Positions 1 through 64,000 of a DNA stretch of 64,000 bases are shown in pieces. The stretch is taken from contig PDHQ01000119.1 in assembly GCA_003339415.1 (NCBI GenBank), forward strand, positions 1-64,000, in the 5' to 3' direction. The notes below the pieces were generated by a model, which worked only from the letters and a program-made list of their open reading frames with translations, was not told the origin of the DNA and ran no database searches. Each line of letters opens with the position of its first letter. The first letter of the stretch is position 1. The position numbers and the translations under genes were made by a program. The DNA comes from Ophiocordyceps camponoti-saundersi (nom. inval.) (Eukaryota > Ascomycota > Sordariomycetes > Hypocreales > Ophiocordycipitaceae).

Positions 1-322
1 TTTTCTCTCTGTTTTTCCCTGGGGAATGACCGGAACTCTTTTCCCTTTCTCCCTTCCCCCCCCCCCCCCCCCCCCCCTTCTTTTCTGACGCAGCGCCTTG
101 ATAATGTCTCGACTTTTTTGACGTTGGCTACTCCCTTTGCACAGTGCTGTCAAAGTAGGTTAACATGTTAATGATAGAAACGCGTACATATGTACATATG
201 TATGTATGTTTATCCGTACCATATGTACAACGGTGGGATGAGGTCAACAGATAGCGAGGAGGGAGGCCTCGAAATGCAGGTGATCCTTACATACATACGC
301 TGTCGGACTTTGAAGCTCACTG

Positions 323-323
<1 letters not shown>

Positions 324-356
<33 letters not shown>

Positions 357-396
357 TCTCTCTATGTAAGCTTTCTCACACACACACACACACACT
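324..396. repeat. CA dinucleotide microsatellite (two tracts)
   Basis: Two nearly pure CA tracts at 324-354 and about 376-395, separated by a short CT-rich spacer. The open frame made of V-C-V-C repeats on the minus strand is a by-product of the tract. Confidence 0.9.
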
Positions 397-929
397 CACA
401 ATCCGTACGGTCCACTCACCCACCCTCGTCTTAGGCTCTTCCCATCCCTGCCCCCCCTTAGGGCCCTAGACTCTGACACGGACCCCCCTCCCTCACACAC
501 TCACACACACTCTCTTTGTTGGTGGTGGTGGCTTTTTTGGTTCGAAGATCAGCTGGACCCTGCATCGGTAGCCCCGGTTTCTTGTCTTGACGGCCCGTTT
601 CCCGCACCGTCGCCACCTCGCCGCCTCACAGCCCTCCCGCCGCCGTTCGCTCTCTCTCTCGCAAGGGAAGCTTTACCTTCTTGTGCTATCCGTAGATCAC
701 ACATTTCCGTACCGTATGTACATATACACACATACACTATATGCAGCCAGCCGTCCTTTGCCTCGGCCACTCAGAGTCGCAAGATCTCGGGGGCTGTCTC
801 GACTTCTGGCCATCTGGGCTGCGTAAGGGCGCATCGGGGGTGGGGGGCGAAAGGGAAGGCAACAGAGACTGTTTCACCGACCATGATTACCATATAACGT
901 CAATCTCCTTTCTTTTTCATCTCTCTTCA

Positions 930-990
930 TCTTCATCATCATCATCATCATCGTCTTCTACTTCCTCCTCCTCCTCCTCCTCCTCCATCT
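930..990. repeat. TCA/CTC trinucleotide microsatellite
   Basis: A run of TCA triplets followed by CTC triplets. It translates to poly-serine on the plus strand, which explains the spurious open frame around it. Confidence 0.85.
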
Positions 991-2189
991 CCATCATATA
1001 CTTTTCTCTCTTATATAAGCCACGTGACTTCATCATCATGGCTTGTCAACCATCACCCATAATCTCCCCCACCGCCTCTCCCACTGCTACAAAGGCAAGC
1101 GCCCATTGTTAAGAGTTCGGCGGCAGCAGTCCTTGCATAGCTTGTGTCGTCGTCATGACGTAGAAGCGCGCTTCCTGTTGGATGCGTTGGGAAGCCATCG
1201 GCTGGTTGCAGCCGTTTCGTTGCTGGGCTGGGTGTTTCGAGCAATACCGTTCGACGTTGCGTCATTGACGCCGCTAGCCGACGTCGTCTAGCCGTGATGA
1301 GTCAATGGATGTCACAGCCTTGTGGATGTGCAGATATACATACATACGTACAGACCTAGGCAGATATGTAGTATGTATAATAATGTAGCATAACAGTACT
1401 CCGTACCTAGAGTGTGTGTGAGAGTGAGATGTGCGTGAGGGAGGGTGGTGTATGTATGAGGTAAGTGTGTGTGCGTATGTACGGATTATATATGTACGTT
1501 GTGGTGTGAGTGTCCACGTAACACCATCATCATCAAGCCGCATATCCTATGCAGTGCACCGTCTGTGTCACTAGGAAATCTCTAGCAACCTTACCGCTAC
1601 GACGCCATGACGTTTCCCTCGTTCGGATTCGTTGCCGTCTCCGCACGCTTTGCTGGAGGTTGTGTGCGCGTCTTGGCGATGCGCCTGTGGTTGGATGGAG
1701 ATGAGAACGTCATGGGAGCTAAGCTTTTGAATACAAGGCAGAAGGGAAGTGGTGGGCTTGTATAGCCAGCAACTCAATCTTCATAGAGTGGCATTGGAAT
1801 GTATGTAAGGGTATCGGTAAAGAGAGGTCATGATGACTTTGATTGGCTGTATTGTCCCTCTTCGTGTATGTATGTATGTATGAGAGGCAAAGACAGATAG
1901 AGGATTTCTGTAACCAGCATCCGTAGAGATAACTGTAACAACTGTTTGCCGTGAAGCCTTCTCATCGCGAACCCCCTTCTCTCTCCCAGCAATCTTGTCC
2001 TCCGCAAGGCGTATCCTTCTCGGATCGATTCCCCGGTCATGATTGTTCGAAGTCAATAAAAGAAAGAAAAAAGTACAAAAATAATCTCCCAACAGTTAGA
2101 AACAGTAAAGAAGATTAACACCATTGACGTCCCGCCAATGGCATCTCGGCAAGGCCGGCTCAGAAAGCATCAAGCTTTCTGTCTACGAA

Positions 2190-2480
2190 ACAAAGGAAAT
2201 TGTGCCAAAGGCTCTCGCCCATGACACCTCCGGCAGAGCCGGGTAGAGAGGCAAGGAACTCTCTCGAACAAGGAAAAGAACAAAGAAAATGTACAACGTG
2301 GCCGAGAAGCCAGATAGAGAGGAACAGACTCCCCTGAGGAAAAGAAATAAAGACAAAGGAGATTAATGCCACCGACATCTCGCCGGGTGACATCTCCGGC
2401 TGAACCGGGAAGAGAGTGCGAGAACTCTCGAAAGAAATGAAATGTACAAAAGTCTCCGGCTTGGTCGAGCTTTCTCAGAA
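2190..2480. repeat. Imperfect direct duplication of about 180 bp in the 3' part of the array transcript
   Basis: A block with a CTCCGG...CCGGGWAGAGAG motif, an AGGAACTCTC or GAGAACTCTC motif, and an AAATGTACAA motif occurs at about 2215-2310 and again at about 2385-2480. It lies in what would be the last exon of the minus-strand transcript. A 176-residue minus-strand open frame (2170-2700) crosses both copies but shows no recognisable domain. Confidence 0.6.
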
Positions 2481-2867
2481 AGTGGCGAGTGGCAGAGGGA
2501 GGAGCGCGAAGACCTCTGGGGATAGTGAGAGATAGGCGGCTCAAGGCTGTACTGTTGAAGCTTTGTCCGCCTTTCACTGCTCTTCCGCGTTGAACCGTGG
2601 TTTTTTCCCCTGTGTAGGTCGGTTCGTGTCGTTGGGCTTCATTGTCTTGTTCCCGTGTATGAAGATGTTTTGGCTGGTGATGTGTTGCTCTGTATGTCAA
2701 TGTCAGCCTCGTTTCCCTAGCTATCCCGGTGGAAACTCACCCTCCCTCTGCTCATCTCAAAGAAGTGAGAATCCTCGACTCTGTCCCTCAGGGCTTGCGC
2801 TTGCGCCATGGCAGCTAGTTTCTGTCTCTGTCCTTAGGTCGGTGCTTTATGGACATCTCAGCAGCGA

Positions 2868-5800
2868 ACTCACCCCTTTCCCTAAGAACCCCAGCAGTTG
2901 GAGATGATCTAGGATCATGTCTTTGGTCTTTTTTTTTCTTTTCGGCCCAGTAAGGCTACCATTCATGGGTCTCTTTGTCTGTGGTTAAATCGATAGTCTC
3001 TGGAGATCTCAGTAGCGAACTCACCCCTTTCCCAAAGACCCCCAGCAGTTGGAGATGATCTAGGATCATGTCATAGGTTGGTTTTTTCTTTTCTGCCCAG
3101 GAAAACTACCGCCCTAAGCTTCTGTTTTTGTGGTTAGATCGAACAATCTCTGAAGTTTTTTTTAGCAGTAAACTTACCCCTTTCCGCGAAAGATCCCAAG
3201 CAGTTGGAGATGATCTTGGATCATGTCTTGGCCTTTTCTTTCTGGCCTGGAAAGACTATCTTTCGTGAGTCTCTGTTTCTGTTATTAAATCAGTTAGGTT
3301 GATTATCTCTAGAGATCTTTGTAGCAAACCCACACCTTTCCCCAAAGATTCCAAGCAGTTGGAGATGATCTATGAACATGTCTTTGGCTATTGTTTTGCC
3401 CAGAAAGACTACTGTTCATGAGTCTCTATGTCTGTGTCAGCCATTTCCTGCGGCAATCCTCGTGGGAAACTCACTCCTTTCCCCAAAGATCGTAAGCAGT
3501 TGGAGATGATCTAGGATCATGTCTTTGGCTATTACTCTGCCCAGAAAGACTGCCATCCATGAGTCTCTATGTTTGTGTTAGCTATTTCCTCCGGCGATCT
3601 TAGTGGTAAATTCACCTCTTTCCCCTCGGCTTCAGGCGGTTGGAGATGATCTAGGATCATGTCATTGGTTCTGCCTGATCAGGCTTCTGGTGGCGCCAGC
3701 GTAGCAGCTTGGTTTCGGAACCATGTTAGTTTCTTTTTCCTGGAGCAATCGCAGTAGTATGAACCCACCAATCCAAATTCCCATTTTACTTCCTCCCCCA
3801 ATCTCAAGGCAGTTGAAGTTGACAAAGAATTGTGTCTTCGGCTCTGCCCGAAAAGGCTTCAGGTGGTGCCGTTGTAGCAGATGTCTGCATCCATATTAGT
3901 TATTTCCTGTGGCGATCTCGGGGTAGACTTGCCTATTTCCACTCAGCCTCAGGTGGTTGGAGATGATCTAGGATCATGTCTTGGGTCTGCCCGAATTGGC
4001 TTCAAGTCGCTCCAGCGCAGCATATGTCTGCATCCATGTTAGATGTTTCCTGTGGCGATGTCAGAGAAAACTTGCCTATCTTCCCTCAACGTCAGGTGGT
4101 TAGAGATGATCTAGGATCATGTCTTTGACTCTGCCTGAATTGACTTCAAGTCGCGCCAGCGCAGCAGATGTCTGCATCTATGTTAGCTGTTTCCCGAAGC
4201 GATCGCAGTAGCGGACTCACCTATTATCCCTCCACTCCGAGTAGTTGGAGATGATCTTGGATCATGTCATTGGCTCTGCCCGAAGAAGGCTGCCAGCACT
4301 AGGTGCCTGCGTCTGCGTTAGGCCGTTATTCTGTCTCGTTACCAGTGGTCAAACGGACCTGTCCACGCTCAGTACAAGTGGTTGGAGATGATCTTGGATC
4401 ATGTCATTGGCTCTGCCCGAAGGCTGCCAGCACTAGGTGCCTGCGTCTGCGTTAGGCCGTTATTCTGTCTCGTCACCAGTGGTCAAACTGACCTATCCAC
4501 GCTCAGTACAAGTGGTTGGAGATGATCTTGGATCATGTCATTGGCTCTGCCCGAAGGCTGCCAGCACTCGGTGTCTATCTCCGGTTAGGCCGTTATTCTG
4601 TCTCGTTACCAGTGGTCAAACTGACCTGTCCACGCTCAGTGCAAGTGGTTGGAGATGATCTTGGATCATGTCATTGGCTCTGCCCGAAGAAGGCTGCCAG
4701 AATTAGTTGTCTGTATCTGCGTTAGGCCGTGGATTCTGTCTCGTTATCAGTGGTCAAACTGACCTATCCACCCTCAGTGCAAGTGGTTGGAGATGATCTT
4801 GGATCATGTCATTAGTTTTGCCTGTAGAAGGCTGCCAGTATTGGGTGTCTGTGTCTGCGTTAAGCCGTTGTTCCCTCGCCAATAGTAGTTGACCAACCTC
4901 TCTACCCTCAGTCCAAGTGGTTGGAGATGATCCTGGATCATGTCATTGGTTTTTGCCCCAAGGATTCCATCGGCAGTGGGTTTCTGTCACCATGTTAGCT
5001 CGATATGTTCTCACAATTTCAATAGAGCGGTTACCTGTTGTCCCTTAGCCGCAAATGTTTGGAGATGATCTGGGGATCATGTCATAAGATCTGCCCGAAC
5101 TGGGCTATTGGCATCGAGTGTCTGTGTCTATGTCAGCGTGATATTGTATATTATCTCACTTTTCCAGCTTACCTTTCCACCCTTGGCCCCAAGTGGTTGG
5201 AGATGATCTAGGATCATGTCATAAGATCTGCCCGGACGAGGCTGTCGGCATTGGGTGTCTGTGCCAGTGTAAGTTTGACGTTTTCTGACATCTCACTGCT
5301 CAAGCTCACCTTTCCACCCTTGGTCCAGAGTGGTTGGAGATGATCTAGGATCATGTCGTTGGCCCGAAGTGATGAGAGCCTATCAAGCATCTGTTCATGC
5401 TTCTGCCCGAGAAGGTTGCTGGTAGCACGACTGGTTGGTAAAGAACCTGTCTCCCGTATTAGTCGTTTCTCTGGCCTTTGAGTTTGATGGTCGGCTCACC
5501 TGTCCGCCCTCAGTTTGAAGTGGTTGAAGATGATCAAGATAAGGATCATGTCGTTGGCTCTACCCGAGAAGTTGTTTTGGGAGCTCGAGAGTGGAAGTTG
5601 TATATCTGTGTTCGTGTTAGATCGATTCTTTGACTACTTTTGTGAAAGAGATTGTCTTACATATCTTTCCGCGAAAGGAAGCAGTTGGAGATAATCGATG
5701 ATCATGTCATTTGCTCTCTCCTGCCAGAAAAGGCTTTTGGGAGCATGAGAGAAGAAGATGAGTATCTATGTCCTTGTTAGATCGGCTCTGTAACCACTTG

Positions 5801-7600
5801 TGTATGAATGGTTATCTTACCTATCTTCCCTCGAATAGAGGCGATTGGAGATGATCGGTGATTATGTCATTGGCTCTTCTCTGCTCGAGAAGATGTCAAG
5901 TGGTCTGAGGGGAGAAGATGTCTGTGGTTTTGTTAGCTCGATTCTCTGACCATCCAAGTACTTAGTAAGGTAGACTCACCCCTTTCCCCTTATGTTCAGG
6001 TGGTTGGAGATGATTGAGAATCATGTCATGAGCTATGTTTTGCTCTATGAGGCTTTTGCCCTAGAAGTCTTTGAAGGTAGGGTGAGGGTAGAAGATGTCT
6101 ATTCCCGTTAGTTCGATTCTCTGACCATTCAAGTACCTAGTATGGTAGACTCACCACTTTGTCCTCATGTTCAGGTGGTTGGAGATGATTGAGAATCATG
6201 TCATGAGCTATGCTCTGCCCGAGAAGGCCTCGAAGGCAGGGTGAGGGTAGAAGATATCTGTATTCCTGTTAGTTCGATTCTCTGACCATCCAAGTACCTA
6301 GTATGGTAGACTCACCCCTTTTTCCTTTTGTTCAGGTGGTTGGAGATGATCAAGAATCATGTCATGAGCTACGCTCTGCCCGAGAAGGCCATGAAGGCAG
6401 GGCGAGGGGAGAAGATGTCTATGTTCCTATTAGTTCGATTCTCTGAACATCTGAGTGTTAGGTCGACTCACCCCTCTTCATATATGTTCAGGTAGTTGGA
6501 GATGATTAAGAATCATGTCATGAGGTTTGCTCTGGCCGAGAAGGTTTCAAACAAGGCGAGGGAAGAAGATATCTATGTCCCTGTTAGCTCGACTGTCTGA
6601 ACATCTGAGAATTAGGTCGACTCACCCCTCGTTTCATATGTTCAGGTGGTTGGAGATGATTGAGAATCATGTCATGAGCTCATGCTCTGCCTGAGAAGGC
6701 TTCAAGTGAGGCGGGGAAGAAGATGTCTGTGTTCCCGTCAGCACAAATCTCTAACCATCTGAGAATTTAGTCAACTTACCCCTTCGCCCTCAGGTTCAAG
6801 TGGTTGGAGATGATCGAGGATCATGTCGTGAGCTCTGCTCTGCCCGAGAAGGCTTCGAGCAGGACAAGGATAGAAGACGTCTATGTTATTCAGCTCGACT
6901 TTCTGACCATCTGAGAATTTGGTCGACTCACCCCTCCCCCCTTAGGATCGAGTGGTTGGAGATGATCAAGGATCATGTCATAGTCTGAGTGTGAGAAGGC
7001 CTCTAGGAGCACGAGAGTAGAAGAGACTGTGATCTCATTAGCTCGGTTCTCTAACCATTCAAGTGCAGTAGAACTTACCCCTTCCCGTTCAAGTTCAAGT
7101 GGTTGGAGATGATCGATGATCATGTCATGGCTCTCTAGGAGCATAAGGGTATAAGATGTCTATGTTCTTGTTAGTTCAATTCTCCGGCCTCTGAATAAGA
7201 CTGATCAGCTTACTCTTTCCCTTTCGAATTCAGGTGGTTGGAGATGATCGATGATCATGTCATGGGCTCAGCCCGAAAAGGCGTCTAGGAGCATAAGGGT
7301 AGAAGGAGTCTGTGTTCCTGTTAGCTCGATTCTATGGCCCTTGAATGAAAGTGATCAGCTTACCCTTTCTCCCTCACGTTCAGGTGGTTGGAGATGATCG
7401 GTGATCATGTCATGGGCTTAGCCCGAGAAGACGTCTGGGAGCACAAGAGTAGAAGATATCTGTGTTCTTGTTAGTTCGATTCTCTAGCCCTTGAATAAAA
7501 GTGATCAGCTTACCCCTTCTCCGTCATGTTCAGGTGGTTGGAGATGATCGGTGATCATGTCATGGGCTCAGCCCGAGAAAAGCTGCAAGCAACGCAGAAG
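2868..7600. repeat. Tandem array of about 32 units with a palindromic core
   Basis: A core of the form GGAGATGATCNNNGATCATG recurs at about 2901, 3051, 3205, 3361, 3501, 3641, 3811 (degenerate), 3957, 4101, 4245, 4381, 4517, 4650, 4786, 4920, 5061, 5196, 5335, 5525, 5685, 5850, 6002, 6180, 6340, 6497, 6650, 6803, 6956, 7101, 7237, 7387 and 7536. The mean spacing is about 150 bp. Between cores sit a conserved TCTGCCCGAGAAGG-like block, a GTTAG block (minus-strand branch point) and a CTCACC or CTTACC block (minus-strand donor). Neighbouring units resemble each other most (4245-4920, 5850-6650 and 7101-7536 form sub-families), so the array grew by local duplication. Confidence 0.92.
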
Positions 7601-8394
7601 CTATATACATGTCTGTTCTCATGTCAGGTCGATTCTCTTTTGCAAGGATGGTGGGAAAATTTACCCCCCCAAAATTCCCGCGATGGCTGGTTCGGAAAGA
7701 TGTCCCTGCTCGAGAAGGTTCTCGATAGGCGAGATGCTGCATTCATGTCAGTCTTGTCTCTCTGAGAAGTTTTGGAAGTCGGCTCACCTCTGCATGCTCC
7801 GGCAAGTGCTACTCCGGAAGGATGGCTATGCCCGAGAAGGCAGCAATTGTTTCCTACCTGTCGATGTCAGACTTAATGTCTTCAAGGTGATCTTGAATGG
7901 TCAGCTTACCTATCCCTATTCCGGCGAGAGCTGATACAGATCCATGGCTCTGCTCGATGAGACTTCCTCCTGCTTTGAGACAAAGAGGATGCAAAGGAAC
8001 GGCGTCCTGTTTGGTTGAACGAATCCTCGCGCTGGATGGCCGCTTGAAGCAGGCGAGCCTCTGTAGATGGAGAGGCGGTAGATGGCTTGAGCAGCCGAGG
8101 TTTTTGATGGATATCTGAAGGGAAGCAGAGGAGTGCCTCTTGTAGGAAGTCCATCCATTCGTTGGAGGTCTTGAAGGGCTCATCTTATGGAGAAAGTCTT
8201 GAAAGGACTAAGGAGGAAGTCTTGAAGGGTAAAAGAAAGAGGACAAGAGAGATGTTGGATGATGGATGAGTGCATCTCGTGGAGGTTGGAAGATGAGCAA
8301 GTCCATCTCTGTAGTAGAGAAAGAGGACTGTTGTGTTTGTCTTGGTGCTGAGAGGATGAAGAAGAAGAGGAAAAGAGGCCGAGGAGAGTGGGAG

Positions 8395-8710
8395 GGCAGA
8401 GGGGTATTTATACCCGTGGAGGAAGCATGTCTTGGTGCTGAGAGGATAGAGAAGAAGAAGAGAAGAAGTCGAGGAGAAGTCGAGGAGAGAGGGAGGCCAG
8501 AGGGGTATTTGTACCCGTGGAGGAAGCATGTCTTGGTGCTGAGAGAGTAGAGAAGAAGAGGAAAAGAGGCCGAGAAGAGTGGGAGGACAGAGGGGTATTT
8601 ATACCCATGAGGGAAGCATGTCTTGGTGCTGAGAGGATAGAGAAGAAGAGGAAAAGATGTCGAGGACAGTGGGAGGGCAGAGGGGTATTTATACCCGTGG
8701 AGGAAGCAGA
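8395..8710 (-). promoter_or_regulatory. Four tandem copies of a TATA-box promoter cassette
   Basis: The palindrome GGGGTATTTATACCC starts at 8401, 8592 and 8692, and a variant with TATTTGTACCC starts at 8502. Spacing is about 90-101 bp. Read on the minus strand each copy gives GGGTATAAATACCCC, a good TATA box, except the 8502 copy, where it is TACAAATA. Each is followed downstream on the minus strand by a CT-rich stretch, as is common near fungal start sites. The cassette also repeats a CATGTCTTGGTGCTGAGAG block. Position and orientation fit promoters for the array transcript to the left. The repeat is seen; promoter activity is inferred. Confidence 0.6.
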
Positions 8711-8729
8711 GTGGAGCCGGCCATCTGTG

Positions 8730-9480
8730 AGGTTGCGGTGGTGGTGATTCAGGATAAGGGAAGAAGAAGCTGTGCGTCACAGGCGTGCTGTCGTTGAGCC
8801 CCACAGGTGTCGTGATGATGATGGCCGTGATTCACGACAAGAGAGGCAGAAGAAGGAGTCGTGCGTCACCGTGGTTGTTGAGCCCCACAGGTGTCGTAAC
8901 AGTAGGCGTGATCTAGAACAAGAGAGGAAGATGAAGATGAAGAAGAAGCTGTGCGTCACAGACGTTGTGATTCGCTGCGACTGCGCGCCTAAGATCTTGT
9001 GGTAAAAGTCGTCGTGATTCACGACCAAGAGAGGCGGAAGAAGGAGTCGAGCGAGCGCCACAGATGCTGTGATACGCTGTCGTCGTTGAGCCCCACAGAT
9101 GTCGTAATACATATAGTAGGTGGTTGTGGTCTGGGGAAAGAGAGGAAGGAGAAGCTGTGCGTCACAGACGATTTTGATTCGCTGTCGATACGCGCCACAG
9201 ATCTCGTGATGATAGTCGTGATTCACGACTTTGAGAGGAAGAAGAAGAGGAAACTGTGCGTCACAGAAGATTTGCTGTACTGGCGTTGAGCCCCACAGAT
9301 GTCGTAATAATACACGGTCGTGATTCACGATAACAGAGGAAGAAGAAGAAGGGAAGAGGAGGATGAGGATGAGGATGAAGCTGTGCGTCGCAGACGTTGT
9401 GATGCGCAGTCGTTGCGCGCCACAAGTGTCGTGATGCGTCGCCCATGCGCTGCCATTGAGCGCCACGATCTAATCACCTA
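8730..9480. promoter_or_regulatory. Degenerate repeat array, candidate upstream activating region
   Basis: Three short motifs alternate. GTGCGTCAC (usually followed by AG) occurs near 8774, 8862, 8952, 9156 and 9257, with a GTGCGTCGCAG variant near 9383. GTTGAGCCCCACAG occurs near 8793, 8877, 9085 and 9285. The near-palindrome GTGATTCACGA occurs near 8829, 9015, 9217 and 9311. They are joined by GA-rich spacers (AGAGAGGMAGAAGAAG). The array ends about 180 bp before the SDR gene start at 9658 and borders the TATA cassettes, so it could serve either side. No protein-coding frame is credible: the 229-residue minus-strand frame is a translation of the repeat. Confidence 0.5.
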
Positions 9481-9657
9481 TATACCTAGTAGGCTATGTA
9501 CTATCGTGATGCGCGGCGCCCCCCCAATTTTAGAGCCGCTTCACGTCACTGGTGTCCGTGTCCGTGATTCAACTACGGATACCTAGTACCTCTCTTACTC
9601 CAGTGCACTGCTCGGCTTCGGTACCCCTCCACCTCCCACACACACAACCACTTTACA

Positions 9658-10759
9658 ATGTCCACCTCTTCTGCCTTTCTCTACTCTATCCTCGGCCACT
9701 TCAACAGGTTGCCCTACCCGACAGAGGACTGCAGCGGGAGAACCGTCATCGTCACCGGCGCTAACACGGGTAAATGTGAAACCTGTCCTCTACCTCGGAT
9801 CTTCATCTCACTCTCATCATCGTAGGCTTGGGTCTCGAGGCCGCTCGACACTTCGTTCGACTCAATGCTGCCAAGGTCATCCTCGCTTGTCGCAGTCTCG
9901 ACAAGGCCGAGGCCGCTAGACGCGACATCGAGGCCACGACGAAGAGGACCAATGTCGTCGAATCCTGGCACTTGGACCTCGCCTCCGTAGACAGCGTCAA
10001 GGACTTTGCCGATCGCGCCACTTCCACACTCGATCGTCTGGATATCCTCGTCGACAATGCCAGCGCCTTGAACTTGGAATGGGTTTTGGCCGACGGTCAC
10101 GAATTGACCATCACCGTCAACGTCATCTCAACTTTTCTCTTGACCCTGCGTTTGCTGCCCTTGCTGCGTCGCACCGGCCAGCGCTTCAACCTGACGCCTC
10201 ACATCGTCGTCGTCTCCTCCGACGCCGCCTTTCTTGTCTGCTCAAGCCCACCTCGTAGATATATGGATGACCAAGAGGCTGACGGCTGAACAGCAAGGCC
10301 TATTTTCCGGAACGCAACGCTCAAAACGTATTCGACGGCCTCCAGAGCAAGGACAACTTCAGAGAACGCTACAACACCTCTAAACTGCTGCAGCTCATGG
10401 CCGTGCGTCAACTGGCTCCCGCCTGCGACGCCTCCGGCAAGGGCCACGTAATCATCAACACCCTCAACCCGGGCTTCTGCGGAACCGAGCTCTTTCGCAG
10501 CCTGCCTTTCCCCGTCAGTATCGTCTTTCGAGTCCTTCTCGCCCTCTTCTCCCGCTCGCCGGAAAAGGGCTCCCGGACGCTCATGACTGCTGCTTTTGCC
10601 GGCGAGGCCAGCCACGGTCTGTCGATGACCAACTGCGGCCCCCATCAGTGGCCGCCCATGATGGATGGCGACGAGGGCGAGAGGCTGAGCGAAAAGTGCT
10701 GGCATCAGCTGCTTCGCATCCTTGATGACATTGATCCGGGCGTCTCGGACAATATATGA
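9658..10759 (+). CDS. Short-chain dehydrogenase/reductase (SDR), retinol-dehydrogenase-like
   Basis: Three exons: 9658-9769, 9826-10235 and 10298-10759, giving 327 residues, a normal length for this fungal SDR group. The Rossmann nucleotide-binding motif TGANTGLG is assembled across intron 1 (residues about 33-40). The strand-4 N-A-S-A segment (normally NNAG/NNAA) and the YNTSK active-site motif (YxxxK) follow, and the catalytic serine region reads VVVSSDAAF. Intron 1 (56 bp) has donor GTAAAT and acceptor TAG. Intron 2 (62 bp) uses GTCTGC with an AAG acceptor, chosen because it restores the family spacing SSDAAFLAYFPER; a CAG four bases earlier would break frame. Start chosen at the first ATG with a leader of typical form (MSTSSAFLYSILGHF). 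The family reduces or oxidises carbonyl or hydroxyl groups with NAD(P)H; the substrate cannot be read from sequence. Confidence 0.9.
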
Positions 10760-10934
10760 TGAAGCCGACTTGGCATTTGACTCATGGAACACACACGTAT
10801 GTATACGTACACACGGTTGAACACGCGAACAAGCACGGGATTACAATATACACACACACACACATATATATGATAGTTCTATATCAAACTCGATCACAGA
10901 CATGAAACAACTTGGCTACCGATGAGCCCGTCTA

Positions 10935-11270
10935 TCAAGGCCGGCTTTGGCCGTTGGCTTTGTTTTTGGCAACATGGCACCAAAGCGACTTGTAGCCCGA
11001 CCAACAGCCAAGGCCGTAGCCTTTCTTGCAACTAGCGAGTCTCGGAGTGGAAAAATGTGAGTCGGTGATGTCCATGTCCCTCGTCCAGTCCATGAGCTTC
11101 CATGCGCCGACGCGTTCGTTGAGAAAGTAGGCCGTGACCGAACAAAAGGGGCTGTTGCCCGACCACCTGCAGGGCTTCCCGTCCAGCTCGCAGTGGTATA
11201 CGAGCGACGCGGCTGCGTTCGTGGCCTGCAGGCATGAGGCTAGGAAGAGACCGGTGATTGAAGGCTGCAT
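10935..11270 (-). CDS. Small secreted cysteine-rich protein (effector candidate)
   Basis: Single-exon frame of 111 residues. The N-terminus MQPSITGLFLASCLQATNA is a clear signal peptide with likely cleavage near residue 19-22. The mature part has six cysteines (27, 34, 43, 81, 89, 98), enough for three disulfides, and is rich in Trp and Tyr. I recognise no family. It is convergent with the SDR gene, whose stop is 175 bp away. Secretion is inferred from the signal peptide. The start is the first ATG of the frame and the only one that gives a signal peptide. Confidence 0.7.
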   Translation of the reverse strand: MQPSITGLFLASCLQATNAAASLVYHCELDGKPCRWSGNSPFCSVTAYFLNERVGAWKLMDWTRDMDITDSHFSTPRLASCKKGYGLGCWSGYKSLWCHVAKNKANGQSRP

Positions 11271-13024
11271 CGTTCAAGTTTTTTGAAAGTGCTTGTTAAC
11301 AAAGGGACGAAGAGGCGGACTGTAAGATGTCTATGTGCTTATTGAATTCTGAGATCTGAAGTCTAGAGACAAATGACTGTGATGCTGATGATCTGGAAAT
11401 TCGAGACCGTGACCAGGTAGCTAAATATGTAGGTCTGACAGCTGGACAAAGACCGCACCTCCCGAGCCGTCATCGAGTAAGAAAACACCTATCTATAACT
11501 CGCAGAGAATAACTCCGTCTTGACTATTGGCTTGGAGGGCGCAAAATCCTCAGTTGGCCACGGCTTGGATGGACAGTCTGGCTTCAGCAACTCTATGCCA
11601 AAGCATCATTCCTTGGAACTCACTTGAGTAACGCCGGCTTCGGCGGCCGCAACTCGGACGATTTTTGTTTCCTAAGCCAATAGTTATGACATCTCCTGGT
11701 CTATGCATCTGTTACTCCGACGACAACGATGTTGTCGCCTATTTATACCAAGCCAATAGCCAAGACGCCTTTTTTCTAACTCTCTTCTCATTAGAGAGAC
11801 TTGTTTCAAATAACTTTATATCTACATACTCACTCAGGCTTGCCCATCTGTCTATGCGTTTACTCGCATAGCTCACTGCGGTTCTCTGGCGAGTCTGGAC
11901 CTGACCTTTTTATTCGCCTTCCGCTTCACTTCTGCCTAGGTAAGTAAGTATGAACGTTCGTTCGTATTCCTTGCCGCATCAGTGCTTATTGTTGGTGCCA
12001 GATGACACCGTGCCAGCAACAGCAATCTGTAACTCCTGCCATCGAGATGAGCCGGTCGGCGGCTTTCGATCCGCTTCTATATATTTCTTGATACGAGTTT
12101 CGGACAATGAAGTGTCTTCTTCGGAGAAACGAAGGCATGGTGCTTCGCCGTCTGCGAGCGATAGGTTGATCGGGCTGGCGATCTGGAACTTTCCTCCTCG
12201 CATCCAGGCGAGGACTCATAGCAGCATTACCTTTTCGGATAGCGTCTGATCTGTAGATGAGTTGGTATTCGCTTAGGGCACAGAGCTCATCTCGACTTCG
12301 TCTTATACGCACATACGATGTATTGCCCTCATTGGAATACACGGAGCTATGCCCGAGCCAAGCACATATAACTTTAAGCTTCGCCTATGTTCATTGCAGT
12401 CGTGCTATACCTTTTGCATTGAGTCGGGGATATACACATAGACGCACTGCAGTGGCCGAAAAGCCATACATGTGAGGAACTTCTTTCGCATTTAGGGTAA
12501 TGCAAAACGCCTTTGGTGCGTGGAACTCAGTCTCCATGAAACGAGCATTATTGCAGTCATCTCCTTGCAGGTAAGCATCGTAGATGTCCTTGTCTAGGTG
12601 CCTATATGTAGGCAGGTAGATAGGTATGGCTGCTCGTATTAAACAGGGCACAACTTACTCGGCCGGAGTTTATCTATATACACAGCATGCTTGCCGCTCG
12701 GTGACAATTTTATCGTAGGATCGGAGGTGGACGCAGGCACATCTCTCTTGCTTGTATCCGTAGATGCAGTGAACCCATATATTGAACTGCTATCGAACAA
12801 CATGTGCTCTTGTCCGAACTCGTCCAAAGTCTGCGAGGAAGAGAGACGCGTTATATATTCCCTATTCTGCCCTCGATCATGCCTTTACTCAATTGCTATT
12901 CCGATCTCTGTATGCTGGATATCAGAAAGTGGCACATCAGTGTTGTTTATGCCGAGGCTTGGCAGCACATTCATCCCTACTTTCCGTGTGAAGCATAACC
13001 TCTCTCAAAGAAACTCGGCACGAC
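11271..13024. other. Long intergenic stretch with unresolved ORF fragments
   Basis: No complete gene could be built. Several plausible open pieces exist on the minus strand (see 12407-12830), and the plus-strand frames of 68-99 residues show no domain. Base composition is like the flanks, with no transposon signature. Confidence 0.45.
12407..12830 (-). pseudogene. Fragment of an unknown minus-strand gene
   Basis: Two open pieces join in frame if an intron runs from a GTAAGT donor (near 12663) through a TTTAATAC branch to a CTAG acceptor (near 12597). The joined tail contains CNNARFMETEFHAPKAFC and VRLCVYPRL and ends in a stop near 12409. Upstream, towards 12830-13000, I could not find a start or a splice pattern that keeps the frame, and the LysM gene begins at 13025 on the other strand. 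I do not recognise the protein. It may be a truncated or decayed secreted protein gene, or chance coding potential. Confidence 0.3.
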
Positions 13025-13654
13025 ATGGCAAAGGCTTTCCTTGCTCATGCTTTACTGCTGGGTAGTTGCTACGTGACAGCATCGGTTGTCCCTAGCAGGA
13101 GAAGTGTCACAAACTGTGCTCTCTGGCAAGAATACAGTTCGCGGACTTCCGATGAGCTGTTGAACGAAATATCCTCTGCTTCTGAAGACTTCAAAAGATT
13201 GGTTAGTTCTGTATTCTTCTCTCTTTTGGTAAGACAGGGAACTGATTTACCGCTGCTGCAGAATCCAGACGTCGAATTGTCCGGGGAGGCCGTCATCGCC
13301 GGCCCATATTACTGCTTAGTTGGAGCTGGCCCCGTCCCTTCGGGTTCAAGAGAGAGACCGAGCCACGGCCTGATTTCGCGCGACGCATCTCCTCGTCGAA
13401 GAATCCCCAACCTATGGGACCTGAAAACGAAAACCGTGCCAGAGATGGAGCTGTGCCAGCTAAAACACTACATAAAGCCCGGCGATACCTGCGAATCAAT
13501 CCAGAAGCTGTACAACTTGTCGTTCGAGGACCTTCATAATTGGAATCCATCGATTGGGAAATGCTGTGAATCATTACATGCTGGAGATTGCATCTGCGTG
13601 ACAAAGCCAACGGGAGTCTTGCATTATGGGCTAAGCGGGATAAGTTTTCCGTAG
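13025..13654 (+). CDS. Secreted LysM-domain protein (effector-like)
   Basis: Two exons, 13025-13201 and 13262-13654, giving 189 residues. MAKAFLAHALLLGSCYVTAS is a signal peptide. Two LysM-type segments are visible: a degenerate one (residues about 30-83, ending FKRLNPDVELSG then GPYYC) and a good one (about 121-170: LKHYIKPGDTCESIQKLYNL then NWNPSIGKCC and DCICV). The 60-bp intron (GTTAGT donor, TGCAG acceptor) is a multiple of three without stops, so the unspliced frame is open too. Splicing is preferred because it restores the FKRL-NPDV junction inside LysM 1. LysM proteins bind chitin or other N-acetylglucosamine glycans, and fungal secreted ones often hide chitin from host receptors; for this copy that is inference. 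Confidence 0.85.
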   Translation: MAKAFLAHALLLGSCYVTASVVPSRRSVTNCALWQEYSSRTSDELLNEISSASEDFKRLVSSVFFSLLVRQGTDLPLLQNPDVELSGEAVIAGPYYCLVGAGPVPSGSRERPSHGLISRDASPRRRIPNLWDLKTKTVPEMELCQLKHYIKPGDTCESIQKLYNLSFEDLHNWNPSIGKCCESLHAGDCICVTKPTGVLHYGLSGISFP

Positions 13655-13869
13655 ATGAGGAAGGCTGATGGAATAGGGGGTTATGACTGTTCATACATGC
13701 ATAAGTAGGTAGGTTTCATGAGGAAAGTGTTTACATAGAATAGCTTGTTAGATTCGAGGAGAGGTTCTATGTCTCACAAGACAGAGTAGTACATATGAAG
13801 CGTGGTGTCTAGTTGTGTTCAATACATGATGTATCAACAGCAAAGGGTCGACTCAAGAGAAACCGGGCT

Positions 13870-15966
13870 TCACCTTGAAAACCAGCTGGCGGTCATATCG
13901 CGTAGAGTATTCGTCCCGCAGTGTATATCTCCGCCGCCGGAAAAGTGCGAGAACCAGTCGTCGACAAAAATAACGCTGTAGTTGACCTTGGCATAGGCGT
14001 TCTCCACGGCCTCGGCCAATATGTCTATGCCAGCAACGAGCGGCCCCCACGGATCTGGGGCAATGACGGTCGAGTCGCTGATGACGATGCTATTGATCGA
14101 GCCTGGATACAAGGTGCTCACCGAAGGACCTGGCTTTATCTCCTCCCATGCTCGCGCATCGCGATCCTTCTCGTCTCCCGTTTCGAGTCTGGCTCCAGTC
14201 TGCTGCCTGCTGTCATCATGCCTCGGCGTGCCTGCTGCCCGTTCGTCTTGGGCTTTGACCTTAGATTTAACCGTCCAGGTAGACTTTTTAACAAGCCTTC
14301 CTTGTGTGCCTCTGCCTCGATCCCCAATCCAATTATCCTCTTCTGCGACGAAGTCGCGGCAGTGGTGATCAAAGACAGTCGAACTGTTTTCGTACCCGTT
14401 GAGGTAGAAAATGGCTGGTATGCGGATGATTTCCGCGTCCGTGATGCCCGTCTCTCGCTTGATGATGTCGACGTTCTCGTCTATGGCCTGCGCGCTGTAG
14501 TCTTGCAGGAAGCTCATGTAAGGAAGAAGGAGTGAATCTTGGATAGTACTGGCCGGCAGACATTCATCTCTGTCCGAGGGGAATTTTGGGCGTGAATGAG
14601 ACTTGACCTCGCCATGGCCGGCCATGAAGGCATCTTCAAGCAGCTTCAGACCCGCAAGCGGATCGCTGACCACCAAAACCCAACCTCGCTTACTTTCATA
14701 CGGTAGAAACTGCATGAACTCGTCCGTGTGGCCGATATAAAGCCAACTGGTATCAAGCTCAATAGGGTTCTGCAACTCCTGAGACTTGAGAAAGTTCATC
14801 ATAAAGGGTCTCTTCCCGTCCTGTGAACCCATGACCGCTCGTCCTGCCGGATACGTCTTCCCTCTGTGAGAATAAGGAGGGATAGCCTCGAGGTTACCAG
14901 TAGAGTCGCTCGTGTCACCCCAGGCTAGGTACTGGACGGCTCCGACGGTATCGGACCGGAGCGTCTGAAATACCTGACGTCCGCTTCGGCGATTTCTCTG
15001 AGCCGACCTGATCATGACGCGTAAGCCGACGGGGCCGTCGGGGCCGGGTATTGACATGTAGCCCGGTTCGAAAAAGTCTTGAACCCATATGTCGCTAAGG
15101 CTACTGTGGTTGAGCTGGAGCAACGGCAGGCCTGCCTCCTTGGCTATTTCGTCAAGATCTTGAACGAACTTGGCCTGGACGGCATTGGTTCGGAATTCCG
15201 TCTTGTTCACGTCCTTGTCCTCTAGAAAGGCAGATTGCACGATGAGCTTCTCGGCCTTCTGTAGGTGATTGTGTATCAAGACAGGGGCAACGCGTAGCTG
15301 GACCCAGTCAATGGCCTTGACCCTTCTCGCGTTTCTAACTGTGAAATGGATATCGGCTTTCCCATTCCATCTTCCTGGGCGACGGACGTCTCGAGCGTCA
15401 ATGCCCAGCTCGAGGCCGCCACGCAACTCCGAAGCAGAGAAGTTGTGATTTGAGCTGATATAAATCCATTCAGACCCCTTTTTCTGAAAGATTCGCGTAT
15501 TCAATGCCGCTACTGTCCCAAAGACAGTAATAGAGCCTACGTCTTTCGGTTTCAGAGCCGATGTGAGCACAGGAAGGGTCCGAAGCGGTGCCAGATATCT
15601 TGGGTTGCGAAGGATGTTGTCTGCAGCATCGTGGCACGAGCCTAGCTCCTCTTCGGGCGTTGACTTTGTTATCTTCAACGAGCATCGACGATCTGTGTCG
15701 ACGATGTTGGCGAGAAACAGCGCTCCCGAGTCCGCCGTCCAGATGCGCTTGCCCGCGACGTCGCTATCGCCCTCTGTGTCGACGACGCCATCTCTGTTGC
15801 TGTCGGCGAGGATCGTGACGGTCATGGGCTCCCTCGAGTACTTCATCCTCAAGTTATCGAAGGTGTCATGAATAAAGTTGACTGCGTTGGCGACCTCAAA
15901 CGGCGCGCCTATGGCTGTTGAGACGTGTCCCATGAGAGCGGCGAAAGAGGAACCTGAGTTCCACAT
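13870..15966 (-). CDS. Protein-arginine deiminase (PAD) family enzyme
   Basis: An open frame without introns, 698 residues from the ATG at 15966. The frame stays open upstream to about 16005 but only with a non-ATG codon. Family marks: an N-terminal VTILADSNRDGVVD segment as in the PAD middle domain, then the deiminase domain with the four catalytic positions in order: Asp in IWVQD (about residue 297), His and Asp in GHTDE (413, 415) and the nucleophile Cys in DIHCGTNT (683). PADs convert peptidyl arginine to citrulline, in animals with calcium. A charged, low-complexity insert of about 85 residues (about 530-615) separates the RIPAIF strand from the C-terminal catalytic part. No clear signal peptide is visible at this start, so a missed upstream exon is possible. 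All catalytic residues are present, so activity is plausible. Confidence 0.85.
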   Translation of the reverse strand: MWNSGSSFAALMGHVSTAIGAPFEVANAVNFIHDTFDNLRMKYSREPMTVTILADSNRDGVVDTEGDSDVAGKRIWTADSGALFLANIVDTDRRCSLKITKSTPEEELGSCHDAADNILRNPRYLAPLRTLPVLTSALKPKDVGSITVFGTVAALNTRIFQKKGSEWIYISSNHNFSASELRGGLELGIDARDVRRPGRWNGKADIHFTVRNARRVKAIDWVQLRVAPVLIHNHLQKAEKLIVQSAFLEDKDVNKTEFRTNAVQAKFVQDLDEIAKEAGLPLLQLNHSSLSDIWVQDFFEPGYMSIPGPDGPVGLRVMIRSAQRNRRSGRQVFQTLRSDTVGAVQYLAWGDTSDSTGNLEAIPPYSHRGKTYPAGRAVMGSQDGKRPFMMNFLKSQELQNPIELDTSWLYIGHTDEFMQFLPYESKRGWVLVVSDPLAGLKLLEDAFMAGHGEVKSHSRPKFPSDRDECLPASTIQDSLLLPYMSFLQDYSAQAIDENVDIIKRETGITDAEIIRIPAIFYLNGYENSSTVFDHHCRDFVAEEDNWIGDRGRGTQGRLVKKSTWTVKSKVKAQDERAAGTPRHDDSRQQTGARLETGDEKDRDARAWEEIKPGPSVSTLYPGSINSIVISDSTVIAPDPWGPLVAGIDILAEAVENAYAKVNYSVIFVDDWFSHFSGGGDIHCGTNTLRDMTASWFSR

Positions 15967-16005
15967 GTTTCCCAAAGAGCACCAATGTGGTAATTTCAGG
16001 GGCAA

Positions 16006-17645
16006 GTTAGAAACTTGTGTCTTCTTTTTCCTTTTCTATCAGTTTCTTTAGATCGGAGGCTGCATTGTTTGTTGACTGGATCGAATATTACAGCAGGATA
16101 AGAACTAGGACGAGCCAGGCTGGTCTCGCCGGTAACAGACTTATAGACTTGTAGACTTATAGTTAAATATAGTAATTTCCCTCGATGGGCTTCATTCGTG
16201 GGCACTACATGAGATTGAGGTTGTCAGCGGATTGTGAGCACTATGGGGTCAGTCAGTGTTCATAAATCAATGCTTAATGAACGTTGAATTGAGCCGGGAT
16301 GAGAGTCCGTCGGCTAGGATTTAAGCAGTCGTCGGCTGGCTACGATTTCATTAAGGGAAGTCGTTCACTCAAACACAGGGCTTTGACGGAAAGCACGGCA
16401 AAAACCTTTGCTTCAACCTCGGTCGAAGGCAAGGGCATGTGTGGCCTTATTTCTGAGCGAGAATGTCCCAAGTCCGCAATGACCGTTGGTTGCGGGCCCT
16501 GTGATGATGAGTTGGTAGAGAGGTTTTATTTCAACATACTTTGGCTTGAGTTGCTCAAGATCCACACGACGGCTGCTGTTACTACTATTTAGAGAAGGCG
16601 GTTGACTTACAGAATGGCCCGGGATCGCGGGACATTTGCTGGTTCCTCCAATTCGTTTCCCCCTGCATGTGCACTGTCTCCATACTGTCATACATATGTA
16701 GGTATGTTTGGAGATTATACACAGAAAGATGTGTTTATTCTCTTGATCAGTTGTCGGTCTTGAAGTCCCGGCAGTCTAGCAGATTTAACTGTCTCGAAAA
16801 TAGACTCACACATACATATGTATGTATACACATATATATATATATGTAGATATATCTATTTATGTGTATGTGTCTCTATATGCGATACAAACGAGCGGAG
16901 ACGGCTTCAACGAGCGTAGAGCCGATGAAGCCGATGAGACTGTAGGTATGTATGTGCATAAAATAAGAGCCGATGTGGGAACTGCCCAGATTCGAGACTC
17001 GCACCATTTTCTCCTCTGCAGAACTACATAAATACTAGCAGAAGTAAACGCGGCGAGCGGAACACGGGAGCCAGCATACGTATCCACGTATGTTGGTAGT
17101 TGGTGGGAGACAGCATCTTCAACCTGACATACTACACAAGTGATTTCTTGCGGCCGTCAGAGGGTAGATAGGCTGGCCTTTGAGAGATCTTAGTGACTAC
17201 CTAGGTAGGTTGGCTGGTAAGTTAACCAAACACTTGGTGGTGAAAGTTTTATCTACTAATATTTACAAGCAACTGTTGTGATGGTGAGTTTCTTGTTGCA
17301 GGACGACGTCCGTCATATCATAGTAGGCAAGGTGAAGGAGCTGACAGCTAGCCGATTATGTAATCACAAAATCCCCATGACGCCCTTCCATCTCACGTGA
17401 CGCTCGTTGGCTTGCCCAGGCTGTCACTGTATGAGTTCTGCCTACCTACCTAGTAGTAGTAGGTACGATAGCCTCATCCTTCCCCTCTTCTCGAACCTCT
17501 CTCTGTTTCATGAAGCCATGGCAAACAGTCTCTCCTCTTCAGTCCCTGCAGAATCGTTCGAATCATCCAACTTCCAGCTTCTCTTCGGCAGCCCGGCTAG
17601 CAGTCGTTTCTACGCCTGAACCTCGCCACGAAGTCGGCCTTCGCC
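16006..17645. other. Intergenic region between PAD and MED5
   Basis: No supported gene. It contains TA-rich microsatellite at about 16800-16865, TAGGTA/TACCTA short palindromes (about 17205-17220 and 17440-17465), and a 98-residue plus-strand frame (16299-16592) with no domain. The part just upstream of 17646 is probably the MED5 promoter and 5' UTR. Confidence 0.5.
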
Positions 17646-20600
17646 ATGGACGGGAGCGACGAAAGCAAAGCAGCTCTACAGACATCGTGGCGCTACTGGA
17701 CTCACTTCATGTTCAAATGCATCGTACACAGTCCCAAACCCGAAATTGATCAGTTTCGCGGCTTCGCCCAGTATCTCAACCGACAATATCCCCTTCCGCC
17801 CATCTTCATCGCCGACGTCTTCTTGAAACCGATTTACGGCAATATCACCCTTACTCCGCAATTTCCCATATATGTCAAGGCCCTTTGCCAGCTTGGCTTG
17901 GTCGACGTCTCATCCGTTCTGGTCGCTCTTTGCAAATATTCTTCGCTGAATGCCTACATCCGCCACCCGTCCCGCACTGGCGAAGATGCAGAGGATCATG
18001 TCCAATCCCCCAACAACCTTGAACAGCGGAGGATTTGGCGGGTCTCGAGTTGGTTCGAAGAGTTCTTCTTCTATCAGCTTATCAGGACTCTGGTTGACGG
18101 CTCCGCCTTTCGAGACATCCGCTCGACCTTGGTGCTCGTCAAAATCGTCTGCAAATGGATGGCTTTGTTCACTGCGGCCTCGGCGGCCGTTGCCACCGAT
18201 ATACTCGCTGAAGTACAACAAGCACGAGAACGAGATGGCTTGCCGCGGGGACAGGAGGACCTAGAAACTTCTCGAGCCGCTTTCCTCCCTTTTCTGACAC
18301 GTCTTGTCGAGACTCCGGCTCTCGTCGACGCTCTCCGGCACCCGATTGCCCGAGGTACGGAATGTTCATTCTACCTTTTGACCACAGTTCTTAATCAAGT
18401 CTGCAGATGTTCGCAGAGAATTGCTTGAAACTCTCACACGCTTCAGACACACTTTGCCGCCGGATACAAATTTTGGCGAGAGGCTCGACATGTTTCGCTG
18501 TGAGACGCTGGCTCGACTCGACCCGCTCCCCAAGAATAGGCAAGCCGACGCCATGGACGAATTCCTAGAGCCTGTTATGCGACTGGAAAATTTTGCAATT
18601 CCCGATATCCCCATCCCCAATTCGCGGGCTGGTCTCTATGTCTACTTGAATGCTGCGGTATGCCACTCCGGTCTCAACTCCTGCTCCGTTAGTCGTGGCA
18701 ACGATACTAGGCTATTTCGCCTCAGGAAACTCACTCAAATTCACTCGCTGACGGACGCAGCTCGTAGGGCGACCACTGATCGATGATGCCATGCTAATTT
18801 CCTTCCTACACAATCGATATCAGGTATGTTACCCACTGATGCAAGATTGGACCGAGACTGAAGTGGAAAGCAGGGCGAGACGCAGTCGAGCGCTATCGAT
18901 CTCATCGTGGCCTCATTCGATATTCTCGCCAACACAGTTTTCCGCAGTGAGGGTCCTAAGGATGCCCATCTCTTACGGTCGTTTCTCATCAACAAGTTGC
19001 CTCTGCTTCTGTGCCAACTTTTTGCATCTCAGTTCTCCACGGCCTCGTCCGAGTATTGCATTACCGAGGCCCTCAACCAGGTCGACACGAGCGTCTTTCC
19101 CACAGCTTCCCTGATGTTCGATGAAACTAGGAGTAACAATCCGTACACAGAGAGCGTCAGGGAAGATTTTTGCACTGCATGTGCTCTGCATGGCCTCGTG
19201 CGACGAGAACACGTCGAGCGAATACTAGGAGAGACATCCATGTCCTACGAGCCATCATTGGAAAAGTATTCCAAAGATAAGCTCGTGCAGAGCTGCCTGT
19301 CGGACCCGGACAGGATTCAGGGCTTGGTCCGAGATATTGACAAGATGGACGGCAACGTAGGGGCCATCTGCCAGGCTCTCGTCGAGGTGCGATTGCGTGC
19401 TCCTCGTCGTCAAGCCGTCCCTTGCTGCTGACCAGACCTGCAGCTCATGCGCCAACTCTGCGACAGCAAAGAGACCATGTCGCTCAAGCTGTTGTGTAGC
19501 CAGCTGGCACATAAGCCTCAGTCTCTCGATATACTTTTACTATTCGAGAGGTTGCCTGCCGTCCTCGAGCCGCTGTGTCAGCTCCTGGACAACTGGAGAT
19601 ATGACGACGATCAGGGGGAATACCAGCCAATTTACGAGGAGTTTGGTGGGATATTGTTGCTGGTCCTGGCTTACGCATACCGATATAATCTGAGGGCTGC
19701 AGATATCGGCATCGTTTCATCTGACTCGTGCGTCGCCAAGATTTTGGATCGGGCTCACATCAGTCGTCCTCTCGACGAACTTACGGAGCAGGAGAAAACC
19801 CATGTTAACGGCTGGATCCACGGCCTCTTCGGCAGCGAGACGGGCGGTCTTGGGGACGACCTCATGTCTTCGTGTCCACCTCAGGACTTTTACTTGGTTG
19901 TGGCGTCGCTGTTTCAGTACATCGTGAGCGCCTACACCCACGGCTATCTTAACGTGGAGAGCCTGAAAAGCGGTATAGAATGTGAGTTGTCGGGTATGAG
20001 CGCATATCGCGGCATATACTGACGGCAGCAGACGTGGTGGACACATTCCTGCTCCCGTCTCTGGTGCCGGCTATTCGTTTCCTGGCGGACTATCTGTGGG
20101 TGGACCAGAAGGAGCAGAAGTCGGTCATCAAGATCCTGCAGCTCATCCTACTACCGAGTTCCATCTCGGGCGAAGCTTCGGCGATGCTGTCGTCGGTGAA
20201 GAACTTGATAGCCAAGCCGCTCGAATACTCACTTCGATCATACCAGAAGCAGGATCCCAAGAACCAGGATATCGAGCCCCTTCTCCGGGCTCTCCGGGAC
20301 AATCTGCCGCTATCTCGACGGACGGGAGGCGCGGAGCACCACGAACTAGACTCGTGGTCAAATAGTTCGAGCAGCGGTCTGTCTGGTGCGATTCGGCACA
20401 CAGTTCAAGGGCTAGTGCAGATGCACCACGGCGTCAATGTAATGCCTACATCGTACACGCACCGACAGACCATCGCGGCATGTCGCATAGTGGGGACTAG
20501 AAGGGTTCTGCGAGCGATGCTTGACGAGATTCGTCACCAGCCCGAGGCCTACGATGTGGTTACGATGCTCGTATGCGCGCCAGACGTTACGATTGAATCG

Positions 20601-21065
20601 CCGGCAAGTGGTCTGCTGGAGGCAGCAGGCAGCGCGGCGTCCCAGCGACGGCTGACGCTGCGCGAGGCGCTCAAGGCGGAGTCTGAGAGCTGCCTGAAGC
20701 CGAACAAGAAGGAGGAGGCAGAGACGGTGGTACGGCTTCATAGACGGGTCGAGGCGATGTTGGCGCTACCGGCGGCAGCGACGATGCTGGAGGCGCCGGA
20801 CATACCGTCGCTGGACCTGAGCGGCGGACCGGGAGCACTCGTCACCGGTGGCATGGCGGCTGTGGCGCAGGGCGCCGGCGGCGGCATGATGATGGAGGCC
20901 GTCGGGCTCGACATGGCACTAGGCAGCGCCTCGTCGGACCTAGGGCTCGGGGGCGTGGGCGGAGGCGGGCTGGAGGCAGCAAACGAAGGGGAGATGTTTT
21001 GTCGGACGCTCGACCCCCAATTGGAAATTTACTGGGGAGACGGGATGAATACGAGCGGGGGGTGA
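17646..21065 (+). CDS. Mediator complex subunit 5 (Med5/Nut1)
   Basis: Six exons: 17646-18354, 18407-18657, 18761-18823, 18874-19386, 19444-19981, 20032-21065, giving 1035 residues, typical of fungal Med5 (about 1000). Introns are 52, 103, 50, 57 and 50 bp, each with GT donor and AG acceptor and all phases consistent. Recognised from Med5-like segments LVGRPLIDDAMLISFLHNRY, LCSQLAHKPQSLDILLLFER, LLLVLAYAYRYNLRAADIGI, FQYIVSAYTHGYLN and VDTFLLPSLVPAIRFLADYL, which are built only after splicing. Med5 sits in the Mediator tail and links activators to RNA polymerase II. The C-terminus (from about residue 950) is Gly/Ala/Met-rich, ending in FCRTLDPQLEIYWGDG. The retrotransposon block starts 392 bp after the stop codon. 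Confidence 0.9.
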
Positions 21066-21457
21066 GACGATTATGGTGAAGGAGGAGACTTTGGCTGAGG
21101 AGGTTTCTTTTTCGAAGGAGTCCTGGATCGATGGCCTTCCTGGATTAATAGACGGTTATTACCTACATAGGTAGACAGACACTGCTTGATATGTGTGTCA
21201 GTATCCGTACGGAGTATGGGGGGAGTTGATAGGGCGTCGACACAACAGGTTATATGCATGGCCAAAAGGCGTCGTCGTCGTTAGTCACAGGCACGCGACT
21301 GCAGAGGTGGTGGCGTAGAAGGTACGGAGGTTAACAGCTATAAGTATCTCTTCACCCGTCGACCACCATCTAATACCCTACCTCTGCTAGGTATACCGCT
21401 ATAGAATCTTCTCTTCCTTTCCGCTCATATCTTATCTTATTAGCCCCCCCCCCCCTA
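21066..21457. other. 3' flank of MED5 up to the transposon block
   Basis: Normal base composition until the LTR at 21458. Holds a TACGGAGTA/CCGTACGGAGTA palindrome near 21207, a TAGGTA motif near 21170 and a poly-C run at about 21444-21455 directly against the LTR. Confidence 0.6.
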
Positions 21458-21583
21458 TGGCCGTAGGCCACGTGCGTGTGCACGTGACACGCCTATCTAT
21501 ATATATATTAGCTTAGCTCGGGCTATATAGGGCTCTTACTATATAATATAAGATTATTATATCCTATATATATCGTACTACTA
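21458..21583 (+). repeat. 5' LTR of element A
   Basis: 126 bp, starting TGGCCGTAGGCC. It matches 46785-46910 except at RIP-type transitions. The outer ~40 bp are unmutated (TGGCC, GTGTGCACGTGACAC) while the inner end has G-to-A and C-to-T changes (ACTACTA where the other copy has GCCACCA). Confidence 0.9.
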
Positions 21584-24049
21584 TATAGTTAGTAGCAATT
21601 CTACTTATCGTTCGCCCCGGGGGAGCCCCTATTCCCTTATTTCTACCCGTCTCTTCCTACTAACTATAACTATACTTATCGTATATTAGCCGTTAAGGCA
21701 CGTAAAGTATTAGTAGCTATTAATAGCCTTATATTACTATTACTAAATATACTATAATTACGAGCTTATTAACTATAATTATTACTTAGTAGCTTATTAT
21801 AATATAGTATTATATTTTACGATATTATCGACGAAGAGGATCGAATAGATATTATATATATCTTTACTATATTCCTTAAACTAAACCTTAACTACTAGCT
21901 AGTTAAGTAAGCGACCTCCCCCGTAATATTAAGATAGGTAGTTATATCTTAGAAAAAATAGGCCTAGTATCTACTTTATAATATCCTTCCCTACGATATA
22001 TTAGCCCGACGCTTACGGATACTAAGTATAATTACTAATAATATACTCTAAGATATAACCGAGGCTACGGACTTTACTTAAGCTTACTTACTATTATTTA
22101 CCTCCTCCTTATTCTATTTATAGCTATTAGAAAAACCCGACCTATTACGCTTAAAGTTACCTATATTATATCTTATAAACGCTATAAAGTAACTTCGTAT
22201 TAATACTAAATTTTAGCGTATACTATTACTATTTTTTAAATATACGTAGAAGGTAAAATAGGTTAAGATATCTACTAGCCTACCCGGAGGCTACGCTAAA
22301 GGCTCCGGACTTACCCTAGGTACTACGCCTATACTAGACTTATCGAATACCTTAAAGATATTACTTATAGCTAATCTTACTATATAGATAATTACCTATA
22401 TATTTAGGGAAAATAACTAAAATATAATATCCCTAATAGTAAAAGCTATCTATAATATCTATAATAACTTATAATTTACCTTAGGTATATTAGCCGTAAG
22501 CGTTATAATTACCCTACGCTTAATAGATATCGGCTTTTTTAACTTAGATAAAAAAGATATTACCGGTATTAGTATATTATTAGATAGTAAGTTAACTATT
22601 TATATATACGTATTTATATTTAATAATAGGCTTTAGTACCTTATAAGAACTTATAGCGAGATCTTAATATATAAAATATAAACTTAATATTTATAAAAAT
22701 CGGCCTTTATTTAGTATACCTAAATCCTATCTAAAGAAATACGATAAGCGCTAAAATAAAGTATTATTAAAAATATTATTACTAAGTTATATAACCGCTT
22801 TAAGCCTTATTACGGCGAAGCTATAATATAACTTAGATAAGTATATTTCGGGCTTATTAATATCTATTATAGCTAAGATATTTACGTATTTATTTAATAA
22901 ATTATCCGCGATATTAAGACTTATAATTATAATACCTAAAGCTAGCTACGCGCGGTATACTAGGTATTCGATAGAGTACTTTAAGGAGTAATAGATAAAC
23001 TTAGCGAATATATAACTATTAATAACTTCTTCTAATCTATTTAAGTTAAGGACTTAGCTATCTAACGATAAGTATTAGAGAAATACCGCGGTACGCCGAA
23101 TATCCTACTAATATTACGATAAGGCTAAGGCCTATATAACGCCTTACCCTAATTCTAGCTTACTTTTAAACCTTTTAAACCGGACTAATAAGGGCTATTA
23201 CTTAGTAAAGGTTAGGATAGACGCGGTTACGGGGGCCGGGGCTTTTATAACGTAAACTAAGGGTATAGCTATAACTTATAAGGATACGGCTATAACTTAC
23301 CGTATAGTCGCGGCCGTAAGCCCGATCTATACTATAAAGTAAATTATAGTAAAGGTAATAGCTACCGCCCGCCTTATAATAAAAGTAATAGTTATAGCTA
23401 AGGTAACTACTAAAACCTACCTCGTCCTTATAATAGCTTTAATTACTAGCTCCTACTTAACTAAACGCTATACTAAAGCGGCCGTAACTTATTCCGAGAG
23501 GCACCCCTACTAGTACTAGTAAGATAAGCACCTTATACTAGTATAGCACTATTACTAACTAGCGTATAATAATAAATAGTATAATATAAGGGGTTTACGG
23601 AAAATACGCCTAATACCTCGGACTAGTATAAAGAGATAAATAAGTAATATAATTAGTAAAAATAGCTAGAAAACTATAATAGTTACTAGGACGCCTATAC
23701 CGCCCCTAATATATATAATTATAATAAATAAGCGTACTATATAGAGATATCTAGCTTCCCTTATAACTTATAAACCGGGGAGCTATAAGACTAAATAGAT
23801 ACCCTACCTAAACCTAAAAATATAAGCGATACTTATTATATTACTACTAAACCCTAATATACTTATATATATCGTATATATAACTTCGTCGCCTTAAGCT
23901 ATAATAAACTTTTCCGCTATCTACGCGTATCGTATATAATAAATAATATATTATAAGTATTCTTCGCTATTATAATAGAATAAGGTTAGGACTTACCTTA
24001 GTTATCTATTTTAGCGACTAATAGAATTCGTATCTACGAATTTAATACT

Positions 24050-27000
24050 ATACCCCTTATAAGACTAAGGTAATAAACCTACCTTAAGCTTTAGATTTAT
24101 CTAAACTTATCCTAGCTATATATAATATTAGATATCTACGCTAATATAAGCTATAACGTTACGATAGTAAACTATTTATAGATTACGATATTCTATCTTA
24201 AGCTAACTATTTACTTCTAAATATAAGTATATACTATATATAGTATTAGATTAGATATATATAATATTAGGGAATACGTAATATTACCTATAAACTTTAT
24301 CGGGTAAAATATATCCGGTATCGACGTAGTCGCTTACTTTACCGCGAAAATTATACTTATAGATAACCTTTACGCTAATATACTAATTAGAATAGATATC
24401 CTTAAACTATAAAGCGTTAATATTATTAACTTATAAGGATATGCTATTTTCTAGTATTATAGCGTGCGAGTTCGTATAATATTATAATAGCTAGGCCTAG
24501 CTTAGCCGCACGTCTTCCGCGTTATTACTAGATAAGAAATATCGATCGCCCTAGGTTCTACGTATATAGTATAAATAACTTACTATATATTACCACTATA
24601 TAAGTATATCTTCGAGCTTATCGCTATACCTAGCCTTAGGAGCTACGCCTTACTCGCTAATAGCGTTACTAAATAAGCTATTATAATAAATATAACTATC
24701 CGATATATTATACTCGCTAAATACTAGCTTATTAGCTATTTATATCGCTTAGATATAGCTATATATAGATACGAGATCCCGCTAGAGAACGTACTAATAG
24801 TAGCTAACCTCGCTATTAGGAACTTAGAAAGGCCGGAATAATACCTATTTACCCCTCCTAAAAATAATAAGGTTCTAACTTATAATATAAGAGTCTCTAT
24901 CTATATAAGGCTAGGTATAGATAATACTAAACGCTTATTATAACTTATTACGTAGTATATAGATATTTTTTATAATAAGGGATTCGCCGCGTATAACGAA
25001 GATAAGATATTATAAATATAGCTTATCCTAAACTAATATATATTTATTCTAAAGAAATATAAGGTATATCCTTTTAGACTTATAGAATAAGAAATCGTGC
25101 GTATTACCCTTAGTAAGCTAAAAGCTATAAGTAAGGTTTTTCGTATACGGGATTAAGTGCCCTTCGCCCTGCCCGTATTTATAGTTTAGTAAGGGATACC
25201 TCTTAAAAAATATATAGTTATTAACGCTTAACTTTTTAATAAAATATACTTATAAGATTAATATCTAATATATAACTAAAATAAGATATAAGCTAAATTA
25301 GCGTACGCTATCTATATTATTATAATAAACGCTATAAGTTTCTATTACTAATAGAGAATATACCTAAATTTAAGATAAAGCTTTACTATTATTATAACTA
25401 ATAAATAATATATATTTAATATACCTATTATAAGCTATTATAGCTATAATATATATATATAACGATAAGTCGACTATATCCTACGCTATACCGCTACGGA
25501 CGCTTACTATAACGATATTATTATCCTATCTATTAGTATTAATTAATATCTATAAAACCTTAAACTTATCTTCTAGTACTTACGTAACTTAAATATTAAT
25601 ATCGAACCTAGTAAGTTATTCGTAAGATATAATACCGTTATAATGCTCGGTTAAATATATAATAATTACGGACTATATATACCGGAAGAGAAACTTAAAG
25701 CTATACGTAAACTTATCTTCCCTAAATCGATAAAAAACCTAAAGTATTTTCTTAGCTTTATAAGTAGCCTAAGATACTATATATTATAATACGCTATAAT
25801 TATAAAACCGCTATAATAACGGAAAACTAAGCTTTAGCGTTACTACCGCACTATTAAGTAGACTAAAAACTATATAATAAAAAGCGGCACGAAGAAAATA
25901 AGGACCGCGATTATTAATATCGCTATCCTATTTACGGCCGAGCTCCGCGTATTTAATAAGATAAAGATAGCACTAATAAATTATATAATACTAATATTCT
26001 TCGCTATAAAGCGTATTCTCTTTATAAACTTTAATATATCTTATAACGGTATCGGCGTTATAGTTTACTATATTAATAACGCTATAATTAACTTTCTTAA
26101 GATAGATAGATTAATTACGAAATACCTACTTATTAAATCGATATAGCTAATAGCGTTTTTATTACGATACCTTATACTAGCTAAGAAGAAATATTAGTTT
26201 ACGGAGCTAAAAATAGCGGGATATATATAAATATTTTCTAAATACTATATATAGATTAATATAATAAAATACCTACTAACGATTTATTTTATAGATTATA
26301 TATTTATTATATCTATATATCGATAAATAGATATTGCGAATATTATAGCTAGATTAGCTATAAACTATAAGCTCCTAAGGGGTATAAAATACGTTAGTCG
26401 CTTTAATATAAGACCGATTTATAAAAGCGGTTATACGTATATTATCCTAAACGCACTAAGTTAGCTCCTAGCCGAATACGCACTATAGCTAACTACTACG
26501 CTTAGATAATTAAATCTCCTCCTTAACGATAAGCTTAATAATTAAATCTAAGTTATAACCTTATAGGGCGATATATATTAAGCGATAACGATACTAGAAC
26601 TTACCTTACTAGCTACTATATTCTATAAGACCGGCTAATTTATAATATATATAATTACTATATCTAATAACTTTAAGTAATAATTCTTAGAAGGATATTA
26701 GAATAACCTAATATATAAAGGTATCCTAGAGATAATTACCGGTAACGATACCTTATAGCTAATAGATAGGGCCGCCTTACTATTTTATATTAAGATAAAT
26801 AGTATACTCTAATACTAAACTTTTAACGCTATACCCTAACTATATATCCTAGTATTATATATATAATATATCTTTTCTATAATCTATAATAATAACTATA
26901 TAAGATACGACCGCCTCGTAAACTAACTTTAGCCTTTTTTTATTTACTATAGTTATCGCTTACTACGATAATATTTTTAAATATGCCCGATATACGAAAT

Positions 27001-27368
27001 ATATCGTATATAATAGTATTAACTATATAAGTTATTCTAACCGATCTAAGTATTAGTAAACCTATACGAAACTATTAGCCTTAACTTCTTACTAAGCTTA
27101 CTTATATCTAATAATAGCTATAACTTAGCTATAATCGTAATAGATTAACTATCTAAAAAAATTATTATCGAACTATACCGAAAAATAGATTCCGCTACTT
27201 AAAATAGTATCGCCCTAACTAAGTATCTTTTAAATAGTAATTAGGGACTATTATAAAATATTATTATAAATAGGGATCTTAAGTTCTTATTAGTAATATA
27301 GCGTATAATATAGCGATAATACTAAACTTAACTATCTTACTTAACCGCGTACTACCTATAAACTAATA
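24050..27368 (+). pseudogene. Decayed gypsy pol of element A, part 1
   Basis: Translation with many stops still shows reverse transcriptase. An active-site region near 25490-25530 reads YYNDIII, as expected from Y-C-D-D after TG-to-TA and GA-to-AA changes. It is followed by an EPSKLFV block and a PEEKLKAIRKLIFPKSIKNL then FLSFISSLRYYI connection region (about 25600-25800). Integrase core traces follow at about 27120-27300 (VID near 27140, NRDLKF near 27275). The frame is cut at 27368 by element B and resumes at 44122. Confidence 0.75.
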
Positions 27369-27373
27369 ATTAG

Positions 27374-27784
27374 TGTAAGGGAAGCCTATATAAGATATAC
27401 TAAAAAAGAGAGATAGCGATAAGCAAATTAGAAGAGAGGAAGAAGAGTATATAAGTATAGATTATAGAGGTTTACTTTAAGAGTTATATTAAAAGCAAAG
27501 CTAATTCTTACCGAATTATAATATTAGAAATTACTACGAACTATATACGAGGAGGTTATAACTTAGGGGTAAACTCCTCGCAATACGAACTATATCTTCC
27601 GGAGTTTTATCTAAGACCTTAGCGTAGTTTAAGAACTTATCTTCCGTATCTAACTACTTTATTAAGACTAGAAGCGCGTTATATATACTTTAAGTAGTTT
27701 CGGTAAAGAGTTATAATAGCTTTATAATATTTATATAATCTTCTAGTTATCTTTCCTATATAGTTATCTTATAACTTTATTATA
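27374..27784 (-). repeat. Left LTR of element B
   Basis: 411 bp, begins TGTAAGGGAAGC. The better preserved copy: several CA and TG dinucleotides survive that are TA in the right copy (for example AAGCAAATTAGAAGAG versus AAGTAAATTAGAAAAG). Confidence 0.93.
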
Positions 27785-29890
27785 ACTATCTCCTTATTTT
27801 AAATAATTAGATATTAAGGTAAGATAGTTATAAGTTATTATAGGTTTATTATAGTAAAGTAAAAAATAAAAAAAAGTCGCGGGTAAATAGGGCGCGTTAT
27901 TAATAATAAGGAGCGCGCGTAATTATAGTAACGGTAATAATTTATTATTAGTTCGAGTAAGGGTATAAGTAACTTTAAATATATATTACTATTATTATAA
28001 TTTTTTCCCTTCTATTATCTCTAAAAAGGTTAAGCTTTTAATTTTAGACTTTTATACGCGATAATATTATAGTATATCCGGAAAAGATAATATTATATAG
28101 TAAGGTTACTAATAGCTATTATATTTATTATAACGCAGATAAGGTAAAACTTAGTATAAGTCCGCTTAATAATAATATACCGCGTTATAACGTAAAAATA
28201 CTATAAGCTACTTCGTAAAAGACTCTAAATAAGAGAACGGAGGCCGGGCCTATAAGGGATATTACGGAGACGCTTAATAAGAAAAGTATAAAGCGTAAGT
28301 AAATCGTTCGCGCGTTATAAAGTATCCGTTAATATAGCGTAAGGATTTCGAGTAAAATATCGCTTATTACTATTATAGAAGAAGATAGGAGAGGTAATAA
28401 GCTACTTATTAAGGTATAAAAGCTAAATCCTATTTTATAGAAACCTAAAACCCTTACTAAAATATTATTAAATATTAGTAAGAAGAAAAAAACTATAATA
28501 CTAAGTAATAAGTTATCGGAGCGTAAGTAAATTAATTAAGTATTAGCTAGGCGGTGCTAATAGTTTATAGGCCTAGTAGATACTAGCTCTACGAGTAGGA
28601 GATCCGTAATTAATAGATTATTTATAAGTTTTAAGAAATTAACGCCGGGTAAGACGGGGGCGTTATAGGAGGTAATAGCTAGTAGTAAGACGCCGAAAAA
28701 GGCGCGAGAGCCGGTATAGAAAACTCCTTCGTCTTATAAGAAATCGGTAAGTAAGGTTGCCGAGACGGCGCCGAAAATAACCGTAAGCGAGAGGGATATT
28801 AAAGGAAAAGCGTAGTAAGCTATACGAATTACTAAACTACTAATTAAGAAAAAGGTAATAGAGGATCGGGCTAAGGGTAAGAAATATAAATATATTAGTC
28901 CCTTATCGATATAAAGATACTAATATATTTTAAAGGTTTTAAGTAAGGAATTTATTAATTTCTTAAATAAGGAAAATTTAGATAATTAAGATATTCTTAT
29001 TAAGGCGCCGGTTATCTAAGTAAAAGATATTCTTAACGATAATAATTAGTTTAATATAAAGTAATATAAGTTTACGAAAATATATCGGAAAATAGTTAAG
29101 ATTAATAAAGCTATAAAAAGAACGCGGTTTACTAATACGTATTTTAATACTAAGTATAACGCCGAAATATTAACTTATATTTATAGGGCCTTAAAAGATA
29201 AGAAGGTATCGGTATTTACGCTAATAGGAAAAAAGGTAGCTAAATAAACCTCCTTATCGAAGCTAATAGAAGTTATAAAAGCGGTTTAAGTAGAAGGTAA
29301 GTAAAGTAGGGTCCCTTCGTAGTAGAGGCGAGGGCCTATTATTAACTAGTATATAGCGCTTAAGAAGATACCTATTATTAATAAGGAAAACGTATTACGC
29401 TAGTTAATCTTTAATATAGCGAAAAAGGAGGGGAAAAATACAGCGGCCGTAGCTTATTTAATTATATATGCCCGGATTTAGAATCGTACTACGTTTAAGT
29501 AGCGTTAGAATATACTAACTAATAAGGGAGTTACGGCTAAAATTCGTCGGATAATCGTAAACGAATTTAACTTATATTAGTAAGAGATATAAGGTCCTAA
29601 TCTTTATAAGGTAGCGCTAATTAGATATAATAAGTTAGATAGTAATAGCGAGAAAGCGTCTAACTTAACTATAGGGCTAGCTACGCTATAACTAATATAG
29701 CTTATTATAAAGGTATTATATATCCGAGGAGAGAGGGTATCGATTATAGCCTATACCTTTGTAAAAAAAAATATAAAATAAACGATATCTGCGGACTAGT
29801 TATCGTTATATACCTAAGATAATATCGTAAGGGATAAAATACTTAGTAATATTAGAAAATAGCTAAACCGATATTAGAAATAAAGGAAAG

Positions 29891-30043
29891 TATTAGTTAG
29901 GCTCTCTATACGTATAGAAATTATAGAAAATAGAAGTAAGTTCTAAATCGTCTATATATATACTATCTAGTAATAGTAGGGGTATTTATACGTGGTATAT
30001 AGGGTGCCTACGTAAGCAGAACTAACTAAATAATAAATAAATA
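29891..30043 (-). repeat. Left LTR of element C
   Basis: 153 bp, begins TATTAGTTAGGC (ancestral TGTTAG inferred). Differs from the right copy at few positions, all RIP-type (GTGGTATATAGGG versus GTGGCACGTAGGG). Confidence 0.92.
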
Positions 30044-31639
30044 CTAGCACTTTCTCTTTTTCGCTCCTTCTCGCCCGCTTACGGGCGCCGGGTTCCGGAA
30101 TTCGCTACGCTAAGTCTTTAAAAACTTATAGGACTTATTACGCCGGGTCTCTAAAGAGTTAAATTACCTAGTACGTAAAGTCTCTAGAAATATAATCTTA
30201 CCTAAGCGTAAAGCCTTAAGTTATATTAATTTGCGTAAGTATAATATTATAAGGTAAGGTACCGAGAGCTAACGTAACTACCTTATACCTTTATACCCGG
30301 GTCTCCTTACTTAGAAAAACTATTTTTCCTAGGGTATATAAAAGGAAAATTTCTTTTCTTTTCCTTTCTCTTTTCTTTTCTTTTCTTTTTCTCCTCGGGC
30401 CTCCTCTCTTTATCTCTCTCGCCCTCTCCCTCTCTCTCTTACTCTCTCTCTCTCTCTCTCTCTAACTTTCTATCTCTCTCTCTCTCTACGTCGTTATCGT
30501 TATTATCGTTATTACTATTATCGTTATCGTCGCCGTCTTCTTCTTTATCGCCTTCGGGGTAAGTGCTTACTTAGTATATATATAGTATATATATAAAGCT
30601 TATATTATACGAAAATAAAAACTAACTTATAGATATATAGCTTTTTACCTTTCTCGCCGCTACCGCTATTATTATTATCCTTAGTAATAATAATAGCGTA
30701 ATAATAGTAATTACCTTAGTAATAGTAATATTAGTATTAGTATTAGTAATAATAGTAATAGTAATAGTAATAATAATAATAATATAAGCTGCTATAATAG
30801 TAATAATAGCGGTACCGGCGGCGATAATAGCGAAGGGCCCTCGTCGCCCCCCCCCCCTCCCTTAACGCCCCGGCTTAATAAACGTGGCCTTATTACCCCC
30901 CCCGGCTAGTCCTTAGCTAGCCGCCCCGCCGCCGATATACCGGAGACCCCCTCCTAGCGTAAGGTTATTAAAGGGAACTAGACGCGTTTAGTTCCCTACG
31001 ATACTTATATTAGGAGGTTAGCGAGCTAGAAAGCTTTAATTCGAGCCTATTAGGAATAGGCCTCGGAACGAGCTAAGTCGTATTATAACTATACGAAAAC
31101 GGGCATAAAGTGCCGGCTAGTAAGTTTATATTCCCTATTTATTCTTACGAAGCGGAGGTTAATAATATATATATAAGTTATTACTAGTACTATAAAGGCC
31201 GCTAAGGTATTAGCGGCGTTTATTAATAGCTACTAGCCCCTTATAAAAGGCACGGAGGAAGAGGTAAGCACTTATTACTACTAAGTATTATATATTATAG
31301 CTAATATTTCGTAATATCTACGGCTTAGCCGCGAGGCTAACTAGGCTTATAGAAAGTAAAGGTAGGGGGCCTAAAGGTAGGTAGGGCGTAGCGGCGGCCG
31401 TCTCCTTAAATATATATTTTGCTAGTCGCGTACGTTATTCCTTATCTAAGTAAATATAATAATATAACCTTCCCTTATTACCGTAAGTAGATTAATAAAT
31501 ATAGCGTAGGGTCTGCGTAGGCTATTTGCAAGCCCTACGTAAGTAGCGCGATAGGGTTACGTATACCTTATAACGTAATATTAATTATTATACCTTATCG
31601 TAACGATTATTCCGTCGCGATACGTACCTTTTAATATAA

Positions 31640-34600
31640 ATAGCTAAGTTATTCGTATTAATAAGTTTCTAAAGTGCGGGGTTAGGGTTACCTTTTATTA
31701 TTATATCTGCTAGATTATCTTTGCCCGTAATCTATTAGATATTAGAAATTTCGCAGCGCTTATACGATTATCTTAGAGATATTATATTAATTATAAATCT
31801 CTTCTCTTTCGTTATACCTAATTTAATAAGGTATTCGTATAACGAAAATAAGTTAATATAGATAATAAGAGGAACCTCTAGTAATCCGAGCTAGTCTATA
31901 ATTATTTTTATAGTTATAGCGATCGATACGCCGATATTAAACCTACTCGTTATACCGTATACCTCGGAAGCGAGCACGCTTCGAGTTACCCTCTTATATT
32001 TTATCGAGCTCTAATAGATAATATTAGCCTTAATATTAAACTATAATATAGTTTATATTTTATTACCTATATATATTAAAAAGCTAATTTAGGACGAGAG
32101 GTCGTAGTTATTTATAAATAACCTATCTATAAAGACGAAGATTTTTATAAATTCGAGCGATAATAGGATATATCTAATACCTCTCTTTTAATTATCTATT
32201 TATTATTAAAGTTATTTATTTAACTTATCGTAATCTTTCTTATCTAGGTCTTATTTTTATACTATTACGGCTAAGTTATATATCGCCTTAAGTTAATAGA
32301 TATATATAATATATACCCCTTAAGTATATTACTTATAGTATCTTTGCGGCGTATCTACTACTCTATAGTTAATAATATCGATCTTACTTACTTAACTTTT
32401 CTAGCGTAGTATAACCTTTTCTTTATCGACTAAGATACGCCCCTTATTAAAATCTGCCTTATTACCCTTCTTAAGTACGGTCTTTAGCTTAGATTTAAAC
32501 CCTGCGATATCGAGTATATTTTCTTTCTTTATTACGAATACGTCGGTGCCGAGTATAAGTATATTATCGGTTTATAAGCTAATAATTCCGAAAAAAGCAG
32601 GGTCTTTAGATAAAATTAGAAAATAGGCGTTATAGGTTAACGTAGCTATATTTAGTTTCTCTAAATAATAGTTCTAGTATATATAAAACTAATAAATATC
32701 TACTTTGGCGATTCCGTAAAGGGGACGTATAACTTTAATAATAGTATACTTTAGGTACCGCTTCTTAAGTTCGTCGGGTAGCTTTATAAGGATTATTCGT
32801 AATAACGGGGTAGTAAATTACGGATATGCTTACGTGATATTATAAGTAGCTAAACTTATACCTTACTTAAGGAAGGTTAGTGCTAGTGCTAGAATAAGTC
32901 GTTAACTAACTCTCTAGATTATTAGGGACTAGGTTAAGATAGATTTCTTCCCTTAGTTACTATACCCTATAATAATAAGTCGTAACTTCTTATATAGGCA
33001 TATTATTTTTCCCTTTATCTCCCGTACTATACGTATATGGAAAATACGATATCTATTATACTTCTTAGTATTAAATCTCTTAAACGTAAAGACCCCCTTT
33101 CCGATAAGTTTATCTATCTTCTCCTAGTTAAATACCTTAAATAGTTTACCTAGTATTATAATCTTATTAGCTATATAAAGTTAGATTACTAGCTTATAAT
33201 CGTCGGTCTCTTTTCGCGTTACGTAGGAGGTTCTATATACCTTACGTAACGGTAACTAAATCTTAAATCTAACCTTTTTCCGTATCTTCTTAGTATTATC
33301 TTAGTTATCGTTTATAATAGTTATAATATCTATCGTAAGTATTAGTATAGGTATCGCTAAGTCGTTATCGCTATATAGGAGGGCCTGCGCTAGCCCTATA
33401 TTAGCCCGGCGTAAGTGCGTTATATTATATCTCGCGTCTCTTTAGCCTGCTAAGGTAGTAATATATTTATAGTAGTAGTTTATCTCTTTATAGTAGTAGT
33501 TTATCCTCTTTAGGTTTTCGTAATATAGTTTAATATACGTAGATCGGAATTTCTAAGGACCTTATAATATATCGATTACCACGTTATATTTATCGATAGC
33601 GGCTAGTATAAATAGACCTTTCTATCTATCTTTCTCTTTCTATACCTTAACCTTACTTTAAAGGGGGAGGTCGAGTAATAGCGTAATATTAGGTCCGTTA
33701 CGGGTATAGAGAGCCGAAGATAGTTATTATTTAGTAATATATACCCTTAATTCTTTTATAGCTTTTTTTATAGTATTAGCCCTTTATATTATTATCTAGG
33801 ATAGAGGCGAGTCCTAGTTAATCTTAGGGTATACTCCGAAAACGAGTAGAGTTAGTATAAGGCTATTTAGTCTTATAATATTATTTATAGCTTTAACTAC
33901 TATTTATAGAATTAACTCTTTCGAGGTTAAGGTCCTTAGTTCGTCGTAAAGGATATTAAATATATATTAGAGGGGGGAATAGGATTATTTAACCTTACTA
34001 ATAGACTAGTACGCCTTTATAAGGACCTAGACGCACGATATTCCTATAAACTAGGCGTTAGAGCGGAATTCTTATAACGAAAAATTAGTTCCGGCGTTAT
34101 AATAGATAATATTAAGTAGTCTAAGGTATATATTAATCTAATACGATTTAAGCACTTCCTAGGTATACTTTATAAAAAGTAATAGAAGGAACCTAGCACT
34201 TTAGAACGCCGTTATAGTATCTATTATATAAAGTACTAGTCTCGAGAGAAGGTAAAAAACGTTAATAGTAACCTTATAGTTAAAGTTATAGTTATCTTAA
34301 AATCTAAACTTAAAACGCTAGGGTATAGGACTATAAACTTAATAATAGTAGCAAAACTTAGTAATAGCCTTAATCTTATCGAGGGGTATATCGTTACTAG
34401 CTTTTTATAATAGTTAGTATAACCTCGGTACTACGGGGTATCCGAAACGACGATAAATATTTCGGAGTTATACCTCGGTAAGGTACGCGATCTTTACTTC
34501 GTTAGGGCGAATATAAAACTAAGAATACCCCTATTTACGTATAGTTAGGACCGTAATACCCTTACTTACGATCCTATCCTTAGTATTCTAAAGGTAAATC

Positions 34601-36900
34601 CTTAGTTTATCTATATCCCTTAGGTATAATAAGAAGGGCGTAGGTGCTTCTATAATATAGAAAGTAATATTACTAATTAGTATCTTTATTACGGTTAATC
34701 TTACCGAAGTTTATAGTAAACTTAGTTTAAATTAGATTATCGCTTTACTTACCTTTAAGGTATTTATTATAATAGTTAGATTAGATCTCTTTAAGGCTTA
34801 ATACTAACCTATCCTAGCTATCGATACGTTTACTACCCCTATATTAATAAGGATTCCCTAGTACTATACGTTTAAGTACTTACTATTAAGGAAAAACTAA
34901 GAGGAAAAACCTTTACTATTTTATTCTTATAAAAGGTTATTGCCGGTTATAGAGTAGAAAAACGTAAACTAATATAAGGCTTACCCGATAAGTTTATCTT
35001 TATTTTTTTTAGGCTATAATTTAGATAAAGTCTCCTCGATATCGGTATCTTTTTTACCTTTAAAGTCCGCAAGGAAAGTAGAAAACTTTTTCTTTAGTAG
35101 GCCTTTAAATTTTCGAGCTCGGTTAAACTATTCCCTCGATACCTTTCTTTCTTATTCTATATAACGTATTAACTAATAACCTTCTTTATTATAAACGAAG
35201 CACTTTTTCTTCTATATACTAGGCTAAGTTTAGCGCTAGGTAGGTTTTATGCCGGCCTTACGTAGGCCCTTTACCTTAGTATCTAAGTACGTACGGTTAA
35301 GATAGTAGGCTACTTTTTCGATAATATCTTCTATAGTAAATTAGTATAATAGTGCATAAGCGAGGTATATTTTAAGTAAGGACCGTAAGTTCGCTTAAAG
35401 CGTCTTAACCTTAATCGCGGGTTTAAAGAGAGTATAATCTAGCTCTAGCACGCCTCGATACGCGTTTACTATCGCGGTGCGAAGAGGGAGGTTGCCTTCG
35501 TACTAAGGTCCGAGCGCTTTTTAGTAGAGGCGTAATTTCTTAAATAACTTCTATAGGACTTCGTATAATATTAACTTAGGATTTTCCCTTTAAACTATAC
35601 GGAAAGTAATCGTAGTCTAATCGGTATAATAATAACTATAATTTACCTTAGTATCGAAGTACTTTTTAAGTTAGAGGTATATATCGGTAAATATATTATC
35701 TTATTTAATATGCTATATATAGTACGTTTATACTTATCCGGTTAGGATTTTTAGTAATAAAGTATAAAATAAGCTTAGGTGCACTTAGAGACTATAGTAT
35801 ATATTAAGTATAAGTCGGACCTTATTATTAAGTAAGTTATAAGGTTTATTAGTATAATTTCGGCTTTAATCTTATATTTTTATAAACCTTAGTATTACTT
35901 CCTTATTATTAACTTAGTTTTAGTATATTACTAATAGTAGTATTATATAAACCTCTATTAGGATCGATAAAGGATCGTTATTAGTATAGTTTATTACCTA
36001 TATCGTAGTTATTACTAGCCGCGCTATATTATTATACCGGCCTATATTAGCCTTACGTAGGCCTAGCGTAGCCGGTGCGGTAGCCTTACTTTAGCCTAAA
36101 AACGGGTTATCCCGAAAATATTATATAACCTTATCCGGGGCTTTAAAGTAATAGGTTATAAGGTTTCCTATTATTAAGTATATTATTATTAGTAGTATAC
36201 TTATTATTATATTAACTTATATATATTCCTCCGATCGCGGCGGTTAGTATATAGTAGTTATTTAAGCGTATAGTATATTCTTATTAGTATTATCCTCCGG
36301 TGCTAGTATAAAGTGCGGGGTAATACGCTTTAGCGATATAACGTATCGCGTAGGTAATCCCTAATCGGAGGCTTCCTAAAATAGCGAAAAATTATAGTCG
36401 GCCGGTTCTTAGGATTAGGGGAGGTCCTAGGCCCCTATTCTATAAGGACGTATCCGCTTTTACTTTACCTCCTTTTTAACTCGTAGACCTTTATAGTCGG
36501 ACGATCTTTTAGGTAAAGTAAGGCCTAAAATAGCCGGTCGGAGGGCCCGTAGTATCGTAATACCTATTTCGAATATTATAGTATCGTATACCTATACCGG
36601 CTATCTCGCAGGGTAATCTATTACCTATAGAGTAATAAACTAAGGTCCGTAAGGACTATTCTTTAGTCCTATATATATCCCGTAGCGATATAATATATTA
36701 CGAAGTAGTCGCTTAAAGTCCTTCTCTATTATATTTTACTTTTCCTCGTTCTAATCCTAAAAGTAATCTTAGAAAGCGTCGAGAAGAATAGAACCTTAGT
36801 TAGTAATATTCTACTCTATATCCGAAATAAACTTTATAATATATATATTTAAAAGCTAGGGTATCGCTACCTCTTTCTTAATATTACTCTTCTATAAATC
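31640..36900 (-). pseudogene. Decayed copia polyprotein of element C
   Basis: Minus-strand translation shows the Ty1/copia reverse transcriptase of fungal type: KIDKLIGKGVFTFKRF then RIFHIRIVREIKGK (about 33130-33000), LRLPDE-like and RPLYGIAKV (about 32790-32700), and a TDNILILGTD active-site region near 32560. RNase H follows, with LYEYLIKLGITKEKRF and ITGKDNLADIIIKG (about 31850-31690). The integrase/gag part lies towards 36900 and is too decayed to divide. About 1.6 kb between RNase H and the left LTR (30044-31640) is not explained by pol and contains CT and TAA/TTA simple repeats (30340-30490, 30660-30790). Confidence 0.75.
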
Positions 36901-37226
36901 TATATCGATAAGTCGCTATAATAGCTTTAGGATTATTATATAGCTAAGGGCTTACTTTTTCCGTTCTTCGTTTATCTTCTAGTTTTCTTATATAGAGCCT
37001 GCGCCCTAAGGGGTACCTATCTTTACTATCTTTTTTTAGGTGCGTTACTAACGCTCCTTAGAATACCGAAAATAACGGTCTAAGGTTCGATAAGGGTCTA
37101 GGGTCGCTATCCGTAACTACGTTTCCTCCTTAGTATAGTTACGAGTTCTAATAGACTCTATCTCCCTCGTTCGAACTATCTCTTCCGACCTTACTATCTA
37201 TAATATTACCTAACGCTACTAATTAG

Positions 37227-37379
37227 TATTAGTTAGGCTCTCTATACGTATAGAAATTATAGAAAATAGAAGTAGGTTCTAAATCGTCTATATATATACT
37301 ATCTAGTAATAGTAGGGGTATTTATACGTGGCACGTAGGGTGCCTACGTAAGCAGAACTAACTGAATAATAAATAAATA
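37227..37379 (-). repeat. Right LTR of element C
   Basis: 153 bp partner of 29891-30043, slightly less mutated. It is the 5' LTR by pol orientation. Confidence 0.92.
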
Positions 37380-38999
37380 GAAAGCTTATAAAAAGCGAAA
37401 AGCCGCCGAGGAGGCGTAGAAATAGGACGCGGGACCGTCGATTACGGAAGGAGATAGTTAGGCTATTAAGGAGGTAGTAAAGGGTAATATTATTATAGAT
37501 AACTTACGCGATATAAAGGAAGGAGATAGTAAGGAAGAGAACGCTAAGGAGTAGGACGAAGAAAGAGATAAAGAAAGTCTTAAGGCCGCTAATAACGTAG
37601 AGTTCTTCCTAAAGGCTCCTAATAATAACCTATTTGCCGATAGCGACGGCGAGGATAATAGTAAAAATAAAAAGAACGCACCGTTAGCGCCCGTAAGGGG
37701 GGGGAGTCGCGGCTAGGGCGGCGGTTAAGCGGGCGCAAGTACCGGAAAAAGCGCGCCGCGCGTTAAGAAGTTAAAGAAAGCCGTATAACCTATCTAAAGG
37801 TAAACTATTTACTTTAAGGTTAATTAATACCTTACTTATTTTAGGTTTAGTTTATTATAGTATTTAACTTTAGTAGATAAAATAGAACCTTTTATTATAT
37901 CCTATTATTAAACCGCTATTAAGGCGGTAAGATATAATCTTTACGTAAAATATAAGGTAACTTATTATAAAATACTAGCGCTAATATTAGGAGACCGTTA
38001 CGATATAATAGTAATACTTAAGGTTTTAGAAACGATATATACCGCGACGCGGGAGGAAGCTAGTTTTAGGAGCGGTAACTTAAACCTTATAATCCCGGAC
38101 CGGCTTAGAGAGGAACTTATTATATAAAGGTAATATCTTACGGAGGCTTTTAACGCGGCCCTTAGTATATATACTAGGGAGTTCCGCCTAAGCGGTATAG
38201 CGAAAAGTAAAACTAAAGCGCGGAACTTATACCGTACTATAATTTATAAATAACGGGCTTTACTAGTCTAAAATAAGCTCGTATTTAGTGCGATCTAGCT
38301 TTATTTCGCTAAGGAGTTAGGGGTAGCCCCCGGTAGTTTAGGAGAGTTTATAAAGATTAAAGCTTAGGATACTAACTTCCTATTTTAACTAGAACTTAGA
38401 GATAATAGTTATAGTAGCTAGGCGGCGGCCTTAGCTTATATTCGGCTATAGATCGGTAAAATAATAGCTTTACTTAGTGCTTAAGAGATAAAGATATAGA
38501 AGAAAAAGCTTAAGAAACGGCTTAACGCGTTTATACCTTATATAAATAAGAACTAGTATATTTTTATTAACGTAAAGGATAAGAAACGTATCCCGGTTAA
38601 GTAGATAACTAAGGAATAGTTAGAGGAAGGTTAGGTCCGGGTTTTAACTTAATTACCTTTAACTTAGAAGGTTATTAAGCGAGCTATTAAGGAGGAAAGT
38701 AAACTATTAGTTCGTCGTTCGGGTAGGAATAAGAAACTCCGTATTAAGTAGAATAGGTAGATAAAAGTATAGCGAGTAATCGATATATAAATTTATAAAA
38801 AACGGACTTTTTTATATTTCTTTATTATCTTTTAGAACTTATTAATAAGTTAGGATATATTCGCTATATCCTTAATAGGGACCTATTAGTTATATTCTAA
38901 AAGCTATCTTTTCTATTTAACTAGAAAATAAACGTTACCGTTTAGTATTTTTTAACTTTTAACCTCTTAGATTTCCTATTCTCTATTATCCTCTTCTAA

Positions 39000-41900
39000 A
39001 TCTAGTATAAGGAGAGAGGTAGATAGGTTTTAGAGACTTCGAAAATACTAAAGTTTAAGGAGGGAGATATAAAAAATATTATAAAAACGGCTATATTTTA
39101 CTAGTAGGGCGAGGCGATATACTTAGGAGCTGATTTTTTAAAGAATACGGAAAGGTTTAATATAGCGAGGAAGGAGTTTCTTTTTCTCGCCCTTAAATTT
39201 AATATTCTTCGTAGAAAGACCTACTAAGTTGCCGATTTTTAGTATTAGCGGTATATAGTTCTTATTATAGTACTTCGCCTACTTTTCGGTAGCGTATCTT
39301 TAGTAATCTACTAAATATTAGCGTAAGTTTACTATCTTATCTAATTTAGCCTTAGCTTTAGGCGTTACCTTAAGGGGAATATCCGTAAAAATATAGAACT
39401 CTAAGTAATATCCGTAAAATACCTTATTAGGTAAGATTTCCGTAATTAAGTACTTTACGTTATTTATTATAAATTAGGTAACTAGTAATAGTTAAGGCTA
39501 TAATACGCGTTTATTATTAGTAAAATAATAAAAGTAGTATTATATTACCTAATTTATCCGTTCTATTTACTTATTAGTTTAGGGGTAAAACGCGGTTAAT
39601 AACTATCTCTTAATCTTAGATAATAAATAAAGGTTTAACTAAAAATAATTAGTAAATAAGCTACCCTTATCGGATACGATACCTTATAAAAGGCTATAGC
39701 GGAGTTCTACCTCCTAGTAAAAAAGCTTAGCTAGGTCCCTTACTTTAATCGTATCTAAAATAGGAAATAAGAGCGAGAACTTCGTAAATCGATTAATAGT
39801 TATAAGGATACTATTAACTTATTTATCTAGCTATATAAACTTTAAAAAATTAGTAGTAAAATCTAGAGATAGTTCTACTTAAGGTTATAATAGAATCGGT
39901 AACGAATCTAACTTACTATATAAACGGTGCTTTCGGGGAGCGACCCCTTAGTAAATCTAATAGGACCTAACGTAGAATTTAATATCTTTATATATTACCT
40001 CCTAGTAGAATTTCCTAGCGAGGAGGTCCTAGGTATATTCTATACTAAAATAACCCGCTAGTAAGTTATCGTAATATAGTAATAGTAATTCGTACTTTAA
40101 CGCCGCTTCTTATAATATTACTATACGGTCTTTCTAATAGACGAGACTATTAGAGTTAATTATCTATAAACTTTATTTTCCCTATTAAGTCTTATTAAGC
40201 TTAGTAGCTTTTCGGCGTTATAACCGGAGATCTTCGCCTTAACTTCGCTATAGTAAAGTAAAGAGGGAAGTTAATATATTAGGCTCTAAGGGCTATTCTT
40301 ATACTATTACCTTTTTTAAGGTCTAGCCTTTAAGGTATTAAGTTAAGCCTAAGGTTATTAAAACTTAGTATAAAAAGCATATAGCTATTTTAGGGTAGGG
40401 GTTTTAATAGTCGGTTTAATCCGACGCTATAATATACTTAACGCGTAGTATATTATTAACTATCTTCTTACGTAGAATATTTAATTTTTCTATTATCGGG
40501 CCCGCTTCGAGTATATATTACGGTTTTCTTAAGGGGCTATTAGTAGAATTATTACGGCCTAGTCTATAAAGGATATAGAAGTCGAAAGGCGATAAGTAAA
40601 TTACCTAATATTATTAGTAGCGGTTTAAGTTCGATTATATTATAATTAACTATAAATTTAAGTAATCTAAGATTACCTTAATTAGAAATATTAATCTTTC
40701 TATATAATAGCGCTAATACTTAAATAATTTAATAATAGCGAAGAATTCCTTTTTAGCTATTATATAATATATTTTAAAGCTATTAAATTTCTATAATTAG
40801 TAAGCGATAATAAAGTATTACTCTTAATTATCGCGTTATAAGAGGATACTAGCTATAGTAAAGTCCGATATATTAGTTTTAATCTTTATTTACCTTTTAG
40901 GATTAAAATATATAAGTAAGGGGGCTTTAGTAAATATCTTTTTAAGTTCTAGAAAGGCGGATTATTAGAGGGCATTAAGCTAATATTAGCTTAGTTTCTT
41001 CCCGTTTTCGCTCTTTTTAAGTATATTAGTTAGGGGAGCGACGATATTAGAATATCGGGGAATAAAACGCCGGTAATAGTTATAGAAACTTAGAAAAATC
41101 TAAAAATCGTAGAAAAAGCCTAGTTCTTCCTAGTCGGCTATTACTTATATCCTCTTTAGGTTTATAGAGATACTATATATACCGACGATATATCTAAGGA
41201 ACTCGATTACTTTTTAATAGAAAACGTATTTAGTAATATTTACGTATAAGTTAGCTTCTCGGAGTTTCGCTAAGATCTTACGAAAATATCGGGTATAATC
41301 CTCCTTTATCTTAGAGTAGATTAATATATTATCTAAATAAATAATATAGATAATATTTACTAAGGTTTTAAGTACTTAATTAATATAGTATTAAAAAATC
41401 GCTAAGGCGTTCGTTAAGCTAAAAGGAATAATAAGATACTTAAAATAACTATATTATAAGCGGAAGGTAGTTTTCTATTTATCGCCTTTTTTAATACGAA
41501 TATAGTAATAAGCGTACCGGAGGTTAATTTTTAAGAAAATTATAACGTTTTAAACTTAGTTTATAATCTCCGAAATAAGTAAGAGAGGGTAATAATTCTT
41601 AATCGTTACCTTATTAAGACCCTGGTAGTTTACGTAAAGTTATAGTTCCCTATCTTTCTTAGGGATAAAAAAGATAGGGGCGCTACCTAGGCTTTAAGAT
41701 TCTTATATCTAACCCTTACCTAAAACGTTATCGAGGTATTCTCGGAGTATTTTAAGTTTAGTTTAGGAAAAAAGATAGATAGAACTTTAAGGAGGCATAG
41801 CGTTATCGACTAAATTAATAGCGTAGATAGTATTTTTCTTATTAGGAAAAATTAAGGCCTTAGACTTTAAGAATATATCTTTAAATTTAGCGAAAGTTAG

Positions 41901-43600
41901 GGGTATTTTAACTTCTAATACCGGTAATAGCTTAGAGTCTTCTTTATCTATAAACGTAAGAGGTATTAAGTCTAATATAACCCGGAAAATATATAGGTAT
42001 TATTTAGCCTCTTAGACGAATTCCTTAGTATTAAGAAAGTAAGCTTATAATAATTAAGATAATTTATACTACTATTTATAAGTATTAGGGGATAAGTAAA
42101 TTTATTTAGCTACTAAGGTAAATATCCCTAAAATAATAGGGTTATTATTTACTACTATACTAGGAACGCCGAAATAATAACGAATTAGTATCTTTTCTAT
42201 CCTATCTATATTACGAAAAGTAACCGATACCTCCTAGAATCTATCGACTAGGGCGTATTTACTAATACCTTTTATAGGAAGAGAAAGGTTATTATTTAAA
42301 AATAATAATACGTATTCTCTTATAAAGGAAAGGTTAATAAAATTAATTTCGCTATAAGTATTAAATTTAACGAATATTAGAAAAGGAGTAAGTCCCGTTT
42401 AGAATATATCGGAAATTTTAAAAGTTCCTTCTATCGAGAATATTAGTAAAGAGACTTTTATATCGACGTTTTTAAGTTTTTTAAACTTTTCTTTAATAAG
42501 CTAGCCTAGGTTTATTTAATCCTTATAGTTTTAGCTTTCTTCGGGTATTTCGACTAATAGTTAGATTCCTTATAGCCCTTTTTTTTATAATAAGAGTAAA
42601 TTAGAATATCTAATTTCTTATTAGATAGGTTCCTTTTATCCTTACTTTCCCTAAGGCGGTTAAAACCGCCGTTTCTATTTTAGGGCTTTAAGGAACTATT
42701 ATTACGATAACGACCTAAATTAGAGTTAGTTTATTATTATTTCGTAGAGTTATCGTAGCGATATCGGTAAGACTTACTTAAGCTAGAATCTTAAATCCGT
42801 TAAGCTAGGGAGACTATTTCCTAATAATTAAGAGTATTTAGCTAATATTATTTAAGAATCTTAGCTTATAGCTAAAAGAGTAATCGGGAGAAGTAATCTA
42901 AAGTAAGTTTTTTAAAAAAATGGGCGTTAAAATATCTTTCTAAACCTTTTAAATAGATATAAAAATTATAAGGTATCTAATTATCTCGTTACCTAGCGTT
43001 TTAGAGTATAATAGCTATAGTTATAATTTAATTCCCGGGATTTTTTAGAAAATTATAAGATTATTTTTTAAAAGTAAGCTAATCGCTTATAAGTTACGCT
43101 TATTCCTTAATAGATAAGCTATATTTATAAAACTTTTAATAAATATAAAAGTTTAAATATATATTATCTAAAGCTTTAAGAATCTTATTCTTATCTTTAT
43201 AATACCTCTTAAATACCGTAAGGAAAGAGTCTTTAAGGTCCTTAAGCTAGTCTTAATATTTATAAGTTATAAGTCGCTTCTCTAATTTAATAATATTTAA
43301 AAGTTTAATATCTTTATCTTAACTAAAATCCGATAACGAGGAGTAGCGCCTATATTAGGAACTTATAGCTAAGTTAGTAAGGTTTTTTTTAAAGATTATA
43401 ATATCCTTAAGATAGATACTTTATTTCTAGAGAAAGTTAGTAATAAAATTATAGAAAATTTCCTCCTAAGGAGTAAGACTATATCGGGAGGCCTCCGGGG
43501 CTTTCGTAAGATAAGTTATCTTTAACTACGTAGGACGATCCGAAGGAGGGGGGGAAAAGATATCCGAGGAGCGGTCCTCCGCCTATAAAGGTTAGTTTTA
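39000..43600 (-). pseudogene. Decayed gag-pol of element B
   Basis: The minus-strand translation gives a clear gypsy reverse transcriptase: YLIIPFSLTNALAIF then IIYLDNILIYSK (from YLDD) at about 41470-41310. Integrase core VSDKGSLFTNYF follows at about 39680-39640. The upstream part towards 43600 would be gag and protease but no motif is certain. Stops are mostly TAG/TAA at former Trp/Gln codons. Confidence 0.75.
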
Positions 43601-43705
43601 GGAGCGCGTAGTATAAAGTATATTAAAACGTAGGGGAGTTAGTACCGAATCTAAAAAGATAAATCTAAGCTAAAAGTTAGTATCTCTTAAAAGAAAAATT
43701 AAAAT

Positions 43706-44116
43706 TATAAGGGAAGCTTATATAAGATATACTAAAAAAGAGAGATAGCGATAAGTAAATTAGAAAAGAGGAAGAAAAGTATATAAGTATAAATTATAAA
43801 GGTTTATTTTAAAAATTATATTAAGAGTAAAGCTAATTTTTACCGAATTATAATATTAGAAATTACTACGAATTATATATAAGGAGGTTATAATTTAGGG
43901 GTAAACTCCTCGTAATACGAACTATATTTTCCGGAGTCTTATTTAAGACCTTAGCGTAGTTTAAGAACTTATCTTCCGTATCTAACTACTTTATTAAGAC
44001 CGGAAGCGCGTTATATATACTCCGAGTAGTTTCGGTAAGGAGTTATAATAGCTTTATAATACTTACGTAATCTTCTAGTTATCTTTCTTATATAGTTATC
44101 TTATAACTTTATTATA
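43706..44116 (-). repeat. Right LTR of element B
   Basis: 411 bp partner of 27374-27784, more heavily mutated (begins TATAAGGG where the left copy has TGTAAGGG). By pol orientation this is the 5' LTR. Confidence 0.93.
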
Positions 44117-44121
44117 ATTAG

Positions 44122-44760
44122 ATAAAGAGATTTATTTATATTATTAAGTCTATATTATAAGTATTAATCGACTTCTTATATAACTTAGTAAAATAGCTAA
44201 TAGCGGTCTTATATATTTAATTTAAACTAAATAATATTATATTAATATCTATAAAATAAGCGCCGAATATTACTATAAAAAGGTTTACGCTTATAGGCCC
44301 TATAGCCGCACTAACGCTATTAATATTACGATAGAAAAACCTACTATCTATACGTATAGAAGCTAGAGATATTATTACCCTAGCTAGAATAGTAGCGAAG
44401 AGATACTATAACCGCTACTATTAGTATATCTTATTTAAGATAAGCGATAAGGTATATCTTCGTCTATATTACGGATACTAACTTCTATTTATAATCCTTA
44501 TAAAGATCGATACTTAATATTATAGTCTATTCGAGGTTATAAAGCGTATAGGCCGCGTAGCGTATAAACTAGCTATCTTATAATATTAGAAAATTTACCC
44601 CGTTATAAATATAGAATAGCTAAAACTAGCCTTATTAGACCTTTTTATAAGATTTAAAATTATACTACTAACTAATATTACTAAGAAAATATTAAAACGA
44701 ATTATTAGTTAATATTTATAATACGATAAGACTAAATACTTAGTATAATTTATTAGCCTT
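44122..44760 (+). pseudogene. Decayed gypsy pol of element A, part 2
   Basis: Direct continuation of the integrase after the element B insertion. It includes the RIEARDIITLARI stretch, FKISDKVYLRLYYGY near 44430-44480 and the IGRVAYKLAIL / YPVINIEQLKLAL tail, the C-terminal domain that precedes a chromodomain in many fungal gypsy elements. A few TAA/TAG codons are explained by RIP. Confidence 0.75.
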
Positions 44761-44899
44761 AGTTACGAATATAATATATAAATCCCTATTACTAAACTTA
44801 GCCTAACTATTATAATTACTTTATATAACTAGTATTATACGAAGTACGATACGTAACTACTACTAACTAATAATATTACTATATCGCTATCCTAAGCTT

Positions 44900-46780
44900 T
44901 TAATAGCTATTATTCTAAATCTCTTTTCTTTCTTTTTATATTTTTTTATACTTATTATACCTTCGTATCTCTAAGCCTCTTACTATTATCTATAAAGTTC
45001 CCTAACCGCCTTAATAACCCTTATAACTCTCCCGCCTATAATTAGCCTCTCTTATATTTAAATCCTATACTTAGCTTATTCTTCGCTTATATAGCGAATA
45101 CTAAGCTTAGAGATAAGCCTTTATAAGTAACGATAATAACCGTAGAATATAACGCTATTAAACCTAAGTCGATAAGCACTAATAACGTAACTACGAATAT
45201 AATAAACGGGGAGAATATAGTAGCTAATATTATAGCGGATAGTATAAGCGTCGCTGCCGGCATAATTACTATAATAACCGTAAAGCGGCTACTAAATAAC
45301 TAAACCTTAATTAATTAGTAAACCGAGAAAAATAATAAAGATATCTATAGCGGCCCTCCGATATATATAGTAGCTTAATACGTATAACTTACTTTATATA
45401 TTATTATAATTACTAATAATATTACGAATGCCGTTATTTTATCCTAAACTATTGTAATATAAGCTATCGTAAATATAGTAAATATACGCAGATATATCTT
45501 ACTAGCTAATAGCCCCTTTACTATTAATATTAATAGAGTATAAAACTTATAGAATAACCCTAAATACGCTATCTACCGTATATAATATATCTATAACTAG
45601 TAGTTATACGGATATATTAATATAAGCACCTACTTAAACCTAACTATAATAAATACCGTAAATAATATACGGATAAGGTATTAGTATAATATATTACGAA
45701 ATAAGTTTAGAGAAATCTATAAATAACTCTTATAAGCGGAATACTAGCGCTAGCTTAACCTTATTAGGGATAATATAATAATAAAGTTAAATACCGGCCT
45801 CGGTAATTATCGCTATTAGGTTAAAGCTAAATACGTAATAAACCTAAACTAAATCTAATTCCTACTTACTTATAATATCTTTCTATAAGCTATAATAATA
45901 TAGAAAAATACTATCCTTATATTATAGAAACTATAAATAAATATCCTTACCGATATTTAGCTTATTAACTATCTATTAAGCTTATTAGCTTAGGCCCGTA
46001 TCGCTAATATAGCTAAACTATCTATTATAAAGCGCTTAGATATAATATTTACGCGCTATATTAACTTATAGCGTATAAGCTATAATAATTAACGCTAGAT
46101 AGCTAATATCGAATTTAAATATTATATTCTATCTACTATTTTTTACCGTATAATACTTAATAAGCTAGATATTACCAATAGACTATCCCGCATAGCGATA
46201 TAAATTAAATATAAATAGCCCTAAATAACCGCTAAAGATACTCCTACGAAACGCGCGCGGATTAAGTTATTAAGTAAACGTACTAAATATATTAACGTAT
46301 CCTTATATACCTCCGATACGATAACGAAACGCGCACGCACCGAATTAAGTAATTAATACGTTAACCTAACTATAATACCCCCTAATTTTACTATAAATAT
46401 AATATAGCTATTATAAATAGATATTTAAGATAGTAAATATAAATACCTAATATTTACTATAACTAATATATCGGACGCGATAAATAGGAAGTTATAATAT
46501 ATACTTAAATAATATAATATTTATATTATAACCTTAACGATTATTATAGAAAACTAATAACGAGAGATTATAGCTTTAAAAACTATTACGGAAAGCTAAT
46601 AATATAAGCTTATATAATTATACGCTAAGATTAAAGGGGATAACGAAAAGCTAATAAATTAGTACGTAAAAGAAATCGCTAAATATATACTACGGTATAA
46701 GAAGATATTACTACCGTATTATAATAATAGAGCGTAGAAGTAAAATAATTATAAGGGTACGATTATTCTAACTAAGGGTA
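44900..46780 (+). pseudogene. Extra ORF-like region downstream of pol in element A
   Basis: About 1.9 kb between the end of pol and the right LTR. The plus-strand translation, interrupted only by TAG/TAA codons, reads like a protein, with a lysine/glutamate-rich, probably coiled-coil end (KGDNEKLINQYVKEIAKYIL near 46630-46700). I do not recognise a family. It may be a non-canonical third ORF. Confidence 0.4.
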
Positions 46781-46784
46781 AATA

Positions 46785-46910
46785 TAGCCGTAGGCCACGT
46801 GCGTATATACGTAATACGCCTATCTATATATATATTAGCTTAGCTCGGGCTATATAGGGCTCTTACTATATAATATAAGATTATTATATCCTATATATAT
46901 CGTGCCACCA
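46785..46910 (+). repeat. 3' LTR of element A
   Basis: 126 bp partner of 21458-21583. Here the inner end is mutated (TAGCCG, GTATATACGTAATAC) and the outer ~10 bp are intact (GTGCCACCA), the mirror image of the left copy. Together the copies show the ancestral LTR as TG...CA. It ends 314 bp before the start codon of the TRAP-alpha gene. Confidence 0.9.
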
Positions 46911-47224
46911 TATACCCCCCCTCTCTCTGTCTTTCTCTCTCTGGACTCATACGGATAGGTATCCACTCATGTAATAGCCGCGATTCTCCCGCCTCGGACT
47001 ACCATTTCCATCTTCCTCTTCCCTCTCTCTTGCCATTCCTCCCTTCCCCTGTCTCTCCATCTCTGTCTCGTGTCTTTTCTCCATCACCCTCCTTTTTCTT
47101 TCTATCGTCGGTCATTCGCGACGCGTTCTCTGCATTTTTTTTTTCCCTTTCCTGTCCTTTCCTTTCCTTCTTCTTTTTCGCCCCGTTTCTTCTTCTCTTT
47201 CGGGAAAAGGAAAAATCCATCGAT
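46911..47224 (+). promoter_or_regulatory. Short spacer and presumed promoter/5' UTR of the TRAP-alpha gene
   Basis: Base composition returns to normal immediately after the LTR. The stretch is strongly pyrimidine-rich (TCTCTCTGTC, CTTCCTCTTCCC), as in many fungal core promoters and 5' UTRs. No TATA box is evident. Any upstream element of the gene must lie within 314 bp or inside the RIP-mutated LTR. Confidence 0.5.
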
Positions 47225-48330
47225 ATGCTCCTCTCTGCTCTACTGGCTCTGGTGGCTGTTCGGGCTTGCTGGGGTGCGAAGGTGAGAGGGGAACGGGAAT
47301 ATTACTGCCTGACATTCTTCTTTGAGTCCACTGTTTTTTTTTCTTGCTTGCTTGATCCAAATCGATGACTTGTCTCGCCTTGGGCAGGGACAAGAGGTTG
47401 ATTGTCTCTCTCTCTCTCTCTCTTCTATCTTCTCTTATCCATCTTATCCATTTTGTTTTTGAAACCCCCAAATATCATCAGCTCTCTGACTTGATCTAGT
47501 CCGATGCCGATGACAATGCCTCTGCGCAGCAGCAGCAGCAGCAGCCTCCTTCGATTCGGCCCGACCTCGTGGCCGATATCACGACCTCCTTTCCCGACGC
47601 TGACATTTTAGGCGTGCGCCTCGTCAACGGCCGGCCGACAAAGGCGCTCGTCGAGGTGAAGAATAAAGACAGCGGTTCCATCAAGGTCGGATTTGTCGGG
47701 GGAAGCCTTTTCAGGACGACGCCTTTACCTGCCGATGCACTCGCCTACCAGGCCATTGTCAAAAACCTCACGTCCGTACAGTACAATCTCGACGTCGAGG
47801 CTGGCGAGACAAAGGCTATTCCTTACTCTTTTGTTTTGGATATGCAGCCTCAGGATGTCCGTCTTCAGCTTGTGGCCGTTGTCACCAGCGCCAAGGGCAA
47901 TATCGTTCAAGTGCCGGCGCATAATGGCACGGCCTCCATTGTCGAGGCGCCTACCAGCTTCTTCGATCCTCAAATGTGCGGCTCCCTTTGAGTCCCAGAC
48001 AAAAGTCTCTTTCTTTTTCCCGAGCTTACTCTGGAGTATAGCATCTTCCTCTACCTTGTTCTCTCCGGTGCCTTCGCAGGTACCCTCTACTTCGTTTACA
48101 AGACCTGGATCGAGGCTCTCTTCCCGCAGGCTAAGCGCACAAAGCCGGCCAGAAGAGGCAAGAAGGCCACTGACGCCGACGCCGCTCTCTCCGGCGCCGA
48201 GTCGACAGCCGTGTCGCCGGGTGCCGGTAAGACGTACGACGAGAGCTGGATTCCGGACCATCACATCAAGCCTCCCGTCGCCAAGCGCGTAAAGTCAGGC
48301 GTCGGAAGCAAGAAGAAGGGGCTCGAGTAG
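47225..48330 (+). CDS. Translocon-associated protein alpha-like (IRC22/TRAP-alpha family), ER membrane
   Basis: Three exons: 47225-47281, 47500-47975, 48042-48330, giving 273 residues. Exon 1 encodes a signal peptide (MLLSALLALVAVRACWGAK). Exon 2 starts with an acidic/polyglutamine linker (DADDNASAQQQQQQPP) and the lumenal domain, with NKDSGSIKVGFVGGSLFRT and IPYSFVLDMQPQDVRLQLVA. Exon 3 gives one transmembrane helix (IFLYLVLSGAFAGTLYFVYK) and a Lys/Arg-rich cytosolic tail ending KKKGLE. This is the topology of TRAP-alpha, which helps some signal peptides through the Sec61 channel; yeast Irc22 is the fungal relative. Intron 1 is long (218 bp) with a CT microsatellite; intron 2 is 66 bp. Phases agree at both junctions. 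Confidence 0.85.
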
Positions 48331-48634
48331 TTTTACATCAAGTTTTATATTTGGTATATCCGCGAATTTCAAGTTGGCTCTACATAGCCCTATCGCAGAG
48401 GAGTTACCTTGGGACCAAACGGTGAAAAGGAGAGAATGGTCAAGTTGTAACTTGGAGTGGGGAGCATGGGTATTATGGAGCACTGCTGGAATGACGCTCA
48501 TAGCAAAAACTGCGCCGGGACGTGTCGTTAATCATCGGATAGCTTCGCCACGGGAGAGGGGGATGTCATGTAGGCATTCATCGATCATGGAAGAATTATG
48601 GCCTGTAAGGCTGTACCAGAGTCTCGAGTCCGTT

Positions 48635-51600
48635 TCACCTTGTTGAGCGACAGCCAAAGAGGCAATCCCAAAGCGCTTCAGCCGGAACGAGCTCACCGAC
48701 AGACTTATCCACCTTGACGAGCGAGCTCACATCGTCTGCAGCTCCAAATCGTCTTCTCCTTTGATAGATGGCCTCCTCGACAGTGCCGGAGACGAGATAG
48801 AGCCAAACAGTACTCTGATGACGCTGGCCGATACGATGAACGCGAGCGACGGCCTGCATCTCTAGAGCGGGGCTGAGGAGCGGTTCCGAAAGGAAGACGT
48901 GCGAGGCTGACACGAGGTTTAGCCCGCTTGCGTGGGCGCGGGCGTGGAGGAGGAAGACTTCGACCGAGGGGTCGGAGGAGGAGGTCGAGGAAAGGGGGGA
49001 GCCGTGGTTGATGTGGAAGCGGCTTAGGGCCTGGCTCAGCTGAGAGAGGAACTCGCTGTACTGCGAGAAGATGAGGGACTTGGCGCCCGGGTCGGCCTCG
49101 CGGAGGTAGAGGATGTGGCGGAGGAGGGTGGCGATCTTGGTAGGGTAGGAAGGGCCTGGGCCGAGGGAGACGGATTGGATGGCCGACACGAGGCTGGCTT
49201 TCGGTTCGGAGAAGGCTCCCTTTCCGTCCGCTGGAGATGAAGTGTCATCTGTGGAGGAGAGGGACGAGGCCGGGACCGAAGCCGAAGCCGAGGACGACAA
49301 CGACGCCGATGACGAAGAAGAAGGTGCCTCGTTATCAACCTTGGGCTTCTTGAGCGACACGTTGTGCAGGTCGGAATAACGCAACGCGCGCTGACACACA
49401 GGACAGTTGTGACGGGCCCTGAACCAGATCTGCATGCAAGGCCTGCAGAACTCGTGTCCGCACGTGGTGAAGACGCCCTTCGTCACCGCTTGCCGGCAGA
49501 TGATGCACGTTCGCTCTTCGTTGCACAGCTCTCTGCTTGACTCGAGGTTTTGGACTGGAAAGGGGGGGTTAGGGTTAAAGATGAAAACTCCGCCTTTCTT
49601 TTTCCCCCATGAGACTGGGAGATGCGAAATGAAAATGGAGACGAGGGAAGGGCAACAAGAGATCGACTCACGATATCGGTGCTTGGCCTGCGTAACCGCC
49701 AGTCTTTGCCGCAACTCTGTTTCCGTCTTCTTCATTCGAACCTCGGCCTCTTCCGTCCGTGGCCCCTCGTACGGAAGCACGGAGTCCGACACGGCCTGCA
49801 GCTGGCGATAGTATTCGAGCCGGGCATTCATGGCCGCCTTAAACGTCTCGACCTCGGCCTCGAGCGCGAGGGCAACCTTGTTCTGTTCCATGAGCTGCGT
49901 CTGTACGCTCATCATGATGGAACGGCAGCTTCTCATCCCGCGTAGCTCGCTGATGGCTCCGCGCATCGACGTCTTCGACTGCTTCGGCTGAATGCGATCT
50001 CGCTCCTCAAGAAGCGTCAGCAACAGCTCCGGAGCCGGTCCGTCGCCGTCTTGAGCCAGTCGCTTCGACGTGCTTGCTTCGTGTCGCACCAGCTCGTTTC
50101 TCTGGCCAGAGATGGCGTCCAGTCGGTCGGTGATGGCGGCCCGCAATGCCTGATAGTACACCAGCAGCAGTTCCTGAGACTTGGCAGAGTCGCCGAGCTC
50201 TTCGCCCGTCTTCTCCATCTCGTCATCCTCGTCCACTAGCGGTCGCAGCAGCTGCTTCACCAGCTCCGACCGCCAGCTGCTCACCACCTTGGCCTGCTCG
50301 TTTAGCTCTCCGTACAGCACTCGGAGTCGGTCCGCCACACCTCCTGTCTCCACGCCTTTCTCCGGCTCCAAAAGCTCCAGGTCGGGGATTTGCGTCAGCG
50401 TCTGTTGCGAAATCTTGTCCATCAGACGGCCGGCCTTGTCGTGGCTTCCGCTTAGCATCTCCCTCCGGATCGCCTTCGCACTTTGGTAGCCTTCGTCCTC
50501 GAGCTCCTTTAGTCGCTCGGCAGCTTCCGTTCCATCCTTGGCCTTCTCTCGCATCTGAAAATATGCGTTGGCGCAGAAGAAGACGGCTCTGTGGTGTAAT
50601 TCGAGGGCCAAGCGCAGCCTGCGCCGGTATTCACCGACATGGCCCTTGTTTTCTCCGTCATCGAGATCGCTGTCGATATGATCATCGCCATCGGCGGCCT
50701 TGGAGTTGACGGCATCCTTGAACTTCCCCCGAGCATCCGACACCAGCGTCTCTGTCTCCTTTCGGACATCTTCCCACAAGGCGAGGGCCTCCTCGACCCG
50801 CGGACCGTTTTCGTAAAGCTGCCCCCGGTTGAGACGGCTGGAAAGATAGGATCGTTCGTCGTTTCTGATGGCGGCCTCGCTCTGCTCTAACATGGCCTCC
50901 AGCACCTCCTCGACACTCCTGATCGGGTTGCCTCTGCGGGAGCCTGCCTTGCCGAAGCCTAGGACTTGACGATTATAGGCTCCGATCTCGGGATGCAGTG
51001 CCGCCTGCCGCAGCCGGTTTAGCCATATCCTCATCACGTCCACGTATTGTGCAGCATCCCATTCTTCCACTAGCGGCTGACCATCCAGGTCGACGTCGCA
51101 GGCTTCTGCCATCTCCTTGAATAGAGACTGGTAGTGCTGTTCTTCGACGGCTGTGAAAGGCACTCTAATAACGTATCGATCCTGCGGAGGCAACATGATC
51201 TCGTCCTGTATCATTTCTTTGGTATGACGCAACGCGATGGAGTGGAAGATTTGCCGGAAGATGGGCTTGTGCCTCTCAACCAGCGTTGTCCACACATGCG
51301 GCACATTGCAGAAGGGCTGGTATCCGAGAAAGAGTAACAGCCCCAGCGAGTCCTTGACGTCGTTCTTGATTGGAGTTCCTGTGATACCCCAGGCGTTGAC
51401 CCGGGGTATCGTCCGCGCCACCGACGCCGCTTGGCTGTAGCCATTCTCAATCATCTGGGCTTCATCCAGGCAGAGCCGCCACCACATGATCTTCACCAGA
51501 GGCGACATGGCACGAGTGTAGGCCCTTTCGTATCTGCGCGACCGTTGCGGCGGCTCCACCGCAAAGTGAAGCTCGGCAGTCAGCACGGCATACGTGGTGA

Positions 51601-52910
51601 TGACGATGTCATGATCTGCCAGCTGCCTCACTGTCTCGTCCTCGTCGTCGCCTCGAATGTTCTTGCGTCCTCTATAGTGCGCCACCCGCAGAGCCGGAGC
51701 GTGACGAGAGATTTCGGACATCCACTGCTGCCTCAGAGCCTCGGGCGCGACGATTAGCGTCGCCCGACTCGGCCTGAGGTCCGAGGCGGATGGCTCTGGC
51801 GGGTCCAGCCGACGATGGACAAGGATTAGTCCCAGAACCTCCAGCGTCTTGCCGAGGCCCATCTCCTCTGCGAGAATGCCGCCCTTTACCGTCGAATCGG
51901 CCTGCGCGAAAAGAGACGGATCTCGCGACACGACTCGAAATACGTCACTCACGAACACTTGCCTGCCGTTTGCATCCTCGACGGCCCTGAACATATCGAT
52001 ATTGGGCTTCGCAACGTCTTCTAGTACGGGCTCGAGTCGTGAGTCTCGACATGACCACTGCACACCTTCTCTGGCAAGGAGCCACTTCAGACTTCGTTTC
52101 TGATAAGGGAAGAGCGTCGACACCAAACCCGGGACTTGGATCTGTTGGGAGACGGCGTCATCCTTGGGAGGAACGTAGGCGGCGGAGTAAAAGTCCTGAG
52201 GAGACCGTGCAGAACCATCCATGAACTCATGAGAAATGGGGAAAAAAGCGTCTATGAACTTCTGCCTGATTTTGCCATCGGAAGAGCTACCTAAAGGCAG
52301 CTGAGGCGATGACGTCTGGCTCCAAAGTAGCTCCAGAGACATTTTGACCAGAACAATCCTTTCCTGTCGTTCAATCCGCATGTCAAAGACGACCGACAGC
52401 GGTCTGGGAGAAGAATGCTGCATGATTTTATTCTCCAGCAGCAAGATTTTGCGGGCATCGTCTGAAATGTCCTGGGCTTCCAGCTCTATTGTAGCCGAAA
52501 ACGAACCCAAGGCCGATGCGAACCGAGACCTTATGCCGAGCGCATCGTCTCGGAGACAGAAGTCGAGATGCGATCCCACGTCGCGGATCGTCTTCACTAC
52601 AGGCGTTGCGACTTTCTGGCAGGGACGTGAGAAAGACAACTTGCCCTTTGCGATAGTTATGGGCGGATCGATTATGCTGTCATCCTTCTCGATTTTACGG
52701 CGCTTCGAGGACCGCGAAGAAGGGGAATCGACATCGCCGACCGTGTCTGACGTTGGCAAAGCCACGCAGTAGTCGATGATCCATGCGGGTATCGCATCTT
52801 TGGCCTTGTTATTTCTGATCCTATTACCAGTCGATACTCAACTGACCTTCCAGCCCAACAGTAACGAGCTTTCTCAATGGTCGTCGGACTGTTGCTTTTG
52901 TGCGGGGCAT
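48635..52910 (-). CDS. SNF2-family ATPase with RING finger, SHPRH/Irc20-type E3 ubiquitin ligase
   Basis: Proposed exons (minus): 52910-52847, 52797-49672, 49554-48635, giving 1369 residues. Family marks in order: Walker A in LAEEMGLGKT (about residue 335), helicase box DEAQ (about 480), a long coiled-coil linker, a C3HC4 RING (CIICRQAVTKGVFTTCGHEF then CPVC, about 1120-1160) and a C-terminal helicase lobe with SLIFSQYSEFL and ARVHRIGQ. A RING inserted between the SNF2 lobes is the SHPRH/Irc20/Rad5 layout. It acts in the nucleus on chromatin, probably in damage tolerance. The last intron (117 bp, 49555-49671, GTGAGT donor, CTAAC branch) is a multiple of three with no stop, so the unspliced frame is also open. 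The first exon is less sure: the 49-bp intron has an AAG acceptor, but the joined frame (MPRTKATVRRPLRKLVTVGL) is continuous and provides the only ATG. Confidence 0.85.
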
Positions 52911-53231
52911 CGTCGAGATCGTGTGGCTCAGAAGCAGGAAGTCATACTTTGATTAAAACGAGGTTGTGTCGATGACGAATGTCGAGCATTACGTAAGCCC
53001 ACAACGTTCCGGACTACTAAGAAATCTTGCCTGGCGAACTGTCGGCCAATTGCATGAATTAATCCGACTTGCTTATCTAACGCTTCAAAGCTCTTTTTCC
53101 ACTCCCATCGTCAACGAGCTTCGGTTCGATGCTGGCAGAGGCGCCGGCCTACTACTCCCGCGGAAAGGTAAGCCTGTCGAAGAACTTTGTTTAATGACGC
53201 ATCTGACTCAGACTTCCTCTCTGGTTCAGAC

Positions 53232-53918
53232 ATGAGAGCCGCACGGCTCCGGCCACAGGCTCTCGCAGGCCTCAACCTCCTGTCCGGCCACCAGCCCCGG
53301 CGCCTCATCCACAAGAAGCGCACAGCCAGTCCAGAGATTCCCAAGCCGCGACCTTTTGTACCAAATGTCGAGACTTTCCTCACCCTCATCGGTCGCGGCC
53401 TGAAGAAGCATGCATCCAAGTTCCCTAGCTGGGAATCGCTTTTTGCCCTCGCGCCGCCAGACTTGAGAACGATTGGTATCGAACCACCGCGCCTGCGCCG
53501 CTATCTCATCCGCTGGATCCAGAAATACCGCGTCGGCGACCTCGGCCCCGGTGCAGATTTTCTTTACGTTGAAGATGGAGTTGCCCACCTCAAAGTCGCC
53601 ACGGCGCCTTGGAAGGCTGCCGTCCGCTGTGTCGTCAACGTGCCACCCCCCTCCCAAGAAACAATTTCAACTCTTCCGATTACTCTCGTCCGGCCCATGG
53701 GCTACAATATCGTCGGGCTCCGGACCATAGCCGGCCCGTTTGCCCAGTCGCTGCCAAATGATGGCGGCGCCGTCGTCAAGGTAACTGAGGGTATGTGGGA
53801 GGACAAGAGAGGTCACAAGGTAGATGGTGGCGAGAGACGGCAGACCTATATTCGATTTAAGAGGCGCAGCCAGGCGCGGAGAGAGGCGATGGAGGCGGAG
53901 ACTCCGAAGATGGTTTAA
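53232..53918 (+). CDS. Mitochondrial small ribosomal subunit protein mS41 (FYV4 family)
   Basis: 228 residues, one coding exon. The N-terminus (MRAARLRPQALAGLNLL...RRLIHKKR) is basic and lacks acidic residues, a mitochondrial targeting sequence. The IGR motif domain follows at about residues 47-100 (VETFLTLIGRGLKKHASKFP then LRTIGIEPPRLRRYLIRWIQ), the mark of Fyv4/mS41. A basic C-terminus follows. A 62-bp intron at 53168-53229 (GTAAGC to TTCAG) ends 2 bp before the ATG and is taken as a 5' UTR intron. An upstream ATG at 52966 could be spliced in frame but would put about 67 residues before the targeting sequence. Divergent from the SHPRH-type gene, whose start is about 320 bp away, so they share a promoter region. 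Confidence 0.85.
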   Translation: MRAARLRPQALAGLNLLSGHQPRRLIHKKRTASPEIPKPRPFVPNVETFLTLIGRGLKKHASKFPSWESLFALAPPDLRTIGIEPPRLRRYLIRWIQKYRVGDLGPGADFLYVEDGVAHLKVATAPWKAAVRCVVNVPPPSQETISTLPITLVRPMGYNIVGLRTIAGPFAQSLPNDGGAVVKVTEGMWEDKRGHKVDGGERRQTYIRFKRRSQARREAMEAETPKMV

Positions 53919-56900
53919 CCGTCATGACTGAAGATTTGCCACGTGGACTGGACCCGCGAACAAAGTGCAGGGATCTTGAGGCTCGAAACACCTTAAATCA
54001 CACGTTGCGTCTCTTGTGTCTGCGCTCCAGCTGTTGCACAAAGGGGGAGGCTATTATTTTGGGTGTGACTGATCGGTGCAGGGTAGGCCTCAATCGCCGT
54101 TCGGAGATGTATGGCGTCGGCCCCACTCCGTGTCCCGTTGTTTCGGGGCGGGGCCGCTAGAACAACCGTTTCACAGCAGAGGGGACGGGATCGGCGGCAT
54201 CGTATCGGCAGGCGCTTTACCGAGTCTGGCTCGATGACTGCCTACGTAAATCTGGTTCATGCGCTTGATCCTGCAATGAAATCCTACTTGCAGACAAACA
54301 CATTGTGTACAACCATCTCACTCCATATATGTATGAGGTATGTAGAGGTAGATAAGGCTATAAAGTCGCGCAAGACGCTGTGAGCCTAGGATGGGAATCC
54401 CTCTGCGTACTACTACATATCGTGAGCGGTGGCGGTGGGCAAGGATCTGTCTGGGTGGTCAGCACCGCCAAAAGAGGTGGATGCAAGGGCAAAGAAGACG
54501 CATAGCCAAGACTCATGTCGTGCGTTGCGAGCCTATGTACGGAGTATGTATCCGTGAGTATGTTTATTTCGCCTTTCCCTCACGACAATACCAAGGCCTA
54601 CTCGGTGGACGACGCTCTTCCTCGTCGCACGCGCGGCCGATGACGACGGAAGCCCCCAGGTTTTGGCCAAGGCAAAAGGGCCAGGGGAACAGCAGAGGCT
54701 GAGTGCGGCTGGAGTGATCTGTGGAGCGTGCGCAAGCGAGCAGTTGGTTAAGACTGCCAAAAGACTGCCGGCATGAGGAACTTTTGCCTTGTCGCCGCAT
54801 CCTCCGGTGACGAGGCGAGTTCGAATCTGCCGAGGCTTTGTTTCGTTTCGTCATCAACGTCTTACATACGGCGTTGACCGCATCGCGGCAATGGTACGCA
54901 CGTGTTGTGCGTGAGCATGTGTATGTGTGTATGAATGTATGCATGTATGTATGTATTATCTGAGACCAGAGGATCATTGGTCTGCCTCTCTCATTTTGGA
55001 TGCTGAGACATGTGTGACAGGCGAAAAGGGGAAACGACGGAGTCTTGCCCCCAAAACCCACGTGATATAGGTACTTACACACATGGGAAGAGCATCTCGA
55101 AGGCTTCTAGCGTGCCGCGGATGCCCTGACCCTTGTTCTCTTCAACTCCGCCAGACCGGGAAGGGTTCGTGCGAGAAGGTGAGTCACGCTTACGGCGGTC
55201 TGCACCCCTGGTCTGGGGTCAGGGCAGGCAGCAAGTTTATTCGCGCGCGTTTGCCCGGTGTCGGAGGTTGACCGGGGGGCGGGAGACGAGAGCGAGAGCG
55301 ACAGAGAATGAGCAACTGGTAGATACTAGCCAAGATAAAGATGGCTCTGAAGTTCGAAAGGCTATCGGGAAGGCGGAGGATTGGGAGGAATGTTCAATGG
55401 CGGGAGCATCTGGACTCGCGCGTGTGTCGTCGGCGACAAGGCCGCTAATGTACGAGAATAAAGCGCGCCGGCGGCGGCGATTAACCATGATCAGGGCGAT
55501 CATCCACTGTCGCGTCTTGAGAGGGCGCGAGCGCGTCAGTCTGGGGTATTTAGCGATTTTCGGCAAATTTTGTTTGTTCTTTTTTTTCCGAAGAGAGCTG
55601 CACATTTATTTATGTGCATCTAATGTATAATGCATGTGTGTATGTACAATGAATGTCGAGTCAGGCTGGGTGAAGAAGAGGAAGAGAAGAGAAGTCGGGC
55701 ATAGGGAAAGCAGCTGATTTTGGTTGTATCTATGTACGGATTTGTGTGTAGTAGTATACATAGTATGTATGCTGGTTCTGATTCTGGTGATAGTTACCTA
55801 CCTGACTTGGTAGTTAGGTAGTCATATAACATACTTGCATACCTCATACATGGCATGGATGGCTTCGGGCTGCAGCGTGCGCCTGTGATGTAGCGTCGAC
55901 ACGAGGCCATCGGTTGGCTGAGCAGCATCTCACCCGTACAGCGTCGCAGTGTTTGATGCAGGGTGCGGTGCCTGATCGAGTCCATGTTTAGTTAGTATGT
56001 GGTATGACGGTTTACCATGGAAGGATGAAAGGGGGGGGGGGAAAGAAGGCGAATACCAACCTACTCCTACCAAGAAGAAGAGAAGCTTGATACCTAACTC
56101 GTAGCTGGAACAGTTTTCCATGTCAGCAGCCTCGTCTACCTGCTTCTCCGAGGAACAAGAGAACAGACAGTATGAAAAGGGTAAAAAGAAAGAGAAAGCA
56201 AACCCAAGATGCACGTTGGCGGCGGACGAAATGGCCTGGTCTCAGACACCACGGCTGCAGCCCTTCGGACGTCTTGACGGGCCTTCTCCCCCATCTTGGT
56301 AACTTGCTTCGTCCACTCCTCTTGGTGCATACACACCCAGACAAGCACTGTGCAGCCAGTGGAGTCTCATGCAACAGAATAGAGAGGAAAAGACAGACAA
56401 GCCTCGATGGTGCTTGACGACGGAACCGTTGGAGAGAGGTAAAAAGAGGTAAAAAGCTGGTGAAAAGAGGGCAGGGCTTGACAGCTGTGGGAACCGAACT
56501 CGCTGTCGGTAGCCGCAAACGCCGGTCTGCAATGCTTGCGTGTTTCGAAATCGAGAAGCAGCCGTTGCAAAGGTTCCGCCCGGCTTCCGAACCCGGGGCT
56601 CGGCGACGCGGCCGGGTCCCGGCGATAGGACGCCGGACCCATACGATAGTCACCACCAACGCCGACAAACATGTGCTTCAATTCAAGATCAAAGGGGCCC
56701 AAGAGTGCCTCTCAGATAGACGGCGCCACTTACAGTACGAATTCCCCCGTCTGGTCTACGTGCCTGCCAACCGATACCGCCATAAACCTGCCCGTATAGG
56801 TGTGATGCGCCGCCCACCCCTTCTCTACAGCCACCTCCCGGGGTTTGCGCCTCAGACACTCCCTCTACCTCTCCCTCTCTCCCTCTCTCTTCATCACCAT

Positions 56901-57241
56901 ATCCTGCCCTACCAGACCCTGGGCATGCCACTTGTGACGTGCGGTCTTCGGCCCACGCCCGCGTTGCAGATCCGCTGTGGCAGATATGGGTCCCGGGCCT
57001 GTGGACGGGCTTCGACTTATATTAGAAGGGTCCCTCGTCTTCCTCTCGTCAGGCCTCTCTTCTCCGCCGCCACGGCAACTCTCTCGACTTGTCTCTCTTC
57101 CCTCTCCTCCTCGCCCCCCCTCCCCTCCTCCCTATAGTGCCTCCTACTATTCTTCCTCTTTCCACTCCCAAACGCTATCCACCTCGACCGGGTATGCTGT
57201 TTAAGCCGGCTCTGTCATCACATCTTGTTATCCCCCGTTAG
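53919..57241. other. Long intergenic region of 3.3 kb
   Basis: No convincing gene. Frames of 60-225 residues on both strands lack domains and overlap low-complexity runs. Contents: a TACGGAGTA motif near 54539, a tRNA-like relic at about 54731-54840, TGTATG microsatellite (54915-54955), TAGGTA/TACCTA motifs (about 55795-55825), a poly-G run at 56030-56041, and a CT-rich stretch at 56860-57180 that probably belongs to the promoter and 5' UTR of the bZIP gene. Confidence 0.5.
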
Positions 57242-57953
57242 ATGATCGTGCCGCCCAAGATTCGCACCCTCAGCGCCCCCCAAGTCTCAGTGAATCGTCT
57301 CCTCGCGCCGCAGCCTCGGAAGAGATCCGCAACAGTTTCTCACCCGGACGACGTCAGCAACGGCATGGGCGCAGTTAGATCATCAAGGCACGGCAAAAAG
57401 CAGTGCGTCTCATCTCCTGCCATGAAACCCAAACCCAACATCAAGGATGTCAACTGGGCCGACGTGACGGACCCGGAAGAGAGAAGACGCATCCAGAATC
57501 GTATCGCCCAACGCAAGTTTCGTGAGTCTCTTTTGCCCACTGACAAGGTAACCCTATTGACGGTAAGGATGCGTAGGAGAAAAGGCAAGGGAGAACAGAG
57601 AAAAGGCCGAGCGCGAGTCTCGGAATCAAGAACATGCGGGTAATAGCTATCGAATCCCCGTCGGGACCGACATCACGACGGATCACGACCTCTCCGGCCT
57701 TCCGTGGGGGAGTATGAACCTGGGTCTTGTCGTTTCCAGGGGTCATGAGGCCGAGAGTCTTCGCAGCAGCGGTCGCGGTACCTATGTCGGTGACGAGCCT
57801 TATGCTAGTCCACACTCGCAGTACACCATGACCCATGGATCCGATCTGCCGCCGGCCACTGGCTACGGCGGAGAGAACATCTTGTTTGACGAAGCGAGTT
57901 ATCTGTACGACTACGATGCAGCAACGGTTACAGCTTTTCCACCTCTGCTTTGA
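57242..57953 (+). CDS. bZIP-type transcription factor with basic region but no evident leucine zipper
   Basis: Two exons, 57242-57521 and 57577-57953, giving 218 residues. The 55-bp intron (GTGAGT to GTAG) lies inside the basic region and splits an Arg codon. The joined segment is DPEERRRIQNRIAQRKFREK (about residues 78-97), which carries the NxxAQRKFR signature of fungal bZIP DNA-binding regions. The following stretch (ARENREKAERESRNQEHAGN) should be the zipper but has no leucine heptads. The C-terminus is rich in Ser, Gly, Tyr and acidic residues and ends YDYDAATVTAFPPLL, a possible activation tail. It probably binds DNA in the nucleus; the target genes are unknown. The start is the first ATG of the frame, after a CT-rich leader. 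Confidence 0.75.
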
Positions 57954-58973
57954 CAGACGCGCTGCGTGCTGTGCAGGCCACTGACCTGCGTACCTACCTA
58001 CCTACATGACATACATACATATGATGTAGGTATGTACGTCCGTAGTATGTTTGTCTATACGTTTTCGGATGGGTAGAACCCAATCCGGTTTTCTCTGCCA
58101 CTCCGGCCTCGTGTTGTGCGGTGCGGAGTTGAATTACGGCAATAAATCGGCTTTCCTGGCACTGTTGCCGGAAGGAGATGAAACAAAGAAAAAAGTGGCA
58201 GATGAACACTGAGAAAGGCGTTAATCAAGATCTTTGGAGGGCATTATCGTTGGAGGGAGATCATTGGCTTTTGGACTTAGATACCTACATTCATCCCACG
58301 ATGTTAGAGGCGCAGTCATTCCGTCCGCTTGCTTTGAACCCAGGTGTGTGAAGGTTTGAACCCTGCATCAGATACATAAGCCAGGATGCCTCGTTGCCTG
58401 CTGTGTGACGCATCGTCAGCACGCAGACGTCATCGCTCGAGTTTCGGCTAAGCTGACGGCGAAGATGATCGTCATCGTCGCACTTTCTTCGGAGTAAGTA
58501 TGTACATACATATATACACAAGTTAGTGAAGGATCTGCAGGCAAATTGCAAGACAGTTTCATATTGGCATGTCAAAAACACTCTCATCATGAAAAGAAGA
58601 GGGAAACACAATGAATGTCATGGCCAGGATGAGCGCGGGGAGTGCCACGTGCAGGGCGAATGGGTATCGTTCTGTCATAGCGCGACTGTTGGAGAATCTT
58701 CCGCAGGGAAATTTTCATTCACCGCCCGGCAGAAATTACATATCTTATCTGCCCGCCTGATCCATCCACTTCTTAGTCATTCTCTGGCAAGGGAAGGGAA
58801 AAAAAAACCCCAAAGGTCGTCGAAAGAGAAAACGAAAAACCAGAGGAAGGAAAACTGCGCGGCAGCGAAAATAGAGAGAGAGAGGAAGAGAGGGCTCGGT
58901 CGATTCTTCTTCTCCAAATCTCATCTTCTACAAATCATCACTCCCATCAGTTCCATACCGCTTGCGTGCCAAC
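57954..58973. other. Intergenic region between bZIP and KNOP1-like genes
   Basis: No gene supported. TACCTACCTACC and TACATACATACATA tracts occur at about 57988-58040. The 170-residue frame at 58526-59038 partly overlaps the true exon 1 of the next gene in another frame and has no domain. The last 200 bp are GA-rich, then pyrimidine-rich, and are probably promoter and 5' UTR of the next gene. Confidence 0.5.
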
Positions 58974-60684
58974 ATGGCTCTGCCTACGCCTCAGAAGCCG
59001 AAGCCAAAGAAGTACAAAAAAGCTGGGAAAGTCTCTAAAAGGCCGCCCCTAGGTATGTCGCGAGCTTACTAGCTGCTCGTTTCTGGATCTCGACGCCCGC
59101 CAACTCCTGTCTGCAGATCCCGAAGCGAAAAAATTGAGAAAGGAGATGAAGTATGGCGCAAAGCTCTCCCCGGAAGAAAAAAGGGCCAGAAAGGCCATAA
59201 ATATGGAGAAGAAAAAGGAGAGGAAGCGTTCTCGCTACCTGGCCAAGAAGCAAAAGCTTGAGAAGCAGGCGTACAAGCTTCTAGACCAGGCGAGGAAGGC
59301 GGGCGCGATACACGAAGCTATAATGCGGTCTAACGAGGTGTGTATCTTGCCGCAATTGGATTTCCTATTGCAACGCCTTGTTGATGACCTCTAGGCAAAG
59401 CAGAATGAGGGATCGGAAGTGAAGGGCGAAGAAGTCAAGGCGGAGGAACCAGCTTACGATCTTATGATTGACGACAGCGACGAGTCCGCGCACGATGATG
59501 ACGAAGCGCCGACGAAAGTAGCTCCTGCCGGCGACGCTGTCCAAGAGAAGTCCAAAGAGAGTGCCTCGCCGACGATCGAGCCGAGTGCGGCCACTCAGAA
59601 AAACGTTTCGGCAAAAGCAGGGACGGCAAAGAAGAAGTCCAAGAATAAGGGCGAGAACGATGCCAAGGCTGTGACGGCCGATGGGAGCGACTCTACGGGC
59701 AAGCGAAAGCGTGACGAGGTCACTGATGAAGCTAAGGAGGAAGAGGAACCCATTGCCAAGAAGGAGAAGAAGGACAAGAGAAAGGAGAAGAAGAAGAAGA
59801 AGAAGCAGAAGAGCGATGGAGCTGAAGCCGACGATGCGATAAAGAGCGGCAATGATGCTGAGGACGACGACAAAGTCGAAAGGGAGAGCAAGGCCGGTGA
59901 GGACGAGACGATGTCGGCACCGCAAGCAGATGCGCGGCAGGAAGACGAGGGCGAGGGCGACAAGAACGTCAAAACCAAGGCAGAAAGAAAGCACAAGAAG
60001 AAAAGCAAGACCAAGGACGATAAGGATATCGCAGTGATGGTGGAGGATGAGACGATGACGGCACCGCAAGCAGATGCGCAGCAGGAGGGCGAGGGCGAGG
60101 GCGAGGGCGAGGGCGACAAGAACGTCAAAACCAAGGCAGAAAGAAAGCACAAGAAGAAAAACAAGACCAAGGACGTTAAGGATATCGCTTTGATGGAGGA
60201 GGACGAAGGCGACAAAGGCGACGAAACCAAGCGAGACAAGGTGGACAAGAAGAAGAGTAAAGAGAAGAAGGAGAAGAGAAGCAAGTTCAAGGAAGAACTG
60301 AGCGGTGAAGATGACGGCCGCGTGGACGTGCCCAAGGTAGATGATGCAGGCAAGGCGAAGAAGCAAAAGCCGAAGAAAGGGGCGAAAGATAAGAAAGACA
60401 AAAAGCGGAAGCAAGGCGAAGCAGCAGACGGCCAAGACTCTGCCGCGGCTGAGAAGTGGAACGTCGGAGAGCTCACCGGGGGGGCGGCGCGGCAGGACAA
60501 GTTCCTGCGCCTGCTGGGAGGAGGCAGAAAGGCTTCGACTTCCCCGTCGCCAGCAGCAGCCAAGACCAGCGGCAAAGACTGTTCGGAAGCCAGCAAGGCC
60601 GAAGCAGAGATTCAGCGCCAATTCGAGGCGGGCATGAAGATGAAGGCCGAAGGCGGCGGTCGGAAACGAGGGCTGGGCGCCTAG
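58974..60684 (+). CDS. Lysine-rich nucleolar protein with C-terminal SMAP domain (KNOP1-like)
   Basis: Three exons: 58974-59052, 59117-59337, 59395-60684, giving 529 residues. The N-terminus is basic (MALPTPQKPKPKKYKKAGKV) and continues into a Lys-rich helical stretch (KRARKAINMEKKKERKRSRY). The middle is a long alternation of acidic and poly-lysine blocks. It contains a tandem duplication of about 50 residues, each copy with APQADA, then EGEGDKNVKTKAERKHKKK and a TKD block (about 59910-60190). The C-terminus (about 60460-60684) has WNVGELTGGAARQDKFLRLL and QRQFEAGMKMKAEGG then RKRGLGA, the small acidic protein-like (SMAP) domain known from KNOP1. Nuclear or nucleolar location is inferred from composition. 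Introns are 64 and 57 bp with all phases in frame. Confidence 0.75.
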
Positions 60685-61223
60685 GTCGTTGGAGGAGGCC
60701 GAGGCGAACAGGGGTCTGGGTAAGGCCGATGCGGATAGGGATAGCTACGGTGCGGCGCTTTTTGACGTCGCGATGCAGATACGTCGTTGCTTGGTGATGA
60801 TTCGAGGGCGTACAGTCTAGACAGAGACAATGCTATTCTCCAGGTTGTGCCAAAAAAAAACAAGAAACAGTCTGCCCTACTATATGCGCCCCCTTTATCA
60901 CGGCCGTAGCCGGTAGAGAGAGATGAGAGACAGAAGTGAAGGTAGTAAACAAAGATGGAAATCGATTACATCAAGCAGATGAGGTGGAGGGGAAGAAGAA
61001 AGGCGCCTCCTCCCTGGCGCCACCCCTGGTTTTCTATATCCCTCCTTTCCCTTCCCCCAAGAAAAGAAGAATGAGTCTCGAGGCGCAGGGCAGAGAATCT
61101 CGAGTCGGGACATGTGATTGTACAACGGTTATCGTGATCCGGTTCCGTTCTTGACAGCAAGTCGCGTGGCCCGGTTCACTTGGTAGATTGATAAGTGGTA
61201 AGGGGGTCGTTTTTTTTCTTCTT
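60685..61223. other. Intergenic region between convergent genes
   Basis: Holds the 3' UTRs of the KNOP1-like gene (plus) and the RAMP4 gene (minus). No ORF or RNA gene is supported. A poly-A run lies at about 60850-60859. Confidence 0.5.
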
Positions 61224-61677
61224 TCACTGTCCGAACATGCGAGCCAGAGCCTCGAATAACAGGCCACCGAAGACGACGAAGGCGAGAAGAGCTGAGACAG
61301 AAGATCGAAAGAGAGGTAAAGGTTAGCATATGTATGAAATACCACCCCCTTTTTTTTTCCCTCGACATCCGATTCATGTCCCAGTAGTACTCACCGATCC
61401 AGAACATGGAAATGGGAACCTTGGGCGTCTTCTCAGTTCGTTTCTTAACCTGCTCTTCCGACAGGCCCATACGAGCCTCTTGCTCCTTGGCGAATTTTGC
61501 GTTTCGCCTTCGCTGTTCGAGTGTTTGCGCCTGATGAGAGAGAGGCGGGAAAAAAAAAGCCGCGTTTAGCCGATCTGTTTTCTCTATTTTCCTTCCCCTT
61601 GTTTCGAAAGAACATGACAAAAGCAGAGGGAGGGGAAATAAGAAAGACGGGACGATGAGGGTTTATATATGTACCAT
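61224..61677 (-). CDS. RAMP4/SERP1 (yeast Ysy6) ribosome-associated ER membrane protein
   Basis: Small gene of 68 codons in three exons (minus): 61677-61675 (only the ATG), 61530-61395, 61291-61224. Protein MAQTLEQRRRNAKFAKEQEA... then ARMGLSEEQVKKRTEK, then a tail-anchor helix spliced across intron 2 (ISMFWIALLAFVVFGGLLFE) and end ALARMFGQ. Length and layout match RAMP4 (about 65 residues). RAMP4 sits at the Sec61 translocon and is linked to ER stress. Intron 1 (144 bp, GTACAT donor) follows the start codon immediately; intron 2 (103 bp) has GTGAGT and CTCAG. Phases agree (0, then 1). Confidence 0.88.
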
Positions 61678-62239
61678 GTCTGGAGATGTATGTATTCTTT
61701 GCGCTGAGGCTTGAGAGGTTGAGGTTGGAGTCGTATTCGATGTCGAGAGGAAGGTAAAGGGAAAGGGATATTGATTGAGAAGATATACAGAGTGTTGCCA
61801 ATGAGAGGAAGGAATCGAGATCCGGTCGACCTTTCGTATGTGGTATCCGCTGATTCTGCGATCAGAAAATAGGGTGTCAAGCCTGAAGCCGAAGCCGACA
61901 CAATTTCGCGCGCGACGAGAAGGATCAAGAGATGGTCGTAGGGGACAAGCTGTCAACGAGGCCATTGTTGTACGTGGTACGAGTAATTGGATGATGAGTC
62001 AGCTGGAATGAGAGGCATCATCCAATAAATCCCATCATCCTCTCCATCCTCCTCCGCTCATTGAGGATGATCAAATCAAACCCCGCCAATCTTTCCATCT
62101 GATGTCCTGCATTAAAGTTGATGCTCATTTTCATCACTGTTCTCTCCTTCGACCCCCCCCTTTCATTCATCAGCCACGCGACTCGCCGTCATTGAGATAC
62201 CTTCGTATCATTGGAACGCAGCCACGGCCAGAGTAAAAA
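61678..62239. other. Divergent promoter region between RAMP4 and the small mitochondrial protein gene
   Basis: No gene supported; minus-strand frames here are chance. ATCATCC and TCATCC repeats lie around 61990-62090, and a poly-C run at about 62152-62160. It must hold the start regions of both flanking genes. Confidence 0.5.
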
Positions 62240-62719
62240 ATGGTCTCAACAAGACGTCTTCCTTGGTTGTGTCGTCAGCTGCATTTCCCGACGCCGATGC
62301 GGCAGAGGACCTTCGCTTCGTCGACGGGACAGCCCAGCTCAACGGTATTTATGGATCCTTCATATGACTGTTCACCTCTTGAAATAGGCTCTTTCATTCC
62401 CTCCTGTCATGCGGATAAACACACTCAATGCTGATATCATTTCTCTAGTCTAGCTTCTACAAGACCTTCTCCCGTCCCATCGCAAAGACTCTCCTCCTCG
62501 CCGTCTTCACCTATCAGCTAGCTTACTGGGGCTGGGCTAAGCTGGAAGCCGACGAAATCCGCGCCGAGCAATTAGGTGAGGAGAAATCACACAGAGGAAG
62601 AAGCCATCCATGACTTTCTACTGACGAAACTCGTTTCAGCCAACATTTCACAACTTGAAGCTCAGGTCCGCGAAATGGCCTCGAACAAAACCGGTGCTAA
62701 ATCAGTCGACTCGTCGTGA
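62240..62719 (+). CDS. Small mitochondrial single-pass membrane protein, unknown function
   Basis: Three exons: 62240-62344, 62449-62575, 62640-62719, giving 103 residues. The N-terminus (MVSTRRLPWLCRQLHFPTPM then RQRTFASS) is a typical mitochondrial presequence, with likely cleavage near FAS. One hydrophobic helix follows (IAKTLLLAVFTYQLAYWGW), then a short acidic coiled coil (EADEIRAEQLANISQLEAQV). Introns are 104 and 64 bp with matching phases. The layout resembles small assembly or scaffold proteins of the inner membrane, but I cannot assign a family. It is convergent with the GH3 gene: the stop codons are about 90 bp apart. Confidence 0.65.
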
Positions 62720-62808
62720 TGTTAAGAACGGCTACGCAAGGGAAGAAACGCCAGGATCGGTTGGGCATAGGCGCGTGAGATTACAAGAAAACGAAGAAAC
62801 TGGGAAAA

Positions 62809-64000
62809 TCACTTTCTCCCAACGACGAGCGAACCCCTCAACCTGATATCGCGACTGCTCGCCCCAACAAACCATGGATACACACCCTTCTTCAACACCC
62901 ATCGCTGCCGCATCACGTCCCATACGCTCAGGTCGCGTCTGCTCAGCGCGAACCGCACTTCCGCCTCCTCGCCCGACCGAAGCCGCACCTTTTCGAAGCC
63001 GCGAAGTTGTCGCGGCGGCCCTCCCGGGATGCCGACATACAGTTGCGCGACCTCGGCGCCCGTCACTGAGCCGACATTGGCGACGCGCGCAGAGACCACG
63101 GCTGCCACTTCCCACATGCGCTCCTTGTCAACGTCGTCGTTGTCGTCCACGTCGGCCTCCAACCGTATCGTCCGCGTGAGCGCCGAGTAGGAAAATGACG
63201 TGTAGCTCAAGCCGAAGCCAAACTCGAACCTCGGTGCCAGACCCCGGGCGTCAAAGGCTCGGTAGTCGAGATAGACGCCTTCGGTAAAGTCGCACTGTGG
63301 ATCGGTCGTCGCATTGTCGCCGCGGCCGCACGGCGCGTATACGGGATAGTCGGCCTCGTCGCGCGCCAGCGTATACGGCAACCGGCCCGAGAAATTGGCA
63401 TCGCCGTACAACAAACGCACGAGCGCCGTGCCACTGTCCTGCCCCGGAAGATGGGCCACGATGGCGGCAGTGACATTGACGTGGTCGATCCAGTCTTCAA
63501 CGAGGCGTGGGCCGGCAGCGTGTACAACGACGATGGTATTGGCGCATTGCGCGGCGACGTGGCGCACCAGCCCATCGCTGACATTATCGCGGAGACCTTG
63601 GCGGTCCCAGGCTTCGGTCGCCATGGCGTTGATAAAGACGAGGCAGGCTTCGGACGCGCCATTGACCTCGGGCTCGGTCGATCCGACATCCCAGTTGACC
63701 CAGGTGCCGTCTGCCGCGGCTCGTTGTTGGATGGCACTCAACGGCTGGCCCCCCGGATGTCCCGTTCGGTCAGCTTGGCGCGAACACGCATTGTAACTAT
63801 GCTGGTAAAAAAGGGGAGGTGGAAAGAAAGACAAAGGTTCAAATCACATCGCTAATGTAAGGCGGCGCGTTGGCACCCGCTCGTCCGCCGACGATGATGG
63901 TGCCTGCGCGCGCAGCCTGGTCGAAATGTTGGTCAGAGCCGAGGACGGCCTGTGCCATGGCAGGCGAAGACGTGTAACCCAGCCGGAAGACGGCATCGAC
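62809..64000 (-). CDS. Beta-glucosidase, glycoside hydrolase family 3, C-terminal part (cut by window end)
   Basis: The 5' part lies beyond 64000. Visible exons (minus): 64000-63848 and 63744-62809, joined over a 103-bp intron (GTGATT donor, CCAG acceptor) that makes the junction GANAPPYIS-DPLSAIQQRA. The second exon holds the GH3 C-terminal alpha/beta sandwich (DGTWVNWDVGS, SGTALVRLLYGDANFSGRLP) and the fibronectin-III-like domain (FEFGFGLSYTSFSYSALT, GFEKVRLRSGEEAEVRFALS). The nucleophile Asp is in the missing N-terminal domain. Such enzymes release terminal beta-glucose from cellobiose and related glucosides, usually outside the cell. A longer unspliced frame starts at 63834 but breaks the domain. 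Confidence 0.88.

Follow-up and report, generated by a model that had tools for sequence, protein, structure and literature searches.

In mammals, SNORD116 / SNHG14 (IPW) consists of tandem exon-intron units within one long spliced noncoding transcript, and its introns carry C/D snoRNAs. Xist and NORAD, also spliced and noncoding, each carry a short element in many copies; the repeats lie mostly within one or a few exons, and multivalent protein binding is thought to be the mode of action. Among fungal peptide precursor genes, those of the KexB-processed RiPPs hold tandem repeats in one gene, and these repeats are in-frame coding. The modules of Xist are treated in the available part of a review (PMC8786293). 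Known fungal noncoding transcripts include RZE1 of Cryptococcus (PMC4654512) and the TRI5-regulating lncRNA of Fusarium (PMC10853542), and the accessible portions of these two papers mention no tandem exon array.

The locus considered here lies in a 64,000-nt stretch of an Ophiocordyceps camponoti-saundersi contig (the window) and can be set against each of these systems. Unlike SNORD116 / SNHG14, it lacks a C box on the minus strand, its predicted introns measure about 52 nt and its conserved element is exonic; unlike in Xist or NORAD, each copy of this element has an exon and an intron to itself; and, in contrast to the KexB-processed RiPPs, coding is contradicted. Neither a comparable system nor the locus tag of the relative discussed below was found in the literature searched, which was largely openly accessible. 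From our analysis, the chances seem about even that this single locus gives rise to a promoter-driven, spliced and multivalent noncoding RNA carrying repeated protein-binding hairpins. Its features, with P0001 standing for the gene model of the relative, are as follows.

8740..9440, minus strand: putative upstream regulatory region with three motifs (motif counts and a weak match to the P0001 start)
8338..8708, minus strand: four 90-bp tandem repeats, putative tandem core promoters (TRF)
7910..8395, minus strand: putative leader exon (intron model and P0001 match)
7613..7909, minus strand: three leader introns, 7909-7858, 7787-7737 and 7664-7613 (intron model)
7613..7909, minus strand: two leader exons, 7857-7788 and 7736-7665, with no recognisable core (intron model)
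2874..7612, minus strand: the array, 32 exons of 81-137 nt alternating with introns, core in 31 (core search and intron model)
7537..7561, minus strand: example core, GACATGATC-ACC-GATCATCTCCAAC, with 29 close matches across the array (core search)
7460..7513, minus strand: example unit intron, GTAAGC ... CTAAC ... ACAG, 54 nt (intron model and the relative's alignment)
3790..3884, minus strand: degenerate unit with the core arms mostly gone, followed by an 82-nt intron at 3789-3708 (alignment)
2822..2873, minus strand: final unit intron, weak branch site (intron model)
2690..2740, minus strand: tail intron between exons without core (intron model)
2050..2689, minus strand: putative last exon with several hairpins (folding)

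The units are spaced at 133-190 bp. Core search gave 33 places, of which 5446 and 2670 (five mismatches each) were discarded and 31 retained, and the degenerate unit was entered by hand as the 32nd; a tighter search, with at most 3 mismatches, gave the 29 close matches in the array versus 0 in 100 shuffles. The preliminary description of this DNA had spoken of about 32 tandem minus-strand units and of roughly 35 introns in 6 kb, which agrees well with our 32 units and with the 36 introns drawn (3 in the leader, 32 in the array and 1 in the tail) within about 5.2 kb. Neighbouring units are mostly closest to each other in sequence.

Splice sites of the leader introns, of the tail intron and of units 3825, 3060 and 2909 were chosen by eye. 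All introns are 46-61 nt long with the single exception of the 82-nt one, whose acceptor is AAG; acceptors are CAG or TAG in the other 35 of the 36, donors are GT in 34 and GC in 2, and a CTRAY branch site is present within the last 24 nt of 31. The earlier claim that each unit keeps donor, branch point and AG acceptor stands with the correction that a perfect CTRAY is missing from five introns (donors 6931, 5309, 4897, 3024 and 2873), and to call the donor variants all functional types was too strong, since GTCCGT, GTTGGT, GTAACC and GTGGGT, one occurrence each, are weak donors. A strict intron pattern was found in 2601-8000 25 times on the minus strand versus 3 on the plus, while 200 shuffles gave a mean of 0.73 and a maximum of 4; in the 30.4 kb of flanks (9600-24000 and 48000-64000) it was met 3 times on the plus and 4 times on the minus strand. 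As to RIP, the region of 24-48 kb is mutated and the array is not.

The exonic core, GACATGATY-NNN-RATCATCTCCAAC, forms an inverted repeat around a free loop. In the source assembly (45.7 Mb, 733 contigs) it was found at the array locus alone, and its exact patterns gave no match in IMG/VR or among the genomes of bacteria and archaea, as one would expect of a fungal locus. A 14-base fragment of the core occurs a single time outside the array, on contig C122 at 19354, which we take as chance. A second element, about UUCUCGGGCAGAGC, was recognised with at most 4 mismatches in 24 of 35 exons versus a mean of 0.78 for shuffled exons.

Fitch steps per column, counted on a unit tree built from the same alignment and with columns treated as independent, were 1.00 for the core (21 columns; biased towards conservation, as the units were located via their core), 1.89 for the splice sites (9 columns, designated after the alignment was inspected), 4.5 for the core loop (4 columns), 5.57 for the remaining exon (58 columns) and 6.40 for the remaining intron (40 columns). 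Splice columns are slower than the remaining intron (p = 5e-6), and exons outside the core are not slower than intron interiors (p = 0.13). The splice sites are under constraint, and in this part the earlier reading of one minus-strand spliced noncoding unit is supported by computation; it had left the choice between splicing itself and its product, and the exonic core, being the most conserved, above the splice sites, makes the spliced product the likelier target of selection.

The core stem is paired in 97.7% of 256 cells versus 16-43% when slid, with an A.C mismatch within the stem in unit 5856. Covariation is thin: one pair is altered on both sides, in 4 nearby units and probably by one shared event, and of five stem measures the double-change pairs and the further pair types were reached in the majority of 500 shuffles (336 and 327, respectively). 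In the 16 of 32 array exons that were folded no excess stability was seen (z from -1.75 to +1.34 versus shuffles). The stem count cannot separate an RNA hairpin from a DNA palindrome, and an inverted repeat whose 3-nt centre is free would equally suit a DNA-binding dimer, so that the array might act at the DNA level, as a boundary, a silencer or a segregation element, with splicing being incidental to promoter read-through. We consider this unlikely, if the likeliest of the alternatives: splice columns are better conserved than the intron around them, exons of the leader and the tail keep good introns while having no core, and CTCCAAC, which lies outside the six-base arms, is conserved as strongly as the arms are.

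Three introns have no recognisable core on either side (donors 7909, 7787 and 2740), which indicates that the core is not required merely for intron definition. The second arm begins 34-38 nt before the donor in all 32 array exons, and exactly 36 nt in 24 of them, while the distance from acceptor to arm varies from 45 to 101 nt. We do not claim a ruler between core and donor, as by a rough reading the rate of length changes there (about 4 over about 22 free bases, versus at least 14 over about 60) is not clearly lower.

A repeated hairpin, one promoter-like region and many introns could also be expected from a small-RNA host transcript, in which the hairpin or the exon would be excised as milRNA or siRNA and the introns would ensure its release or recruit RNAi. 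This is rather improbable, as the stem of 6-8 bp is short for a Dicer substrate and Rfam gave no match in the window at the gathering score, with three weak ones at E 1.1-4.5, among them a C/D snoRNA match at 9333-9404 on the plus strand (E 4.5, 17.4 of 50 bits). At about 52 nt the introns leave no room for snoRNAs, and in 2001-8400 the C box (RTGATGA) is absent from the minus strand and occurs once on the plus. A C/D or H/ACA snoRNA host cluster was rejected, as there is neither a C box per C/D unit nor a match to a curated snoRNA model. A tRNA scan and searches for PUF and DSR motifs gave nothing convincing, and no known motif or partner was identified.

A search of 5.77 billion proteins, with 1,411 candidates scored, returned a single match, the hypothetical protein L249_4535 of Ophiocordyceps polyrhachis-furcata (P0001; 342 aa, five DMI-type repeats), for which there was no Pfam match. 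P0001 follows promoter repeats, leader and units in the same order as our locus: residues 78-117 align with the leader at 8091-7972 (55% identity), its beginning matches 8740-9440 weakly (E 2e-4 to 0.05), and in the best alignment it has an 18-residue (54-nt) gap at the intron 7460-7513. The locus has a recognisable counterpart in a second Ophiocordyceps species. Two more protein searches, one with a shortened and one with an extended query and each over a limited range of protein length, gave no match, so that one relative is known.

It would be logical to ask whether the relative's model is the working form of a protein gene, remnant or fast-evolving, with duplicated exons and a repeat around DMIxDHLQP. 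Besides the model itself, 13 of the 35 internal exons scanned are free of stops in the DMI frame, a single run of 176 stop-free codons that lacks an early ATG occurs in the predicted spliced RNA, in the tail outside the array, and over the whole core-to-donor stretch changes climb slightly across codon positions 1-3 (2.81, 3.69 and 4.33 steps), a weak hint towards coding that was not repeated outside the core. There, a test confined to exons sharing one length from core to donor (23 of 31) and to pairs with at most 10 differences gave pairwise differences of 0.361, 0.321 and 0.280 at positions 1, 2 and 3, with no third-position excess. The other exons have stops in the DMI frame, the lengths of 10 of 35 internal exons are divisible by three and phase is not kept, and the longest ATG frame of 101 codons is chance-like (300 mononucleotide shuffles average 94.5, and 33% of them get as far as 101). 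P0001 appears to begin within the promoter repeats, and its last repeat comes from a different frame (IISNH), as if a gene finder forced an open reading frame, and decay should have cost the splice sites too. Coding of the predicted spliced RNA is contradicted, as the preliminary description had it, and a protein gene is very improbable.

We give a similarly slight chance to the introns being themselves functional, either by soaking up splicing factors or by yielding stable lariats, which their density would favour; against it, nothing in the unit changes faster than the intron interiors and nothing more slowly than the exonic core. Least probable is a functionless satellite or minisatellite with splice-like motifs inherited from one ancestral unit. 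Unequal exchange does spread tandem arrays and neighbouring units do tend to be most alike, but on the unit tree the columns of the core and of the splice sites resist change, where a satellite should have no constrained sites, the core is found at a single locus, and another species has a counterpart with its leader.

We come back to the multivalent spliced RNA, for which we propose an RNA polymerase II gene on the minus strand at a single locus. A multi-module promoter (about 9440-8338) would drive a transcript from about 8400 to about 2050. Its upstream motifs, in plus-strand form about CACAGRTGTCGTRAT, GCTGTGCGTCACAG and GTCGTGATTCACGA, are present in 5-10 copies each within 8740-9440, mostly 70-130 bp apart with some gaps near 200, and each 90-bp repeat holds a TATA-type box (starts 8693, 8603 and 8513, TACAAATA, and 8412). 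With about 36 small introns removed, the 32 duplicated exons would form one noncoding RNA about 4.4 kb long, in which a single element may recur about 31 times. This element would be made up of a short hairpin, AUGAUY-NNN-RAUCAU, then single-stranded CUCCAAC, with the second element upstream of it in most exons. Such a repeated conserved element in the predicted mature RNA is what a multivalent protein-binding lncRNA should have. Most likely it would be a platform or sponge for one putative RNA-binding protein, and the number of exons would set binding capacity. Against 60 mononucleotide shuffles, a lenient control, the leader exon folds with z -5.7 and the last exon, which has a 13-pair stem at 2145-2117, with z -3.1. 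Tail, leader and promoter region have no copies in the genome beyond this locus, except for one match inside the array, in searches that skipped simple repeats and very common words.

We may even suggest, tentatively, a new class of fungal RNA gene, conserved in Ophiocordyceps, in which exon duplication and splicing assemble a multivalent noncoding RNA with about 36 introns, one protein-binding hairpin per exon, a dedicated repeated promoter and a capacity tuned by exon number, and which could serve RNA-scaffolded bodies or regulation during infection. If real, the locus would also be a warning that gene finders may make doubtful proteins out of this type of DNA, as with L249_4535, and this noncoding gene would far exceed the number of introns usual for its kind; the available part of the O. 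polyrhachis-furcata genome paper gives 3.29 exons per gene (PMC4625970). Exon-intron units would then have been copied in evolution to multiply an RNA element, and the locus would allow a clean test of multivalency as the sole driver of lncRNA function, in a genus noted for its manipulation of ant behaviour.

Thirty-two tandem units, in line with the ~32 of the preliminary description, occupy 2874-7612 on the minus strand at a spacing of 133-190 bp, each composed of one exon of 81-137 nt and one intron of ~52 nt. With the leader ahead of this array and the tail behind it 36 introns can be drawn, about the number proposed there (~35), along with 35 internal exons; part of the splice sites were picked by eye. 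The surrounding features are as follows.

7909-7613, minus: three leader introns with two diverged exons, ahead of the array
2740-2690, minus: tail intron, after the array
8338-8708: four 90-bp repeats on the putative promoter side, a TATA-type box in each
8740-9440: further upstream, three recurring motifs with 5-10 copies apiece, separating the array from the dehydrogenase gene
from ~9657, plus: short-chain dehydrogenase gene, divergent from the array
20034-21065, plus: Med5-like ORF
48635-52765, minus: SNF2-type helicase with RING finger
62809-63834, minus: family 3 glycosyl hydrolase, C-terminal part

Predicted introns measure 46-61 nt, with a single exception of 82 nt. Their donors are GT (34) or GC (2) and their acceptors CAG (26), TAG (9) or AAG (1); a few donors are weak, and a CTRAY branch site lies within the final 24 nt in 31 of the 36. 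A strict intron pattern occurs in 2601-8000 25 times on the minus strand and 3 times on the plus strand, against a mean of 0.73 (maximum 4) in 200 dinucleotide shuffles and 4 minus and 3 plus occurrences in 30.4 kb of flanks. When changes were counted along a tree relating the 32 units, splice columns averaged 1.89 (9 columns), versus 6.40 for the remaining intron (40 columns; p = 5e-6, columns treated as independent) and 5.57 for the remaining exon (58 columns). The splice motifs are preserved amid changing surroundings, as had been suspected. Outside the core, a short exonic inverted repeat found in 31 of the 32 exons, change rates show no difference between exon and intron columns (p = 0.13).

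This core, GACATGATY-NNN-RATCATCTCCAAC, is the slowest-changing part of the unit, with 1.00 change per column (21 columns) against 4.5 in its free centre, a conservation somewhat overstated because the core was used to find the units. Its arms can pair, with a standard pair in 97.7% of 256 cells and in 16-43% when one side is slid. Covariation is weak: a single pair has both of its bases altered, in four units lying near one another, and two of five measures are equalled by most shuffles. The 16 of 32 array exons that were folded have no excess stability over shuffles. The core is more than a mere splicing signal, since good splice sites are present in three introns that no core adjoins on either side. 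A second exonic element, about TTCTCGGGCAGAGC, is present in 24 of 35 exons at up to 4 mismatches (shuffled exons, mean 0.78). At up to 2 mismatches, no core copy was found outside the locus in the source genome (45.7 Mb, 733 contigs).

The locus does not look coding, in agreement with the preliminary description. Exon lengths are divisible by three in 10 of 35 cases, the frame of the core's DMIxDHLQP is stop-free in 13 of 35 exons, and the longest ATG frame of the predicted spliced RNA, 101 codons, is chance-like (300 mononucleotide shuffles: mean 94.5, 33% reaching 101). Counted against this reading is a slight third-position rise over the full core-to-donor stretch (2.81, 3.69 and 4.33 steps at codon positions 1, 2 and 3), as would be expected of a coding locus, but that stretch is dominated by the conserved core; after the core the difference rates are 0.361, 0.321 and 0.280 (23 of 31 exons). 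A stop-free stretch of 176 codons lies outside the array in the tail, within the putative last exon (2050-2689, minus), which also has several hairpins and, by eye, loosely repeated modules, and is without the core.

A search of 5.77 billion proteins with the joined exon translations (1,411 candidates scored) returned a single match, the partial hypothetical protein L249_4535 of Ophiocordyceps polyrhachis-furcata BCC 54312 (E 9e-21). Its alignment is collinear with the locus, running weakly over the upstream motif repeats (9442-8817), at 55% identity over the putative leader exon (E 4e-6; 8091-7972) and then over the units at E 1e-19 (7561-6929); for residues ~118-190 the window offers no good counterpart. 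Judged by this match, the source of the window is probably an Ophiocordyceps or something closely related. The first gap among the units, 18 residues, coincides with the 54-nt predicted intron 7513-7460, and later gaps are not intron-exact. That L249_4535 starts among promoter repeats and reads the last repeat in another frame suggests a protein forced onto the locus by a gene finder. According to the genome paper of O. polyrhachis-furcata (PMC4625970), RNA-seq transcripts were among the inputs to gene prediction. Within the putative leader exon (7910-8395, minus) an 82-codon ATG frame spans the segment matching this relative; with one relative's protein for comparison, it is a candidate for a short conserved ORF.

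The motif region 8740-9440, one of whose motifs is the near-palindrome GTCGTGATTCACGA, is possibly a shared bidirectional regulatory region, because the dehydrogenase gene reads the opposite way. The window begins at contig base 1, 2 kb from the locus, and 1-2000 has many CA, CT and C runs and no ORF of at least 200 aa. An AT-rich block at 24000-48000 (31% GC) bears a strong RIP signature (TA/AT 1.59; CA+TG over AC+GT 0.11), which the array (2850-7600) lacks despite its repetitiveness (0.60 and 1.41). A 156-bp tandem duplication (59962-60280) lies within a lysine- and glutamate-rich ORF (59419-60684, plus).

The mammalian SNORD116 host region is alike in its tandem exon units within a noncoding transcript. 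There, however, snoRNAs sit in the introns, whereas Rfam models and a search for C/D boxes detected none at this locus. Xist and other repeat-module lncRNAs share the proposed multivalency but not the exon architecture, and the open-licence papers searched yielded no fungal system of similar form. We read the sequence-level steps directly from the locus and infer transcription, structure and binding. Most likely, a long precursor would be transcribed from a dedicated promoter and 36 introns spliced out, giving an RNA of ~4.4 kb in which a small hairpin with CUCCAAC recurs ~31 times, and this multicopy hairpin RNA would offer one protein many binding sites.
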